Assembly: GCF_003352065.1 (NCBI RefSeq)
Contig: NZ_CP025803.1
Span: forward strand, 620,001 to 684,000
From: Sulfitobacter sp. SK011
GTDB taxonomy: Bacteria > Pseudomonadota > Alphaproteobacteria > Rhodobacterales > Rhodobacteraceae
Length of the DNA: 64,000 nt
Reading direction: 5' to 3'
Each line of letters starts with the position of its first letter. Position 1 is the stretch's first letter. The notes below the pieces were generated by a model that searched no databases, was not told the DNA's origin, and saw nothing but the letters and a program-made list of their open reading frames with translations. This document shows positions 1-64,000 of the stretch, one piece after another. The translations under genes were made by a program, and so were the position numbers.

Positions 1-633
1 TTCCGAAAGCGCAAGCGCGTTGGCGATGTTCTCGATCACGACGGGAAGGCCGGTGTTGCGGCGCACTTCTTCCCAGAACTGTCCGCCATCGTTTTCCCAG
101 CCAAAATATTCCGATCGGACAATTTCGCTCCGATCTGGCGAGGTTTTGGCGGACAGGGCGACGCCGACACCAACGATCCGGCTGATGTCGATGTCCGTAT
201 CTTTGATCAGGGCGTTCAGTGCATTTGAGTAGAGGCGGGCAGTTTCGGCGGCGTCTTCAAAAGAGCTGTTGTTGACCTCCCTTCGGGCAATCGTCTGCCC
301 GTTCGCATCGCAGATCGACACTTCCGAAAAATAGGCCGAGACAGTTATTCCAGCCGCAAAGACCCCTTGCGGATTAATCCGCAGGCCCTTGCGCGGACGT
401 CCAAGACGGCGTTGCTTGCCGGTGTCTTCGTCGGGCAGATCGAATTCCTCGATGATCTCAGCACCAAGCAAATCCCGCGCGATCCGCGTTGCGGCCATCT
501 CGGAAAAGCCAAAGCGTCGTGCCAATTCGGCGCGGGACACACCCGGTTCTGCCTGTATGCGGCTTAACATAAGGCCCCGGTGTGTGCGGCGGAGACTGGC
601 GGGGGTGGCGCTGGAGGATTCTTTATTAACCAT
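1..633 (-). CDS. ROK-family transcriptional regulator, partial
   Basis: An open frame runs leftward from ATG at 633 to the window edge (211 codons, no stop), so the C-terminal half is missing. The N-terminal region reads as a winged helix-turn-helix (SRAELARRFGFSEMAATRIA). A GRPRKGLRINP turn then leads into the actin-like ROK fold (VFAAGITVSAYFSEVSICD, later VGVGVALSAKTSP). This is the NagC/XylR arrangement: an HTH followed by a sugar-kinase-like sensor domain. It is the last visible gene of the leftward sulfatase operon, 63 bp after the sulfatase stop. A role as repressor of the sulfate-ester or sugar genes is inferred from position. The family call is firm; the ligand is unknown. Confidence 0.85.
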   Translation of the reverse strand, partial: MVNKESSSATPASLRRTHRGLMLSRIQAEPGVSRAELARRFGFSEMAATRIARDLLGAEIIEEFDLPDEDTGKQRRLGRPRKGLRINPQGVFAAGITVSAYFSEVSICDANGQTIARREVNNSSFEDAAETARLYSNALNALIKDTDIDISRIVGVGVALSAKTSPDRSEIVRSEYFGWENDGGQFWEEVRRNTGLPVVIENIANALALSE

Positions 634-696
634 CTGTTAGTTTGTAATTGTGATAAATTGATTCTGTCAATCATTTCTCGCCCACAGGGGCGTATT

Positions 697-2319
697 TCAG
701 GAGTTGCCAACATCGTGCCCGTCTTCTGAAAGGTAGCTTGGCAGTGGCACGCGGCCGGCAATAATCGCGGCCACATCTTCTTGAGAAAGCTCAGGAAAAT
801 GCGCTTCGATCGGTTCCACTTTGGGCAAACGGCGATTGGCCTTGGTCCCGTCCACGCCGCCCGATCCACGTCGCACATAACGCGCCTCGTCGCCAATGCG
901 CGCGACGAAATCCCAGACCTCGGGCGTGCCGGGCGTTGTTTTCAGAAACAGCCTTTCGGCTTGGCTGGTGCGAATCTGTTGGTCGATGTCCTCGGGGTCC
1001 CATCCGTCCAGCAGGATGGATTTCAGCCGCTGCAACGTCTCATCATGGGTCGGATCGTCCGCAAGGGTTTGCAATTCGTCCGGATCCGCCTTGAGATCGA
1101 ACAACAGGTCCGGGTGGTTGTGGGTATAAATCAGCTTGAACCGTCCCTGACGGACCATGCGGTAGGGCACACAAGGCCCGATGCCGTAGTAGTCAGCGAT
1201 CACCAGATCGCGGGTCGCGCCCCCGGTCAAAGCAGGTTCAAGGCTTTCACCATCGCATGGCAAGCTCACCTCGCCGCCCCCGATGCCCACAAGCGTTGGC
1301 AACAGATCAACCAGCGACACACAATCATTGACCCGTCTGGGCGCGTATTTACGGGGTGCGGACACCATCAAAGGCACCCGCGCGGACCATTCATAAAAGC
1401 TTTGTTTGAACCACATGCCGCGCTCGCCCAGCATCTCGCCATGATCCGCGCAGAAGAGGACGACTGTGTTGTCGGCTTGTCCGCTGGCCTTCAAAGCCGC
1501 GAGGATCTCACCGACCTTTTCGTCAATGAACGATATCATGGCGTAATATCCGTGGCGTGCACGACGCAGGTCATCTTCTGTCACCCGGTGCCGGTGTCGC
1601 CCGTGGGCGAAGAACAGCGCGCGGGACGCGTAATCCAGATTGTCGAAGGGCAGGGTGCCGACCTTTGGCAGATCAATGTCATCCGGATCGTAGCGGTCCC
1701 AGTATTTCTGGTCTGCAACGAACGGTGTGTGCGGGCTGGTGAAGGATGCAATCTGAAACCACGGGCCCGCATCTTTACCGCGCCTTGCCAGATCATAGAT
1801 GGTCTGCACCGCAGCGTGCGCGACTTCTTCATCAAAATCTTCCTGCAGGGTGCGTGCGGCGGGTCCGGCATCGACGACACCGTTCAATCCTGTGGCCGAT
1901 GGCACAAAGACCGGTCCGGCCTCCCAATCGGCAACCCAGTCAAAGCCTGAGGGGTACACATCCGTCACCGTGCGCTCTTCAAACCCGTGCAGTTGATCGG
2001 GTCCGATGAAGTGCATCTTTCCTGATAGAACAGTGTGATAGCCCAGATGACGCAGATGGTGCGCCAGTGTTGGTTGGCCGGAGGCCAAGGCGCAGGCGTT
2101 GTCCCAAACCTCTATCGCGGGCGTCAGCCGCCCCGACATCATCGAGGCACGCGAGGGCACGCAAACCGGATGGTTGCAATAGGCATTGTCGAACACCACG
2201 CTGTCGGCTGCCAACCGATCAAGATGCGGCGTCTTGCAGACCGTGTTGCCATAGAACGACAAGGCTTGCGGGGCCAGCTGATCGGCCATGATCATCAGGA
2301 TGTTCGGCTTTTCGCTCAC
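697..2319 (-). CDS. Sulfatase, choline-sulfatase (BetC)-like
   Basis: Type I sulfatase of 540 aa that hydrolyses a sulfate ester, probably in the cytoplasm since no signal peptide is seen. The N-terminus carries the metal-binding NILMIMADQ. The formylglycine site C-x-P-x-R is complete (CVPSRASMMSGR, Cys53, Pro55, Arg57). SGKMHFIGPDQLHGFEER and FCADHGEMLGERG closely match choline sulfatases, and the C-terminal WDFVARIGDEARYVRR resembles their C-terminal domain. The GTG at 2319 is chosen as start because it lies 4 bp past the aldehyde dehydrogenase stop; an upstream in-frame extension would overlap that gene. Cys53 must be oxidised to formylglycine, and a matching maturase lies at 7305-8252. 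Choline-O-sulfate is the family's best-known substrate, but the neighbours do not look like a standard bet operon, so specificity is open. Confidence 0.88.
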   Translation of the reverse strand: MSEKPNILMIMADQLAPQALSFYGNTVCKTPHLDRLAADSVVFDNAYCNHPVCVPSRASMMSGRLTPAIEVWDNACALASGQPTLAHHLRHLGYHTVLSGKMHFIGPDQLHGFEERTVTDVYPSGFDWVADWEAGPVFVPSATGLNGVVDAGPAARTLQEDFDEEVAHAAVQTIYDLARRGKDAGPWFQIASFTSPHTPFVADQKYWDRYDPDDIDLPKVGTLPFDNLDYASRALFFAHGRHRHRVTEDDLRRARHGYYAMISFIDEKVGEILAALKASGQADNTVVLFCADHGEMLGERGMWFKQSFYEWSARVPLMVSAPRKYAPRRVNDCVSLVDLLPTLVGIGGGEVSLPCDGESLEPALTGGATRDLVIADYYGIGPCVPYRMVRQGRFKLIYTHNHPDLLFDLKADPDELQTLADDPTHDETLQRLKSILLDGWDPEDIDQQIRTSQAERLFLKTTPGTPEVWDFVARIGDEARYVRRGSGGVDGTKANRRLPKVEPIEAHFPELSQEDVAAIIAGRVPLPSYLSEDGHDVGNS

Positions 2320-2323
2320 GGCG

Positions 2324-3712
2324 TTACACCTTTGCCCGACGATAGACTGTGTGCTCGGTGGTATAGAACTGGATGGTCGACGGGCCGTTCGATCCGCCGA
2401 CGCCCATGGCACTGTTCTTGACGCCCACAAAAGGCAGGTGGTTTTCTGGAAAGCTGCCCGCGTTCACATGAATCATCCCGCTTTCGCTTTCGGCGACAAA
2501 GCGTTCCACCACGTCTGTGCGTTCCGAGTACAGACAGGACGACAGACCAAAAGCGATATCATTGGCAATGCTCATAGCTTCGTCCACCGTGTCATAAGCG
2601 ATCACCGACAGGACCGGGCCAAAGACCTCGTCGCGAGCAACCTCCATGTCGCGCGTGACGCCGGAAAGAATGGTCGGCGCATAGAAATACCCGCCTGAGG
2701 GTGTGTCGAGCATGTGACCGCCTGCCGCGACTGTCGCGCCCTCGGACCTGGCGCGTGCGACAAAGCCGTCCACATCCTCAAGCTGCTGTGCGCTGGACAG
2801 CGGGCCAATTTTCGCACCCTCTGCCGTGCCGTCCATTGGCTCCATGGTGTTTGCGCGCCGTGTCAGTCCTGCGACGACGTCCGCCTCCAGCGCGCGGTGC
2901 ACGATGACACGGCTGACCGCGGTACACCTCTGGCCACATACCGCGAAGGCCGACGCCATGATCTGATCAAGTGCGGCGTCCAGATCGCTGGCGTCATTCA
3001 CGATAGCGGGGTTCTTGCCGCCAAGTTCAAGCGACACTTCCGCCAGATGTTCCGCCGCCGCGATGGCAACCCGTTTGCCGACGTCGACCGATCCGGTAAA
3101 GCTGACGGCATCGACGCCCTTGTGCTCGGTTAGGGCATGTCCCAAAGCGCCGCCGCCGATCACGGCCTGCACAAGTTTCGCAGGCAGGATCCCGGTGGCG
3201 ATCTCGGCCATCAGGGCGATGGCGCCGGGTGTCAAAGACGCAGGTTTAAGCAAGATTGCGTTGCCGTAAATCAGGCCAGGGATTGCCTTGCGCATCGGTG
3301 TGCTGAACGGGAAGTTCCAGGGATTGATGCCAAGGATCACGCCACGCGGGCGGCGTGTCGAATAGGCGACGGTGCCGGGGATCTGCGACGGAAACACCTC
3401 GCCAATCGGTGCGCTGGCCCGGCCAATACAGGCCCGCGCTTCGCCGATTGCCTTGCCGACCTCGCCCCGCGCCTCGGCCATGGGCTTGCCCATTTCCCGG
3501 GTGATGGACAAGGCGATGTCCTCGGTGCGGGCCTCCAGCGCATCAACGTATCTGGCGACCAGCGCACCGCGCTCCGGTTGTGGTTTCTTTGCCCAGTCAA
3601 CCTGAGCCTGACGCGCTTGGCCAACACAGTCGTCCAGAGCGTCCATGGGCATTTCATTATAACTTGCCACGATCTGGTCCGGGGCGGCGGGGTTGCGGAT
3701 TTCAATGGGCAT
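2324..3712 (-). CDS. NAD(P)-dependent aldehyde dehydrogenase (succinate-/ketoglutarate-semialdehyde type)
   Basis: An ALDH-superfamily enzyme of 462 aa that oxidises an aldehyde to an acid. Visible motifs are the cofactor loop INPWNFPFS, the nucleotide-binding SFTGSVDVGKRVA, the glutamate motif LELGGKNPAIV and the catalytic cysteine in CGQRCTAVSR. The GQRC context and the ending ENHLPFVGVKNS resemble succinic-semialdehyde and alpha-ketoglutaric-semialdehyde dehydrogenases more than classical BetB. The start is placed at ATG 3712, which has AGGACA about 9 nt upstream and overlaps the GMC gene by 11 bp; an in-frame ATG at 3745 would give 11 more residues. It lies between the GMC oxidoreductase and the sulfatase, so it probably takes the aldehyde made by the GMC enzyme. 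The exact substrate is unknown. Confidence 0.88.
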   Translation of the reverse strand: MPIEIRNPAAPDQIVASYNEMPMDALDDCVGQARQAQVDWAKKPQPERGALVARYVDALEARTEDIALSITREMGKPMAEARGEVGKAIGEARACIGRASAPIGEVFPSQIPGTVAYSTRRPRGVILGINPWNFPFSTPMRKAIPGLIYGNAILLKPASLTPGAIALMAEIATGILPAKLVQAVIGGGALGHALTEHKGVDAVSFTGSVDVGKRVAIAAAEHLAEVSLELGGKNPAIVNDASDLDAALDQIMASAFAVCGQRCTAVSRVIVHRALEADVVAGLTRRANTMEPMDGTAEGAKIGPLSSAQQLEDVDGFVARARSEGATVAAGGHMLDTPSGGYFYAPTILSGVTRDMEVARDEVFGPVLSVIAYDTVDEAMSIANDIAFGLSSCLYSERTDVVERFVAESESGMIHVNAGSFPENHLPFVGVKNSAMGVGGSNGPSTIQFYTTEHTVYRRAKV

Positions 3713-5333
3713 GGGTGTTGTCCTGTCTTGCACCTGAGACGGCATCGCGGATCATCGCGGCAGCCTTTTCGGCGATCATGAAAGTGGGGGCGTTTGTGTT
3801 GGCCGACGTGATTTTGGGCATGACCGAGGCATCAACGACGCGCAGCCCCTCAACGCCATTGACCCGCAACTGAGGGTCCACAACAGCGCGCGTATCCGAC
3901 CCCATGCGGCAGGTGCCTACCAGATGATAAACCGTTCCGGCCATCTGACGCACGGCGGCCAGCACCTCGGCGTCGCTTTGATGCTCGGCACCGGGGATCA
4001 CCTCGCGCCGCCAGCGATGGCGAAATTCGGGGCGGTTGTAGAGTGCGCGGACCAGCCTGACACCTTCGACGATGACCTTCTGGTCTTTCTCAGCTGACAG
4101 ATAATTCGTGCAAATGCTCGGATCGGCAAAAGGATCGGTCGTGGTGATTCGGATCGAGCCACGGCTTTCCGGGTGGCACTGCCAGAACGAGGTCGTGAAG
4201 CCGGAAAAACGATGCAGCGGCTTGCCGGGTTTGTCGACGGACAATGGCATGACGAATAGTTGCAGATCGGGGCGACCACCTTCGGCGTACTTTGTGCAGG
4301 CCGCACCCCCAACCTGGCCTGCACCGACGGTCAGTGGTCCGCGCGACTGCAACAGCCACTCCAACCCCATTTTTGCCATGCTGATGGGGTTTCGCATGTG
4401 ATCGTTAAGAGAGGCACCGCGCGCGTCCAGCTCGACAATGGTGCGCATCTGCAGGTGGTCCTGAAGGTTCTCGCCCACCTCAGGCGCGTCGTGGCGCACC
4501 GCGATGCCGTGGTCACGCAGCAGCTCCGCCGGTCCGATCCCGGACAGCTGCAGAAGCTGCGGCGACTGGACGGACCCACCACACAGGATCACTTCGCAAT
4601 CGGCATGAACCTCGTGCGTCTGGCCGTCCTTGATATAGCGGACGCCGGTTGCGCGCGTGCCATCAAAAAGGATCTGGGTAACGTGGGCATGGGTTTCCAG
4701 CGTCAGGTTCGGGCGCTGCAATGCGGGATGCAGAAAGGCCGTCGCCGCGCTGTCGCGCCACTTGCCCCGCAGTGTCAATTGATACGCGCCGACGCCATGC
4801 GCGCTTTCACCGTTAAAGTCGTCGTTCTGCGGCAGACCGTGACCCTTGGCCGCTTGCATCCAGTCCTTGCAGGCGCGGTTGTCGTTGCGTAAGTCCGAGA
4901 TTTGCAAAGGCCCATGTGCGCCGCGCAGTTGCGAGGGCGGGCCGGCATAGGTCTCGACCGCGCGAAAGTGTGGCAGCACATCGTTGAACGACCATCCATC
5001 CGCGCCAAGCGAGGCCCAATCGTCGAAATCCGCGTGTTGTCCACGAATATAGATCAGACCATTGATTGAACTTGACCCGCCGACAACGCGTCCGCGCGGG
5101 CAATCCATTTGTCGCCCCATGATGCCGGGGTCCGGGTCGCCGCGATAAAGGTGCGAGACGCGTTTGTCGTAGATGGATTTGTAGTAGCCAACCGGCAGTT
5201 TCAGCCAGAAACCGCGATCAGCACCACCGCCCTCCAGGACCAGAACGCGCGCTGCGTCGTTTTCAGACAATCGGGCGGCCAATGTCGACCCTGCCGTTCC
5301 CGATCCGACAATGATGTAATCAAAGCCCGCCAC
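3702..5333 (-). CDS. GMC-family FAD-dependent alcohol oxidoreductase
   Basis: A glucose-methanol-choline oxidoreductase of 543 aa that oxidises a primary alcohol to an aldehyde with FAD. The N-terminal dinucleotide fold DYIIVGSGTAGSTLAARL ends in the acidic VLEGGG. GMC signature regions are GRVVGGSSSINGLIYIRG and LCGGSVQSPQLLQLSGIGP. The C-terminal active-site region has His in TVYHLVGTCRMGSD and Asn in ITSANTNAPTFMIAEKAA. Translation probably starts at GTG 5333, preceded by GGGGTGG. It is the first gene of the leftward operon with the aldehyde dehydrogenase and sulfatase, and it diverges from the GntR gene. Choline dehydrogenase (BetA) is the closest named relative that I can suggest, but the alcohol used is not proven. 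Confidence 0.88.
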   Translation of the reverse strand: MAGFDYIIVGSGTAGSTLAARLSENDAARVLVLEGGGADRGFWLKLPVGYYKSIYDKRVSHLYRGDPDPGIMGRQMDCPRGRVVGGSSSINGLIYIRGQHADFDDWASLGADGWSFNDVLPHFRAVETYAGPPSQLRGAHGPLQISDLRNDNRACKDWMQAAKGHGLPQNDDFNGESAHGVGAYQLTLRGKWRDSAATAFLHPALQRPNLTLETHAHVTQILFDGTRATGVRYIKDGQTHEVHADCEVILCGGSVQSPQLLQLSGIGPAELLRDHGIAVRHDAPEVGENLQDHLQMRTIVELDARGASLNDHMRNPISMAKMGLEWLLQSRGPLTVGAGQVGGAACTKYAEGGRPDLQLFVMPLSVDKPGKPLHRFSGFTTSFWQCHPESRGSIRITTTDPFADPSICTNYLSAEKDQKVIVEGVRLVRALYNRPEFRHRWRREVIPGAEHQSDAEVLAAVRQMAGTVYHLVGTCRMGSDTRAVVDPQLRVNGVEGLRVVDASVMPKITSANTNAPTFMIAEKAAAMIRDAVSGARQDNTHAH

Positions 5334-5438
5334 GCATCCACCCCAAAAGTTCTAATAATGGAATTAATTCAAAAGCTCTGGTGATGCAACAAAAAATCTA
5401 TATATAGGACTTTAGAACTAATATGGACGACCGCCGCT
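5334..5438. promoter_or_regulatory. Divergent promoter region with palindromes, candidate GntR operators
   Basis: This AT-rich 105-bp gap separates the leftward GMC-ALDH-sulfatase operon from the rightward GntR-enolase pair. It holds the octamer AGTTCTAA at 5348-5355 and its inverse TTAGAACT at 5412-5419, plus a 10-bp palindrome CTATATATAG at 5398-5407. These could be binding sites for the adjacent GntR regulator, which would then control both directions. None matches a GntR-subfamily consensus closely enough for a firm call. Confidence 0.4.
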
Positions 5439-6167
5439 ATGACAGACACGCTCCGGCAAAGCCGCTCCCCGCTTTACCTTCAGATCGCCGAGATCCTGAG
5501 GCAGGATCTGGATCGGGGCGTTTGGACTGCAGGTGAACTTTTGCCAACAATTTCAGCTCTTTCGGCACAATATTCGGTGGCAAAGATCACTGTGCGGCAA
5601 GCCGTGAAAATCCTTGAGGAAGAGGGCCTGCTGGAATCGCGGCGCGGACGTGGTACAACGGTTCTGCCGCCCCCACCATCGCGGGACAGGTTGCATCTTG
5701 GCACACGCCTCTCAAACCTGGCTGATCTCTATCGCGGTGACAAACCGGCGCTCGACCTTTTGGAAGATCGGGACGCGGATGTGACGGGCGAGCTGGTGAT
5801 CGGCACGGTGTCAGAGCGTGGCTATCACCTGTTGCGGCGCACCCATACGCGCAATGGCGAGACCTATTGTGTCATCTCGATCTACTTCGAAAAGGATGTC
5901 TTTGCCCGCCACGAAGCTGAGTTCAGGACCCAGCTTGCCTTGCCGGTGCTGGTTGATTCAGGCGACATCGATATTGCCCGCGCGCGCCAGTCGCTCACTA
6001 TTGGCAAGTGCGATTATGGCACCGCGGGCCTGTTGGGCCTTGCGGTTGGCGACCCGGTGGTCGAAGTCCGGCGGGTGATCTGCGATGCTCAGGATCAGAT
6101 CATTTACGTCGCCGACGTTACCTATCGCAGTGATTATGTGCGACTGGAAATGGACCTGCTTGCATGA
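5439..6167 (+). CDS. GntR-family regulator, HutC/UTRA subfamily
   Basis: A DNA-binding regulator of 242 aa. The N-terminal winged helix has the GntR pattern (LYLQIAEILRQDLDRGVW, LLPTISALSAQYSVAKITVRQAVKILEEEGLLESRRGRGT). Residues ~95-240 form a UTRA-like effector domain (RTHTRNGETYCVISIYF, VGDPVVEVRRVICDAQDQIIYVADVTYRSDYV). The gene overlaps the enolase-superfamily gene by 4 bp (ATGA), so the two are co-translated. Divergence from the sulfatase operon suggests that it represses or activates that operon in response to a pathway intermediate; this is inference. Effector unknown. Confidence 0.92.
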   Translation: MTDTLRQSRSPLYLQIAEILRQDLDRGVWTAGELLPTISALSAQYSVAKITVRQAVKILEEEGLLESRRGRGTTVLPPPPSRDRLHLGTRLSNLADLYRGDKPALDLLEDRDADVTGELVIGTVSERGYHLLRRTHTRNGETYCVISIYFEKDVFARHEAEFRTQLALPVLVDSGDIDIARARQSLTIGKCDYGTAGLLGLAVGDPVVEVRRVICDAQDQIIYVADVTYRSDYVRLEMDLLA

Positions 6168-7300
6168 TCGAAATTACCCGCATTCAGGCATGGGCCTTCC
6201 GCAGCCCGACGAAAAAGCCCGTCGCCACATCTTTCGGCGTCATGCATGACCGCCCGGCTGTGTTGGTACGTATCGAGGATCGCGATGGTGCTTTTGGCTG
6301 GGGTGAGATCTGGGCCAACTGGCCCGCTGCAGGGGCAGAGCATCGGGTGCGCCTGCTGGAAATGGATGTAGCCCATCTGGTGCTCGGCGTGCCCTTCGCT
6401 TCACCAACCGACTTCTTTCACAAGCTCGACGCACAGACCCGCATCCGCGCCGTCCAATGCGGCGAGGTCGGACCTTTTGCGCAAGTGATCGCCGGGCTGG
6501 ACATCGCGCTTTGGGACATGGCCGCGCGACGCGAAGGGCTGCCGCTGCGCCGTCTGATCCGCAAGGATGCGGCCGACAGCGTTCCAGCCTATGCCAGTGG
6601 CATCCAGATTTCAGCGGCTGATGACCTGATGCCGCGTGCACGCGCTGACGGGCACCAGCGTTTCAAGTTGAAGGTCGGCTTTGACATGGACGCCGACATC
6701 GCCGCAGTGCACAGGGTTGAGGCGGATCTGGCGCAGAATGAACTGATCGCCTGCGACGCCAATCAAGCCTGGTCCCTGCAACAAGCCAAGGAATTTCTTT
6801 CGGGCATTGCGGGCGTACCACTGCATTGGCTTGAGGAACCGCTGCCGGTTTTCAACGATGCCGCAGACTGGCGGACCCTCGCGGATCACGCAACCATCCC
6901 GCTGGCAGGCGGAGAGAACATCATCGGGGAAGCCGACTTTGACAACGCGATTAAGGCAGGCGTTCTGTCTGTGATCCAGCCGGACGTTGCGAAATGGGGC
7001 GGCGTCACCGGCAATCTTGCGGTGGCGCGGAATGCGCTTGCCAACTCTCGCCGCTATTTCCCGCATTTCCTTGGCGCAGGCATCGGAATGGCCGCATCGG
7101 CAGAGCTGCTCGCAGGTGCTGGCGGCGACGGCCTTTTGGAGGTCGACGTTAATGAAAACCCGCTCCGTTCGATGCTCTTTGAGGGCGGTGAGCCTGTGTC
7201 GGACGGCATGTGGCAGTGTTCTGACAGGCCGGGGCTTGGCATTCACGACATCCCCGAGGGGCTGGCGCAGTTCGAGACTCTTTTCGCCGAGATCCGCTAG
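6164..7300 (+). CDS. Enolase-superfamily enzyme, mandelate racemase subgroup
   Basis: A 378-aa TIM-barrel enzyme that abstracts a proton alpha to a carboxylate. The catalytic Lys-x-Lys is present (FKLKVGF, Lys168/Lys170). Metal ligands are readable as Asp198 (ACDANQAW), Glu224 (LEEPLP) and Glu251 (AGGENI). Asp274 (QPDVAKWGG) and His301 (FPHFLGAGIG) fit the Asp-His dyad of the mandelate racemase subgroup. The N-terminal capping domain is complete. Members racemise or dehydrate sugar acids and other hydroxy acids. It is translationally coupled to the GntR gene and its stop lies 4 bp from the convergent maturase gene. Acid-sugar dehydratase is a plausible role beside an ALDH of semialdehyde type, but the substrate cannot be read from the sequence. 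Confidence 0.88.
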   Translation: MIEITRIQAWAFRSPTKKPVATSFGVMHDRPAVLVRIEDRDGAFGWGEIWANWPAAGAEHRVRLLEMDVAHLVLGVPFASPTDFFHKLDAQTRIRAVQCGEVGPFAQVIAGLDIALWDMAARREGLPLRRLIRKDAADSVPAYASGIQISAADDLMPRARADGHQRFKLKVGFDMDADIAAVHRVEADLAQNELIACDANQAWSLQQAKEFLSGIAGVPLHWLEEPLPVFNDAADWRTLADHATIPLAGGENIIGEADFDNAIKAGVLSVIQPDVAKWGGVTGNLAVARNALANSRRYFPHFLGAGIGMAASAELLAGAGGDGLLEVDVNENPLRSMLFEGGEPVSDGMWQCSDRPGLGIHDIPEGLAQFETLFAEIR

Positions 7301-7304
7301 GCGC

Positions 7305-8252
7305 TCAGACCGACCAGACCACGCGGAAGCCGTGATGCGTTGTCGAACTGTCCGGCGATGAGCCCGAGCGTGCGGCGATGCGGTATCGATAGCAATAGCT
7401 GCGGTGACAAAGAAACGATCCGCCCTTTGATAGTTTATACCCCTTCATCCCAGCCAGCCGCGCCTTGACTGAGCGTTTCAGCGACTTGACGCGGTAAGGA
7501 TCCGCGGTCCACTCCCATACATTGCCTGCAAGATTATAGAGCCCCCAGGGGTTTGGCTCAAACGACCGAACAGGTGCCGTTGTGACATACCCATCCGTGG
7601 CGCTGTTCACTTTTGGAAAATCACCCTGCCAGATGTTACAGGGGGTGAACGTGGTGTCATTCGGCTCGTCATCGCCCCAGGGGAACCTGACGTCACCCTG
7701 ACCGGCACGGGCGGCGTGTTCCCATTCTACTTCGGTCGGAAGCCGTCCGCCGACCCAGGCCGCATAGGCGCGGGCATCATGCCACGAGATGTGAACAGCA
7801 GGATGATCCGGCAGACAATCGTCTTCGGTGTTGGGACCGTTTGGGGCGAACCAGCAGGCACCATCGACCCTTCGCCACCATTCAACCTCGCTGACCGCTT
7901 GGGTAGGGCCGACGCTATGGGGGACCTGGCTCCAGAACACGAAAGACCAGCCAAAGCGCTCTGCCTCGGTGATATAGCCGGTATTCTCGACGAAAGCGCG
8001 GAACTCAGTATTGGTGACGGCGGTGACCGCGATGCGGAAGGATTTGACCGCGACCCTGCGCAGCGGTCCTTCTCCGTCGTCCGGGATCTGCGGCGCGCCG
8101 GTGCCGACGATGGCCGATCCGGCTGGGACAACTACGGTCTCTGTACTGCCGTGGCTTCCGCCAGCTTTAAAGTCCAATTGTGGATGCCCGAGCGATCCGC
8201 CCCTCGCCGGTGTGCAGCAGGTCTTTTTCGTTTCTCGTTTGACAGTTGGCAT
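7305..8252 (-). CDS. Formylglycine-generating enzyme (SUMF1-type sulfatase maturase)
   Basis: A 315-aa copper-dependent oxidase that converts the sulfatase active-site cysteine to formylglycine. The C-terminal GGSFLCHRSYCYRYRIAARS carries both redox cysteines in the spacing of aerobic FGEs and is nearly identical to the human and actinobacterial motif. CCTPARGG at the N-terminus, VTNTEFRAFVENTGYITEAE, GGRLPTEVEWEHAARAG and NVWEWTADPY are typical FGE-sulfatase domain segments. The start ATG at 8252 gives the usual family length; an in-frame upstream extension of about 100 codons lacks family features. It is convergent with the enolase gene and close to the only sulfatase in the window, which is its probable client. 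Function is well supported. Confidence 0.93.
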   Translation of the reverse strand: MPTVKRETKKTCCTPARGGSLGHPQLDFKAGGSHGSTETVVVPAGSAIVGTGAPQIPDDGEGPLRRVAVKSFRIAVTAVTNTEFRAFVENTGYITEAERFGWSFVFWSQVPHSVGPTQAVSEVEWWRRVDGACWFAPNGPNTEDDCLPDHPAVHISWHDARAYAAWVGGRLPTEVEWEHAARAGQGDVRFPWGDDEPNDTTFTPCNIWQGDFPKVNSATDGYVTTAPVRSFEPNPWGLYNLAGNVWEWTADPYRVKSLKRSVKARLAGMKGYKLSKGGSFLCHRSYCYRYRIAARSGSSPDSSTTHHGFRVVWSV

Positions 8253-8648
8253 CAACACCCCACGGCAGACTTCTGAAATGAACCTTCGGCTTTCCGCTCC
8301 CAAATCTGGTGAAAGGGAAGGGGCAGTCGTATGGGCAGTAGATAAGAAACAAACGCTGCGCCGAAATTGTATCGGACTGATTTTGATTAAACTACCTGAA
8401 AACATCGAACATGCGTCCGGGTCCCAAGTAACAGATTCGAAGATCCCGAGACAAACAGGTGGCAGAACCAGCGGACCGCCTGCAAAGGCATCAGATACGA
8501 AGTCTAATGACCAAAGATGATTGGCGCGATCTTGGCCCCGCGAAAGTGCCCGTGCCAGTAACATTCCATGATCACGCTACGGCCTCTGTTGTTTCGAAGG
8601 AGGGCATAGGCCTCGCCCAAAGGAATGACCGGCTTTGTCGTGAGAGAC
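8253..8648. other. 396-bp intergenic region, no gene recognised
   Basis: This lies between the maturase gene and the small coiled-coil gene, both leftward, so it should contain a terminator and the maturase promoter. Open stretches exist in several frames but none has a family signature or a convincing ribosome-binding site. I see nothing else in it. Confidence 0.5.
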
Positions 8649-8900
8649 TTAATCAACGATCTTTTCTAACAGCCACTCTGCACGCTCAATTTGTTCGCTA
8701 ACGGTCGCGAGCTTGCTTTCAAGACGGGTCTTTTTCGATGGCTTTTCCGCACTTCCTAGCTCCTCTTGGAGCAGCTTTTGCTTTGCACGAAGCTTTGAAA
8801 TCACTTTCTCCACATGGTTGGGTTTTATCTTGGCCGCTTTTCCCTGTTCCAGACGGTTGAAGTATCTGTCCAGTTTCTCGCCGATTTTCTCGAGTCCCAT
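8649..8900 (-). CDS. Small charged coiled-coil protein, unknown function
   Basis: An 83-aa protein rich in Lys, Glu and Leu with a heptad-like pattern almost throughout (HVEKVISKLRAKQKLLQEEL, LESKLATVSEQIERAEWLLE). No signal peptide, membrane segment or cysteine is present, so it should be a cytosolic helical hairpin or oligomer. It lies 65 bp downstream of the Na/Pi transporter in the same direction and is probably the last gene of the phosphate-transport operon. The family is not recognised. Coding status is supported by the clean amphipathic composition and operon position. Confidence 0.65.
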   Translation of the reverse strand: MGLEKIGEKLDRYFNRLEQGKAAKIKPNHVEKVISKLRAKQKLLQEELGSAEKPSKKTRLESKLATVSEQIERAEWLLEKIVD

Positions 8901-8965
8901 TTTAGTCTCCCGTTGTCAGATCAACATACCGCCACATTGAAGCAGCGATGTTACATCTGTGTGCA

Positions 8966-10801
8966 TCACAATCTCCGCCGCTTTACAGTCGCCGATGGAG
9001 CAGCAGCCACCAGATCGCTCAATTCATCGTCCTCTACTTCCAAGATGCGTTCGACCTCTGCCATCGCGTCTTCGGTTTCGATGTAATAGGCCCGCGCCGC
9101 GCCCAGAAGATCGCGCATGGCGCTGTAGGCGTAATTTGAATCGTTCAGGAATGAAGTTGCCATCTTAGCGTCGATCTTTCGGGCGCGGATTAGCCTGTCG
9201 ATCTTGCTGTTGGTTTCCTGTTCGTCCTTTTCGACCTGAATGCGTTCCTGATCCAGCCAAAGGCTTGATCGGTGTTCTGGGTCCGCCAGCTCAAGCTTGC
9301 GGATTTCCACGAGGATGCGGGCGATCTCTGTACGCAAGTCATTGTAGAGGTCCGTGATCACACCTTGCTTGCGCACCGTGTAATGGGTGGCGTTGCGCCG
9401 CAGGTGTTTGACCGCTTTCACGGCCCTGACGATACGCCCGGCAACATCTCGCATGGTGTAAATGTCTTGCATGACATCCTCGGGCATGTCCTTGGCCCCG
9501 ACCCGTGTCGCAAATTCGATGATCGCGGAATAAAGTGTCTTGACCCGTTTTTCATAGCGTTCACCGATATCGAATTCAAAGGATGCACGGCTGGCCGCGA
9601 CAGTTGCAGCGATATCGTTGGTTTCAAACAAAGCGCTTCGGTGCAGGTTGAGACCATGGGTGATCAATTCGATTGCATTGTCATAAAGGTGCTGAACTTC
9701 CCGGCGCATCGCTGTCCGAAAAGTTTGCGGAAACTCGTCTACCGCTTCGTTAAGATATTTCGGCTGGCTTAGGTCTTCCTTTGGTTGTGCAATGGCGAAT
9801 TCAAGGAATGCGATCAACTGATGAATGAGTGGAAGGATCAAAGCGACGCCCAGCACATTAAAGATTGAGTGGAACACGGCCAATTTCAGCGCGTAATCGG
9901 TGTCTGGAATACCGACGCCTGCACTTATGTAATCTACCGCCAAACGAATTTGGCTGATGAAAATCAGCGCCACGCCTGCAGTGACAAGGTTGAAGATAAG
10001 ATGTGCCAGCGCCAGCCGTTTACCCTGAAAATTCGCGGTAAAAGCGCCAATGATCGCGGTGACGGTGGTGCCGATGTTGGCACCGATTGCCAGCGCGATT
10101 GCGTTTTCATAGCTGATCTGCCCGGCGGCCAGTGCTGTGATGATCAGCACCATCGTGGCATGGCTTGACTGCATGACAACGGTCGCCGTGGCCCCCACAA
10201 GCGTATATACGACAAGCCCAAGCAGCCCGGTCAACGCAAAACGGGTCAGATCGAACTGGTCTTTGAAGGCCTCAAAGCCCTCCTTCATGTGGTGAATGCC
10301 CAGGAACAAAAAGCCAAGCCCCGCCAGAACATAGCCGGCACCGCGCAGGTATTTCGATTTTTGAAACACCAAAACGATCGCAATCGCCAGCATCGGCAAG
10401 GCATAGGCCGAGATGTTGACCTTCATCCCGAAACCGGCAACCAGCCAGGCTCCGGTCGTTGTTCCGATATTGGCACCGAATATGATGCCGACCCCTGCCA
10501 AAAGTGAGATCAGACCCGCACTGAGGAACGAGATCGTGATCACCGAGACCAGAGAGCTTGATTGCATGATCGTTGTAGACACAACGCCAAAGCCCACAGA
10601 TTTTGCGATCGACCCGGTTGCTTTCTCCAGCGCACGTTCAAGAAATCCGCCACTGAAAAGCTTAAACCCGTCTTCAAGCATCAACATGCCGAAAAGAAAG
10701 ATGGCCACGCCTGCGGCAATCTCCTGAAAGTCGGAACTGGCCCAAAACCCCAGGGTAAGCACCAACAGGATGACAGGCAAAAGCAGTCTTTTGAACATCA
10801 C
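8966..10801 (-). CDS. Na+/phosphate cotransporter with C-terminal PhoU-like domain (NptA/YjbB type)
   Basis: A 611-aa inner-membrane protein that moves phosphate with sodium. The N-terminal ~350 residues contain the two inverted PNaS repeats, each with the Gln-Ser-Ser motif (TIMQSSSLVSVITISFLSAG and VVMQSSHATMVLIITALAAG) and a GANIGTT loop (FGANIGTTTGAW, IGANIGTTVTAI). Residues ~375-600 are helical and charged, like the PhoU domain that occurs fused to such transporters. The gene follows the PiT gene by 10 bp, forming an operon of two phosphate carriers. Phosphate efflux or uptake are both possible for this family. No PhoB box was recognised upstream of the operon. Confidence 0.9.
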   Translation of the reverse strand: MMFKRLLLPVILLVLTLGFWASSDFQEIAAGVAIFLFGMLMLEDGFKLFSGGFLERALEKATGSIAKSVGFGVVSTTIMQSSSLVSVITISFLSAGLISLLAGVGIIFGANIGTTTGAWLVAGFGMKVNISAYALPMLAIAIVLVFQKSKYLRGAGYVLAGLGFLFLGIHHMKEGFEAFKDQFDLTRFALTGLLGLVVYTLVGATATVVMQSSHATMVLIITALAAGQISYENAIALAIGANIGTTVTAIIGAFTANFQGKRLALAHLIFNLVTAGVALIFISQIRLAVDYISAGVGIPDTDYALKLAVFHSIFNVLGVALILPLIHQLIAFLEFAIAQPKEDLSQPKYLNEAVDEFPQTFRTAMRREVQHLYDNAIELITHGLNLHRSALFETNDIAATVAASRASFEFDIGERYEKRVKTLYSAIIEFATRVGAKDMPEDVMQDIYTMRDVAGRIVRAVKAVKHLRRNATHYTVRKQGVITDLYNDLRTEIARILVEIRKLELADPEHRSSLWLDQERIQVEKDEQETNSKIDRLIRARKIDAKMATSFLNDSNYAYSAMRDLLGAARAYYIETEDAMAEVERILEVEDDELSDLVAAAPSATVKRRRL

Positions 10802-10811
10802 CTGTGACCCC

Positions 10812-12386
10812 CTACGGCAACATCATCCCGCGTAAGACGAAATAGAACATGGCGGCCAGAACCGCCGACACCGGAACAGTGATGATCCATGCCGACACGA
10901 TCTTGAACAGCGATGAGCGCTTGACCAGTTGCCGTTTCAATGCCTTTTGCAGTTCCTTTCTCTGAGCGGCATCAATGACGGCCTCCGACCCCATTCTCTG
11001 AAGTTCCTTCAGAATGCGCTGTTTGTCTTCGGGTGGTGCGTTCTGAAAATCCATCAGCACCTTTTCGGCCTGCTCAAAGTTTGGCTCGCCTTTGTGCTGA
11101 GCCAGAACATCTTCGACGACCCTACCCAGCCGCAACTCAAGGAACTCGCGCAGGAAGCCAACCCCGAACACCGCCCCAAGTGCGACGTGGGTCGAGCTGA
11201 CCGGCAATTTGAGGTGGCTCGCAATGATCACGGTGATCGCGGCCGACAGCGCAATACAAAAGGCGCGACTGCGGTCGAGCTCGGTAATTTCCGAACCGAC
11301 AGTGCGGATCAGCTTGGGCCCGAACAGCGCCAGACCCACCGAGATGCCCATCGCGCCGATAACCATGACCCAAAGCGGGATCGCGACTTTTGACGCGCCG
11401 CCCTCACCGGCGGTTAGGGCATCGACAATACCGGCGAGAGGACCAACAGCGTTGGCGACATCATTGGCACCATGCGCAAAGCTGAGCAGGGCCGCTGAGA
11501 TGATCAGCGGGATAGTGAAAAGCTGGTTCACCCCTTCGCGGTTGTTTTCCAGATTTGGAGCCACATTGTTAATCAGCGGACGAACGATGACGATGGCAAG
11601 CAGACCGGCAACCAGACCGATCAAAATAGCATTGGTGAAGTCAATCTTGACGAGTTTCGCGATACCTTTCAGCGCAATGTATGTGGCAAACGCCCATGTC
11701 ATGATACCGATCATGAACGGCACGACTTTGCGCGCCGATTCCACAGGCTCGGACTTGAAAAAAATTGTCCGCTTTAGAAAATACAAGAACAACGCGGCAA
11801 TGATACCGCCGGTGACAGGCGAAATGACCCAGCTTGCCGCAATTTTTGCCATCGCGTCCCAGTTTACAATATCCCATCCAGCCGCCGCGATGCCTGCACC
11901 CATGACACCGCCCACGATTGAGTGCGTTGTGGACACCGGCGCGCCAAGCCATGTGGCGGCGTTAAGCCAGATTGCCGCCCCGGTCAGGGCACCCATCATA
12001 ACCCAGACAAAGACTTGCGGGTCGGCAACATCGGCCGGATTGATAATGCCCTTCTTGACTGTACTGACCACATCGCCGCCGGCAATGATTGCCCCCGCTG
12101 CTTCGAAAATCGCAGCGATGATGATCGCCCCGGTCAATGTCAGCGCAAAAGAACCAACCGCGGGCCCGACATTGTTGGCAACGTCGTTGGCCCCAATGTT
12201 GATGGCCATATAGGCACCGATTACTGCGGCAGCGACCAGCAAATACGATTGTTCAACATGGGCAAATTTCGATCCCGCATAGACCATCACGCCAACGACA
12301 AACAATATCGCGGTGCCCAAACGCCCCACTTCTGTACGGCTTAAATCAGTCGCACTTTCGATCTTTAAATAGTCCTTGATCTTCAT
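10812..12386 (-). CDS. PiT-family inorganic phosphate transporter
   Basis: A 524-aa membrane protein carrying the duplicated PiT signature: GANDVANNVGPAVGS near residue 65 and GANDVANAVGPLAGI near residue 305. Further family hallmarks are LGAPVSTTHSIVGGVMGAG and LKLPVSSTHVALGAVFGVG. About ten to twelve hydrophobic segments are visible, with a charged cytoplasmic stretch (~410-490). PiT proteins carry metal-phosphate with H+ or Na+. It is the first gene of the phosphate operon (PiT, Na/Pi, coiled-coil). The 219-bp gap upstream, shared with the end of the protease operon, should hold its promoter. Confidence 0.93.
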   Translation of the reverse strand: MKIKDYLKIESATDLSRTEVGRLGTAILFVVGVMVYAGSKFAHVEQSYLLVAAAVIGAYMAINIGANDVANNVGPAVGSFALTLTGAIIIAAIFEAAGAIIAGGDVVSTVKKGIINPADVADPQVFVWVMMGALTGAAIWLNAATWLGAPVSTTHSIVGGVMGAGIAAAGWDIVNWDAMAKIAASWVISPVTGGIIAALFLYFLKRTIFFKSEPVESARKVVPFMIGIMTWAFATYIALKGIAKLVKIDFTNAILIGLVAGLLAIVIVRPLINNVAPNLENNREGVNQLFTIPLIISAALLSFAHGANDVANAVGPLAGIVDALTAGEGGASKVAIPLWVMVIGAMGISVGLALFGPKLIRTVGSEITELDRSRAFCIALSAAITVIIASHLKLPVSSTHVALGAVFGVGFLREFLELRLGRVVEDVLAQHKGEPNFEQAEKVLMDFQNAPPEDKQRILKELQRMGSEAVIDAAQRKELQKALKRQLVKRSSLFKIVSAWIITVPVSAVLAAMFYFVLRGMMLP

Positions 12387-12605
12387 TGATTACCCCCCCG
12401 GTATCTGCAGTCCGCGCAAAACAACCCAGCACGCTCAATGATCGTGCGGGCGGATCACGCTGTTGAACTAATCAGATCACGGTCAGAAAAAGCGCGCCAT
12501 GAGATGGATCAATTTCAGCGGCGGTAAATCGACTGGAAGCTCAAAAAAGAAGGAGGTTCGGTGTGTTCCCTCTGGTGCTGGCAGAGCCGCACTGGAGTAT
12601 ATCAC

Positions 12606-13739
12606 TTAATCAGCGGGCAGGGCTGTGGCATCCACTGGCTGGCAGCAGCCTTTCCACCACGCACCGATCTGATCTGCATGGGTGCTGCGGTTTTCGGACC
12701 AGATACCGTCGGTGTCATCCATGAAACCGAAATGATGCACCCCGACAAGCACCCCATCGGCATTGAAAACCGGCGACCCCGACGACCCACCTGCGGTATC
12801 GCAGGTATGGGTAAAGTCGCTGCCTGTCGCGCGCCCGTCCACGCCCGTCTGCACTGCGGCACAGTTGATGAAGGAAACCTGTTTTGGCTGTGACCCAGGG
12901 TGCTGAATGATAAAAAGCGGGCCGTCAGGGTCTGGAATGTCAGTTGTGATATCGACCGGTACATACTCAGGCCCGACGGGGCGGTTCAGCCGGATCACCG
13001 ACACGTCCAGGTCAAATGTGCTGCGTGTATCGTCATATTCGTCACAGCGCAGTTGCGGCCCCATGACAAGACGGTTCTGCGGATCGAATTCATAGCCGAA
13101 TACGGCGGTCATGCTCCGGCAGGTCTCGGCGCTGTTGATGCAGTGTTCGTTCGTCGCCAGCAGATCGGGTTCGATCAGAAATCCGGTGCAGGTGCGGGCA
13201 AAACCGCCGTCGATGAACGACAGGAATGCGACGGGGGCGGCCAGCGCACGAATGGCCTCGGGGACTTCCTGCGCGTTGATTGGCAGGATCTCATTTTCGC
13301 CCCAGGTAGAATAGAGCGACCCTTTGGCGCTTTGCACTGCGAGGTTTTCAATGATCAGCGCCGCCTCCTGCGGCACGCTCTGAGAAACCAGCGCCAGCCG
13401 CACCCGGCCAAGCGGCATCAGATTGGTCCAGTATCCCTCAGGCCCGATTGTGGATAGAGGAATGTCAAAGCTCTGGTCAAGTGCAGATACAAGGTGGACA
13501 AAAGCGGCGGGGTCAAACCCCTCCCCCTCGATCCGCAAGAGCAGGCGGATATAGTCCGCACCGGGTTGGCTGATCTCACCAGTCCACAGCACCGGCGGTT
13601 GGCCTGTCATGCGATCTGGCCCCACGCGGATGTCGCTGCCGCGCACCTTACCGTCAACATGGGCTTCCATGACCGGCGCTTGTTGTGCTGCCAATGGTGC
13701 CGCGAGCGCAAAACAGATGAGGATCAACAGAAGTTTCAT
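12606..13739 (-). CDS. Exported trypsin-like (V8/S1-type) serine protease
   Basis: A 377-aa protein with a signal peptide ending near Ala-Ala-Gln (residues 1-20). Residues ~25-165 form an extra domain that I do not recognise. The catalytic domain has His199 (LLATNEHCINS), Asp243 or Asp245 (TFDLDVSVIRL) and Ser320 (TAGGSSGSPVFN), the glutamyl-endopeptidase-like V8 pattern. Several cysteines could form disulfides, consistent with export. It is the last gene of the five-gene operon and overlaps the subtilisin gene by 4 bp (ATGA), so the two proteases are translationally coupled. The target is unknown; processing of another operon product or of host or environmental protein is possible. Confidence 0.88.
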   Translation of the reverse strand: MKLLLILICFALAAPLAAQQAPVMEAHVDGKVRGSDIRVGPDRMTGQPPVLWTGEISQPGADYIRLLLRIEGEGFDPAAFVHLVSALDQSFDIPLSTIGPEGYWTNLMPLGRVRLALVSQSVPQEAALIIENLAVQSAKGSLYSTWGENEILPINAQEVPEAIRALAAPVAFLSFIDGGFARTCTGFLIEPDLLATNEHCINSAETCRSMTAVFGYEFDPQNRLVMGPQLRCDEYDDTRSTFDLDVSVIRLNRPVGPEYVPVDITTDIPDPDGPLFIIQHPGSQPKQVSFINCAAVQTGVDGRATGSDFTHTCDTAGGSSGSPVFNADGVLVGVHHFGFMDDTDGIWSENRSTHADQIGAWWKGCCQPVDATALPAD

Positions 13740-15955
13740 TCGTCGAACAACGGCGACGTGTAATCTTTGATGTCGGCAAACCGGAATTCCACAATCTCAA
13801 ACCCGTCCGCGACGCTGGTTTGTACTTTCACTGGAGCTGACGCTGTGGTCACATTGCACGAAGGATACCTTTCCAGTGCCCCATAACGGTCACCCAGATC
13901 ACCGCCGATATGTCTGAAAATGATGTGCCGATTGCGGGCTTCGTTGAAGACCAGCCGCCGGACATTCCACCACTTCTGAAACTTCTGGTTCTCATGTGGC
14001 GTGCGACAGGAGAATTCGTCTGGGGCCTGCTTGACCTGTCCGACGATTCTGCGGCCATCGAAAAGCTCGAACTGGGCGTCACCAAGATGCATCGACCTGC
14101 CGATATTCAGCCGCCCGGCACTGACGTCACCGCTCAACTCCCCAAAAAAGTCAGCGGTATAGATCAGCCGATCCTTGACGATCTTGGGGGCCAACTGCGC
14201 GCCGCCCTGAGCGTCCCGATAGATAAATTCCCCGGCAGAAAAGATAAGTGAGGCGGCGGCGGCAACTTGTGGGGCTGCAATCGACGTGCCCGATTTATGC
14301 GCGAAACGGTTGTTGGAAACTGTGGACAGGACGTTTTGCGCAATTGCGCCTACATCGAATTCTGGATTGGTATTGGTCGCCGCCGTATCGGTTTGCCAAG
14401 GGCGCGGATCAGCGAGATCAGCGTTCAGCCCGACGACCGTGATAACATTGGGCAACCCGTTCAGGCAGGCGGGCAAGATACGGCAGCTTTCATCGTCCAT
14501 CGCCTGGCCTTCATTGCCGGCCGCCGCAACAAACAACATCCGGCTACCTTGCGCGGCCAAGGCGGCTTCGACCTCATCGAAATTGCCCCAAATTTGCAGG
14601 ATACCAAAGCTCATGTTTGCAACGCGGGTCCCTTCGGGAATATCCTGCTGCAACTGGTTTACCAGATTTTCGATCTGGGTTTCTGCCACAGCATTCTTGT
14701 CGAATTCCAAAAACCGCAACTGCGCCGCAGGATTGAGACCGATCATGCCCTTGCCATTTTCCTGCGATGCGATCAGCCCACCAACCGATGCCGCGTGATC
14801 ACTGTCGCTCAGCGCCAGTTCGTCGATCTTGGCACAGTCCACACTGGGTATGGCCGCTGTCGTGGTGTCATTGGAGGCTTCAAGAACATCTGCTGTAAAC
14901 TCTTCAACCGGGGCAACCAGTTCGGTCCCGTCTGTTGTCGATACATTTGGCCAGTCGCAATGACCTGACAATAACCGGCTGTCGATCACCACAACACCTA
15001 TGGGGCGCTTATATTCATCTGGCATATCCCCAGACCCAGCAAACGGATGGTTTATCAGCTTGAAAAGATCAATCTGTTGGTCAAAGTATGGCTCATCTTC
15101 GACCGCGTACTTGGACACGGACCCAACAGGGCGCAGATTTTTCTGCATGGCATCCAGCGCCAGATCATTGGGCGACTCGGTCGTGATGAGCTGGTTCCAT
15201 TCTGCTGAGCGCTCCGTGACGCTCACAAATTCGCGTTCCGTCTTGCTGCCGGGTTGCGCCATGCCGAGGTCTGCCAGTACTTTGCTGAAGCTGGACTTGC
15301 CGTCTGCTTTGAGTGCAACCGTTGTTGCCAACCGAAGCTGTGGAACCGTAACTTTGATCGTGCCCGTGGGCCGCTTGATCGTCGTGGGGTTGAAACGTTT
15401 CACGAGGTCTTCGCAGCTTGCTTTCCAGGCGGAACACTCCACCCCAGCCGGTACCACATAATCCTCAGCGCGCCAGTCCGCCGGCACTTCGATGCGTGAC
15501 AGGACCGTCACGCTTTCGAACAGGTAATCCGGGATCAGGATTGTCGTGCCTGCCCGGGTCGCCCAACGCCCTCGGCTGATGGTAAACCCACCAATATGAG
15601 CGGCAACGTCCGATATCGTCTTTTCCGATACGGCTTTGCGGGTTCGCGAACAGACATCTGGGTTCAGATCACACAAGAGCGCGTCCAGCGCCTCGGGAAA
15701 GAACGATCCCATGAACACGCCCTCTTCGCGAAGCAGAATCTCTACAAAGGGTGATTTTGCCGTGGTCGCCTCGCGGACTGTCAGATTGCCTGAGTTGTAG
15801 AGCACGACATAAAGCGTGCTCAGTTCAATCGCCAATTCTGCGTCTGACTGGCTGGCAGAGCGCCACTCCAGCTCTGCAACCGGCACTGCACTTTGGGCCC
15901 ACGCTGGCCCCACACCGCACAGCAGCAGTGCAATAACTCGGGCAAACACCTTCAT
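13736..15955 (-). CDS. Exported subtilisin-like (S8) serine protease with large N-terminal region
   Basis: A 739-aa protein starting at ATG 15955, chosen for its perfect AAGGAGG and for the signal peptide that follows (LIALLLCG-type core, cleavage near AWAQ). Residues ~22-310 are not recognised. The S8 triad is complete: Asp325 (GVVVIDSR), His387 (DSDHAASVGGLIAS) and Ser558 (KSGTSIAAPQVAAA), with the oxyanion Asn481 in AAAGNEG. The ~110 residues after the catalytic domain contain several cysteines. It lies 28 bp after the metalloprotease stop and overlaps the trypsin-like gene. The long N-terminal region may be a propeptide or a binding domain; this is inference. Confidence 0.88.
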   Translation of the reverse strand: MKVFARVIALLLCGVGPAWAQSAVPVAELEWRSASQSDAELAIELSTLYVVLYNSGNLTVREATTAKSPFVEILLREEGVFMGSFFPEALDALLCDLNPDVCSRTRKAVSEKTISDVAAHIGGFTISRGRWATRAGTTILIPDYLFESVTVLSRIEVPADWRAEDYVVPAGVECSAWKASCEDLVKRFNPTTIKRPTGTIKVTVPQLRLATTVALKADGKSSFSKVLADLGMAQPGSKTEREFVSVTERSAEWNQLITTESPNDLALDAMQKNLRPVGSVSKYAVEDEPYFDQQIDLFKLINHPFAGSGDMPDEYKRPIGVVVIDSRLLSGHCDWPNVSTTDGTELVAPVEEFTADVLEASNDTTTAAIPSVDCAKIDELALSDSDHAASVGGLIASQENGKGMIGLNPAAQLRFLEFDKNAVAETQIENLVNQLQQDIPEGTRVANMSFGILQIWGNFDEVEAALAAQGSRMLFVAAAGNEGQAMDDESCRILPACLNGLPNVITVVGLNADLADPRPWQTDTAATNTNPEFDVGAIAQNVLSTVSNNRFAHKSGTSIAAPQVAAAASLIFSAGEFIYRDAQGGAQLAPKIVKDRLIYTADFFGELSGDVSAGRLNIGRSMHLGDAQFELFDGRRIVGQVKQAPDEFSCRTPHENQKFQKWWNVRRLVFNEARNRHIIFRHIGGDLGDRYGALERYPSCNVTTASAPVKVQTSVADGFEIVEFRFADIKDYTSPLFDE

Positions 15956-15983
15956 GGTTATTCCTCCTTGTTGGCTTCGCAGG

Positions 15984-17228
15984 TCATGGACCCGTGTGGG
16001 TGACGGTGATAGCGAAACGGCCCGCGTCATACCCGTGGACAGCGACAAATGCAGTGCTCTGCCCTGCCGGCACGTCGACAGCGCAGGTTTCTTCTGCGCC
16101 ATCGGAATACGGTCGACAGTCAAAGTTTGAGATCAGCGCCGGACCGCCAAATTTGACATAAAGATCAGGATCACCTGACGCAGGACCATCCCCCGTCATG
16201 ACGGCGCTAAAAGGGGTTCCGGGCGCGACAGGAAACTGGCCAATCAGGATGAAATCATCCTGGGCAACATCCATGGGCCCAAAGCTTTCTGTCATGGCCC
16301 CGCCACCGCTGCCATGCAGAGGCGTACAGACCGAGGTGTCGATGACAAACCCCGCCGCCGCACCGTAGATACAGGCGGCACCGTTCTTGTCGGTTTCGGT
16401 CAGGCGCAAAGTCCAGTCGCCCAATCCATTGCACTGCGGATAATGCATCACCGAAAAGGCATCATAGTCTGTCACCGGTCGCCAATCGGTATCCTCAAAA
16501 CAGGCCCCGGCGTCTGGACGGACATGTTCGTGCCTTGCACCGATGACGTGCCCCAGTTCATGCCGTAGGATCCCCCGCAGCGTCAGGTTGCCGTTCGGAT
16601 CGAGGCCAAAGGACGAAGGGTCAATTACGACGCTACGGTCATCGCGTGGGTCGTTTGGGAAAAACGCGGCGGCAAGAAACTGACCGCCGGCATTGACCGG
16701 ACGCACATCAAAAAGCACCCCGTCGTTGGATGTGTCACAGATTGAATCTTCGCCGGGATGATAGATAAAATCCACATCCGCCACGGCCTCCCACGCTGCT
16801 GTTGCACCTTGCATGTCCGCGACCACCGCAGCATGACGCCCACCAAATGCCGTACTGATGCAATAGCTCAGCTGACGTTGCTGAGTGGCACCCCAAAGCT
16901 GGTCAAGGCCGCCGTTGGTGATGATCGTAAACTCGGGGACATTGCCGCTGGGGACTGGTGGTGTGTTTGCGATGTTCTGCTCATAAAACTCGCGCAACAG
17001 CTTCTCGTTGCGTATCGGCGTGTCGCCATTGACGTAGTATTTTCCTGTCTCGGGCAAGAAAGGCGTCTGGTCGCGAAACTCTTCGAAGGTCAGTTGTTTT
17101 GCTTGCGTGCGGGCCGCCTCGGCCGCGGATTTCAACGCCTCTTGGGCCTCTTCCGGTGTGGCCTGCTGTGCCGAGGCTAGATGCGGCGTGAGTGCCAGTA
17201 AGGCTGCAATGAGTATTCTTGTGGTCAT
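15984..17228 (-). CDS. Exported zinc metalloprotease with C-terminal PPC domain
   Basis: A 414-aa protein with a signal peptide (residues 1-20, ending ASAQQ). The metzincin zinc motif HExxHxxGxxH is complete and followed by Glu as in astacins (HELGHVIGARHEH, His223, Glu224, His227, His233), and the Met-turn is SVMHYPQ (Met261). Residues ~325-412 read as a bacterial pre-peptidase C-terminal domain (SGDPDLYVKFGGPA, HGYDAGRFAITVTHTGP), which is often removed from secreted proteases. Residues 25-95 are a charged pro-region. It sits third in the operon, between the amidohydrolase and the subtilisin gene. Astacin-like (M12A) is the best assignment. Confidence 0.88.
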   Translation of the reverse strand: MTTRILIAALLALTPHLASAQQATPEEAQEALKSAAEAARTQAKQLTFEEFRDQTPFLPETGKYYVNGDTPIRNEKLLREFYEQNIANTPPVPSGNVPEFTIITNGGLDQLWGATQQRQLSYCISTAFGGRHAAVVADMQGATAAWEAVADVDFIYHPGEDSICDTSNDGVLFDVRPVNAGGQFLAAAFFPNDPRDDRSVVIDPSSFGLDPNGNLTLRGILRHELGHVIGARHEHVRPDAGACFEDTDWRPVTDYDAFSVMHYPQCNGLGDWTLRLTETDKNGAACIYGAAAGFVIDTSVCTPLHGSGGGAMTESFGPMDVAQDDFILIGQFPVAPGTPFSAVMTGDGPASGDPDLYVKFGGPALISNFDCRPYSDGAEETCAVDVPAGQSTAFVAVHGYDAGRFAITVTHTGP

Positions 17229-17272
17229 CAGAAATCCCCTTGATGAATGTGGCGATCAAACTCTGGAAACGA

Positions 17273-18940
17273 TCACCCGCTGTTGAAAATGTCCTCAAAA
17301 ACCGGATGACCGGCAAAAAATTGTGAAAGCCGGGACTGTTGCGCGCCATCAGCGTCCAACCCCAGATAGCGCGCGGCATTGCCTCCCATGACGCTTTCTC
17401 GGGTGGCATCATCCAGTGCCAACTCGTCCAGCGCCTGTCGCACACCCGCAAGATACTGTGGATGGCTTGGCACCCGCCCGATCATTGACCAGTCCGACCC
17501 ATACATCATCCGGTCCAGCATTTTGGGCGTCCGCCCAAGCAACGTTGCGACCCGTTGCATCACCCGGTCCCTTGATGGAGACTCTGGATCAGCCGCGTCG
17601 GTCCAATAGCTTAGATCGAAAAAGAGGTTCGGATAGGTCTCCAGCATACCTGCGAGGGTTTCTTCCCAATCCACCCCTGTCGCCAATGCCCCGGCAGGTG
17701 CGCTCTCATCAAAGCCGCCAAAATGTGCGAGGTTCAGGCGCAGATTTTTCAGTCCGGGCTGGTCCAGCACGCCGCGCCATCCATCGGGGGAAGCAAACGC
17801 GCCAGTGTCCGGGCCAGCGGCAATGGAATTGTTGGCATGCGCCTTGATCGGCACGTCATTCGCCACACACCATTCATAAAGTTTGAACAGCTCCGCATCC
17901 AGTGCTGCGCCGCCCGCCTTGGGTTTGCGTGGTGCCCATGTGATGTCGATCCGGTCATTTCCGGACGGAACGAAACCCATCGGCGGATAGAGCTTCACGC
18001 CGGCGAACCCGAATTCGAGAACCGCCCGCTTGACGTGGCGCAATGTGTCGGCATTCGGATCATCTTCGGCTTCAAGGGCGGCCTTGAGCGGACAAAACGG
18101 TGCAAAGTTCAAGATCACAGCATCCGGATAACTCTTGGCAATCGCAGAAAACAGCGTGATCAGATCCTCTGTCGGAGTGACCGTTTCTTCGGTCAAAAAC
18201 CAGGCGCTGAATTCCACCAGTGAGGGCGAGAATATACGGATGCCTGAGGGCCCGCCGTAAAGCCGCCCCAACTCTGCGAGGATATCCACGCGCGGTCGCG
18301 TCAAAAGACCGGCCCAACGGATCGTTTGCATGAACGGTGAATAATGGACATAGCTGCGCGTTTCGCCTTGTGACAACGCGCCGGTATTGCCTTGCCTGAA
18401 AATTTCAGCGGCCAAGGTGCGCCCTTGATTTTCTGGGGTTTGAAGCGAGTTTCGCAAATTTGGCTGCCCCACCTCTGCGGCAATCCGGTCCAGCACCTGT
18501 TCCTCTTCGGTTCGTGTGGTGCGCAACCCGGCGGTCTGCTGACCCAGATTACGGCTGAACGCGGCCAGTCCTGCGGCCACGTTGCGTTCGTCGCGCTTCA
18601 GGACCTCTGGCTCTGGCGCAGATATGAAACCTTGGGTACCCAACGTCTCAAGTTCCTTTCCGGCGCGCGGTGTTCCTGACAACATGATGGCTTTGAGCAG
18701 TTTCAGAAAAGCTCCGGTGACGGGCGCGCTTTCGACCGGCTGGTGCGGGTCGCGTAATATAGTCTGCTGTAAAAAGCCCACCAGCGGCACATCCCGACCA
18801 TTAAAAATATGCGCGTGAATGTCGATCGCGGTACGGGAAACCTCAGGCTGGAAAAAGCTTTTGATCCGCCCGCAGCCCGGCAAAAGCGACAGCCCACCAA
18901 AGCCAAGGCCGCGTTGCAAAAGCCGTCTGCGGGTGATCAT
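17273..18940 (-). CDS. Amidohydrolase-superfamily protein with Tat/lipoprotein signal
   Basis: A 555-aa metal-dependent hydrolase. The N-terminus has twin arginines (TRRRLLQRG), a hydrophobic core and a lipobox-like LLPGC at residues 19-23, so it is probably exported and anchored in the membrane. The metal-binding His-x-His is in AIDIHAHIFNG (His42, His44). Further likely ligands are His in IKAHANN, His in NLAHFGG and Asp in YGSDWSMIG, which fits the amidohydrolase-2 (ACMSD-like) group. A long insertion (~55-250) is unusual for that group. It follows the peroxidase gene by 36 bp. Substrate unknown; an amide, ester or decarboxylation substrate made extracytoplasmically is possible. Confidence 0.82.
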   Translation of the reverse strand: MITRRRLLQRGLGFGGLSLLPGCGRIKSFFQPEVSRTAIDIHAHIFNGRDVPLVGFLQQTILRDPHQPVESAPVTGAFLKLLKAIMLSGTPRAGKELETLGTQGFISAPEPEVLKRDERNVAAGLAAFSRNLGQQTAGLRTTRTEEEQVLDRIAAEVGQPNLRNSLQTPENQGRTLAAEIFRQGNTGALSQGETRSYVHYSPFMQTIRWAGLLTRPRVDILAELGRLYGGPSGIRIFSPSLVEFSAWFLTEETVTPTEDLITLFSAIAKSYPDAVILNFAPFCPLKAALEAEDDPNADTLRHVKRAVLEFGFAGVKLYPPMGFVPSGNDRIDITWAPRKPKAGGAALDAELFKLYEWCVANDVPIKAHANNSIAAGPDTGAFASPDGWRGVLDQPGLKNLRLNLAHFGGFDESAPAGALATGVDWEETLAGMLETYPNLFFDLSYWTDAADPESPSRDRVMQRVATLLGRTPKMLDRMMYGSDWSMIGRVPSHPQYLAGVRQALDELALDDATRESVMGGNAARYLGLDADGAQQSRLSQFFAGHPVFEDIFNSG

Positions 18941-18976
18941 TATCGTCTCCCTCTCTTTCGAGTGCCTGCGGTTCCC

Positions 18977-20755
18977 TTACTCCATTACCAGCGCAAATTT
19001 CATCCATTTGGAAATGCTGTCGATGGGGGTGCCATCGGGTGCCTCCAATGGGCTGTCCTGCGGCGTGAAATCAAGCGAGAGCGCAGAATCCGGGTCCGCG
19101 AGCAGGATTGCGATGAACGTGCTTGCCACGATCCAGCTGCCCAGTTCGCCCAGATGGTCGCCGCCTGTCGCTTCGGCTTCGGCCAGACAATAGAACCACA
19201 ATGGCGTCCGCTCGAACAAGCGCGACTGCGACCCTTCCAGAAAGGCCTTTAGGTTGGGCTTTCCGTCCAGCAGGTCGGCGACATTTGCGACGGGATCGCT
19301 GGTCACCGCGCCAACGGATTTCAGATGCGCATGCAGCGCTTGCCCGGTTGGCAACCGCAGGCTTAACCCGCGCCGAAGATTGCGCCGCGCAAGATGCCGG
19401 AACAACGCTTTGATGTTGGGGTTGGGTTCGTCCTTGGCCTCGTTGTGCAAATCGCCCAATGGTGGTGCCAGCAGCGTATCGATTTTGCGGGCCGTCTTGG
19501 CAGGATGTCCATCGGCACTGTTGCCGTCGGCCTCTACGAACCTGGTCCAGTCAATGATCCAGTTTTCAGGCACCCGGGCACCGCCTCTGAAGCCACCGCC
19601 ACCGGTGAAGGTAAATATCTCGTCGAACGGCGCGGAGGGCAGGAACGCCCCGCCCGTCGAGCGGCCAAAGTTTTTGTTATAATCGTAGGCATCGCGTACC
19701 ATGGTGTGCCCGAACCTGAACGCCGCCACGGAAAATTCCAGCGCCATGGCGTTGCCCAAGGTTTTGGCACCGACCCTATCGGCATGGGCGGCACGGAATT
19801 CAAAGAAGTGCCGCGCTTTGGCCGCAAGAACGGCGTCGACCACCGCTGGGTCACAAACTTTCTTGAGATATCCGTCGACGATCAGCCATTGATAATGCAG
19901 CCGTGTAAGCGCCTGTGCTGCATGAAAGTCAGGCATCCAGCCGGTGTCGTTGGCCTCAAGAAAGTCTACCGCGCGATTGTGAAAGCGCAGAAAGCTCAGG
20001 TGGAACTGCGCGATGATGAGGTTCTCGTCGTTGCGCATGTCCCCGATGATGGCCCGCTGCGGCAAACCAGCTTCGAAGGCGGCAAAATCCGCCGGGGACA
20101 GGCTGTCGCGCAAGATATTCAGATAGGCGTCGCGTATTTCTGGCTGCACCTGCTGAAACCGGGGCAGATCACGGTGCGGGTCCAAGCCATCTGGCAATGG
20201 TCCTATCGCCTCTGCCGTGCCGACGCGCATCTTTTCAGGATGGGCCGGATGCCGCATGCCGGAGATGACCTTGACGACGTCCGGCGTGATGTCGACGCCC
20301 ACCGGCAAGCCGCCATAGACACTGTCCAGATCAAAGCGTGGCGTCCGTGCATTCTTGAGTTTGGTCTCAATTTCTGCGGCTGACATCAACGGCACTGCCG
20401 TATCGATCTTGGAAATATCCGTCTCGCGGTCCGTACGTGCCGTCAGCTCGTGGTCCAGAAACTGACCCCAATAGGTCAAGATCGGGGGGAGGGTCGAATC
20501 CGGTGTAACATGCAGATTGCCAGGATCTTCGTCGGGCACCATCAGGTTGCCCAACTCATCCAGTTCACCCAGAACATCGTCAGAAAGATAGTCGCCGGGA
20601 TTGCCGGATGGTGGAAACAGGTACCCGAAATCCGCCGCTTCATCGACGGCGACATCGCCTGTTGCGGGAACCAGTGCAGATGGCGCAGCCGCGGCTCTGG
20701 TCTTGGGTTTTGAAACGCGGTTAGAACCGCCATGCGATTGGAAAAATATGGACAT
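18977..20755 (-). CDS. Animal-type haem peroxidase (peroxinectin-like)
   Basis: A 592-aa peroxidase of the myeloperoxidase superfamily. The distal site WGQFLDHELT (Gln98, Asp101, His102) matches the animal-type motif, including the aspartate that can bind haem covalently and the calcium-site region. Arg241 and Glu244 (GDMRNDEN) fit the catalytic Arg and the second haem-linking acid, and the proximal His350 lies in FRFGHTMVRDAYDYN. ATG 20755 is preferred because GGAG stands 6 nt upstream; an ATG four codons earlier has no such site. No signal peptide is visible, so export, if any, would need another route. It is the first gene of the peroxidase-amidohydrolase-protease operon. Confidence 0.9.
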   Translation of the reverse strand: MSIFFQSHGGSNRVSKPKTRAAAAPSALVPATGDVAVDEAADFGYLFPPSGNPGDYLSDDVLGELDELGNLMVPDEDPGNLHVTPDSTLPPILTYWGQFLDHELTARTDRETDISKIDTAVPLMSAAEIETKLKNARTPRFDLDSVYGGLPVGVDITPDVVKVISGMRHPAHPEKMRVGTAEAIGPLPDGLDPHRDLPRFQQVQPEIRDAYLNILRDSLSPADFAAFEAGLPQRAIIGDMRNDENLIIAQFHLSFLRFHNRAVDFLEANDTGWMPDFHAAQALTRLHYQWLIVDGYLKKVCDPAVVDAVLAAKARHFFEFRAAHADRVGAKTLGNAMALEFSVAAFRFGHTMVRDAYDYNKNFGRSTGGAFLPSAPFDEIFTFTGGGGFRGGARVPENWIIDWTRFVEADGNSADGHPAKTARKIDTLLAPPLGDLHNEAKDEPNPNIKALFRHLARRNLRRGLSLRLPTGQALHAHLKSVGAVTSDPVANVADLLDGKPNLKAFLEGSQSRLFERTPLWFYCLAEAEATGGDHLGELGSWIVASTFIAILLADPDSALSLDFTPQDSPLEAPDGTPIDSISKWMKFALVME

Positions 20756-21030
20756 GAAATACTCCATCTATTTATTAAAATACTTACGATGTTAACCTAA
20801 CGGCAGCTTTCTATCTATGGTGGCATTCCGTACCCTGTCTAAACCGTCTGTATTTATTGGATTATTTCTGCCTTGCAGTTCTCGTTTCACGCGAAAATAC
20901 TGACTTATCGAGCAGGGCGTTCATGATTCGTTTTGTCAAAAGATCGAGTTTCTCGCAGCCACCAATCGTCTTGGCGTGACCTGCGTGAGGCGGCTTGCGA
21001 TAACATCGCCGGACCTTTTTTCAATGCCGA

Positions 21031-22212
21031 TCAGGACAGGAAATTGCGACAGGCTTTCGCCACCACCAACTCTTCGTTTGTGGGTATCACGAGGACCTTC
21101 ACCTTGGATGCCGCTGTGCTGATCAGGACCTCGTTGCGGGTGTTGGCGGCGTCGTCCAGCATGACATCAAGCCAGTCAAGCTGATCACAGATCTGTCTGC
21201 GGACAAGGGCCGAGTTTTCACCGATGCCCGCGGTAAATACCACGGCGTCCAAACCGCCAATCGAAGGCACAAGCCCCGCCAGACCGCTTGCGGCCCGATA
21301 GCAGTAAAGCGCGATAGCATCCTTTGCATGTGGATCGTCGCTGTTTTGCAGCACCTGCATGTCGTTGGTCAGTCCTGAGACACCCAAAAGCCCGGATTTC
21401 TTATAGAGCAGTTTCTCAATCTCTGCGGCTTGCATACCTTTGGATTGCATCAGGTATAACACCACGCCGGGATCAAGCGTGCCGCAGCGGCGGCCCATCA
21501 TCAACCCATCCAGAGCCGTAAAGCCCATGGTGGTTGCGTGGCTCTTGCGATCCTTCATCGCACACATGCTGGCCCCGTTGCCAAGATGGGCGACAATGAT
21601 CCGCCCATCCGCCTGTTTGCCAAGGTGCCTTGGCAGGACGCTGGCAATATGATCGTAGGACAGACCGTGAAATCCATAACGGATGATGCCCGCATCGGTA
21701 AGGGTGCGGGGCAGGGCAAAGCGCTTTGCCAGCCGCATCTGGTCACGGTGAAAGCCTGTATCAAAACAGGCAATCTGAGGCAGGTTGGGTTTCCAGTTCG
21801 CAACCGCGCGGATGGCCGCGATGTTGTGCGGCTGGTGCAGCGGGGCGAGCGGCGCGAGGGTTTCCAGCTTGTGCAACACCTCGTCGGAAATGCGTTCTGG
21901 TGCAGTGAAGTCCCGACCGCCGTGCACAACGCGGTGACCTACTGCGGCAAGCGACCCCTGACCATGGTGCGTTTCAAGCCATGGCAACAGACGTGCTATC
22001 ACCTGATCATGGTCGGCCGACACCTCGAGCGTTTCCAGCATTCCTTTATCAAGTAGCGCGCCGTTCTTGTCCCGCGCCGTGAAGATGGGGGCATTACCGA
22101 TCCCCGCGATCTTGCCGCAAATCACGGGTTCAGTGGAGACAGTATCGCCCTCGAATACCGCGAATTTAACGCTCGATGATCCAGCGTTGATCGTCAGTAG
22201 AACCCTGCTCAT
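21031..22212 (-). CDS. ackA: Acetate kinase
   Basis: A 393-aa enzyme that makes ATP and acetate from acetyl phosphate. The start is set at ATG 22212 so that the protein begins with the family hallmark LLTINAGSSSVKFAVFE. Also visible are HRVVHGGRDF, CFDTGFHRDQ (catalytic Asp), RRYGFHGLSYDH-like text (IIRYGFHGLSYDH), VAHLGNGASMCAM and FTAGIGENSALVR, covering all expected sites. The length is normal. It is divergent from carbamate kinase across an FNR-type site, so two substrate-level phosphorylation enzymes face each other. No phosphotransacetylase or phosphoketolase gene is in the window. Confidence 0.95.
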   Translation of the reverse strand: MSRVLLTINAGSSSVKFAVFEGDTVSTEPVICGKIAGIGNAPIFTARDKNGALLDKGMLETLEVSADHDQVIARLLPWLETHHGQGSLAAVGHRVVHGGRDFTAPERISDEVLHKLETLAPLAPLHQPHNIAAIRAVANWKPNLPQIACFDTGFHRDQMRLAKRFALPRTLTDAGIIRYGFHGLSYDHIASVLPRHLGKQADGRIIVAHLGNGASMCAMKDRKSHATTMGFTALDGLMMGRRCGTLDPGVVLYLMQSKGMQAAEIEKLLYKKSGLLGVSGLTNDMQVLQNSDDPHAKDAIALYCYRAASGLAGLVPSIGGLDAVVFTAGIGENSALVRRQICDQLDWLDVMLDDAANTRNEVLISTAASKVKVLVIPTNEELVVAKACRNFLS

Positions 22213-22385
22213 GCAGTGCAGCCAGCAAAAGGGCCCTGAACAGATACCCGCGCCATCACCGCTGAGGCCAGACACATCGCCCCACCAAAACAGAAAGTGG
22301 CAAAACTATTGGGAGACTGTCCGGAGGTCTGCGGGGACATCTGGACCAAAGAAGTCGCGTTACAAAGTAAAATGCCGCCCGCCAT
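22209..22385 (-). CDS. Possible small membrane protein coupled to ackA
   Basis: A 58-aa frame from ATG 22385 with GGAACGG about 8 nt upstream. Its stop overlaps the ackA start by 4 bp (ATGA), as in coupled genes. Two short hydrophobic stretches are seen (MAGGILLCNA and FATFCFGGAMCLASAVM). The start falls about 72 nt from the centre of the FNR-type site, which leaves room for a leader. The open frame extends further upstream to a TTG inside that site. No family is recognised, so it may be a leader that sets ackA translation, or chance. Confidence 0.4.
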   Translation of the reverse strand: MAGGILLCNATSLVQMSPQTSGQSPNSFATFCFGGAMCLASAVMARVSVQGPFAGCTA

Positions 22386-22449
22386 CGCGCAAACCGTTCC
22401 ACAGCAAAGTAAATTCATGTCCGTCTTATATGGAGCAGACGCTTGATTA

Positions 22450-22463
22450 TTGACCTTTGTCAA
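22450..22463. promoter_or_regulatory. FNR/CRP-family-type box between ackA and arcC
   Basis: TTGACCTTTGTCAA is a perfect inverted repeat TTGAC-N4-GTCAA in the divergent gap. It differs from the FNR consensus TTGAT-N4-ATCAA by one symmetric base in each half, as tolerated by several FNR/Dnr-type regulators. Two further boxes of this form occur in the same island. Oxygen-dependent control of ackA and of arcC plus the ATPase operon is inferred. Confidence 0.55.
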
Positions 22464-22595
22464 TCAATCGCAGGTCTCATGTGTCACTCCTGAGTTCAAG
22501 CAGATCTGGTCGGGCCTACCCTGTGACATTGGGCCGACCAGTTCAAAGACCGAATTGGAACGCGGGTGTGGCCCGTGAACCAAAGGAGAAGGCCA

Positions 22596-22712
22596 ATGCC
22601 AAAAGATTTGTCCATATCCATAGGACACACGGGCGTCTCAATCTCTTGTGGTCAGGCGCATGACCGGATGCACACAACAAAGGTGGTTCCTTTCGCCACT
22701 TCGGGGGCGTGA
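22596..22712 (+). CDS. Small ORF (38 aa) directly upstream of carbamate kinase
   Basis: ATG 22596 is preceded by AAAGGAGAAGG, one of the stronger ribosome-binding sites in the window. The frame ends with TGA at 22710-22712, a single base before the arcC ATG at 22714. This arrangement is expected for translational coupling or for a leader peptide. The peptide begins MPKDLSISIGH, has one Cys and several His residues, and no membrane segment. It is not recognised. It may be a genuine microprotein or a cis-acting leader of the carbamate kinase/N-ATPase operon. Confidence 0.55.
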   Translation: MPKDLSISIGHTGVSISCGQAHDRMHTTKVVPFATSGA

Positions 22713-22713
22713 G

Positions 22714-25425
<2,712 letters not shown>

Positions 25426-25435
<10 letters not shown>

Positions 25436-25719
25436 CACCGAAACCCGACAAAGCCACCGAAGAAATCGCCCGCCAGGCCAGGCGGATGAAATCGACGCGC
25501 GATCATCCGGGGCCAAGCCCACTGCGCGGCATCGGTACATTCGGCATGATCGGTTGGTCCGTCGCGGTGCCTACGGTTGGCGGCGCATTTCTCGGCCTTT
25601 GGCTGGATCGTGTGGCCCCACAGAGTTTTTCCTGGACCATCGCTTTGATCCTCGGCGGCGTCGTCCTGGGCGCGTTCATTGCCGCGGCATGGATCAACAA
25701 AGAAGGAGGCGAACGATGA
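25426..25719 (+). CDS. atpQ: N-ATPase accessory membrane protein AtpQ (AtpI-like)
   Basis: A 97-aa protein with a charged N-terminal 40 residues and two membrane helices (IGWSVAVPTVGGAFLGLWLD and WTIALILGGVVLGAFIAAAW). This is the AtpI/AtpQ layout; such proteins assist c-ring assembly. Its place after atpC and before atpR is specific to N-ATPase operons. It overlaps atpR by 4 bp. Confidence 0.88.
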
Positions 25720-26015
25720 TACACGTTGACTGGATGACTATGATACTTGGCCTTGCGATCGGCAGCGCAATGGGGGCGGTCTTTTTCATTGGGCTGGCTT
25801 TTGGGATGCGGTTTGCCCTAAGGACCCAAAACCCGATCAGAATTCTCGCATTCAGCGCAGCTTTGCGGATCTCAGGCTTGCTTGGGGTTGGTTTGGTCGT
25901 CGTGGGGCTGGGCGGGCTATGGGCCGCTCTTGGGTACGCAATCGCGTTCTTTTTCGCGCGTTTCATCGCGACGACCTTTGTAGGCACAGGCGCACCTGCC
26001 GGAGGCGCACCATGA
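25716..26015 (+). CDS. atpR: N-ATPase accessory membrane protein AtpR
   Basis: A 99-aa, very hydrophobic protein with three probable membrane helices (MILGLAIGSAMGAVFFIGLA, a middle segment around ILAFSAALRISGLLGVGLVV, and LWAALGYAIAFFFARFIATT). The two arginines in or near the middle helix fit AtpR, which is thought to contact the c ring. GGAGG precedes the ATG and the gene overlaps atpQ and atpB by 4 bp each. AtpR is found only in N-ATPase operons, which supports the operon type. Confidence 0.88.
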   Translation: MIHVDWMTMILGLAIGSAMGAVFFIGLAFGMRFALRTQNPIRILAFSAALRISGLLGVGLVVVGLGGLWAALGYAIAFFFARFIATTFVGTGAPAGGAP

Positions 26016-26707
26016 ATCTGTCGCCCGATCAAACGATCATGTTCGACGTATGGGGATATCCCATCAACGCGACCATCTTTTACACCTGGGTCGTGATGGC
26101 GCTGCTGACGGTCGCTTCAATGGTCATCACCCGCAGACTGCAGCCGGATGTGCCGCCGAACCGATGGCGCACGATGCTCGAAGTGATTGTGCAAGGCATA
26201 CAGGGACAGATTCAGGAAATCGCCCCCGGCCCGTCACGCTACCTTTTGTATTTCGCAGGGACGCTGTTTTTGTTCATCGCCGTTTCAAATCTGCTTTTGG
26301 TTATTCCGGGCTTTGACCCGCCCACATCATCCCTGTCGACGACGACAGCACTGGCGATTTCAGTTCTCATTGCGGTCCCGCTCTTTGGTGTGATCAGCCG
26401 AGGTCTAGGTGGGTATCTCAAGACCTATCTGGAACCGTCTTTCATCATGCTTCCCTTCAATATCATCGCAGAGTTTTCGCGTGGTATCTCACTTGCCATC
26501 CGGCTTTACGGGAACATCATGAGCGGTGCGGTGATTGCGGCGATCCTGCTTAGCGTGGCACCTTTCTTTTTCCCGGTGGTGATGGATGTGCTTGGCCTTC
26601 TGACCGGGATCATTCAGGCCTATATCTTCGCGATTTTAGCGACGGTCTACATCTCCAGCGCTACCGGTGCGCCGACCCCTCCCCAGCCCGAAAAGGACAA
26701 GCCATGA
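26012..26707 (+). CDS. atpB: N-ATPase subunit a
   Basis: A 231-aa membrane subunit forming the ion half-channels. Start ATG 26012 overlaps atpR by 4 bp. The conserved arginine helix reads SRGISLAIRLYGNIMSGAVI, and a final helix VFAI-type segment is ...IIQAYIFAILATVYISSA. Other features are PTSSLSTTTALAISVLIAVP and five or so hydrophobic segments. It works with the c ring encoded by the next gene. Confidence 0.93.
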   Translation: MNLSPDQTIMFDVWGYPINATIFYTWVVMALLTVASMVITRRLQPDVPPNRWRTMLEVIVQGIQGQIQEIAPGPSRYLLYFAGTLFLFIAVSNLLLVIPGFDPPTSSLSTTTALAISVLIAVPLFGVISRGLGGYLKTYLEPSFIMLPFNIIAEFSRGISLAIRLYGNIMSGAVIAAILLSVAPFFFPVVMDVLGLLTGIIQAYIFAILATVYISSATGAPTPPQPEKDKP

Positions 26708-26991
26708 CAGACCTTGGAATCATCGCTGCCATCTCCATTTTCACAGCGGGACTGACCGTATCATTTGGTGCGATCGGTCCGGCACTCGGTGAAGGACGCG
26801 CCGCCGCGACGGCATTGAGCGCGATTGCCCAACAGCCCGACGCCGCCCCGAACATCTCGCGGACCCTGTTTGTGAGCCTCGCCATGATCGAGTCGACGGC
26901 GATCTATTGTTTTGTCGTTGCCATGATCTTGATATTTGCAAACCCATTCTGGAACACGGCTGTTGCTGCGGCAAAAGCGGCAGGTGGCTGA
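26704..26991 (+). CDS. atpE: N-ATPase subunit c, sodium-binding type
   Basis: A 95-aa hairpin of two helices. Helix 2 reads MIESTAIYCF with Glu63, Ser64, Thr65 and Tyr68, the ligand set of Na+-binding c subunits (Ilyobacter-type E-S-T-x-x-Y). Helix 1 carries a second acid, Glu30 in PALGEGRAA, where Ilyobacter has Gln; the double acid is a known N-ATPase trait. Sodium coupling is therefore predicted from the residues themselves. It overlaps atpB by 4 bp. Confidence 0.94.
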   Translation: MTDLGIIAAISIFTAGLTVSFGAIGPALGEGRAAATALSAIAQQPDAAPNISRTLFVSLAMIESTAIYCFVVAMILIFANPFWNTAVAAAKAAGG

Positions 26992-26994
26992 ACC

Positions 26995-27765
26995 ATGTCC
27001 ATCGACTGGATCACTGTTGCTGCACAGATCGCCAACTTTCTGGTTCTGGTCTGGCTCTTGAAGCGGTTCCTCTACCGCCCGATTCTGGACGGTATTGACG
27101 CAAGAGAGGCTGAGATCACCAATAGAATGCAAGAGGCTGTCGAGGCCAAGGATCAGGCAGCGGCTATCGAGGCAGAGTACCGCGAAAAGAAGCGGGCCCT
27201 GCACGTTGCCCAGTCCGAGATGTCTGAGACAATCCGCAAAACCGCCGAGGAAAAGCGCGATGCACTGTTGGCCGAAGCGCACCAGCGGATGGAACAGGAA
27301 CATGTCAGCTTGCAGGCACATTTGGACGAAGAAGCCCGTCAATATGCCACCAAGATGCATCATGCCGGGGCCGGTGCGTTACTTTCGCTGACGCGCAAGG
27401 CGCTCATTGATCTGGCGGATGAAACGCTGGAAGAGCGGATGGCGCGGCACCTTGTTCAGCAAATCAAACCGATGGCCGCAGAACTGCAACATGCGGCCGG
27501 GGAGGCGATTGTTGCTGTGATGACAAGTCATGAGCCGTTGCCGAAATCGGCGCAAGTTGGTTTTGCTACCGAACTGAATGCTGTATTCCCTGATATTTCA
27601 GTGGAATTCGACACGGATGCGGATCAAGCGCCGGGTCTGGTGCTTCGCATGGGTGGGGCGCAGCTGGCTTGGACCGTGGACTCCTACATTGATGAACTTG
27701 AATCGCTGATTGGCAAGCGGCTTGCCAGCGGTGCCGAGTTGAAAGTGCAGTCTCGTGAGCAGTGA
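26995..27765 (+). CDS. atpF: N-ATPase subunit b, extended form
   Basis: A 256-aa peripheral-stalk subunit. One N-terminal membrane helix ([20 protein letters not shown]) is followed by a long charged coiled coil (~35-165). The C-terminal ~90 residues ([48 protein letters not shown]) resemble the C-terminal part of delta subunits. It is clearly longer than a usual b subunit (~160 aa), and no separate atpH exists in the operon, so this end may do delta's job. It overlaps atpA by 11 bp. Confidence 0.9.
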
Positions 27766-29293
27766 CACCATCAAACAGGGTGCTGATCCTGAGGCTATCT
27801 TGAAGGTGCTTCTGGACAGTCCGGCTCCTGCGCCAACGCTCAGTGAAATCGGGCAGGTTGCCGAGGTGGCTGACGGAATTGCCATTGTAACAGGGCTGGA
27901 ACGAGCCTTGTCAGACGAAGTGCTGCGCTTTGAGAGCGGCGTGCAAGGCATCGTGCTTGATCTTGAACCGGGACGTCTGGGCGTTGTTCTGTTGGGAACG
28001 TCTGATCGTGTTGCGGTGGGCTCAAGCGTTCTGCGGACGCGCACTGTGGTCAGCACCAAGGTTGGCCCTGCACTTTTGGGGCGCGTTGTGGATGCGCTTG
28101 GTGAACCACAAGATGGCAAAGGCGCGATCAAGGCAGAGGCCTCGCGCCCTGTTGAGGCCGAGGCACCGAAGATCCTTGATCGACAGGCCATCACACGGCC
28201 TCTGGCGACAGGCATCAAAACCGTAGATGCCGCAGTGCCGATTGGCCTCGGACAGCGGCAACTGGTAATCGGGGACAGGCAGACCGGCAAGACATCATTG
28301 GCAGTCGATGCGATCCTGAACCAGAAAAGAACCGACGTAATCTGCATCTATTGTGCCATCGGGCAACGCGGCGACGCGGTTGCCAAGGTGATCGGTGCGA
28401 TCCGCGAGGGTGGTATGATGGCGCGGTCAGTCATCCTATCGGCCAGCGATGAAGATGCGACAGGGCTTGCCTATATCGCGCCCTATGCCGCGCTGACCAT
28501 TTCGGAGTATTTCTCAGGTCAGGGTCGCGATGTGCTGGTTGTGCTTGACGATCTGACCCACCACGCCCGATCTTACCGGGAATTGTCGCTATTGCTGCGC
28601 CGTCCGCCGGGGCGGGAGGCTTTTCCCGGCGATATTTTTCACATCCACGCGCGTTTATTGGAGCGTGCAGGCCAATTTACGGAACCCGCTGGCGGTGGGT
28701 CGATCACGGTTCTGCCGGTTGTCGAAACGCAGGCGGAAAACCTGTCCGCGTATATTCCGACCAATCTCATTTCGATAACCGATGGCCAGATATATCTGTC
28801 GCCACGCCTTGTGCGCAAAAATCAGTTTCCGGCGGTCGATCTGGGGGTGTCAGTTTCAAGGGTAGGCGGCAAGGCACAAAGCAAGGCGTTCCGATCCGTG
28901 GCCGGAAATCTGCGCGTAACCCTGTCACAATTTGAAGAGCTGGAGGGTTTTGCCCGTTTTGGCACACGGCTGGACGACGCAACACGCGCCCGACTGACAC
29001 GGGGTGCCGCGGTCCGGGCCTCGTTACGACAGGCCGAACGCGACCCGATCCCTGCCATCGAACAGCTGACCGTTCTGGTTGCCGCGATGGATGGCCAGTT
29101 CGATGGATTGAGCGAGGCCGACGCCCTTGCGACAATGGTGGCCCTCAGAACCGCTGCTGCACGTGATCTGGACGATATTGCCGAATTGATCAGGCGGAAC
29201 GAACCCTTTGACGACAACGCCCGCGCCCGGCTCGTCGCACTTGGAAAGCAAGTCCGTGAAGCACTGGGAGGGCAAGATGGCGCAGACGCTTGA
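27755..29293 (+). CDS. atpA: N-ATPase alpha subunit
   Basis: A 512-aa regulatory nucleotide-binding subunit starting at GTG 27755. Walker A is [15 protein letters not shown], the Walker B segment [12 protein letters not shown], and the alpha signature is in QTEN-like text [23 protein letters not shown] and [19 protein letters not shown]. Length and motif order are normal. It overlaps atpF by 11 bp and atpG by 17 bp. Confidence 0.95.
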
Positions 29294-30203
29294 GGCGCTG
29301 TCACGGCGCACAACCAGCATGCAGGGCATTCGCAGCGTTGTTCACACAATGAAAACCTTATCGGCAATCAATTCTGCACCCTATGAGCACGCGGCCCGCG
29401 CCATCGAAGCGTATCATCACACGGTGCTGGACGGCTTACATGCCCTGCTGTCGCAATCAGCGCCATTGGATCGTGCGACTGCGGCCGTAGCTCAGCGGGT
29501 GGTGGTCGTATTCGGATCGGATCATGGTTTGTGCGGCAACTATAATGAGGCACTTGCCACGCATGTTGCAAAGTACATTTATCCAAGCAGTGACAAGGCA
29601 ACGACCGTTCTTTGTGTTGGGGCACAAATGACGGATGCGCTGGCGGGCAATGGCATTAGTGTTGAAAAGGCGTTCTTTCCGCCAGCATCCGTCGATGGGA
29701 TCGGACGTCTGGCAAACCTTCTGACCCAGAAACTGGACGATTTGCAGCGTCGCAGCCACCCACGTGACATTGCCGTCTCGCTTGCTTATTTCGCGCGCAA
29801 AAAGGGCGGAACGCAGGCCCCTGAATTAACGCCTTTGCTGCCTCTTGATAGCGCCCTTGTCCGAGATCTTGGGGTAAAGCCCTGGGCCTCGCGCAGCCTG
29901 CCATACTTTTCAATGGCGCAAGACGATCTTTTGAGGGCGCTGGTCAGGGGCCATCTGTTTGCCAGCATTTTCCGGGCTGCTGCAGAAGCGATGGTGACTG
30001 AGAATGCAGCGCGGCTTGCGCTGATGCAGCAGGCGGAACAATCCGTCGACGACAGGCTGGAAGAACTGAAGTCGGAGACGCGTGCTGTGCGGCAAACCGA
30101 AATAACCACTGAGCTTCTTGATGTGATAATCGGGTATGAGGCCCTCAAAAAAAGCGAGCATCGATACACTAGCGCAGATACTGTGAGCATTAGAGACTTC
30201 TGA
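29277..30203 (+). CDS. atpG: N-ATPase gamma subunit
   Basis: A 308-aa rotor subunit. ATG 29277 with GGGAGGG upstream gives the normal start ([39 protein letters not shown]). [15 protein letters not shown] is the conserved gamma motif and the C-terminal helix ([20 protein letters not shown]) pairs with it. It is the last gene of the operon; a short hairpin at 30250-30267 follows. Confidence 0.92.
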
Positions 30204-30249
30204 CTTCTCATGATTATCACTTGAATCAGGAACCAATTATGCTCGCAAA

Positions 30250-30267
30250 CATGCCCTGTCCGGCATG
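30250..30267. terminator. Short hairpin after atpG, possible bidirectional terminator
   Basis: CATGCC-N6-GGCATG is a 6-bp perfect stem between the convergent atpG and HhH-protein genes. No clear T-run follows on either side, so termination here is only suggested. Confidence 0.3.
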
Positions 30268-30288
30268 CGCCAGCGCTTGAGGCGAGGC

Positions 30289-31155
30289 TCAAATTCCGTA
30301 GAATTCCGCGCAGGATTTTTCCCGCCCGCGCACAATGCGCCGCCCGTCTAATGCGCCACCGTGTTGCGTGATGACGGTGGCCTGACCTTCGGCATGGCCG
30401 TCGCGCTCAAAATAGATGACGACCCAGTCACGGGTTCTGCCGTACTGGTGGGCTGAAGCAGAGTTGGAATAGAGCGCGGTGAACTGCCACTTGCCGCGCT
30501 CGGTGTGCAAGATGGGGATGCGGCGATGCCCGGTTTCGTTAAAGCGGCGCGGCTTGATGGCGGGTAAGGTATCCGCCGCGCCGCGGTATTCCTGATCCAC
30601 AGCCAGAATGTCGGCGACGGACGGCTCCGCTGTTGCCTTTCTTGGTCCTGACGGTCGCCGTCGCGCCAGCAGATCATTCAGGGAATGGCGAATGCTGTCG
30701 ACACGCCGCTGGCCCATTCCCTTGATCAATTTCAGTCGACCATCGACGGCTGCGGCTTCCAAAGCTTCCAACGTGTCAATATGCAGCGCATCATGGATTG
30801 CGCGTGCAAGTGTCGGGCCAATCATTGGAACGGTCTGAAACAGCTTTTCGGGGTCTAAAGACCCACGTAACCGGTCCAGAACGCCCAGGGCACCGGTATC
30901 AAGCAACTCAGCAATAGCGGCGGCGATAGACACGCCGATTGTCGGCAGATCCTCCAGCCCGCGTCCGCCCTGTATTTGATAAATGGTGCGGATCGGGTCG
31001 GGCAGTGTTGCGACATAATTTGCGGCCTCTCGATAGGCCCGCACGCGGAATTGCGCAGCGGCCTGTTGGTCAAGCAGGTCGGCCACCTCTCTCAGCTTTT
31101 CCGCGACAAAGACGTTCTCCGCAATCGGGCTGGTTTCAATATGCTGCGCTGCCAT
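30289..31155 (-). CDS. Helix-hairpin-helix DNA-binding protein related to the PolX N-terminus
   Basis: A 288-aa protein. Residues ~15-160 match the N-terminal (8-kDa-like) domain of X-family polymerases (AEKLREVADLLDQQAAAQFRVRAYREAA) with HhH elements (LEDLPTIGVSIAAAIAELL, LIKGMGQRRVDSIRHSL). The polymerase palm and the PHP nuclease domains of PolX are absent. Residues ~205-285 form a separate domain (GKWQFTALYSNSASAHQYGR, ending CAEFYGI) that I cannot name. ATG 31155 is preferred (AAAGG upstream); an ATG at 31173 lacks a site. An FNR-type box lies ~63 bp upstream, suitable for an activated promoter. Role in DNA repair or protection is plausible but unproven. Confidence 0.75.
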   Translation of the reverse strand: MAAQHIETSPIAENVFVAEKLREVADLLDQQAAAQFRVRAYREAANYVATLPDPIRTIYQIQGGRGLEDLPTIGVSIAAAIAELLDTGALGVLDRLRGSLDPEKLFQTVPMIGPTLARAIHDALHIDTLEALEAAAVDGRLKLIKGMGQRRVDSIRHSLNDLLARRRPSGPRKATAEPSVADILAVDQEYRGAADTLPAIKPRRFNETGHRRIPILHTERGKWQFTALYSNSASAHQYGRTRDWVVIYFERDGHAEGQATVITQHGGALDGRRIVRGREKSCAEFYGI

Positions 31156-31188
31156 CGGTGGTTGCCTTTCCATATATGTCAGGCAGCT

Positions 31189-31203
31189 TAGATCAGTGAT
31201 CTA
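31189..31203. promoter_or_regulatory. 15-bp palindrome in the HhH-gene promoter region
   Basis: TAGATCA-G-TGATCTA is a perfect inverted repeat around one central base. It lies between the FNR-type box and the start codon at 31155, where the -10 region or an operator would be expected. The binding protein is unknown. Confidence 0.35.
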
Positions 31204-31211
31204 TGTGCACA

Positions 31212-31225
31212 TTGATCGGTGTCAA
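31212..31225. promoter_or_regulatory. FNR-type box upstream of the HhH gene
   Basis: TTGATCGGTGTCAA fits TTGAT-N4-ATCAA with one mismatch. Its centre is ~63 bp from the start at 31155, so a transcript starting ~41 bp downstream of the box centre would have a ~22-nt leader. Confidence 0.55.
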
Positions 31226-31244
31226 AGCGGCGCAGATGACAGTC

Positions 31245-31705
31245 TTAATCCATAAAATGGGTGAGACCGACCAGCATCGCAACACAAGTGACCAGCCCGA
31301 TGAAGGCAGCAGCAACCAGCTAACTGGTCAACGCAATTGCTATCACAGCAGGAGTGTCCGTGATTGACTGCAAAACAGTTGGCAGATCACGAATGAGTTC
31401 GGGTTGGTGCCATATCGCCGCCAATCTGACTGACTCGATAATCCCCCAGACCGCAATCAATCGGGTGAATAGAATGATCATTACAAGGAAGAGCCAAAGC
31501 GGCAACGACACGTTTGTTGGAAATGAGCCCGCGCTCCCCATAGGGATTGCTGAGGCCGCGCTTATTATCCTGCCCGAACGGCGGTGGTGCCGACAAGTAC
31601 AAGGGCACCGGTGCTAATTGTGACGCGCAGCTCATAAAAGATCAAAAGCGGCAGGGTGATGGCGCGTCTCAGGGTCGGGATTGCGCCTGCATCCACAAAT
31701 TGCAC
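31245..31705 (-). pseudogene. Decayed amino-acid permease (APC superfamily) remnant
   Basis: Three leftward fragments read as pieces of one APC permease. At 31705-31565, LRRAITLPLLIFYELRVTI then VLVGTTAVRAG aligns with the TM1 region (LPLL-x-x-YGLG-x-TIGAGI-x-VLVG) up to a TAA. In another frame at 31541-31320, SLPLWLFLVMIILFTRLIAV followed by WGIIESVRLAA aligns with the TM5-6 region, and PELIRDLPTVL with the loop after it, up to an in-frame TAG. In the same frame past the TAG, LVAAAFIGLVTCVAMLVGL resembles the next and last membrane segments, ending at TAA 31245. A frameshift, a stop and at least three large internal deletions make it non-functional. It lies just downstream of the Usp-like gene in the same direction. 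Confidence 0.6.
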
Positions 31706-31718
31706 ACCGTTTTAGAGC

Positions 31719-32516
31719 TTATGAACCACCATTGCGACCTGCGATATCGGAGGGGGGTGGAATATGCGTGCTGTGTTCGAGCATTGCGTTCATTCCGGAC
31801 ATGCCAAACACCAGCAGAGGGCAGCGTGCGACTTCAAGAAGTCGCGCAAGATCATCCAGATTGTGAATGGGCCCGTGTGTCAGATCCACCAGCACGGCTT
31901 GCGCATTCGTGCGTGTGAGGGCCTTTAGCGCGTCATCAAAAGTCTTAAACTGAAACCCTTCTGGATGCTGGTTGGCAGTTGGCCGGTCAACGCCTTGATC
32001 GACCGAAAACACCAGTCGATCAGCTGATAATTGCTTTGACAGGCGATTGGAGGCCTCTCTTACGGCGTCACTTGGATGGTGGGTTGCTTCGAGAACGACA
32101 ATTTTTCCTGGTATCTTGTGAACCTGACGGTATCCAATCACAAGAATGTCCCAACCTGTGGCAGCACGAAGTGCCGTGCCGACAAGATCGCCCCTGTCTT
32201 GTGCAAAAACCCAATGAGCGCCTGTTGGATTTGCGGTGTGTGCCAGAGACCTCTGAAACGCCCGCGCATCCGCTTTCAAAAGTGTGTGCATCTGCGATTG
32301 AGTGGGTGCCAGACTTGTTGCGCCGCTGACCAGCACGATGCGTTGATTTGGTATTTGGCATGAGGCAAGTGTGTCGACCTCTTCAACCAAAATGCCACCA
32401 AGTCCGGCTTGGAACGCATTGGGCAATTGCGCGACAACACGCAGCGCCGCGGCGGCGTCAGCAAAAGAGCCTGCACCGACGAGAATGCGCAGGCCGGGAC
32501 GAGGTGTTTCTGCCAT
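31719..32516 (-). CDS. UspA-like protein, tandem-domain, uncertain
   Basis: A 265-aa soluble protein. The N-terminal RILVGAGSFADAAAALRVVAQ followed by AGLGGILVEE has the beta-alpha-beta look of a universal stress protein, and the second half (GKIVVLEATHHPSDAVREAS to ARCPLLVFGMSG) repeats the pattern with CPLLVF as a final strand. ATP-binding residues of the G-2x-G-9x-G(S/T) kind are not clear, so it may not bind ATP. Its start overlaps the Lon-type protease stop by 1 bp, so it is translated with it. I am moderately sure of the Usp relationship; a degenerate dinucleotide-fold protein is the alternative. Confidence 0.55.
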   Translation of the reverse strand: MAETPRPGLRILVGAGSFADAAAALRVVAQLPNAFQAGLGGILVEEVDTLASCQIPNQRIVLVSGATSLAPTQSQMHTLLKADARAFQRSLAHTANPTGAHWVFAQDRGDLVGTALRAATGWDILVIGYRQVHKIPGKIVVLEATHHPSDAVREASNRLSKQLSADRLVFSVDQGVDRPTANQHPEGFQFKTFDDALKALTRTNAQAVLVDLTHGPIHNLDDLARLLEVARCPLLVFGMSGMNAMLEHSTHIPPPSDIAGRNGGS

Positions 32517-34972
32517 CAGTCCGCCCCCCCGTCGGGTTGCTCGTGATCCCGAGCCGCAAAACGGCGGCGATTTTCGGCAAAGCTGCGCAATTGTGCCTCG
32601 ACCAGACCATTGATGCTGTCAGGAGGGAATTCACCGCTGCGTCCACGTTTGCCAGCGGACGTGCCCGTCAGCACTTCTATGCCCTGATCAATGGTCTTGA
32701 TCGGAATGACCCGGAATGTGCCGGCCTTGGCAGCGTCGACGACGTCACGACGCAGCATAAGGTGATCGACATTTGATGCCGGAATAAGAACCCCCTGTTT
32801 GCCAGTTAGTCCGCGCGCATGACATACGTCATAAAACCCTTCAATCTTTTCGTTTACACCGCCAATCGCCTGCACCTCTCCGTTCTGGTTCACTGACCCG
32901 GTAACGGCGAACGCCTGGCTGATCGGAACACCTGACAGGGCCGACAGCAGCGCATAAAGTTCAGCCGATGACGCACTGTCACCGTCGATACCGCCATAGC
33001 TTTGTTCAAAGACCAGGCTTGCATGCAAGGACATCGGGACATCCAGCGCAAATCGGGTGGCAAGATAGCTGCTCAGAATGAGCACACCCTTTGAATGCAG
33101 TGGGCCGCCAAGCTCTACCTCGCGTTCGATATCAATCAACTTGCCCGCGCCCATACGTGCGTGCGCCGTAATCCGTGAGGGACGGCCAAAATGGTGCGTA
33201 CCAATTCCGACAACCGAAAGGCCATTGACCTGACCGACCGCACGGCCACTTGTATCAATTAGAATTATTTCGCGTGTGATGGCTTCCTGCATGCGCTCCT
33301 TGATGCGGGACGATCTGAGCATTGCCTGTTGGATCACCTGTTTGATGTCGCTGTCTGCAATCAAGCTACGTTTTTGTTGCGCTGCATAAAAATCGGCTTC
33401 GCGCATAACATCGGCCAATGCGCCCAGTTCAAGCGTGAGCTTCTTGGCGTCGTCGGCAAGCCGAACGGCGTGATCAAGCAGCGCCGCGACGGCCGCGGCC
33501 GTCATTGGCCTCAGACCTTGCCTGTTTGCATATCCGGCGACAATTCTTGCCAGTGCACGCGTGTTTTTGGCAGTGCGGGGCAGATCGTCCTCAAAATCAG
33601 CCTGTATCTTGAAAAGCTGACCAAACTCGGGATCAAGAAGAACCAGCAGCATGTGAAGCCGTCGATCGCCGACCAGCACCACGCGGACATCCAGCGGAAT
33701 GGGATCAGGTTCAAGCGTAATGGTAGATGACAGACTGAGGCGATCCGCGAGCGATGTGATCGAAATTGATTGGCTTTGCAAACAACGTTTGAGACCATCC
33801 CATGCATAGGGTTCCGACAGCAAGCGCTGGGCATCCAGAACCAGATATCCGCCATTCGCACGGTGCAATGCACCCGGTTTGATCAGGGTAAAATTGGTGG
33901 CCAGAGTGCCCATCTCAGAAATATGTTCGATCCGACCGGTCAGGTTGTTAAGCGAAGGCAGGTCTTCCCTGACAATCGGCGCGTACCTTGGCCCTGCGTC
34001 ATGAGTAACCATGATGTTCACGGCATATCGGTTAAAAATCGGATCTTTGTGATACTTGCGGATGACTTCCGGAAACGGGCCAGTGTTGCCCGCCCCTCTG
34101 GACACCAGAAACAGATCGGCATTCGACACCATGTCTGTGCGCACCTGTTCCAGATAAGAGCAGATATTAGCACTACCCGAAAATTCAGTTTCGACTTCAC
34201 GCACCCTAAGAGAAACAACACGTTCGGCCATTTCCGCGTGCAGCGCCTCTACCTTCTGCCTGTGCTCCTTTTCCAACTGCGGTCCATTTTTCAGAATGCT
34301 GGCCAGTTGTTCTTGCAGTTCTTCGATTTTTGCATCGATCTCAGACCGTTGTTCGGGCGTCAGCGCTTCGTAGACCTCTGGCTTAATCGGCTTGCCATCA
34401 ACAATCGCCGACAGCATGAACCCCATCGGCGTTCTCAGCAGCGCCACATTCTCAGCCTGTGCCCGCTCTGCAAATTCGGCAATCGGCACCTCGTGCTTTT
34501 GCCCGAATTCTTCTTCAATGGCGCGCCGCTGGGTCTGATATTCCTCGGACTCGAACAATGCGGGAATTTCAATTGCAAGATCATCGACCAAACGCTGCAT
34601 CGCTGATTTCAGCGTGGCGGCGGTGCCGGGGTTCAGCTTCATCGCGTTCGGTTTATGCGGAGCTTCAAAATTGTTGACGTACACCCAGTCGCAAGGTTCT
34701 GGGCGGCTTTCTGCGGCTTTTGATAGCAATTGATCAACCACGGTATGACGCCCCGTACCTTCGCGCCCCAAAACATACAAATTGAAGTCTTTGCAGGTGA
34801 TTTCGGCGGACAACTTAATCGCTCCGATGGCACGATCCTGGCCAATGAGCCCCGGCACGGGTTTGAGCTTGGCAGTCGTTGTAAAGCCAAGTGTCTTTGG
34901 GTCGCATTCCGCGCGCAGACGCAGGGGGGACAAGCCTTTTGGGATGCCTGATTTTTTGGAAGTTTTCCGCAT
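32516..34972 (-). CDS. Lon-type ATP-dependent protease (AAA_32/LonC-like)
   Basis: An 818-aa protease of the Lon relatives with a split ATPase domain. The P-loop reads GREGTGRHT with Arg75 where lysine is usual. A long helical insertion (~150-290) follows, typical of the AAA_32 group. The proteolytic domain has Ser666 (GGIDGDSASSAELYALLSAL) and Lys709 (GGVNEKIEGF), the Ser-Lys dyad of Lon. ATG 34972 is preferred because GGAGG precedes it. It is followed by the Usp-like gene (1-bp overlap) and preceded by a 57-codon ORF 4 bp away. Cytoplasmic protein quality control under stress is the likely job. Confidence 0.88.
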   Translation of the reverse strand: MRKTSKKSGIPKGLSPLRLRAECDPKTLGFTTTAKLKPVPGLIGQDRAIGAIKLSAEITCKDFNLYVLGREGTGRHTVVDQLLSKAAESRPEPCDWVYVNNFEAPHKPNAMKLNPGTAATLKSAMQRLVDDLAIEIPALFESEEYQTQRRAIEEEFGQKHEVPIAEFAERAQAENVALLRTPMGFMLSAIVDGKPIKPEVYEALTPEQRSEIDAKIEELQEQLASILKNGPQLEKEHRQKVEALHAEMAERVVSLRVREVETEFSGSANICSYLEQVRTDMVSNADLFLVSRGAGNTGPFPEVIRKYHKDPIFNRYAVNIMVTHDAGPRYAPIVREDLPSLNNLTGRIEHISEMGTLATNFTLIKPGALHRANGGYLVLDAQRLLSEPYAWDGLKRCLQSQSISITSLADRLSLSSTITLEPDPIPLDVRVVLVGDRRLHMLLVLLDPEFGQLFKIQADFEDDLPRTAKNTRALARIVAGYANRQGLRPMTAAAVAALLDHAVRLADDAKKLTLELGALADVMREADFYAAQQKRSLIADSDIKQVIQQAMLRSSRIKERMQEAITREIILIDTSGRAVGQVNGLSVVGIGTHHFGRPSRITAHARMGAGKLIDIEREVELGGPLHSKGVLILSSYLATRFALDVPMSLHASLVFEQSYGGIDGDSASSAELYALLSALSGVPISQAFAVTGSVNQNGEVQAIGGVNEKIEGFYDVCHARGLTGKQGVLIPASNVDHLMLRRDVVDAAKAGTFRVIPIKTIDQGIEVLTGTSAGKRGRSGEFPPDSINGLVEAQLRSFAENRRRFAARDHEQPDGGAD

Positions 34973-34976
34973 CACA

Positions 34977-35150
34977 TCACCTCCCCCAGGCACTTATAAG
35001 GTCGGCATACTCGGGGCCTCTATTTGGGGAGGGAGTGGGCACCAAACCAGCTTGAAAAATTTCAATGCATCCGTCTTGGCCCCTGATCGCTTCCTCCAGC
35101 AAGGCTGCGCCTGAAAGACGCTGGATGACCTCTTGCGTGTTGTTCTGCAT
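34977..35150 (-). CDS. Small ORF (57 aa) upstream of the Lon-type protease
   Basis: ATG 35150 has GGAG 8 nt upstream, and the stop lies only 4 bp before the protease start, partly covering its ribosome-binding site. The peptide is acidic and neutral (QEVIQRLSGAALLEEAIRG, SPNRGPEYADLISAW) with no membrane segment. The FNR-type box is centred ~62 bp upstream, the same distance as for the HhH gene, which supports this as the first gene of the operon. Not recognised; may be an adaptor, substrate or leader. Confidence 0.45.
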   Translation of the reverse strand: MQNNTQEVIQRLSGAALLEEAIRGQDGCIEIFQAGLVPTPSPNRGPEYADLISAWGR

Positions 35151-35204
35151 GGCAATGCTCCGCCCATTTGTACCATCAGACTGCACAAACAGACGCGAAC
35201 TTCA

Positions 35205-35218
35205 TTGATGCGTATCAA
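35205..35218. promoter_or_regulatory. Perfect FNR box upstream of the lon-usp operon
   Basis: TTGATGCGTATCAA matches the FNR/FnrL consensus TTGAT-N4-ATCAA exactly and extends to a 7-bp arm (CATTGAT/ATCAATG). Activation of the leftward small ORF-lon-usp operon at low oxygen is inferred from spacing. Confidence 0.7.
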
Positions 35219-35438
35219 TGCAGTGAGTGGTTCTCGGGTTTGGGGAACACCGAGATAATTTCTTGAGGGTGGAGGTCAAAAGGGTTGAGATAGAAGTACA
35301 GAAACCTGTGTTAGTGCGAAGCGTGGCATCTAAAGACCGCAGCCACAGGTCAACAACTTGCGTTAGCACCGCGGAGGGGGCGCATCGCCTCAGGTATCGT
35401 GTGCCAAGGCCTGCTGTTTTATGGCCGTCACGGCACCA

Positions 35439-36107
35439 TCAGATGGACGGTGGTTTTGCATCGGGCAGGTGGCCCGTCTTAATCCAGACCTTTGCGCCAT
35501 CCTCACCTGCCACTGCGGACAGCGATTGACCTTCTGGCAGCCGCAACCAATCATGCTTGCCCAGTGTATTCCCATCTACGCTGACAGAGCCCGCGATGAT
35601 CAGCACCTCAATCCCGCCAGCATCCGTATTCATCAATACAGCGCCTGCGTCCAGGTGGCTGTAAGTGACCGTTTCGCGGCTGTCTTTGTGCAAGACTGCG
35701 GTTGCAACGCCATCAACCGGCGCATTCAATTCCGCAGCCATATCCTTGCGAAACTGGTTCCGATCATCCATGTCGAACTGCCAAAGTTTCACAAAGATTG
35801 TGCAGCCAAGTTCAGAACCTGGGGTGTGTGATGTTGTTGGCGGGTTGCGCACATAAGTGCCTTCTGGAAAGTCGCCGTGTTCGTCCTGAAACACGCCATC
35901 AAGCACGATGAACTCTTCACCACCCGTGTGGGTATGTGCCGAGAATTTGCTGTTGGGGGCATAGCGCACGATGCTGGTTGCGCGCGCGACTTCACCCCCG
36001 ATGCGATCCAGCATGCGGCGGTCGACACCGGGCATCGGCGAGGGGCTCCATTCAAGCTGATCGGAATGAACAACCACGCGTTCGTCGAAATCTGCATTCA
36101 ATTCCAT
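35439..36107 (-). CDS. Double-cupin protein, ChrR-cupin type
   Basis: A 222-aa protein with two cupin-like halves. The first has metal-type residues in [21 protein letters not shown] and [11 protein letters not shown]; the second (~120-215) looks like a weaker copy ([23 protein letters not shown]). This is the cupin module of ChrR-type anti-sigma factors, but the N-terminal zinc-binding sigma-inhibitory domain is absent. AGGGA precedes ATG 36107. It follows the sugar ABC transporter by 115 bp in the same direction. A metal-dependent enzyme or sensor are both possible. Confidence 0.8.
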
Positions 36108-36222
36108 TGCATGTCCCTTCGGTGTTGTCGGCCGCGACGGTTATCAAACAGCAATGAGTTCGTTTCCGTCGCTCGTTCCTTAACCCGTCGTCAGTGTGTG
36201 TTCCACCTGCAATTGCAGGGCG

Positions 36223-36999
36223 CTAAACCGTCCCGCCAAGCGATCCCTCAAGCGTGGCCAGCTCTTGCCCGCCAGCCATCATATCCTGCAATTCCTCCGG
36301 CGTTATTTCACCTTTACTGGCGGTGCCATAGGTCGTGCCGCGATTGAGGACAGTAAACCGATCACCGACAGCCATCGCGTGGCGAACATTGTGAGTGATA
36401 AACACAACTGAGATGCCCTGTTTGCGCACTTTGTCGACAGTGGCAAGCACATTGGCCGTCTGCCTGACGCCAAGTGCAGAAGTGGGCTCATCAAGGATCA
36501 GAACCTTTGCGCCAAAATGCACTGCACGCGCAATCGCAACGGTTTGACGCTCGCCGCCCGAAAGGGTTCCAACCGCCTGATCGGGACCACGCAGGTTGAT
36601 GCCCATTTCGCGCATTTCTGTCATTGTCGTTGCGTTGGCGTGTTCATGATCAAAGAACCGCAAACCGAACTTTTTCTTGATCGGCTCGTTTCCCATAAAG
36701 AAATTACGGCTCACTGACATCAGTGGGATCATCGCCAGATCCTGATAAACCGTGGCAATCCCGGCCGCGATGGAATCCCGCGGATCGTCAAAGTGCATGG
36801 GTTTGCCTTCAAACTTGATCTCACCTGACGTGGGTTTGTGCACGCCCGACATGGTCTTGATGAATGTCGATTTCCCCGCACCGTTGTCACCCAGCAGGCA
36901 GTGACATTCACCGGGGTAGAAGTCGATTGTGACACCAGCGAGCGCGATGACAGAGCCAAAGTGCTTTTGGATGTCTTGCATTTGAATGATCGGTTCCAT
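36223..36999 (-). CDS. Sugar ABC transporter ATP-binding protein
   Basis: A 258-aa single-domain ATPase of the carbohydrate CUT2 type (most members have two fused domains; FrcA-like members have one). Walker A is LGDNGAGKSTFIKTMSG, the signature LSGGERQTVAIARAV, and Walker B VLILDEPTSALG. It overlaps the permease gene by 1 bp. With the permease and binding protein it forms a high-affinity uptake system, probably for inositol or another polyol given its LacI-controlled neighbours. Confidence 0.92.
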   Translation of the reverse strand: MEPIIQMQDIQKHFGSVIALAGVTIDFYPGECHCLLGDNGAGKSTFIKTMSGVHKPTSGEIKFEGKPMHFDDPRDSIAAGIATVYQDLAMIPLMSVSRNFFMGNEPIKKKFGLRFFDHEHANATTMTEMREMGINLRGPDQAVGTLSGGERQTVAIARAVHFGAKVLILDEPTSALGVRQTANVLATVDKVRKQGISVVFITHNVRHAMAVGDRFTVLNRGTTYGTASKGEITPEELQDMMAGGQELATLEGSLGGTV

Positions 37000-38111
37000 C
37001 AGCGCTCTCCTGTGATCAGTCGGCGAATATAGGTGTTCAGAATGACCGCAAGTAGAAGGATCACACCCAGGAACACCCGGAAAAGCGAGCTTTCTACATT
37101 GGCGAAAAACAGGCCCTGTTGTACGACCCCAAAGATCAATGCGCCAAGGGCCGCGCCGATGACGGACCCGTATCCACCCGTTAGCAATGCGCCGCCGATG
37201 ACGACCGCGATGATCGCCTCAAATTCCTTGAGCAGGCCGCGATCAGCCCCCGCTGATCCAAATTCCATCACCTGGCAGACAGCGAATACGGTCGCGCAAA
37301 AGGCCGTGAACATGAACATTCTGATTTTGACGCGGTCCACAGGAACACCCGCATAGCGCGCTGCCTGGGCGTCACCTCCGGCGGCGAAAATCCAGTTACC
37401 AAAGCGCGTGCGGGTCAACAACACATGGCCAAAGATCACCAACGCGATGGCCCAGATCATCAGCATCGGGATACCATCGACGACCGGCTCACCTGCGCGG
37501 TTGCCGCGGGTGAAAACACCAATGACGCCAATGTCTCCCAGCCACTGAAAGAACGGGCCACCGATCTTGGCACCGAACAGAGGGGCGAGCCAATCGCCCT
37601 CAGCGGCTTCGCGAATGCCGCCGATAATGGTCTTGGATTCGATCGTCTGGGGAATAAAAATCGTGAACCCGCGCAGAATGAAAAGCGTCGCCAGAGTAAC
37701 GATAAAACTAGGTAGGCCAGTTTTCACGACAATGTAGCCGTTCAGCCAGCCAAACGCGATGCAGATGACAAAAGTCACAAGGATTGCAAGCCACATCGGC
37801 CACGCCATGACCACGCCAAAGATGGCGATCATCATGCCCGCAAATCCAATCATGGAACCAACGGATAAATCGAATTCGCCTGCGATCATCAAAAGACAGG
37901 CACCCACCGCGATGATCATGAATTGCGCAGATACAATGGACCAGTTCATCACACCTTGTGCATTGAACATGCCGCTGTCGTAGGCAAACAAAATGAAAAA
38001 TGTGAAGACAGCAACAGTACCGACCATGCCGCCCAATTCGGGGCGGATCAAGGCGCGCCGCAGGCCCGACATTTCCTTTATTCGTTCATCAGTGTTGGTG
38101 GCGTCTGACAT
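36999..38111 (-). CDS. Sugar ABC transporter permease (CUT2/RbsC-like)
   Basis: A 370-aa inner-membrane permease with about ten hydrophobic helices. Family text includes CLLMIAGEFDLSVGSMIGFAG, GLPSFIVTLATLFILRG and GGDAQAARYAGVPVDRVKIR followed by IAVVIGGALLTGGYGSVIGA. Two copies are expected to form the pore with the ATPase encoded next. The binding-protein gene is 81 bp upstream. Confidence 0.92.
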   Translation of the reverse strand: MSDATNTDERIKEMSGLRRALIRPELGGMVGTVAVFTFFILFAYDSGMFNAQGVMNWSIVSAQFMIIAVGACLLMIAGEFDLSVGSMIGFAGMMIAIFGVVMAWPMWLAILVTFVICIAFGWLNGYIVVKTGLPSFIVTLATLFILRGFTIFIPQTIESKTIIGGIREAAEGDWLAPLFGAKIGGPFFQWLGDIGVIGVFTRGNRAGEPVVDGIPMLMIWAIALVIFGHVLLTRTRFGNWIFAAGGDAQAARYAGVPVDRVKIRMFMFTAFCATVFAVCQVMEFGSAGADRGLLKEFEAIIAVVIGGALLTGGYGSVIGAALGALIFGVVQQGLFFANVESSLFRVFLGVILLLAVILNTYIRRLITGER

Positions 38112-38192
38112 CGTCTTGACCTTTATTCGGATGTGATTTCGAAAAAAGGGCGGCCTTGATGGTTCATCAGGGCCGCCCGGATTCAGATCGCT

Positions 38193-39143
38193 TTAGCGGA
38201 ATTCGCCTGCAAACTTTTCAACCATTTCCAGACCATCAGCTGTCACGAAGCCCGGGCCAGAGTTGATGTTGTTGCCGGGCAGAACCCCATACCGGTCATA
38301 GTTGGTCAGGACGACAACCGGCAGGTAGGCCTGCAGGAACGGCTGTTGGTCAATTCCCCACTTGATTGTGCCATCTTTGATCCCGTTCACGATCTCTGTG
38401 CCCAGGTCAAATGTCCCGAAATAGATGTCGCCCGCGATGCCCATTTCTTTGACCGCCAGAATGGTCGGATCAGCAGAAGTTGGACCAAGCGTCAAAATCG
38501 CATCCGTTTCGGGGTTCGCCGTCAGATAAGCGATCACACGGTTTTTGATCTCGGCAGGGTCCTGGCCGGAATCGATCATGGATGACCCCAGTTCAATCCC
38601 CAGACCATCCGCAAAGCCACGGCAGCGTTCGGCGACGACCGTGTTCGAAATCACATGGTTGACGCAAACAAAAGACCCAATGCCATCGCCCTTGGCGCGC
38701 AGACCCGCAGCAAAGCCGGCGTCATATTCGGGCTGACCAACAAACATCAAAGCGCCAACTTCGCGCGTTTGCTCTGGTGTGCCGGAATTCATGATGATCA
38801 CATTGATGCCTTGGTCGACAGCAGATTTGATCGGGCCGGACAAGACGTCAAAGTCCGCCAGCGTTGTGATGATCCCATTCGGATTAGACGCTGCGGCCTG
38901 TTCGATGATGCGCGCCATATCTGCCAGATCACCTGTCGGCGGATTGCGATATTCTACAGTTACGCCCATCTGTTCTCCGGCAAGTGCGATGCCGTTCTTA
39001 ATCGTGTTCCACCAGCTGTCGCTGTCAGGGGCGTGACTGACCAGAACATATTTCAGGTCATCGCCATGGCCATCTGCAGAGGCCATAAGTGGTGACAATA
39101 CCACCGCCGCTGTCAGCATCAATTTCTTCAAAATAGATTTCAT
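38193..39143 (-). CDS. Sugar ABC transporter periplasmic binding protein
   Basis: A 316-aa periplasmic-binding protein of the Peripla_BP_4 (RbsB-like) fold with a signal peptide (residues 1-24, ending MASADG). ATG 39143 has GGAGGAAG upstream. The ligand-cleft regions include VLVSHAPDSDSWW, NPNGIITTLADFD and INVIIMNSGTPE, and the end NSGPGFVTADGLEMV is typical. It is the first gene of the transport operon, divergent from the LacI gene with a palindromic operator between. Inositol or a related cyclitol is the likely ligand from context. Confidence 0.92.
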   Translation of the reverse strand: MKSILKKLMLTAAVVLSPLMASADGHGDDLKYVLVSHAPDSDSWWNTIKNGIALAGEQMGVTVEYRNPPTGDLADMARIIEQAAASNPNGIITTLADFDVLSGPIKSAVDQGINVIIMNSGTPEQTREVGALMFVGQPEYDAGFAAGLRAKGDGIGSFVCVNHVISNTVVAERCRGFADGLGIELGSSMIDSGQDPAEIKNRVIAYLTANPETDAILTLGPTSADPTILAVKEMGIAGDIYFGTFDLGTEIVNGIKDGTIKWGIDQQPFLQAYLPVVVLTNYDRYGVLPGNNINSGPGFVTADGLEMVEKFAGEFR

Positions 39144-39228
39144 ATTTTCTTCCTCCCAAAAGCAAACTTGCTGTTTACAGAGCAGGCTTGAGCTGTCTCT
39201 GGGCAGGAGGGAACCATGGATTCGAATT

Positions 39229-39248
39229 TTTTGCAACCGGTTGCAAAA
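39229..39248. promoter_or_regulatory. LacI-type operator, site 1
   Basis: TTTTGCAACCGGTTGCAAAA is a perfect 20-bp palindrome with the central CG and TTGCAACCGGTTGCAA core of LacI/GalR operators. It lies between the ABC transporter operon and the LacI gene, 80 bp from each start codon roughly. A second copy is at 43515-43532. Confidence 0.82.
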
Positions 39249-39330
39249 GGAATCGAATGGAATTTTACTGCAACCTCATGGATAAGACTGTAATCAAGCC
39301 CCGGGTAACACTGACGGACAGGACGACCGC

Positions 39331-40329
39331 ATGTCAGCAACGTTAAAGGATGTGGCATTAAAAGCTGGGGTTTCTACCTCGGCTGTTTCACGTACTTTTA
39401 CGGATGGCGCGTCGGTGTCCGACAAGATGCGTCGAAAAGTGGAAAAAGCTGCGAATGAATTGGGTTACAGCCCAAATTTCCTCGCACGCAGCCTGACGAC
39501 ACGCCGTACCAAGTTGATCGGTTTGGTCAGCAATAACTTTCACAATCCTATCTTTTTGGAAGTGTTTGACCTCTTTACACGAGGGCTTCAGGACCGGGGA
39601 CTTCGCCCGTTGCTGGTCAACCTCAGCAACGAAACCGATCCCGAACAATCGGTCCAGATGCTGCGCCAATACTCGGTTGATGGTGTTGTCGTGGCGTCCT
39701 CAACCTTACCACCTGCATTTTCCAAAGCGTTTCGAGACAAGCGAATCCCTGTCGTCAATACATTTGGTCGATATTCCAGCAGTCCCGAAGTGCATGTGGT
39801 GGGGATTGATAACGCCGAAGCGGGGCGTATGGCCGCGCGCGAATTGATTGACCGCGCATACAAGAACATCGCGTTTCTGGGCGGGCCAGAAGAGGCGACC
39901 TCGACACAGGATCGCCTCAAAGGTTTTCTCGAGGAAGTTTCAAAACATCCAGATATCAATGTCAGTTTTTCGTTTGCCACACAGTATTCGTTCCAGGCGG
40001 GACGGGCCGAAATGATGCGCCTGGCAAAGGGCACATTAGCCGAGGCCTATTTTTGCGGTGACGATGTTCTGTCCATTGGATCTCTGAGCGCGGTCAAAGA
40101 CCTCGGTTTGAGCGTGCCTAGGGATGTTGGGCTGATTGGCTTGAACGATATGGAAATGTCGAGTTGGGAAAACATCTCGCTGACGACCATTCATCAACCA
40201 ATCAAACAGATCATCAACTCTTCGGTTGAATTGATGGCAGCGATGTTGGACGAGCCCGACCGCTATCCCGAAGCACGGCTTTTTCCGTGTCGGGTGATAG
40301 AGCGGAACACATTGCGGCCCCGCCCTTAG
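39331..40329 (+). CDS. LacI-family transcriptional regulator
   Basis: A 332-aa repressor. The N-terminal HTH is canonical (ATLKDVALKAGVSTSAVSRT, NELGYSPNFLARSLTTRRT), followed by a periplasmic-binding-like sensor (LIGLVSNNFHNPIFLEVFDL to GLIGLNDMEMSSWENISLTT). It is divergent from the ABC transporter and ends 2 bp from a convergent dehydrogenase. The two matching palindromes in this region are its probable targets, so it likely controls both transporter and inositol-catabolic operons. Effector unknown. Many inositol clusters use an RpiR-type IolR instead. Confidence 0.93.
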   Translation: MSATLKDVALKAGVSTSAVSRTFTDGASVSDKMRRKVEKAANELGYSPNFLARSLTTRRTKLIGLVSNNFHNPIFLEVFDLFTRGLQDRGLRPLLVNLSNETDPEQSVQMLRQYSVDGVVVASSTLPPAFSKAFRDKRIPVVNTFGRYSSSPEVHVVGIDNAEAGRMAARELIDRAYKNIAFLGGPEEATSTQDRLKGFLEEVSKHPDINVSFSFATQYSFQAGRAEMMRLAKGTLAEAYFCGDDVLSIGSLSAVKDLGLSVPRDVGLIGLNDMEMSSWENISLTTIHQPIKQIINSSVELMAAMLDEPDRYPEARLFPCRVIERNTLRPRP

Positions 40330-40330
40330 G

Positions 40331-41467
40331 TTATGTCCGAAACATCGGTGGTCTGGCATCCAACCAATCGCCATTTTGCTGCGCCGACGCCACAGCGGCA
40401 TAAACTGCGCCCATAGATCTGACACCATCAGCGGCACTTGGCAGGCTATCTCGCACCTCGCCCGAAATTGCATCTGCCAGATCGCAGTAGATGTTTGCGA
40501 CTGCCAATGGGAAACCTTCTGGATGCGCAATCGAAACGCGCGACAGGCGCTGCGCATCTTCATGCAGCCCGGCTTCGCCCTTTTCGATGATCTGCGTACG
40601 TCCGCCCACAGGTGTATAGATCAGTTGATTGGGCTGCTCAGACGCCCAACGCAGTCCGCCAGTTTCCCCGAAAACCTGGATATCAAACCCATGCTGGCGG
40701 CCAATCGCGACTGAGGATGTCCACAGGCGACCAACTGTACCTCCGGTCATACGGAAGTTGACCATTGCGTCATCTTCCAACTCACGTGAGGGGATGGTGG
40801 ACGCAAAATCAGCGGATAGTTTTTCGACCTCGTCATCGCAGACAAAGCTTGCCATGTGCATCGCGTGGATGCCGCAGTCTGCGAATTGCCCGGACACGCC
40901 CGCCATTGCCGGATCATACCGCCAGCGTACACGCGGGTTGTCCGCGTCCGTTGCATCGCCATGATGGCCATGGCTGAAGTTTGTGACAACCAGCCGGATT
41001 TTCCCCAGTTCCCCGGCCCGCACCATCGCGCGGGCCTGACGCACCATCGGATAGGCGGAATAGCAATAATTTACCGAACAGACCTTTCCGGTGGATTTTG
41101 CAACACGCACGATCTCTTCACCTTGTTCGACCGTCATCGTCATGGGTTTTTCACACAAAACGTTGAAACCTGCCTCCAAGAAGGCCTTGGTGATTTCGAA
41201 ATGGGTGGCATTCGGTGTTGCCACGGTAACAAGGTCAACACGATCGGCACGGTTCTTTTCCCCTGCCAGCATCTCGCGCCAGTCGCCATAGGCACGATCA
41301 GGATCGATGCCCAAACGCGTGGCATAGGCCCGCCCCGCATCCGCGCGATGGTCAAGCGCGCCTGCCACAAATTCGAACCGCCCATCGGCCTGCGCACCCA
41401 ACCTGTGGGCAGGTCCAATCTGGCTGCCTTCGCCGCCTCCGATCATACCCCATTTCAGCTTTTTCAT
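40331..41467 (-). CDS. Gfo/Idh/MocA-family oxidoreductase (1)
   Basis: A 378-aa NAD(P)-dependent sugar or cyclitol dehydrogenase. The nucleotide-binding start is WGMIGGGEGSQIGPAHR and the family lysine is in LCEKPMTMT. The C-terminal catalytic half contains DCGIHAMHMASF with the expected Asp and His residues. The subfamily with GGGEGSQIG often occurs in inositol clusters and may act on a keto-inositol or scyllo-inositol. It is the third gene of a leftward operon, 13 bp after the iolE-like gene. The gene is preceded by AAGGAT. Confidence 0.88.
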   Translation of the reverse strand: MKKLKWGMIGGGEGSQIGPAHRLGAQADGRFEFVAGALDHRADAGRAYATRLGIDPDRAYGDWREMLAGEKNRADRVDLVTVATPNATHFEITKAFLEAGFNVLCEKPMTMTVEQGEEIVRVAKSTGKVCSVNYCYSAYPMVRQARAMVRAGELGKIRLVVTNFSHGHHGDATDADNPRVRWRYDPAMAGVSGQFADCGIHAMHMASFVCDDEVEKLSADFASTIPSRELEDDAMVNFRMTGGTVGRLWTSSVAIGRQHGFDIQVFGETGGLRWASEQPNQLIYTPVGGRTQIIEKGEAGLHEDAQRLSRVSIAHPEGFPLAVANIYCDLADAISGEVRDSLPSAADGVRSMGAVYAAVASAQQNGDWLDARPPMFRT

Positions 41468-41479
41468 ATGAATTTATCC

Positions 41480-42370
41480 TTAGAAACCAATTGACTGAAG
41501 ATATTCGCGGTTTGCCCGCGCATCTTCTAAAGGAGTGCCGGGCAGCGCCGGGTCGCAGTCTTGCTCGACGGTACACCATCCTTCAAAATTCGCATCCAGC
41601 AGACGTTGACGCACGGCCGGGAAATCCACATCGCCCTGACCGAGTTTGCAGAAAATACCCTGACCGCAGGCCGTATAAAAATCGGTGCGGTTTTCCACCA
41701 CATTCGCCTTGATAGCCGGGTCGATATCTTTGAAGTGCATGTACGAAATGCGGTCCATGTGCCGATCCATGAATGCGACGGGATCATAGCCCGCATAAGA
41801 ATGGTGGCCGGTGTCAAAGCAGATTTTCAGAATGCTGTCGTCAACTTCATCAAGCAGCCTTTCAAGCTCAGGTTCAAAGTCCATAAAGCCCGCCGCATGT
41901 GCGTGAATGCCAACAGTCAGCCCATATTCGTCGGTCCCGAGTCTGGCGATGGTGGCAATGCGATCCCGGAATGCGGTCCATTCGGCTTTGTCCATCTGTT
42001 CGGCCTCGTGCGCACGGCCGGCCGTAGGAGCGCGGCGTGGCGAAATGCTGTCGATTAAGACAAGATGCTGCGCGCCGTGGGCAGACAACGCTTTACAAGT
42101 GCGCACAGAAGCGTCCAGCACATCATCCCACTTTGCCGGATCATGAAAGGCGCGAAAGACAACGCCACCGATGATTTCCAAACCGCGTGCGTTCAGCTCG
42201 GGGGCCAACACAGTGGGGTCCTCGGGCATATAGCCAATCGGCCCCAATTCAATCCCGGTATATCCGGCAGTTGCACATTGATCCAAAACGGACTGCCAGG
42301 TTGGATATGAAGGGTCGCTGGGAAATTCGATGCCCCAAGAACAAGGGGCATTGCCTATTCTGATTGTCAT
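41480..42370 (-). CDS. iolE: Sugar phosphate isomerase/epimerase-like, probable inosose dehydratase
   Basis: A 296-aa TIM-barrel protein of the AP-endonuclease-2 fold. ATG 42370 starts at TIRIGNAPCSWGIEF, resembling IolE/IolH proteins. Metal-ligand regions are GIHAHAAGFMD, CFDTGHHSYAGYDPV and SYMHFKDIDPAI, and GQGDVDFPAV and CTVEQDCDP complete the site. IolE dehydrates 2-keto-myo-inositol; the adjacent iolD supports this, but IolH-type or epimerase activity cannot be excluded. It lies between the two leftward dehydrogenases. Confidence 0.78.
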   Translation of the reverse strand: MTIRIGNAPCSWGIEFPSDPSYPTWQSVLDQCATAGYTGIELGPIGYMPEDPTVLAPELNARGLEIIGGVVFRAFHDPAKWDDVLDASVRTCKALSAHGAQHLVLIDSISPRRAPTAGRAHEAEQMDKAEWTAFRDRIATIARLGTDEYGLTVGIHAHAAGFMDFEPELERLLDEVDDSILKICFDTGHHSYAGYDPVAFMDRHMDRISYMHFKDIDPAIKANVVENRTDFYTACGQGIFCKLGQGDVDFPAVRQRLLDANFEGWCTVEQDCDPALPGTPLEDARANREYLQSIGF

Positions 42371-42390
42371 TTTGATGCCTTTCGAAAAGG

Positions 42391-43488
42391 TTAGACGCTT
42401 GCCACGTCGATCCATGTTTTGCTACGGGACGACGCCATTGCAGCAGCAATAACTTGGTTCACTTCCATGCCATCCTGAAATGTTGGCCAAACTGGGATTT
42501 TGGTTTCAATCGCGTGCAGAAAATCCCGCGCTTCGATGGTGATCTGGTCTTGATACCCTGTGCCATGCCCGGGGCCTTGGCAGAATGCCTCATAGTCCGG
42601 GTGCGCGGGGCCGGTCAGGATCTTGCGAAAACCACGGGTTTTTTCAGGCTCGTCCATCGAATAGAGCCAAAGTGCGTTTTGATCTTCCTGATCAAATCGA
42701 ATGGCACCTTTGGTCCCGGTTATTTCGTAGGCATAGCCCATTTTGCGGCCATGACTGATCCGGCTAAAATACATTTGTCCCATGGCACCGTTTTGAAATC
42801 GGCACATCATCTGACCGTGGTCGTCGTTGGTCACGTTGCCGCCCGGTCGCTTGTCATGTACCGTTTCAACTTCGGCAATCACCGACATTATCGGTCCGAT
42901 CAGCGCCAGCGCTCCGTTCACCATATGCGGTGCCAGATCGCCCATTGTGCCATTTGCATCCCCATCGGTGCGCCAGTTGGCAGGCGATTGGGGATCTGCC
43001 AGAAAATCTTCGGTATGTTCTCCGCGAAACCACGTAACGTCGCCAATCGCGCCATCGGAAATCAGCTGCCGCGCAAATTGGCTGGCAGGCGTTCGGATGT
43101 AATTGAAACCCGTCATGCTGATCTGACCAGCGGCGGCTTTCACCATGGCCCTGCTGTCGACAAGAGATGCGCCAAGGGGTTTTTCGCAAAACACCGGCTT
43201 GTTTAAGGCGAACGCGGCTTCTGCTATTGCGCGATGGGTTTCTTGCGGGGATGCAATGATGATCGCCTCGACCTTTGGGTCGGCAACAAGCGTTTCCCAA
43301 TTGTCTGTTGCGCGGGCAAAGCCAAAGGCCTTACGATATGTCTCAGCACTTTTGGCGCTGCGGGCACAGACCATTTCAAGACGGGGACGCAGCGTTGTGT
43401 CAAATATCGGTCCGACCGCTGACATAGCAACGGCGTGGGCCTTGCCCATATAGCCGCCGCCAATAATACCAATGCCTATTTCAGTCAT
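42391..43488 (-). CDS. Gfo/Idh/MocA-family oxidoreductase (2)
   Basis: A 365-aa dehydrogenase starting at ATG 43488 (IGIGIIGGGYMGKAHAVA). The lysine motif is FCEKPLGAS and the catalytic-domain His is in DLAPHMVNGALAL. An upstream in-frame extension would run toward the operator and is not needed. It is the first gene of the leftward dehydrogenase-iolE-dehydrogenase operon and diverges from iolD with the second LacI-type operator between them. A cyclitol or sugar is the probable substrate. Confidence 0.88.
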   Translation of the reverse strand: MTEIGIGIIGGGYMGKAHAVAMSAVGPIFDTTLRPRLEMVCARSAKSAETYRKAFGFARATDNWETLVADPKVEAIIIASPQETHRAIAEAAFALNKPVFCEKPLGASLVDSRAMVKAAAGQISMTGFNYIRTPASQFARQLISDGAIGDVTWFRGEHTEDFLADPQSPANWRTDGDANGTMGDLAPHMVNGALALIGPIMSVIAEVETVHDKRPGGNVTNDDHGQMMCRFQNGAMGQMYFSRISHGRKMGYAYEITGTKGAIRFDQEDQNALWLYSMDEPEKTRGFRKILTGPAHPDYEAFCQGPGHGTGYQDQITIEARDFLHAIETKIPVWPTFQDGMEVNQVIAAAMASSRSKTWIDVASV

Positions 43489-43514
43489 TGCACTGCGCTT
43501 TCCATGAATTTGGG

Positions 43515-43532
43515 TTTGCAACCGGTTGCAAA
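43515..43532. promoter_or_regulatory. LacI-type operator, site 2
   Basis: TTTGCAACCGGTTGCAAA is a perfect 18-bp palindrome identical to the core of site 1 at 39229-39248. It lies in the divergent promoter region of the dehydrogenase (2) operon and the iolD operon, 27 bp and 74 bp from their starts. The same LacI protein should bind both. Confidence 0.85.
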
Positions 43533-43605
43533 ATAAGTATCGTCAGATTCGAAAACACGCAAGCTGCAATCGCTCAAGGTGGCCAAAAATGGGATTTCAT
43601 CAGCA

Positions 43606-45471
43606 ATGACCGACAGCACAATTCAACTGACGACCGCACAGGCGATCATCCGGTTCCTGGCGAACCAGTATATCGAGGTGGATGACCAAGAGTGGCGCGT
43701 CTGCGGTGGTGGATTTGGCATTTTTGGCCACGGCAATGTCACCTGTCTGGGTGAGGCGCTTTATGATGCCCGCGATGCGCTGCCGCTTTATCGGGGTCAG
43801 AATGAACAGAGCATGGGATTTGCCGCTGCAGGCTATGCCAAGCAATGGTTGCGCCAGCGGTTTATGTTTTGCACTTCCAGCGCAGGGCCCGGCACAGCGA
43901 ACCTTTTGACCGCAGCGGCACTTGCGCACGCCAACCGTCTGCCGATGCTGATGTTGTGCGGCGATACGTTTCTGACGCGGTTGCCTGATCCCGTGCTGCA
44001 ACAGCTTGAGCATTTTGGGAATCCGACGCTGGGGGTGAACGACGCCTTTAGATCGGTGAGCCGCTTTTGGGATCGCATCACCCATCCCGCGCAAATCCTT
44101 CAATCGCTGCCCGCTGCACTGGCAACGATGCTGGACCCTGCCGATTGCGGCCCTGCCTTTATTGGATTGCCGCAGGATGTGCAGGGATGGACCTATGATT
44201 ATCCCGAAAGTTTCTTTGCAAAGCGTGTGCATCGGATCAGACGCCAAGCGGCGGATGCATCAGAGGTCGCAGATGCGGCGAAACTGTTGGCTGGTGCAAA
44301 GCGCCCGATTCTTATTGCAGGCGGCGGTGTTCAGTATTCCGGGGCGGTTGCGGAATTGACAGCCTTTGCAGAGGCACATGACATTCCCGTGGTTGAAACG
44401 ATCGCGGGCCGTGCGAACCTTACTCAAAACCACGCGCTCAACATCGGCCCTGTGGGCGTCACCGGGTCAGACAGCGCGAATGCTGTGGCCGAAAAAGCGG
44501 ATGTGATTCTGGCAGTCGGCACGCGGCTCCAGGATTTCACGACCGGGTCATGGACAGCCTTTGCCAAAGATGCACGGATCATTGGGCTAAACGTCGGGCG
44601 GCATGATGCGATGAAGCATTTATCGCTGCCGGTTGTGGGGGATGCCAAACTTGGGCTGGTGGCGCTGGGCAAGGCGCTGAGCGGCTACAAAACGCCGACC
44701 GACTGGACCGGATTTGCCCAAGAGGCGCGGGCCAAATGGGTTGCCTACACTGACAAGGTCACCGCACCGGGCAATGGACCCAATTCATATGCCCAAGCGA
44801 TCCGCGTGGCGAACGACTTGTGTGATCCGCGTGACCGTGTCGTGGCCGCCGCTGGTGGCCTGCCCGCCGAAGTCACAGCACATTGGCAAACCAAGGACAT
44901 CGGTACTGTCGACGTCGAATTTGGCTTTTCCTGCATGGGATATGAAATTGCCGGTGGATGGGGTGCGCGCATTGCCCAATTTGAACGTGAACCCGGCAAG
45001 GATACAATCGTGTTCACAGGCGACGGTTCATATCTGCTGATGAATTCAGACATTTATTCATCTGTCCTGACGCGGCGCAAGCTGATCATCTGTGTGCTCG
45101 ACAATGGTGGATTTGCCGTGATCAACAAGCTGCAAAACAACACTGGCAATGAGAGCTTTAACAACCTGATCGCGGATTGTCCGACGGTACCCGATGCCTT
45201 TGCCGTCGATTTTGAGGCGCACGCGGCGTCGATGGGTGCGCACGCCGAAACTGTCGCAAATCCGGTCGAATTTGGAGAGGCTTTCAAACGTGCCAAGGCC
45301 GCCGATAAAACCAGCGTTATCGTCATGAAAGTTGACGCCTACGAGGGGTGGACGAGCCAAGGCCACACATGGTGGGAAGTCGGCACGCCGCATCTGTCTG
45401 ACAATCACAATGTCACCGAAAAACACAAAGAGATTGAAGCATCACGCAGCAAACAACGAAAGGGCGTTTGA
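43606..45471 (+). CDS. iolD: 3D-(3,5/4)-trihydroxycyclohexane-1,2-dione hydrolase
   Basis: A 621-aa thiamin-diphosphate enzyme that opens the inositol-derived ring to 5-deoxyglucuronate. The N-terminal domain has the cofactor glutamate (YRGQNEQSMGFAAAGYAK) and FCTSSAGPGTANLLTAAALA; the C-terminal domain binds the cofactor (FTGDGSYLLMNSDIYSSV, CVLDNGGFAVINKLQNN). WGARIA and GFSCMGYEIAGGWG are IolD-like. ATG 43606 is chosen; a GTG at 43579 with AAGGTGG is an alternative start giving nine more residues. It opens the rightward catabolic operon and its stop overlaps the next start by 1 bp. Confidence 0.92.
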   Translation: MTDSTIQLTTAQAIIRFLANQYIEVDDQEWRVCGGGFGIFGHGNVTCLGEALYDARDALPLYRGQNEQSMGFAAAGYAKQWLRQRFMFCTSSAGPGTANLLTAAALAHANRLPMLMLCGDTFLTRLPDPVLQQLEHFGNPTLGVNDAFRSVSRFWDRITHPAQILQSLPAALATMLDPADCGPAFIGLPQDVQGWTYDYPESFFAKRVHRIRRQAADASEVADAAKLLAGAKRPILIAGGGVQYSGAVAELTAFAEAHDIPVVETIAGRANLTQNHALNIGPVGVTGSDSANAVAEKADVILAVGTRLQDFTTGSWTAFAKDARIIGLNVGRHDAMKHLSLPVVGDAKLGLVALGKALSGYKTPTDWTGFAQEARAKWVAYTDKVTAPGNGPNSYAQAIRVANDLCDPRDRVVAAAGGLPAEVTAHWQTKDIGTVDVEFGFSCMGYEIAGGWGARIAQFEREPGKDTIVFTGDGSYLLMNSDIYSSVLTRRKLIICVLDNGGFAVINKLQNNTGNESFNNLIADCPTVPDAFAVDFEAHAASMGAHAETVANPVEFGEAFKRAKAADKTSVIVMKVDAYEGWTSQGHTWWEVGTPHLSDNHNVTEKHKEIEASRSKQRKGV

Positions 45472-46310
45472 TGAAGAGTTTCACAGCAAAGACAGCAAAT
45501 CCTGATGTCATCGTTGATGAGTTGCTGAATGGTGGCGGGGCTGTCAAAATCTCTGGATTGTTTACGCCCGAGCAAATCGCCGAAGCCCGCGCCATTGTCA
45601 TGGTACATTCCGAACAGAACGCAGAGAAAGTGACCCACTTCCAAGGTGCCGCTGAGCAGGAAGGCAAAATTAGCCTGCAACGCCGTGTCTGGAACCTGCT
45701 GGCCAAGGGCGAGGTGTTTTCGCAGATGGCAGCCCATCCCGTTCTGATGGACATTTTACGCAAATTTCTAGGGACCGAATTCATCATGGGCTCGATTGCT
45801 GCGAACCGGATATTGCCAGGTGGGCCGGGGCAGGAGCCGCATGTGGACTATCCCTATTGGGACTTTCACAAACCTGAAACGCACCCCGTTGGTTTTAACG
45901 GATCGTTTCCGATGAATGCGCAGGTTTCCATAATCCTTGATCCTTTCACCGCCGAAAGCGGTGCTACTGGATACTATCCCGGCAGTCAGAAAATGCTGCG
46001 TTACCCTACGCCAGAGGACAAGTTTTACGACAATTGCGCCCAGATGACGGGTGAGCCGGGAGATGTGGCACTGTTTTACGGCGTGACCTGGCATTGCGCG
46101 ATGCCCAACAATTCTGATCACGACCGCAGCGCGATCCTGATTCAATATCTGCCCAAGTGGGTCAAACCGATGGAAGATATTCCCGGTGCCCTGCCGCAGT
46201 CGTTCGTCGATGGTGCCAGCGACGATATCCGACAGCTGATGGGCCTCAACTATCCCTATCCAGAAGTTCTGGACGCGGCCAAGGCTGGCAACACCGAAGG
46301 ACGCAAATGA
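45471..46310 (+). CDS. Phytanoyl-CoA-dioxygenase (PhyH)-family Fe(II)/2-oxoglutarate oxygenase
   Basis: A 279-aa member of the PhyH family. The iron-binding facial triad can be read as His124 and Asp126 (EPHVDYPYWDF) and His208 (YGVTWHCAMPNN), and Arg219 (DHDRSAIL) would bind 2-oxoglutarate. LDPFTAESGATGYYPGSQ is typical. It is placed inside the iol operon (1-bp overlap with iolD, 4-bp overlap with iolC), which is not part of the canonical pathway. It may demethylate, hydroxylate or otherwise open a modified cyclitol; this is inference from position. Confidence 0.85.
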   Translation: MKSFTAKTANPDVIVDELLNGGGAVKISGLFTPEQIAEARAIVMVHSEQNAEKVTHFQGAAEQEGKISLQRRVWNLLAKGEVFSQMAAHPVLMDILRKFLGTEFIMGSIAANRILPGGPGQEPHVDYPYWDFHKPETHPVGFNGSFPMNAQVSIILDPFTAESGATGYYPGSQKMLRYPTPEDKFYDNCAQMTGEPGDVALFYGVTWHCAMPNNSDHDRSAILIQYLPKWVKPMEDIPGALPQSFVDGASDDIRQLMGLNYPYPEVLDAAKAGNTEGRK

Positions 46311-47290
46311 CCGATGTGATGTCAGGTATCAAGCGCAACGCATTTGTTGTGGTAGGGCGCGTGGGAATGGATTTGTTTCCAGCACCCGGCGTTGCGACAG
46401 AACACGCCGACAGTTTTATTGCCGACATGGGCGGGTCATCTGCGAACATTGCTGCTGGCATCGTCAAGCTGGGCGGTACTGCATCGCTGGTGACGTGCGT
46501 ATCAGATGACGCCGTGGGGCGATTTTGCATCAATAAATTGCGCCACTATGGCGTCGATACCAGCTACGTGAAATCCGTAGGTGGCGAGGCCCGCAATTCG
46601 CTGGCGCTTTATGAAAGCCGGATTAAGGATCACCAGTCGGTAATTTACCGAAACGGTGCTGCAGACTTTGAAATGACAGAGGCGGATGTCGAGGCAGTGG
46701 ATTACAGCCAATTTGGCGCGTTGGTCACAGCAGGCACCGTTTTCGCGGCAGAGCCTTCCCGGACTGCGGCTTTTCGCGCGTTCGAACTGGCCCGGGCTGC
46801 GGGACTGCCAATTATTTTTGACGTTGATTATCGGCCGTACAGCTGGCCCTCAGTTCAAGTCGCACAAGAGGTTCTTTCAAAGGCGGGGGATTTGTCGGAC
46901 GTGATCGTCGGCAATGATGAGGAATTTGGATTTATGGCTGGCGGTATCGAAAATGGCTTGGCCAGAGCCCGTCAATTGGCGACCTCCGGTGGGCGGATCG
47001 TGGTTTACAAAATGGGCGAAAAAGGCGCTGTGACATTCTCGGGTAGTCAGGAACTGCGCACCGGCATTTACCCGGTCGATGCTTTGAAACCCACAGGTGC
47101 CGGCGACAGTTTCATGGCTGGTTTCCTGACAAGCCTGGCTGCCGGTGATGGGATGAAATCCGCCGTCCTACGCGGCTCTGCTTGCGCGGCCATTGTTGTG
47201 GCCAAGCCTGGCTGCGCGCCTGCGATGCCATACCCGATCGAACTCGACACCTTTCTTGCCGATCATCCCGGCCCAACTGACGTTGCCTAA
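46307..47290 (+). CDS. iolC: 5-dehydro-2-deoxygluconokinase (PfkB family)
   Basis: A 327-aa sugar kinase. ATG 46307 overlaps the PhyH gene by 4 bp. The N-terminal substrate lid region is MGGSSANIAAGIVKLGG and the anion-hole/catalytic motif is LKPTGAGDSFMAGFLTSLA. IFDVDYRPYSWPS matches IolC proteins, which phosphorylate 2-deoxy-5-keto-gluconate. Position directly before iolB supports this. Confidence 0.88.
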   Translation: MTDVMSGIKRNAFVVVGRVGMDLFPAPGVATEHADSFIADMGGSSANIAAGIVKLGGTASLVTCVSDDAVGRFCINKLRHYGVDTSYVKSVGGEARNSLALYESRIKDHQSVIYRNGAADFEMTEADVEAVDYSQFGALVTAGTVFAAEPSRTAAFRAFELARAAGLPIIFDVDYRPYSWPSVQVAQEVLSKAGDLSDVIVGNDEEFGFMAGGIENGLARARQLATSGGRIVVYKMGEKGAVTFSGSQELRTGIYPVDALKPTGAGDSFMAGFLTSLAAGDGMKSAVLRGSACAAIVVAKPGCAPAMPYPIELDTFLADHPGPTDVA

Positions 47291-47300
47291 AGGAAAATCC

Positions 47301-48155
47301 ATGCATATTGCGCCGCACGACAACAAGAACAAAGCCATCGTTGATGCCAATAACCCTACGGTCCCGCTCAACTACTTCAATATTGTCAGATTAAAAGCGG
47401 GCGAGGCCTTTGAATATCAGGTCCCGGGGTATGAAACCTGCATCGTGCCGGCGACCGGGACGGTAGATGTGTCTGTTGAAGGGGTCTCGTTTGCCGCCCT
47501 TGGCAACCGGGGCAGCGATGTCTGGGACGGTGAACCCGAAGGCGTTTATGCCCCCGTAGGTGCCAAGGTCACGATCGTCGCCACCAAGGATACAGAGACG
47601 TTTGTCGCGGGTGCAAAATATGACAAAGTGCTCGATCCCTTTGACGTGCGCGTGGCCGAGTTGGACAAGGTCCAATATGGCAGCGATGACACCAAAACAC
47701 ATCGCAAGATCAAACATATCCTCGGTCAAAAGCAGCATGGCAAAGTGGGGCGGTTGCTGGTGTCGGAACTGTACACGGTCGGCCAGGGTGGCTGGTCGGG
47801 TTTTCCTGCACACAAGCATGACACGGACCGCACAGACGAAAACGGCAACATCATCGAAACGCGCCATGACGAAACCTATAATTTTCGGTTTCGCCCAAAT
47901 CATGGGGCAGGCGTGCAAATTCTTCAACGTGAAGAGGGCAAACCTGGCGACGCCTATCAACTGATGGACCGTTCCACGATCTGTATCGACAACGGCTATC
48001 ACCCCTGCGCCGTCATGCCGGGATATGAGATGTATTATTTCACTATCCTTGGCGGGCTATCGCAGCGGTCGCTGGTCCAGTTTTTCCAGCCAACGCATGC
48101 CTATCAGGTTGAAACGATCCCCGGCATCAAAGACATGGTGGCCAAGTTCAAATGA
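47301..48155 (+). CDS. iolB: 5-deoxy-glucuronate isomerase
   Basis: A 284-aa cupin-fold isomerase. ATG 47301 has AAAGG at good spacing. Metal-site text includes GFPAHKHDTDR, RHDETYNFRF, and GYHPCAVMPGYEMYYF followed by TILGGLSQRS, all IolB-like. It converts 5-deoxyglucuronate to 5-keto-2-deoxygluconate, between the IolD and IolC steps. The stop overlaps the aldolase gene by 4 bp. Confidence 0.92.
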   Translation: MHIAPHDNKNKAIVDANNPTVPLNYFNIVRLKAGEAFEYQVPGYETCIVPATGTVDVSVEGVSFAALGNRGSDVWDGEPEGVYAPVGAKVTIVATKDTETFVAGAKYDKVLDPFDVRVAELDKVQYGSDDTKTHRKIKHILGQKQHGKVGRLLVSELYTVGQGGWSGFPAHKHDTDRTDENGNIIETRHDETYNFRFRPNHGAGVQILQREEGKPGDAYQLMDRSTICIDNGYHPCAVMPGYEMYYFTILGGLSQRSLVQFFQPTHAYQVETIPGIKDMVAKFK

Positions 48156-48994
48156 CACTTGCCACACTTGCCGAGGTTCTTCAGCCCGCCTTGAAAGGCA
48201 ACTATGCGGTCGCCGGTCTGGTGACATTGGGCTGGGAAGACATGCGCGCCTTTGTTGCAGCAGCTGAGGCCGAAGGGTGCCCCGTGATACTTCAGGCCGG
48301 GCCATCCTGCCGGGTCCATACACCCTTGCCGATTCTGGGCAAGATGTTTCGCCATCTGGCGGAAACGGCCAGTGTCCCGGTCGTGGCGCATCTGGATCAC
48401 GGCTATTCCGTCGAAGAATGCCGCGCCGCATTGGACGCCGGATTTACGTCCTTGATGTACGATGGTTCGCGCAAGCCGTTGGCCCAGAACATTGACGAAA
48501 CTGCTGCGATAGCAAGGCTGGCCCATGATGCTGGCATCTCTTGCGAAGGTGAGATTGGTTTTGTTGGCTACGCCGAAGGCGAAAGTTCGGCGGGAACTGA
48601 TGCAAAAGAAGCCGCGCAATTTGCACGTGAGACCGGTGTGGATGCAATGGCGATCTCGGTAGGCAACGTGCATCTGCAACAAGATAAACAAGGCGGTTTG
48701 GATGTGGCACGCATCGCGGAAATTGAAGCGCTGACAGATGTCCCGCTTGTCATTCACGGCGGCTCTGGCGTGCCTGTCTCACAGCGCAGGGCGCTGGCAA
48801 CGGGGTCGAAGATTTGCAAGTTCAACATCGGTACAGAACTAAGAATGGCGTTTGGGGATGCTTTGCGCCACGCTGTTAACAGTGATCCGGGGCGGTTTGA
48901 CCGCGTTGCGATATTGAAAGAAACCCATGAACCGATGGTGAGGGCAGCAAGAACTGTTCTATCTGCCTTCGGCCATCATCAAAAAGGGGCATGA
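48152..48994 (+). CDS. iolJ: Class II aldolase, probable 6-phospho-5-dehydro-2-deoxy-gluconate aldolase
   Basis: A 280-aa zinc aldolase of the FBA/KBA type. Zinc ligands are seen in VAHLDHGYSVEEC (Asp-His), the glutamate in CEGEIGFVGYAEGE and His in LVIHGGSGVPVSQ. The FNIGTELRMAF segment is typical. Location in the iol operon indicates the IolJ reaction, giving dihydroxyacetone phosphate and malonate semialdehyde. Family is sure; exact step inferred. Confidence 0.86.
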   Translation: MTLATLAEVLQPALKGNYAVAGLVTLGWEDMRAFVAAAEAEGCPVILQAGPSCRVHTPLPILGKMFRHLAETASVPVVAHLDHGYSVEECRAALDAGFTSLMYDGSRKPLAQNIDETAAIARLAHDAGISCEGEIGFVGYAEGESSAGTDAKEAAQFARETGVDAMAISVGNVHLQQDKQGGLDVARIAEIEALTDVPLVIHGGSGVPVSQRRALATGSKICKFNIGTELRMAFGDALRHAVNSDPGRFDRVAILKETHEPMVRAARTVLSAFGHHQKGA

Positions 48995-49981
48995 ATGATG
49001 CGGATCGGAATATTGGGGTGTGGCCGAATTGGGCAGGTCCATGCCCGCTCCTTCATGCGGCTGCGCGATGCTTCACTCGTCGCTGTTGCAGATGCATTCC
49101 CTGAGGCCGCGCAATCACTCGCTGAACAAACGGGTGCCGAAGTGCGTGACGCTCAGGCGATTATCGAATCCAAGGATATTGACGCGGTCATCCTCTGCAC
49201 ACCGACCGACACACATTACGATCTGATTCACGCGGCTGCAAAAGCTGGCAAGGCGATTTTTTGCGAAAAACCGGTAGATCTGTCTGCTGCGCGCATTCGC
49301 GATTGTATAGACGTTGTGCGCACCAGTGGCGTGGCGTTCATGACTGCGTTCAACCGACGCTTCGATCCGAACTTTGCCAATGTCCAGGCACGCATTGCCG
49401 AAGGTGCCATTGGCGCGGTCGAGATTGTGACCATCCAATCCAGAGACCCGAACCCACCACCGATCTCGTATATCAAAAGCTCTGGCGGGATATTCCGCGA
49501 CATGATGATCCATGATTTCGACATGGCGCGTTTCCTTTTGGGTGAGGAGCCGATCAGCGTCTATGCCGTCGGATCGGCCTTGGTCGATCCTGAAATTGGC
49601 GCGGCCGGGGATGTCGATACTGCGGCAGTGACATTAACCACAGCGGGTGGAAAAATCTGCCAGATATCCAATTCACGCCGGGCCACCTATGGCTACGACC
49701 AGCGGATCGAAGTGCACGGTGCAAAGGGCATGTTGCGCGCCGATAACATACTGGAAAACACAGTAGAGCAGGCCACGGCGACCGGATTTATCCGGGCACC
49801 CGCACAACACTTTTTCCTCGAACGGTACGAGGCGGCGTATCTGGCTGAAATTAGTCATTTCGTTGAGACAGTGAGCAAGGGTGAAGCGCCAAAACCGTCG
49901 ATCGAGGATGGGCTCAAGGCGCAATTGCTGGCAGATGCCGCAGCACTTTCGCTTGAAAAAGGGCAACCCGTTTCTGTCTGA
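48995..49981 (+). CDS. iolG: Inositol 2-dehydrogenase-like (Gfo/Idh/MocA) (3)
   Basis: A 328-aa dehydrogenase. It begins RIGILGCGRIGQVHARS, carries FCEKPVDLSAARI and the catalytic segment IHDFDMARFLLGEEP, and FMTAFNRRFDPNF is characteristic of inositol 2-dehydrogenases. Its start (ATG at 48995 or 48998) follows the aldolase stop directly. It should catalyse the first step, myo-inositol to 2-keto-myo-inositol. Of the three dehydrogenases in the window this one is most IolG-like. Confidence 0.85.
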   Translation: MMRIGILGCGRIGQVHARSFMRLRDASLVAVADAFPEAAQSLAEQTGAEVRDAQAIIESKDIDAVILCTPTDTHYDLIHAAAKAGKAIFCEKPVDLSAARIRDCIDVVRTSGVAFMTAFNRRFDPNFANVQARIAEGAIGAVEIVTIQSRDPNPPPISYIKSSGGIFRDMMIHDFDMARFLLGEEPISVYAVGSALVDPEIGAAGDVDTAAVTLTTAGGKICQISNSRRATYGYDQRIEVHGAKGMLRADNILENTVEQATATGFIRAPAQHFFLERYEAAYLAEISHFVETVSKGEAPKPSIEDGLKAQLLADAAALSLEKGQPVSV

Positions 49982-50062
49982 CGGTTTGGAGATGGATCAT
50001 CATGAAGTTTGGTCAAACTCGGACGCGATGATACAATTTGCCGAAGAATGAGGTTGACCAAG

Positions 50063-51796
50063 ATGGCCCTGAAAGACAGCAAAGATCTTCGTTCTGCCCG
50101 ATGGTACGCACCTGATGACCTGCGGTCCTTTGGGCATCGTTCCCGCACTTTGCAAATGGGGTTATCTGCCGAGGATTGGGAAGGCAAACCCATCATCGCG
50201 ATATTGAACACCTGGTCCGACCTTCAACCTTGTCACATGCATTTTCGAGACCGTGTGGCGTTTGTGAAGAAGGGAATTTTACAATCAGGCGGCATGCCTG
50301 TGGAGATCCCGGTGCATTCTCTGGGCGAGCAACTGCTGAAACCCACTGCAATGCTTTATCGCAACATGGTCGCGATGGAGGTGGAAGAAGTTCTTCGGTC
50401 TAATCCCGTTGACGGTGCTGTTTTGATGGGAGGCTGCGATAAATCCACACCTGCGTTGATTATGGGTGCGGTGTCGATGGGGTTACCGTTCATCTTTCTT
50501 CCAGCCGGACCGATGTTGCGCGGACATTATGCGGGGCGAACATTGGGGTCGGGTGCCGACGCATGGAAATATTGGGATGAGCGGCGCGCTGGCAATATAT
50601 CCAAATCAGAATGGCAAGGTGTCGAAAGTGGCATTGCGCGGTCATACGGCCACTGCATGACAATGGGTACTGCCAGCACGATGACCGCTCTTGCTGATGC
50701 GTGGGGTCTGTGCCTGCCGGGTGCTTCATCAATCCCAGCCGCAGATGCGAACCATCAACGCATGAGCGCTGCATGCGGGCGGCGGATCGTTGACATGGTT
50801 TGGGAGGATCTGACCCCTGACAAAATCATGACCCCGGCCAGCACCCGCAATGCCGTCACGGTGGCCATGGCAACGGGATGTTCGACCAACGCCATCATTC
50901 ACCTGATCGCCATGGCACGACGGGCCGGCAGTGCCCTTACCCTTGATGATCTGGATGCGATTGGCCGCACAACTCCGGTGATCGCCAACATACGCCCCTC
51001 TGGCAACCAATACCTGATGGAAGATTTCTATTATGCGGGTGGCCTTGTTGCCCTGATGAAAGAACTGGGGCCGAAGCTGGATTTGACCACGCTTACGGTA
51101 ACAGGAGAGAGCCTTGGCGACGGCCTGAAGGATGCAAAAAATTACAACGAGGATGTGATCCGGCCGCTGACCAATCCGGTCTATCATGAAGGATCACTGG
51201 CGGTTCTGAAAGGCAATCTTGCCCCCGATGGTGCGGTGATCAAACCGGCTGCAATGGACCCGAAATTCATGACCCACCGCGGCCCTGCGATTGTGGCGAA
51301 CTCGTATCCGGAATTATCCAAAATCATCAATGATCCGCAGGCCCAGATCACAGCCGATCACGTGCTGATCCTGCGCAATGCGGGGCCACAGGGGGGGCCG
51401 GGGATGCCGGAATGGGGCATGATCCCCATGCCACAAAAGTTGTTGAATGAAGGTCATCGCGATATGGTCCGCCTGTCAGATGCGCGGATGAGCGGCACAA
51501 GCTACGGCGCTTGTATCCTTCATGTCGCTCCGGAAGCGTTTATCGGAGGACCCTTGGCATTGGTCGAAACCGGAGACATTATTTTGCTGGATGTCCCAAA
51601 CCGCCGCTTGGAAGTTGAACTTTCAGAAGATGAACTAACCCAGCGGCGGGAACGGTGGCAGCCGCCCGAGCCAAAATATGAAAGGGGCTATGGCTGGATA
51701 TTTTCCAAACATATCGAACAAGCTGACAAGGGCTGTGATTTCGATTTTCTGGGTACCGAATTTGGTGCGCCTGTTCCTGAACCGGACATCCATTGA
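50063..51796 (+). CDS. IlvD/Edd-family dehydratase, sugar-acid type (L-arabinonate dehydratase-like)
   Basis: A 577-aa iron-sulfur dehydratase. Three cysteines expected for a 2Fe-2S cluster are present: Cys57 (SDLQPCHMHF), Cys125 (LMGGCDKSTPA) and Cys198 (YGHCMTMGTAST). The arrangement and length match L-arabinonate-type dehydratases rather than IlvD for amino-acid synthesis (SARWYAPDDLRSFGHRSR is typical). ATG 50063 is preferred; earlier in-frame ATG and TTG codons exist. It lies 81 bp after iolG, in the same direction, and may dehydrate a sugar acid arising in the pathway or from a second substrate. Confidence 0.88.
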   Translation: MALKDSKDLRSARWYAPDDLRSFGHRSRTLQMGLSAEDWEGKPIIAILNTWSDLQPCHMHFRDRVAFVKKGILQSGGMPVEIPVHSLGEQLLKPTAMLYRNMVAMEVEEVLRSNPVDGAVLMGGCDKSTPALIMGAVSMGLPFIFLPAGPMLRGHYAGRTLGSGADAWKYWDERRAGNISKSEWQGVESGIARSYGHCMTMGTASTMTALADAWGLCLPGASSIPAADANHQRMSAACGRRIVDMVWEDLTPDKIMTPASTRNAVTVAMATGCSTNAIIHLIAMARRAGSALTLDDLDAIGRTTPVIANIRPSGNQYLMEDFYYAGGLVALMKELGPKLDLTTLTVTGESLGDGLKDAKNYNEDVIRPLTNPVYHEGSLAVLKGNLAPDGAVIKPAAMDPKFMTHRGPAIVANSYPELSKIINDPQAQITADHVLILRNAGPQGGPGMPEWGMIPMPQKLLNEGHRDMVRLSDARMSGTSYGACILHVAPEAFIGGPLALVETGDIILLDVPNRRLEVELSEDELTQRRERWQPPEPKYERGYGWIFSKHIEQADKGCDFDFLGTEFGAPVPEPDIH

Positions 51797-51825
51797 CAGA
51801 TTGGTAGACGTTTCCGGTTCGACCG

Positions 51826-52359
51826 CTAGAAAAGTCGGCAACCACTTTCGGTGATTGGCCCACGATACACAGGGCGGCCGGGAGCGGGATTGATAATCAC
51901 CCTTTGAATACCCGTCAGACTGCGCATGCACCGATTGGCCGCCTGTCCACCTGCATTTTTTCCATCCACATAGATATCAAGCCAGACATGACCATTATAT
52001 CCACTGTGACAGGGACCATATTGTGGTGTGTTGCCGTCCCCGCATAAGTCTTCGACAATTGCATACTTTTGCAGGCGGGGAATGTAAAACCGAGTGCCTG
52101 CCGGGAAGTCCATCACGCTGCGCCCCCCATGTTTGACATGTCCCACGGCGAGCGTGACCGGATCGCGGTATGTACCGGAACCACCGGCCTGACGGTGCAC
52201 CACTGGGCGCGCGATCTGGCTTGATCCTCTGGGTGTGTTGTCCCAATAACTGTACCCTGTCAGAAATGCATTAAACTGCTGTTCCGCCGATGCTATGTTG
52301 GCACCACATGCCGCAAAAGCAGCACATGCTAAAATCCGAAAGTACTGACCAAGCTCCAT
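51826..52359 (-). CDS. Small secreted double-psi beta-barrel-like protein
   Basis: A 177-aa protein with a signal peptide (residues 1-25, ending NIASAEQQ). The mature part begins FNAFLTGYSYWDNTPRGSSQ and continues with GGSGTYRDPVTLAVG, FPAGTRFYIPRL and YAIVEDLCGDGNTP, which resembles an expansin/RlpA-like barrel found in some fungal and bacterial secreted proteins. Asp residues in SYWDN and VEDLCGD are where such barrels keep catalytic acids. Four or more cysteines suggest disulfides. It is convergent with the dehydratase gene. Function, perhaps polysaccharide or peptidoglycan binding, is inferred. Confidence 0.65.
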   Translation of the reverse strand: MELGQYFRILACAAFAACGANIASAEQQFNAFLTGYSYWDNTPRGSSQIARPVVHRQAGGSGTYRDPVTLAVGHVKHGGRSVMDFPAGTRFYIPRLQKYAIVEDLCGDGNTPQYGPCHSGYNGHVWLDIYVDGKNAGGQAANRCMRSLTGIQRVIINPAPGRPVYRGPITESGCRLF

Positions 52360-53094
52360 CTCGATTGTCCCCTTTTCAAATCAAACCGCGTGTCTGGCCG
52401 CCACGTGTGAGAGGCCGAGCGATCATGCGAAGGTGGACAGAAATGGTTGATGAATGCTTAAGACCTGGGGGCGGAAACCAGTTAGAAATATGACGGTTTG
52501 TTACGGTTGCACTGAAGTGGGTCGAGAAGTCAGTCCATTTTGCAGCCCCTCAAAATCAACTTGAGTCAGTGCAATCTCAAGAAAACCAAATTCAACAGGA
52601 GCAAAATTTAGAATCAGGTAGGGTAATGGAATATTCACTCAACTTGTAATTGTCTTTATTGAAAGAAGTCACGTTGAAGGTGATCGTAAGAGCGCCAATA
52701 TCGGTTTTCAAAGACGATCGTGTTCTTTTTCAGAACGACCTTTCTACTGTCGGTTGAGATTGCGCGAATTCGCAACGCAATCCGTGACACGACAATGGAT
52801 ATCATCATATATTATTGGGGGCTACTTTGGGTCAGCAGACGTTTGTGAGGCTGCTGGATCCGGTTAAAGTTGTTAATTCCGGGCGGATCCAATTTCTGCA
52901 AAACTGCGCTGAGCGCGCCGCACTGGAATTAGGTGATTGGTGAATTGTTGAGTGGGGTGCTGTTTCTGATTAATTGTCGGCTATTTTTATAAAATTTCAT
53001 TTGAATTCTCCGTGCGCCCAAATCGTACCTGAGAATTCATGCCCACAGCAGTGAGAAATTCACTGTTTCATTTAACGTTCTTCCGGAGCGAAGT
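52360..53094. other. 735-bp AT-rich intergenic region, probable divergent promoters
   Basis: This separates the small secreted protein from the exopolysaccharide pair and is visibly richer in A+T than its flanks. It includes an inverted repeat GGATCCG (52856-52862) / CGGATCC (52884-52890) around a TTAA-rich centre. A 38-codon frame beginning TTG near 52827 crosses it but has no recognisable features. No other gene is seen. Confidence 0.5.
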
Positions 53095-56000
53095 TTGCAC
53101 AAATCGTCACATTCATTTCGCGATCCGAGGATCGAACGCGGCTTGTCTGAACGAGTTTTTTTCGATCCGAGCAATCGCCGGCGCGGGCGAATTCTGTATT
53201 CCGGGGCAACATTATTGGTTGCCGTTTTTTTATGGGTGATAATTTTTTCAGTGGGGCTCATGTCGACCCATGAACTGGAAGCGGCTCTTCCAGATGATCT
53301 TGTCCACATAAAAGGACAGTTCACCCAAACCGGATCAGAAAAGGATCGAAATGCGCCAAGCAGAATTGATGGTTTTACAACTGCAATCGAAACATACCAT
53401 CGCCAAGCTGCCGCTGAATATCGCTGCCTGCCGACCAACGGGCAAGCAAAGATGGGCGCGGCCGCGCCCGTAAAACAAATATATGGCTTTGTTCCCAGCA
53501 CGCATTCCTGGAGCGGCGATGCGCTTGAACAAAGTTGTGATACGATCGATGTTCTTGTCCCTGAATGGTACGAATTGGGCGGCGGTCCTCAAGGGCTTGC
53601 AATGCAGGACCCAAACGCTGAGGCACGGGCGACATTGCTTGAAGATGCGGCGCGCCATCCCCGTCAGATAGAGGTTTTGCCGGTGATCTCATTCGGGGAA
53701 ACCGCAGCGCAGCTTTATCTTACTGCGCCAGGACAGGCCGAAATCAATGTTTCACTGGCTCGTTTCTTTGATCGGTGGAACCCTGCCAACGACGTGGTCG
53801 GCGCGTGTCTGGATGTGACCAACTTGTCCCAACAAGGCACGGCTGCGTTTGCGTCCCTGCTGAGACAGGTCGGACGGAGCCTGAAAGAACAGGGACTTCG
53901 AACCTGCATCATAATGCCGTGGGCGGCCGACCGTCGTTCATTCAGAATAGCAGATCGCTTTGCGGATATCATTGTGGCCAAGGCATTTGCCGAACCCTGG
54001 ATAGGATCGGCACCACAACCGCTCGCGGCGACCGACTGGTTTGAACGTCAAGTTGAAATGCTGCAGACGACGGTCGCACCAGAGAAGCTGGTTATTGCAC
54101 TTGGCACGTTCACGGTCGATTGGGTATCGGGCACGCCAAAGCCGCAAACCGTTCCCTACGCCAAAGCCATGTCCGCCTTGGCGCAGGCCGAAAAAGCGCC
54201 ACAGTTTGAACCGACCGTCGGCAATGCGCGCGCCGTCTTTGTTGATGCCAAGGGATTTCAACACCGGCTTTGGATGCTGGACGCGGTGACGATGCATAAC
54301 CAGCTGTTGCTGTTAACTGACCGCGACGTGGCCTCCATCGGAGTGTGGGGTTTGGGATACGAAGATCCGGGGATTTGGGCGGTTCTGGATCAGGCGCGGA
54401 AATCACAACCACTGTCCGCCGACAGCTTGAGTAACGTCGTCTTTTCCAACTACGTTGAACGTATTGGAAATGGCCCGTTTGTATCGCCGATATCAATGCC
54501 AATCGTCGGCCAACGTGACGTGTCTGTTGATCCACAGAGCAACCAAATAGTGTCGCTCAGCTATCCCAAAATGCCACAGGCCAGTGTCGTTCGCTTTTAT
54601 GGACAGGGGCAGGCAAACAAGGTTGTGCTGACTTTCGATGATGGACCTGATCCAGCCTTTACGCCCAAGACACTGGACATCCTTAAAAGTACGGACACGC
54701 CAGCAACATTTTTTGTGTTGGGCAATAATGTTTTGAAATCTCCGGAATTGGTCGAGCGCATTCTGGCAGAGGGGCATGAATTAGGATCGCATACCTATTC
54801 CCATCCTCGCATGGGTGACATTTCTGCCGGACGGGCAACGATCGAAATCAACTCAGTCCAACAATTGGTTAACGGTATTACGGGCAAGGAGATGCGTCTC
54901 TACCGGGAACCATACATGGTCAGCGGAGGACCTGTATCTTCCAAGCAGGTCGCGTCGTTATTGCCGCTGGAGAAGTTGGGGTATGTGATCGCGGGCATGG
55001 ATATCGTGCCTGATGACTGGGTGCCACAAGCCCCCGAACTTTTGGTTAGAAAAATTGTTGCCGAAGTAGAAGAAAATGCAGGTGGCATTATTCTCTTGCA
55101 TGATGGTGGCGGTGATCAAACTCACATGGTCAAAGCCTTGCCAATGGTGATCGAGACACTGCGTGACAAAGGTTATGTATTTACATCCATCGCCGATTTT
55201 CTTGAGACTTCACCGCAAAGCCTGCTGCATGATACGGGCGGCCTGAATTCAACATTTCAAAAGCTCTCTTTTCAGGCAGTTGGCAACAGCTGGTCCCTGC
55301 TTGAGATCATTTTTTGGTCAGTTCTGACAATTGGTTTGCTGCGGTCGGTGTTCCTTTTGATCCTGACTGCCGCGCGCCAGCGGCACCTGCCACCTAATGG
55401 CCATGCGCCATCTGTCACGATTGTCATTCCCGCGTTCAACGAGGCGGACGTGATTGGTGCATGCATCGAGAATGTTCTGGCGACAGAGTATTCTGATTTT
55501 GACGTGATCATTATTGATGATGGGTCAACCGATGGCACCTATGAGGCGGCGATGGTATTTGCGGATCACTCGTTGATCACAGTTCTGAAGCAACCAAACA
55601 GGGGCAAGGCCAGTGCGATAAACGCGGCGTTGTTTGAAACGGACAGCGACGTGTTGATCTGCATTGATGCTGATTCACATATCCACCGCCGGGCCGTCGG
55701 ATATTTGGCCGCGCATTTCAAAGACCCTGCAATCGGTGCCGTTGCAGGACGGGTTGTGGTTGGCAATCGCACCAATATCCTGACGCGCCTTCAGGCGCTT
55801 GAATATATTACAGCTCAGAGCATTGAGCGGCGTGCGAAAGAATACCTTAACGCCATCACAGTCGTGCCCGGTGCAATCGGGGCATGGCGGACCACAGCCT
55901 TGATGGAGGCGGGCATATTCTCGACCGAAACACTGACCGAGGATGCTGACATGACCATGGCAATCATCCGAACGGATTACCGCGTCGCCTACGAAGAAAG

Positions 56001-56523
56001 GGCGATCGCGACGACCGAAACCCCGAGCACCGTCAAAGGTTTGCTGGCGCAGCGTTTACGCTGGTCATTAGGGATGATGCAGGCCGGTTGGAAACATCGT
56101 GGCGCAATGGTTGAGGGCCGCAAACTTGGCCTGATTTCGCTGCCCGATTTGGCCATCTTTGGATACCTTATGCCGCTATTGGCACCTCTGGCTGATCTTT
56201 TTCTGATCATCCTGATCTACAACTTTTTTAGCAGCTCAGGCCTACCCACACAGGGCGTCCCTGCATCAGCATCAGGTTCAATGCTGTTGGCCTATCTTGC
56301 GTTACCGATGTTTGAAGTTCTGACTGTGGCGCTCGCCTTTAGAATGGATCCCAGAGAAGATCGTCGTTTAATGTGGCTGATCCCCTTGCAGCGAATATTC
56401 TATCGCCAGCTGCTGTATTATTCCGTCATCCGGGCGCTCTGGCGCGCGGCCACTGGATCATTGGCGAAATGGGGTCGTGCGAACCGACTGGGTTTCGAAT
56501 TTGATCATTCAAGACTGACATGA
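53095..56523 (+). CDS. Trimodular GH18 - polysaccharide deacetylase (CE4) - GT2 glycosyltransferase
   Basis: A 1142-aa membrane protein. TTG 53095 is chosen because GGAG lies 6 nt upstream and it includes the membrane helix at ~33-55; the next ATG would cut it. Residues ~110-450 look like a GH18-type barrel (IGVWGLGYEDPGIWAVLD). Residues ~505-720 are a NodB/CE4 domain with LTFDDGPDPAFTP (Asp515, Asp516) and HTYSHP (His566, His570). After a helix (~738-765), residues ~773-1000 are a GT2 domain with VTIVIPAFNEAD, DDGS (808-811), DAD (858-860), TEDAD (948-952) and QRLRW (986-990), followed by more helices. A synthase that also deacetylates and trims a beta-linked amino-sugar polymer is inferred. 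It overlaps the next gene by 4 bp. Confidence 0.88.
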   Translation: MHKSSHSFRDPRIERGLSERVFFDPSNRRRGRILYSGATLLVAVFLWVIIFSVGLMSTHELEAALPDDLVHIKGQFTQTGSEKDRNAPSRIDGFTTAIETYHRQAAAEYRCLPTNGQAKMGAAAPVKQIYGFVPSTHSWSGDALEQSCDTIDVLVPEWYELGGGPQGLAMQDPNAEARATLLEDAARHPRQIEVLPVISFGETAAQLYLTAPGQAEINVSLARFFDRWNPANDVVGACLDVTNLSQQGTAAFASLLRQVGRSLKEQGLRTCIIMPWAADRRSFRIADRFADIIVAKAFAEPWIGSAPQPLAATDWFERQVEMLQTTVAPEKLVIALGTFTVDWVSGTPKPQTVPYAKAMSALAQAEKAPQFEPTVGNARAVFVDAKGFQHRLWMLDAVTMHNQLLLLTDRDVASIGVWGLGYEDPGIWAVLDQARKSQPLSADSLSNVVFSNYVERIGNGPFVSPISMPIVGQRDVSVDPQSNQIVSLSYPKMPQASVVRFYGQGQANKVVLTFDDGPDPAFTPKTLDILKSTDTPATFFVLGNNVLKSPELVERILAEGHELGSHTYSHPRMGDISAGRATIEINSVQQLVNGITGKEMRLYREPYMVSGGPVSSKQVASLLPLEKLGYVIAGMDIVPDDWVPQAPELLVRKIVAEVEENAGGIILLHDGGGDQTHMVKALPMVIETLRDKGYVFTSIADFLETSPQSLLHDTGGLNSTFQKLSFQAVGNSWSLLEIIFWSVLTIGLLRSVFLLILTAARQRHLPPNGHAPSVTIVIPAFNEADVIGACIENVLATEYSDFDVIIIDDGSTDGTYEAAMVFADHSLITVLKQPNRGKASAINAALFETDSDVLICIDADSHIHRRAVGYLAAHFKDPAIGAVAGRVVVGNRTNILTRLQALEYITAQSIERRAKEYLNAITVVPGAIGAWRTTALMEAGIFSTETLTEDADMTMAIIRTDYRVAYEERAIATTETPSTVKGLLAQRLRWSLGMMQAGWKHRGAMVEGRKLGLISLPDLAIFGYLMPLLAPLADLFLIILIYNFFSSSGLPTQGVPASASGSMLLAYLALPMFEVLTVALAFRMDPREDRRLMWLIPLQRIFYRQLLYYSVIRALWRAATGSLAKWGRANRLGFEFDHSRLT

Positions 56524-59093
56524 TTTCCCGTCGCACATTCCTGAAGTGGGGCAGCGCCGCACCGATCCTCATGACTGCATCAGGTGCGGCCATTGGCGCG
56601 ACATCAGTGACACAAAACACGGTTTTGGTCATGGACGGAGTTGGCCCGGACACGGATGCAGAGCGATTGGCAATCGTTCTTAATACGTTTGCCAAGGCTG
56701 GCGTGCCGCTGACCTGTTTGATTGAGGTGCCAAAGAACAAGACGGACCGGCTCCATTCTCAAGGTCTCGTTGCAAGCGCGCTGCGCACGCATCTTCAAAA
56801 GCTTCCGGGCCTTTTTGAGGTTGTGCCAGTTGCAAAGGATCTGGCCACTCTAAACCCCTACTTTCAGGCACGCGCAGCCCACCAGGCGCGGATTGATTTG
56901 GCCACCAGTATTTGGGGCGACGGCGCAGGCATTGCAAATGTCATGCATCTGCGCACCATCGCCTGTGACATGGCGAATGACCCGCTCGCTCCGTCTGGCA
57001 TACGGGCAGGTGGTTTTCGCAATGTGCTGATGCGCCCGTCTGAAACTGAAGAGGTGCGACCAGAAGCATGGGACGACGGCGTTCTGCGTATGATCGGTGG
57101 CCGCCGTGTGACACTTGGGGGTGCGAAGGGGGACGTGGGTGCTGCGCAACCGCATCGCGTTGAACAGGTGTTGTACCTGTCGGCAAAAGACTTCGCCAAT
57201 TTGCCGATTGCCAATCTGGAGGCCGCGGCCGCGCAGTTCGCGCTTGATGTCCAATCCTCAGATGGTGCGGATTGGTCTACGCCCATTCTCGGCTCAGATT
57301 TGCAATTCAGGGATGCTTACGGATACCGGCGCAACATCGGGCTGCACTTTGTGCTAGGTGAAAACGCCAACGCTGAGGATCAGGAAATTCTTGCGGGATT
57401 TCGCCAAGAACTGGCAGTGGCCGGTCTTGCGTCTAGCTTTGGCGCGCCGGCAATCGGGCACGCTGCTAAAGACGGGCAAGCAACCTACTGGATTGATGTT
57501 CAAGGCCCTGCGATATCCGACAGACCTGATCTTCCGCTTCAGCGTCTGGATGTATCCGAGCCCGTCGCTCGGCCTACCAGGACCGCGCCGATGCCTGAGA
57601 CTTATGGACTAGGCGTCGCATTGGTAGACTGGGACGATCCAAGCAACACAGGACTTGGCGCGCAGGGCCAACTTAGAGTCCCTGCCTTCTTGGTAGATGA
57701 CCCCGTCAGTATCTCTGATTTGCGCAAAGTTGATTTGGGGACAGGTGATTTTGTGATCGTGGTGTCGAACGCTGCGTTACGCACCCGCGCCCAACGCAAT
57801 ATGATAAAGTCCACACTGCTGAATTTGTCCCAAGATGGAATAACGTCTTCTGTGTCTTTGCCGGATTATGTGCGGGCCATTGTGCCGAAAGGCGCTTACA
57901 TCTCGCACTTTCGCCGCACTGTTGCCTATGCCGCCGCGGGCCAGCCAAGGCAAAGAACTTTAAGCACGAAAGCGATAGATGCGTATTTGCAGGACGCCAA
58001 AACAGCGTGGCGATATTTTGATCGATGGACGAACAGGACGACCGGTCTGTGTCCCGCCACAATCTCTTCCCCAGAGGGTGAGCCGATCCTGCATGAGGCC
58101 GTTACCATGTGGGATGTCGGCAGCCAGATCAACGCATTGATAGCTGCGGTTGATATCGGCCTTATCACGTCTAAGCAATTTCAGGCAGCCATCAAGAAAA
58201 TCCTGCCAAATATTGCCGGGCGCAGATCACAGGGGCGCTTGTTGCCGCAAGGCTGGATTGCGACGGATCGGTTCAAATGGGGCACTAAAAATTTCGATGG
58301 CTGCGATGCAGGCCGGTTAATGGCGGCGCTCTACAATTTGGATAGCCATCCTTTGGCCCGGGATAAGTCGGCCCCTATTGTCAAGAAATGGGACCTGCGC
58401 GAAATCATCAAAGACGGGGTCATCAATTCGGTTCAGGGCGGAGAACTGGAAAGCACCTTTCGGTCCCATTGTGCGCATTACGCGGCCTGGGCGTTCCGTA
58501 CATGGGGAATTGAGGCGCTTTCCCCTTACGAGGTGTTCGTGGGCAACACAGCGGCTGATGGCAGGATGCGATTGCTTGAGGTGGCCGGCAATATTGGTCC
58601 GATGGGTGCCGAACCATTGTTGCTGGAAGCAATTGAGCTGGGCATGTCGCCCGAGTCGTCATATCTGGCCGACGTTCTCTTTGCAGCCCAGCTTGAGGAA
58701 TATGATCAAACTGGTCAACTTACCTCCGTCTCAGAGGGACCGCTTGATCGCCCACCATGGTTTACCTATCAGGGACTGCAATTTGATGCGCCGGGCAGAG
58801 TTTGGGCAACGGATACGGTTGCTGGACTGGCAGCGCATCGGTCGCCGGAATTCAGAGAGAAAAACGCAGTTGTCAGCTCAAAAGGCGCGTATTTGTGGGC
58901 GGCCTACAAAAATCACGATTATTGCGATGCCTTGGTTGAATATGTCCGCAGCAAAGCACAGACGCCTTTTGGCTTTTGCTCAAGCATTTACCGCAACACC
59001 GGGCAGGCGACATCCAACTATGCAGATATCAACACCAACGCGATTATTCTGCAGTCCATTGCGCGGATATTGAAAACCGCTGAGGGGCTATAA
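56520..59093 (+). CDS. Tat-exported DUF3131-containing protein
   Basis: An 857-aa protein with a twin-arginine signal (SRRTFLKWGS, then APILMTASGAAIGAT). Residues ~35-300 have a degenerate deacetylase-like barrel (TVLVMDGVGPDTDAERLAIV, GIRAGGFRNVLMRPS) without clear metal ligands. Residues ~478-850 match the DUF3131 toroid fold (KTAWRYFDRWTNRTTGLCPA, EAVTMWDVGSQINALIAAVD, YSSIYR-type ending CSSIYRNTGQATSNYADIN). It is translated with the GH18-CE4-GT2 protein. Periplasmic polymer modification or hydrolysis is the likely role; activity is not established for the family as far as I know. Confidence 0.8.
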   Translation: MISRRTFLKWGSAAPILMTASGAAIGATSVTQNTVLVMDGVGPDTDAERLAIVLNTFAKAGVPLTCLIEVPKNKTDRLHSQGLVASALRTHLQKLPGLFEVVPVAKDLATLNPYFQARAAHQARIDLATSIWGDGAGIANVMHLRTIACDMANDPLAPSGIRAGGFRNVLMRPSETEEVRPEAWDDGVLRMIGGRRVTLGGAKGDVGAAQPHRVEQVLYLSAKDFANLPIANLEAAAAQFALDVQSSDGADWSTPILGSDLQFRDAYGYRRNIGLHFVLGENANAEDQEILAGFRQELAVAGLASSFGAPAIGHAAKDGQATYWIDVQGPAISDRPDLPLQRLDVSEPVARPTRTAPMPETYGLGVALVDWDDPSNTGLGAQGQLRVPAFLVDDPVSISDLRKVDLGTGDFVIVVSNAALRTRAQRNMIKSTLLNLSQDGITSSVSLPDYVRAIVPKGAYISHFRRTVAYAAAGQPRQRTLSTKAIDAYLQDAKTAWRYFDRWTNRTTGLCPATISSPEGEPILHEAVTMWDVGSQINALIAAVDIGLITSKQFQAAIKKILPNIAGRRSQGRLLPQGWIATDRFKWGTKNFDGCDAGRLMAALYNLDSHPLARDKSAPIVKKWDLREIIKDGVINSVQGGELESTFRSHCAHYAAWAFRTWGIEALSPYEVFVGNTAADGRMRLLEVAGNIGPMGAEPLLLEAIELGMSPESSYLADVLFAAQLEEYDQTGQLTSVSEGPLDRPPWFTYQGLQFDAPGRVWATDTVAGLAAHRSPEFREKNAVVSSKGAYLWAAYKNHDYCDALVEYVRSKAQTPFGFCSSIYRNTGQATSNYADINTNAIILQSIARILKTAEGL

Positions 59094-59122
59094 CGCGTCG
59101 GTATGCCAGCATTTTTCAGCGG

Positions 59123-60322
59123 TCAAACCCGCGCCCGCATCATCTTTGCAAAAGGCGTGGCTGACAACCCATGCAGCAGTACTGACATTGCAACGGTCAT
59201 AGAGACACAGGCCAGCAATTCGGCTTCGCCCGGCAGATCAAATTCGTCCACGATGATAAGGGTAAACAGGATTGAGGCCAAACCGCGCGGGCCAAACCAG
59301 CCAAGAAATAATTTGTCGCGTACCGTCAAACCCGTCCCTGCAAGAGATAGAAATATGGGAGCCATCCGCACAACTGTCAGAAACAGGATCGCCAACACAA
59401 ACACTTTGGGCGTCATGTGCAACAGGCCATCCGTCAGCAAGATTGCGCCAAACACCAAAAACGCCGCCATTGTCAGAAGCTGACCGACGTCTTCCATAAA
59501 TTCTGTGATGAAATGAATGTCGTGGCGATAAGAATTACCAAAGACCATCCCGGCAACAAATGCGGAAATGAAACCGTTGCCGCCAATCTGCTCTGACATC
59601 AGGTACGCGCCAAAGGCTGTTGAAAGGAAAACGATCCCGCCCGCGGCCTCGCCCATAAGATCACGGTCTTGGGCGGCGTCCGTCAGGCGCGCCATGGCCC
59701 AACCAATAGCGATGCCGGCCAATGGCCCGACTATGATCTGCAAAACAGATGAAATGGCCAATGAACCCGTTTCTGCCTGGCCAATTTCAGCGGACACCAG
59801 CAATGCACCCAGCAGCACGAAAGGCAGTGCCAGACCATCGTTCAGCCCACTTTCCACATTAATCGTTTCGCTCAATTTCTCGGGCACATCCGGGCTTTTC
59901 AGCACCGCCTGACCCAAGGCGGCATCGGTCGGGGTGAGTACCGCAGCGGTTAATAGTGCCATCGCAAAGCCCGAGGCGGGGTTCAGCCAAAATACGATAA
60001 CTGTGCCAAGCCCAACTGTCAGTGGCATTCCAACCACCAACATGCGCGCTGGCAATACCCAGTTCTTCCGTAGCTGAGAAAACCGCACGTGGCTGGCATC
60101 CGAAAACAAAATCAGGATCAGCGTAATCTCTGCCAAAAGGCGCTTTCCTTCAGACAGCACCTCTGGATTGCCGTGACGTGTAACCGGCTCGGACAAGGCC
60201 AGACCTACCAGTGTAAAGATTAACGGAAGCGTCAAAATGCTGCGGTCAATTGCTTTGCTTAGAAGGGCGTAGAGGCCAAATGCCGCTAAAATCGTAAGTA
60301 ACAAAAGGCTGGGCGTGGTCAT
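59123..60322 (-). CDS. CPA1-type cation:proton antiporter
   Basis: A 399-aa membrane protein with about 12 hydrophobic helices. Family motifs are FTLVGLALSEPVTRHG, LLTAAVLTPTDAALGQAVL (ion-site Asp in TPTD) and ETINVESGLNDGLALPFVLL (the Asn-Asp-Gly region). GLASILFTLIIVDEF and WFGPRG near the end are NhaP-like. ATG 60322 has AAGGGAAG at good spacing. It should exchange Na+ or K+ for H+ and fits a sodium-using marine cell. It is convergent with the DUF3131 gene. Confidence 0.88.
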   Translation of the reverse strand: MTTPSLLLLTILAAFGLYALLSKAIDRSILTLPLIFTLVGLALSEPVTRHGNPEVLSEGKRLLAEITLILILFSDASHVRFSQLRKNWVLPARMLVVGMPLTVGLGTVIVFWLNPASGFAMALLTAAVLTPTDAALGQAVLKSPDVPEKLSETINVESGLNDGLALPFVLLGALLVSAEIGQAETGSLAISSVLQIIVGPLAGIAIGWAMARLTDAAQDRDLMGEAAGGIVFLSTAFGAYLMSEQIGGNGFISAFVAGMVFGNSYRHDIHFITEFMEDVGQLLTMAAFLVFGAILLTDGLLHMTPKVFVLAILFLTVVRMAPIFLSLAGTGLTVRDKLFLGWFGPRGLASILFTLIIVDEFDLPGEAELLACVSMTVAMSVLLHGLSATPFAKMMRARV

Positions 60323-60447
60323 GATCTTCCCTTGCAAACAATTGGGCGCGCAAGGTGACTATGCGGCATCGCTGCTGCCAATGCCAAGAACCGTCTGGGG
60401 AAGGAAATCATACTTGCGATACCTCCCCAACACCGCAAGCAGATGCC

Positions 60448-60496
60448 CCGCAGGCGAACCCTGCGGTGGCTATCCGGCGTTGGGGACCAACGCCGG
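60448..60496. terminator. Two tandem GC-rich hairpins after the HtrA gene
   Basis: Just past the leftward HtrA stop are CCGGCGTTGG-N3-CCAACGCCGG (60474-60496, 10-bp perfect stem) and CCGCAGG-N5-CCTGCGG (60448-60466, 7-bp stem). The left arm TCCCCAAC (60424-60431) can also pair with GTTGGGGA (60479-60486), giving an alternative long fold. No T-run follows. They probably end or stabilise the htrA transcript. Confidence 0.6.
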
Positions 60497-60512
60497 AAAT
60501 GGTGACGATTGT

Positions 60513-61625
60513 TCAGGCCGCCTTGGGTTTGAGCGCGCCGATGGTGACGTCCAATGTCTGCTCTGTCCCTTTACGCAGCACGACAATCTTGGCCGTCGCG
60601 TCGGGTGTGGTCGTTGCCACCGCCCGTGTCAGATCGCGCAGTTCCGTGATTTCAGCGTCATTGAAAGACAAGATGATATCGCCTTTTTTCAAGCCCGCCG
60701 TTGCTGCAGGGCTGTCTTCCGCAACGGCTTCGATCACGGCACCCTTGGGCGTGTCATAGCCCAGAACATTGGCGACTTCTTCGGTCATGGGGCGGATATT
60801 GACGCCCAGCCAGCCGCGCGCAATCAGGCCGTCATCAGCAAGGTCAGCAACGACCATTTGCACCAGGTCAGAAGGCACCGCAAAGCCGATCCCGACAGAC
60901 CCGCCACCTGGTGAGATGATCGCGGTGTTCACACCAATCACATCACCATTGTTATTAAAGAGCGGTCCGCCTGAATTCCCGCGATTGATTGCGGCGTCGG
61001 TCTGAATGAAGTCATCAAAAGGGCCTGCATGAATGTCACGCGACAGGGCCGAGATAATGCCGGACGTCACTGTGCCACCAAGACCAAAGGGGTTACCGAC
61101 AGCAACCACTTCATCCCCGACGCGCAACGTCTCGGATGTGCCAAATTCAACGAAAGGCAAGTCGACATCTGCCTCGATCTTCAGGACCGCGATATCGGTC
61201 ATCGGGTCGCTGCCGACCACCATGGCAACAAAACTGCGCCCATCCGCAAGCTTGACGGTGACCTCTTCAGCGCCCTCAACGACGTGATGATTGGTCACGA
61301 TCTGCCCGTCATTGGATATGATGAAACCAGAGCCAAGCCCCTGCCGAGGCATGGGCGCGCCGTCCCTACCCGGCAACATTTCTTCAAACTGCTTGCGCAG
61401 CGCATCCGGCATGTTCTGTGGCAATGTGACGTTGGCATCTTGGGCCTTTGTTGTGACTTCGATGAACACGACCGCGGGTGAAACGGCCTCAACCAGATCG
61501 GCATAGCCACCGGGGGGTACGGCGAAAGCGGCGGAAGGTGCCAATGTGAGTGCAGATGTAGATACAAGCGCCGCGCTCAGCGCCAGTGCTGCGACATGAG
61601 GTGATTTGTTAAGGAAGGATTTCAT
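60513..61625 (-). CDS. HtrA/Deg-family periplasmic serine protease
   Basis: A 370-aa exported protease with a signal peptide (residues 1-35, ending PSAAFA). The triad is His114 (VTNHHVVEGAEE), Asp144 (PMTDIAVLKIE) and Ser218 (INRGNSGGPLF). One PDZ domain follows (~265-360, GWLGVNIRPMTEEVANVLGY, KKGDIILSFNDAEI), so it resembles DegS in having a single PDZ but has a cleavable-looking signal instead of an anchor. It diverges from a two-component system with a palindrome in the gap and is probably part of an envelope-stress response. Confidence 0.92.
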   Translation of the reverse strand: MKSFLNKSPHVAALALSAALVSTSALTLAPSAAFAVPPGGYADLVEAVSPAVVFIEVTTKAQDANVTLPQNMPDALRKQFEEMLPGRDGAPMPRQGLGSGFIISNDGQIVTNHHVVEGAEEVTVKLADGRSFVAMVVGSDPMTDIAVLKIEADVDLPFVEFGTSETLRVGDEVVAVGNPFGLGGTVTSGIISALSRDIHAGPFDDFIQTDAAINRGNSGGPLFNNNGDVIGVNTAIISPGGGSVGIGFAVPSDLVQMVVADLADDGLIARGWLGVNIRPMTEEVANVLGYDTPKGAVIEAVAEDSPAATAGLKKGDIILSFNDAEITELRDLTRAVATTTPDATAKIVVLRKGTEQTLDVTIGALKPKAA

Positions 61626-61699
61626 TGAGATGCTCCTCGCATTCTGTTGTTACCCTCCCCACATGAGACCTGCGGCTTACAGCGTTCTTTGATTGGCTA

Positions 61700-61711
61700 T
61701 ACAAATTTGTA
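61700..61711. promoter_or_regulatory. Palindrome between htrA-like gene and response-regulator gene
   Basis: TACAAATTTGTA is a perfect 12-bp palindrome in the 151-bp divergent gap, 75 bp from the HtrA start and 66 bp from the regulator start. It is a candidate binding site for the adjacent OmpR-type regulator or for another dimeric factor. Confidence 0.4.
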
Positions 61712-61776
61712 AGATTGCCCCACATCGGCGGCAGGGTGGCTATATAGGGTATGTTGGAATTCAGGACCGAACCCAG

Positions 61777-62448
61777 ATGAAACTGCTTGTGATCGAAGAT
61801 GATGCGACCACCGGGGCTTATGTTGCGCGCGGATTGCGTGAAGAAGGGCATGTGGTGGATCTGGTCACCGATGGTCGGGCCGGGCTTATCGCGGCGACTG
61901 GTGGGGGACACGATGTGCTTGTCGTGGACCGGATGTTGCCCGAAGTGGATGGGCTGACTTTGCTCAAGACATTGCGGGGCGCTGGCAACCGGGTGCCAGT
62001 GCTGTTGCTAACCGCGATGGGCGATGTCGAGGATCGGATCGCTGGGCTGAACGCGGGTGCGGATGACTATCTGCTCAAACCCTTTTCTTTTGGCGAATTA
62101 TCCGCACGGGTGGCGGCGCTTGCGCGCCGACCGCAAGCTTTGGAACAACAAACAACGCTTTGCGCACGCGACCTTACGATGAACCTGATCACCCGCAAAG
62201 TGACACGCGGGAACGTTGAAATCGATCTGTTGCCCCGAGAATTCCAATTGCTGGAACATTTGCTGCGGCGAAAGGGCAGGGTGCAGACCCGTACGATGCT
62301 GCTTGAATCGGTCTGGGACCTCAGTTTTGATCCAATGACGAATGTGGTTGAAACGCACATCAGCCGGTTGCGCGCCAAGGTGGACAAACCGTTCGAGACA
62401 GAACTGATCCAGACCGTGCGCGGTGCGGGATACAGGATAATCGGATGA
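61777..62448 (+). CDS. OmpR/PhoB-family response regulator
   Basis: A 223-aa two-domain regulator. The receiver has the acidic pocket VIEDD, phospho-acceptor Asp51 (VLVVDRMLPEVDG), Thr in LLTAMGD and Lys in YLLKPF. The C-terminal winged helix is seen in LLPREFQLLEHLLRRKG and TNVVETHISRLRAKVD. ATG 61777 starts at KLLVIEDDA. It overlaps the kinase gene by 4 bp and probably regulates the divergent HtrA gene. Confidence 0.94.
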   Translation: MKLLVIEDDATTGAYVARGLREEGHVVDLVTDGRAGLIAATGGGHDVLVVDRMLPEVDGLTLLKTLRGAGNRVPVLLLTAMGDVEDRIAGLNAGADDYLLKPFSFGELSARVAALARRPQALEQQTTLCARDLTMNLITRKVTRGNVEIDLLPREFQLLEHLLRRKGRVQTRTMLLESVWDLSFDPMTNVVETHISRLRAKVDKPFETELIQTVRGAGYRIIG

Positions 62449-63788
62449 ACGCGCGGCTGTCCCAGCTATGGCGGTCAATGCCGTTGCGGCTGGCGGTTCT
62501 GATGGTGGGCTTGTTTTCAGCGGTCAGTCTGCTGAGCCTAGCGGCCAGCTATGCCGTTACCCAATCCTCGTTCGAACAGGCCATCCGCGCCGATCTCGCA
62601 CAGGATCTGGCCGGCTTCCGGGCCGCTCCAAATGCCCGCGCCGTGGCGCTTTTGGTCAAGGCGGAATCGCGCGAAACTGACCCCAACCGTCTGATACTGA
62701 GCTATGTGTCGCCCAGCGGCCAGATTTACGGCAACGGTGCCATCGCGCGCGATGACGAAGGTTTCCACATCATATCATTGGATGCAGATAGGGCCGAATA
62801 TGACGGTGCCTATCTGACCCTCACCGAACCGCTTTTTGGTGGATTGCTGACCATCGCACGCAGCCGCGCCGAGATTGCAGCACTTGGCGATGTATTTGTG
62901 AATATATTGCTGATCTCCCTTTTGCCTACAGTGCTGATTGCGCTTTCCGGCGGTCTGATCCTCGCGCGGCGCTCAAAGCGGCACGTTGAGGTCGTGGGCC
63001 GTGCGCTTGACGATATGACCTCCGGCAACCTTAGCGCGCGTGTCGAAATCGGGCCGCGCTGGTCCGACGACCTGAGACAAATCGGCGGCAAGCTGAACGA
63101 GATGGCAGGCGCGCAGGAGACCTCTGTTGCAGCGCTCAAACAAGTGTCTTTAGATATCGCTCACGACCTGAAAACCCCGATCCAGCGGGTATCTGTGCAC
63201 CTCGACGCATTGGCCCATATCACCAAGGACGGCTCGGATCAGGCCGCTTTGGTCGACAAGGCTCAGGAAGAATTGGATGGTATCGCGTCGGTCTTTCAGT
63301 CCCTTTTACAGCTTGCCCAAGTCGAAGCAGGATCACCCAAAGCGCGCTTTACACCGGTTGATTTGACCGCCTTATGCCGAACGATAGTCGAGGTGTTTGA
63401 GCCTGCAGCCGTCGAACATGGGCAAATATTGCAAAGCGATTTGGCCGAGGAGTCCCTGATTGTGACCGGTGATCGGGCGCTCTTGGGGCAAATGCTTTCT
63501 AATTTGCTGGAAAACGCAATGCGCCACACGCCGCGCGACACCACCATTACGGTCGCTCTGGACCGACATAAAGGGCGTCCACGCCTCCGCGTCACGGATA
63601 CAGGACCGGGCATTCCGCTGGATGAAAGAGACAAGGCAGTGCGTCGGCTTTACCGTCTGGATCGCAGCAGGCACACGCCGGGCAATGGACTGGGCCTAAG
63701 CTTGGTCGATGCAGTGGCAAAGCTGCACGGCGCAGAATTTGAACTGGGCGAAAATGCGCCGGGGCTAAGCGCGATTATTCTCTTCTAG
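62445..63788 (+). CDS. Membrane sensor histidine kinase
   Basis: A 447-aa kinase. Two membrane helices (~15-38 and ~150-174) flank a periplasmic sensor of ~110 residues. A HAMP linker (~175-225) leads to the dimerisation helix with His240 (LDIAHDLKTPIQR). ATPase boxes are LLENAMRHTPRD (N box), DTGPGIPLDERD (G1) and GNGLGLSLVDAVA (G2). It partners with the response regulator that overlaps its start. The stimulus is unknown; HtrA divergence suggests envelope stress. Confidence 0.94.
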   Translation: MNARLSQLWRSMPLRLAVLMVGLFSAVSLLSLAASYAVTQSSFEQAIRADLAQDLAGFRAAPNARAVALLVKAESRETDPNRLILSYVSPSGQIYGNGAIARDDEGFHIISLDADRAEYDGAYLTLTEPLFGGLLTIARSRAEIAALGDVFVNILLISLLPTVLIALSGGLILARRSKRHVEVVGRALDDMTSGNLSARVEIGPRWSDDLRQIGGKLNEMAGAQETSVAALKQVSLDIAHDLKTPIQRVSVHLDALAHITKDGSDQAALVDKAQEELDGIASVFQSLLQLAQVEAGSPKARFTPVDLTALCRTIVEVFEPAAVEHGQILQSDLAEESLIVTGDRALLGQMLSNLLENAMRHTPRDTTITVALDRHKGRPRLRVTDTGPGIPLDERDKAVRRLYRLDRSRHTPGNGLGLSLVDAVAKLHGAEFELGENAPGLSAIILF

Positions 63789-63870
63789 GTGTACGTGCGG
63801 CGTTATGCGCCTGTGCGCCCGGCGATGACGCACCATATTATACGCCAAATTAAGGTGCGAGGATTTCACC

Positions 63871-64000
63871 ATGTTTGATGGGTTCACCGCTGAGACATTG
63901 GCCCGGATGCAATTTGCATTCACCATATCGTTTCACATTATCTTCCCGGCATTTTCGATCGGGCTAGCCAGTTTCCTGGCCGTTCTGAATGCACGCTGGT
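63871..64000 (+). CDS. cydA: Cytochrome bd-type (CIO) quinol oxidase subunit I, partial
   Basis: The first 43 codons of an open frame running off the right edge, with GAGG 8 nt before ATG 63871. LARMQFAFTISFHIIFPAFS then IGLASFLAVL is the N-terminal helix of CydA/CioA, including the His that ligates haem b595 in this family. FHIIFPAFSIGLA is closer to the CIO type than to E. coli CydA. The oxidase would serve respiration at low oxygen or with cyanide or sulfide stress. The rest of the gene is outside the window. Confidence 0.85.
   Translation, partial: MFDGFTAETLARMQFAFTISFHIIFPAFSIGLASFLAVLNARW

Follow-up and report, generated by a model that had tools for sequence, protein, structure and literature searches.

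Of the systems described so far, the nearest is the System 3 reported by Kaur et al. 2020, which combines a trypsin, a subtilisin and a NucA endonuclease in alphaproteobacteria and was proposed to act as a proteolytic cascade among conflict systems (PMC7159879). The words 'peroxidase' and 'amidohydrolase' do not occur in the main text of that report (PMC7159879). For short bacterial peroxicins, the passages of Zamocky et al. 2015 on their role describe that of these putative proteins as completely unknown and draw no link to proteases (PMC4420034). In marine alphaproteobacteria, Mn(II) is oxidised by animal-type haem peroxidases; those of the MopA type reach 2138 aa in Erythrobacter and carry haemolysin-type and PERCAL calcium-binding motifs (PMC6247904). 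Papers on an operon that joins a peroxidase to several proteases were not found in the open literature, and although such an absence is weak evidence, the link of a peroxidase to a protease cassette seems to be undescribed.

The window, a stretch of 64,000 nucleotides from Sulfitobacter sp. SK011 (contig NZ_CP025803.1, positions 620,001 to 684,000), contains five co-directional genes on the minus strand between positions 12606 and 20755, in the order A-B-C-D-E. Gene A (18977..20755) encodes a haem peroxidase of 592 aa (An_peroxidase, 7.9e-14) and B (17273..18940) an amidohydrolase (PF04909) of 555 aa with a twin-arginine/lipobox N-terminus (Amidohydro_2, 4.4e-23). These are followed by C (15984..17228), an exported metzincin of 414 aa with a C-terminal PPC domain (Peptidase_M10, 7.7e-6), D (13736..15955), an exported S8 subtilisin-like protease of 739 aa (Peptidase_S8, about 8e-22), and E (12606..13739), an exported trypsin/V8-like protease of 377 aa (Trypsin_2, 5.5e-20). 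The junctions A-B, B-C and C-D measure 36, 44 and 28 bp, while D and E overlap by 4 bp; the A-B gap is reckoned from the end of A at 18977 and is independent of the choice of its start codon, the ATG at 20755, which a GGAG motif closely precedes. None of the five products has lost its catalytic motifs. The initial annotation had read coordinates, gaps and catalytic residues in the same way, and its calls of a haem peroxidase, a Tat/lipobox amidohydrolase, a subtilisin-like and a trypsin/V8-like protease agree with the Pfam matches and the N-termini.

Upstream of A, the AT-rich intergenic region 20756..21030 (GC 0.45 over 20768-21030) is presumed to hold the operon promoter and coincides with the synteny breakpoint against a congener (G721). 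The downstream intergenic region 12387..12605, between E and a gene for a Pit-like phosphate transporter, is the presumed end of the cassette, and this flank is shared with none of G721, G010 and G232. Since promoter and terminator signals around the cassette did not rise above the shuffled expectation, the case for an operon is one of spacing and conservation, by which A to E would be co-transcribed.

Like System 3, the set pairs a trypsin-like protease (E) with an S8 protease (D) in an alphaproteobacterial operon, and relatives of A in two genomes (G141, G023) adjoin genes of the trypsin-NucA(-S8) type. Unlike System 3, it comprises a metzincin together with an amidohydrolase and a haem peroxidase, its proteases are exported, and A to E gave no Pfam match to NucA (Endonuclease_NS), EAD1 or STAND/Death-like domains. 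Lacking the NucA core, the set was not filed as a member of System 3, though it likewise combines several peptidases. A sensor NTPase, an EAD or other adaptor domain, a nuclease and an immunity gene were all absent from the cassette in the window, and comparison with the PADLOC models of anti-phage defence returned weak generic protease matches only (best 'subtilase', 4.7e-8) and no strong system match. The earlier claim that no system of this makeup had been described thus holds for the exact makeup and fails for the closely related class, of which System 3 is a described case (PMC7159879). The cassette would extend the described alphaproteobacterial multi-peptidase systems with oxidative chemistry.

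Product A belongs to the peroxidase-cyclooxygenase ('animal-type') haem peroxidase superfamily (PF03098, 51.5 bits against a Pfam cut-off of 25), and a profile search with A finds LPO and MPO, the lactoperoxidase match reaching 1.3e-11. The motifs GQFLDH (distal), GDMRNDEN (Arg/Glu), RFGH (proximal His) and ARRNLRR are present, their residues are invariant or nearly so across 15 homologues, and the positions of the Asp and Glu that bind haem covalently are filled, while the Met of the MPO-type sulfonium link is replaced by Asn. On these motifs A is a putative active peroxidase. A signal peptide was found neither in A nor in the N-terminus of any sampled relative. Furthermore, A contains two cysteines as against 8 in C, 11 in D and 9 in E, a difference which suggests different compartments.

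Hydrolase B retains its metal-ligand motifs (DIHAH, IKAHAN, YGSD). Its N-terminus reads RRR followed by the lipobox LLPGC, and the twin arginine and lipobox-type Cys recur in five orthologues. Full-length homologues of B with 27-28% identity lie on rhizobial plasmids. A PDB search with B gave no match, and the single-sequence AlphaFold models were too poor for use (mean pLDDT 37 for B and 33 for D).

Protease C carries the zinc motif HELGHVIGARHE (HExxHxxGxxHE) and the Met-turn SVMHY that mark a metzincin, its zinc ligands being invariant in an alignment of 5 homologues. The Pfam Astacin match (6e-4, 19.9 bits) stays under the cut-off of 22.5, whereas the Matrixin match (26.3 bits) exceeds the cut-off of 24, which places C, as judged from its sequence, between the matrixin and astacin families. 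The PPC match (6.5e-5) falls just under the cut-off and passes it in the G232 orthologue; the same region also matches 2luw (4e-9). Of the former description of C as an astacin-like protease with PPC domain, the metalloprotease part stands, a clear astacin it is not, and the PPC match in the window copy is just short of the cut-off. In a class-wide search of 385 genomes with the C alignment, weak partial matches only were found besides the window, so C appears specific to this gene set. A relative of C on a Corynebacterium plasmid is a stand-alone metalloprotease without D-E.

The N-termini of C, D and E are of the Sec type. D shows VVIDS, DHAA, AAGNEG and GTSIAAP in the regions of the triad, behind an N-terminal region of ~330 aa whose fold is unassigned, and has orthologues of 35-64% identity in 4 other genomes. 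E displays TNEHC, DLDVSV and GGSSGSP; its nearest solved relatives are glutamyl endopeptidases and V8, and its N-terminal domain is conserved.

The congener G721 has all five genes, ordered as in the window and spaced 34, 45, 26 and -4 bp apart, with identities to the window copies of 86% for A, 79% for B, 78% (about 77%) for C, 65% for D and 71% for E. Synonymous sites are near saturation between the two (pS 0.65-0.77), and A, B, D and E are under strong purifying selection, with dN/dS values of 0.03-0.14 (0.04 for A); C yields no ratio, the synonymous divergence being over-saturated, and has a pN of 0.135. The flanks of the G721 copy are wholly different from those in the window. A transposase-like ORF, read from the sequence, lies downstream of the G721 copy. 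In a Tropicimonas MAG (G007, the contig that also bears L031) A and B adjoin each other with 85 and 77% identity, the contig ending inside B; searches of the rest of that genome turned up neither C nor D. The A-B spacing is kept, at 36, 34 and 34 bp in G000 (the genome of the window), G721 and G007.

Three other genera have B-C-D-E in order without A, on one contig each in G010 and G232 and, in G246, spread over two contigs that are possibly strain variants. The genomes of G010, G232 and G246 gave no match to A; besides the genome of the window, five Rhodobacteraceae genomes carry B, and three of them are without A. In a genome of the same genus (G055), A, B, C and D are all absent. Among 298 genomes of the family, about one per genus, 52 have relatives of A, and within the genus A itself reaches at least 69% identity in 3 of 62 species. 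The notion of chance neighbours was rejected, as the order is conserved in several genera, and so was that of a strain-specific set, as G721 and others carry it. The proposal that the set forms a unit is borne out by at least four members in order elsewhere (BCDE in G010, G232 and G246, ABCDE in G721), and restriction to this strain, which would have spoken against it, is excluded by the same copies.

More distant relatives of the proteases are found on Rhizobium plasmids. On pRL10 of Rhizobium ruizarguesonis the order C-D-E is formed by a metzincin, an S8 protease and a trypsin-like one, and pRlX4 of R. johnstonii repeats it with a split D. Plasmids of Rhizobium sp. WL3 and of R. leguminosarum RCAM1365 encode, in this order, a LuxR-type regulator, a di-haem protein resembling RoxA, and proteases of the S8 and the trypsin-like type. 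In profile comparisons with the Rhizobium counterparts, E aligned over nearly its full length (2.6e-29) and D over its catalytic domain (8.6e-11); the N-terminal regions of the Rhodobacteraceae and Rhizobium D proteins gave no alignment. In the RoxA-like sets (L190, L194; annotated records for which no paper was found) an S8-trypsin pair homologous to D-E follows a haem gene, as in the window, but the haem protein is unrelated to A, B and C are lacking and a LuxR-type regulator is present. An A-like gene is not annotated in any of the Rhizobium C-D-E or D-E loci examined. With respect to these homologies and loci, D-E is the invariant core, the upstream partners vary, haem enzymes of two unrelated types are among them, and the peroxidase is exchangeable. 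The patchy occurrence, the changing flanks and the occurrence on plasmids together point to horizontal transfer of a mobile cassette.

Relatives of A mostly occur without B-E. Five close ones were found beside proteases of other types: L036 adjoins a trypsin-NucA-S8 fusion, to which a neighbour of L038 is related; L038 also lies next to a RoxA-like gene and a trypsin. Beside L037 are an S8 gene and a protein that joins an alpha/beta-hydrolase to a trypsin; a homologue of this protein and a weak S8 match lie next to L039, and L142 adjoins an S8 gene. More distant relatives adjoin papain-like (C1) proteases, GDSL-trypsin and GDSL-caspase proteins, CCP_MauG, PAP2 and SARP-like regulators. The rhizobial A copies L109 and L110 have no recognised proteases nearby and lie close to insertion-sequence-like ORFs.

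Narrow HMMs of D and E detected matches near A relatives at 5 of 31 loci versus 0 of 40 controls (p = 0.013), all of them trypsin; as these HMMs missed other S8 types, a Pfam tally was used instead. Two genes on either side of 20 A relatives gave 72 neighbours, among them S8 in 7, Trypsin_2 in 6 and PAP2 in 10 cases, as compared with at most one each in 75 control ORFs, nearly all of which came from genomes carrying an A relative. With the control counts set at the upper bound of 1 per family, one-sided Fisher tests resulted in p = 0.027 for S8, 0.052 for Trypsin_2, 0.004 for PAP2 and 0.004 for S8 or Trypsin_2 jointly. The tallied loci are related by descent and the p values modest, so they serve as support and not as proof, and the papain-like gene of L041, skipped by the gene caller and added by hand, slightly favours the foreground. 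A haem oxidase together with several proteases is a recurrent theme. The functional link between haem enzyme and proteases that had been supposed at the outset is supported by the S8, trypsin and C1 genes next to the A clade and by the non-homologous RoxA-like protein before the Rhizobium D-E pair. What finds no support is one extracytoplasmic cascade with the peroxidase as a member: A and its sampled relatives are leaderless, A has two cysteines and it is dispensable.

Synthesis as a precursor is common among S8, V8-like and metzincin proteases, and animal-type peroxidases convert peroxide to hypohalous acids or radicals. We tentatively favour a horizontally moving cassette of oxidase and proteases that acts as an effector set of the conflict type, without regarding the conflict role as certain. 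Its stable core would be the exported pair of D and E, often with the metzincin C upstream and, in Rhodobacteraceae, further preceded by the surface lipoprotein hydrolase B; a haem partner would be optional, the leaderless A here and the RoxA-like di-haem protein in Rhizobium. C, D and E would be exported as precursors that activate one another or respond to a signal, and once active may cut envelope or extracellular proteins. A would be made in the cytoplasm, probably be released by lysis or by an unrecognised route, and turn peroxide, for which the cassette encodes no source, into reactive halogen or radical species. The joint outcome could be the destruction of a competitor, of an invader or of the infected cell itself, so that the role is probably one in attack, defence or self-destruction; the zymogen cascade, the peroxide chemistry, the target and the conflict role are each putative. 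Since A lacks an export signal and B-E are exported, A and C-E may never meet.

Should the cassette prove to serve as a weapon or for suicide, bacteria would have a parallel to the killing by oxidant and protease in phagocytes. It is an unlikely, broader conjecture that animal-type haem peroxidases are standing effectors of mobile multi-protease conflict cassettes, in which a cascade of unrelated clans unleashes or accompanies an oxidative burst as an independent counterpart of the phagocyte pairing of myeloperoxidase and proteases.

The export signals of B-E, the resemblance of E to secreted glutamyl endopeptidases and the PPC domain of C, typical of secreted proteases, would equally suit a secreted degradation set for nutrition, in which B-E hydrolyse protein-rich particles, biofilm matrix or a polymer that the haem enzyme opens oxidatively. 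RoxA opens rubber in this manner, and RoxA-like proteins take the place of the peroxidase in Rhizobium. We consider such a role possible, if somewhat unlikely: A has no export signal, the cassette contains no genes for transporters, peptide uptake or polymer catabolism, and the relatives of A adjoin caspase, nuclease and SARP-type genes, not catabolic ones. Conflict is favoured over nutrition on account of the mobile, patchy distribution and of the nuclease, lipase, caspase and multi-peptidase company of the A and trypsin relatives.

The occurrence of BCDE without A in three genera, of A without B-E in most relatives, and the missing leader could also mean that BCDE is the real system, beside which A landed as a passenger. 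This is quite unlikely in view of the A-B spacing kept in G000, G721 and G007, the low dN/dS of A, its repeated position next to S8 and trypsin genes of other types and the RoxA-like haem protein that stands in a comparable position ahead of D-E in Rhizobium.

More doubtful still is a unit for envelope quality control or stress, whose proteases would clear envelope proteins that are oxidised or misfolded, with A removing peroxide. A haem peroxidase alongside exported proteases, lipoprotein B at the membrane and LuxR/SARP-like regulators beside relatives would fit such a unit; the very patchy, mobile distribution is unlike that of housekeeping genes, and A is missing where BCDE is retained.

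That A is a Mn(II)-oxidising peroxidase of the MopA type, and the cassette one for Mn oxide formation, is hardly credible: the superfamily and the occurrence in alphaproteobacteria are shared, and Mn(II) oxidation by such enzymes is established in marine members (PMC6247904), but MopA-type proteins are long and bear calcium-binding motifs, whereas the 592 aa of A form a single An_peroxidase domain without calcium-binding repeats by Pfam, and this identity was rejected for its wrong architecture. With the short peroxicins A has in common the single domain, the distal Q/H, the Arg-x-x-Glu, the proximal His and the Asp and Glu positions for covalent haem (PMC4420034), a likeness in features and not a phylogeny-based membership of family 5. 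The recurrent company of proteases, nucleases and lipases, together with the mobile cassette, gives the short bacterial animal-type peroxidases a testable role.

Relatives of A, the leaderless animal-type haem peroxidase of the cassette, were accompanied by PAP2-superfamily proteins at nine loci (L033, L036, L037, L039, L040, L044, L046, L144 and L145), and several of these PAP2 neighbours carried low-complexity repeats (GNAGNAG, GRSGRSG, GTQGGTQ or GVGGVG). Further company of this group of peroxidases consisted of an S8-like gene together with a SARP-like regulator, and the grouping of peroxidase, PAP2, S8-like and SARP-like genes is a second recurrent type of peroxidase cluster. The neighbourhood of more distant peroxidases (L146, L147, L049, L051 and L052) held genes for a YcaO cyclodehydratase, located near the peroxidase at L049, L051 and L052, or for cyclase-like regulators; at L146 and L147 an ORF with the motif MPSLLxT adjoined the peroxidase.

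In genome G246, which carries B-C-D-E without A, overlapping and slightly differing copies of C, the exported metzincin metalloprotease, and of the N-terminus of D, the S8 subtilisin-like protease, were observed on contigs L100 and L101, representing either two cassettes or a strain mixture in the assembly. The D homologue of G010 (L098) may be altered in activity, because Glu (VFESR) occupies the position of the subtilisin catalytic Asp. Far, full-length homologues (27%) of B, the Tat-lipoprotein amidohydrolase, were present in Rhizobium etli p42a (L193) and Rhizobium sp. BT04 (L192), each followed directly downstream by an E2/Mov34/DUF2604 ubiquitin-like operon which included TIR genes and, at L193, caspase as well.

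Directly downstream of the cassette in the window, the gene for a Pit-like phosphate permease stood in tandem with one of the Na/Pi cotransporter family (8966-12386). An acetate kinase gene (21031-22221) was divergent to a stretch (22648-30203) in which a carbamate kinase gene preceded a second-type ATP synthase set; this set comprised two ATP-synt_ab proteins, subunit a and gamma and resembles an N-ATPase operon. Further along, at 53095-59093, a gene encoding a 1142-aa fusion of polysaccharide deacetylase and glycosyltransferase was followed by a DUF3131 protein gene overlapping it by 4 bp, a pair which possibly constitutes an exopolysaccharide synthesis operon.
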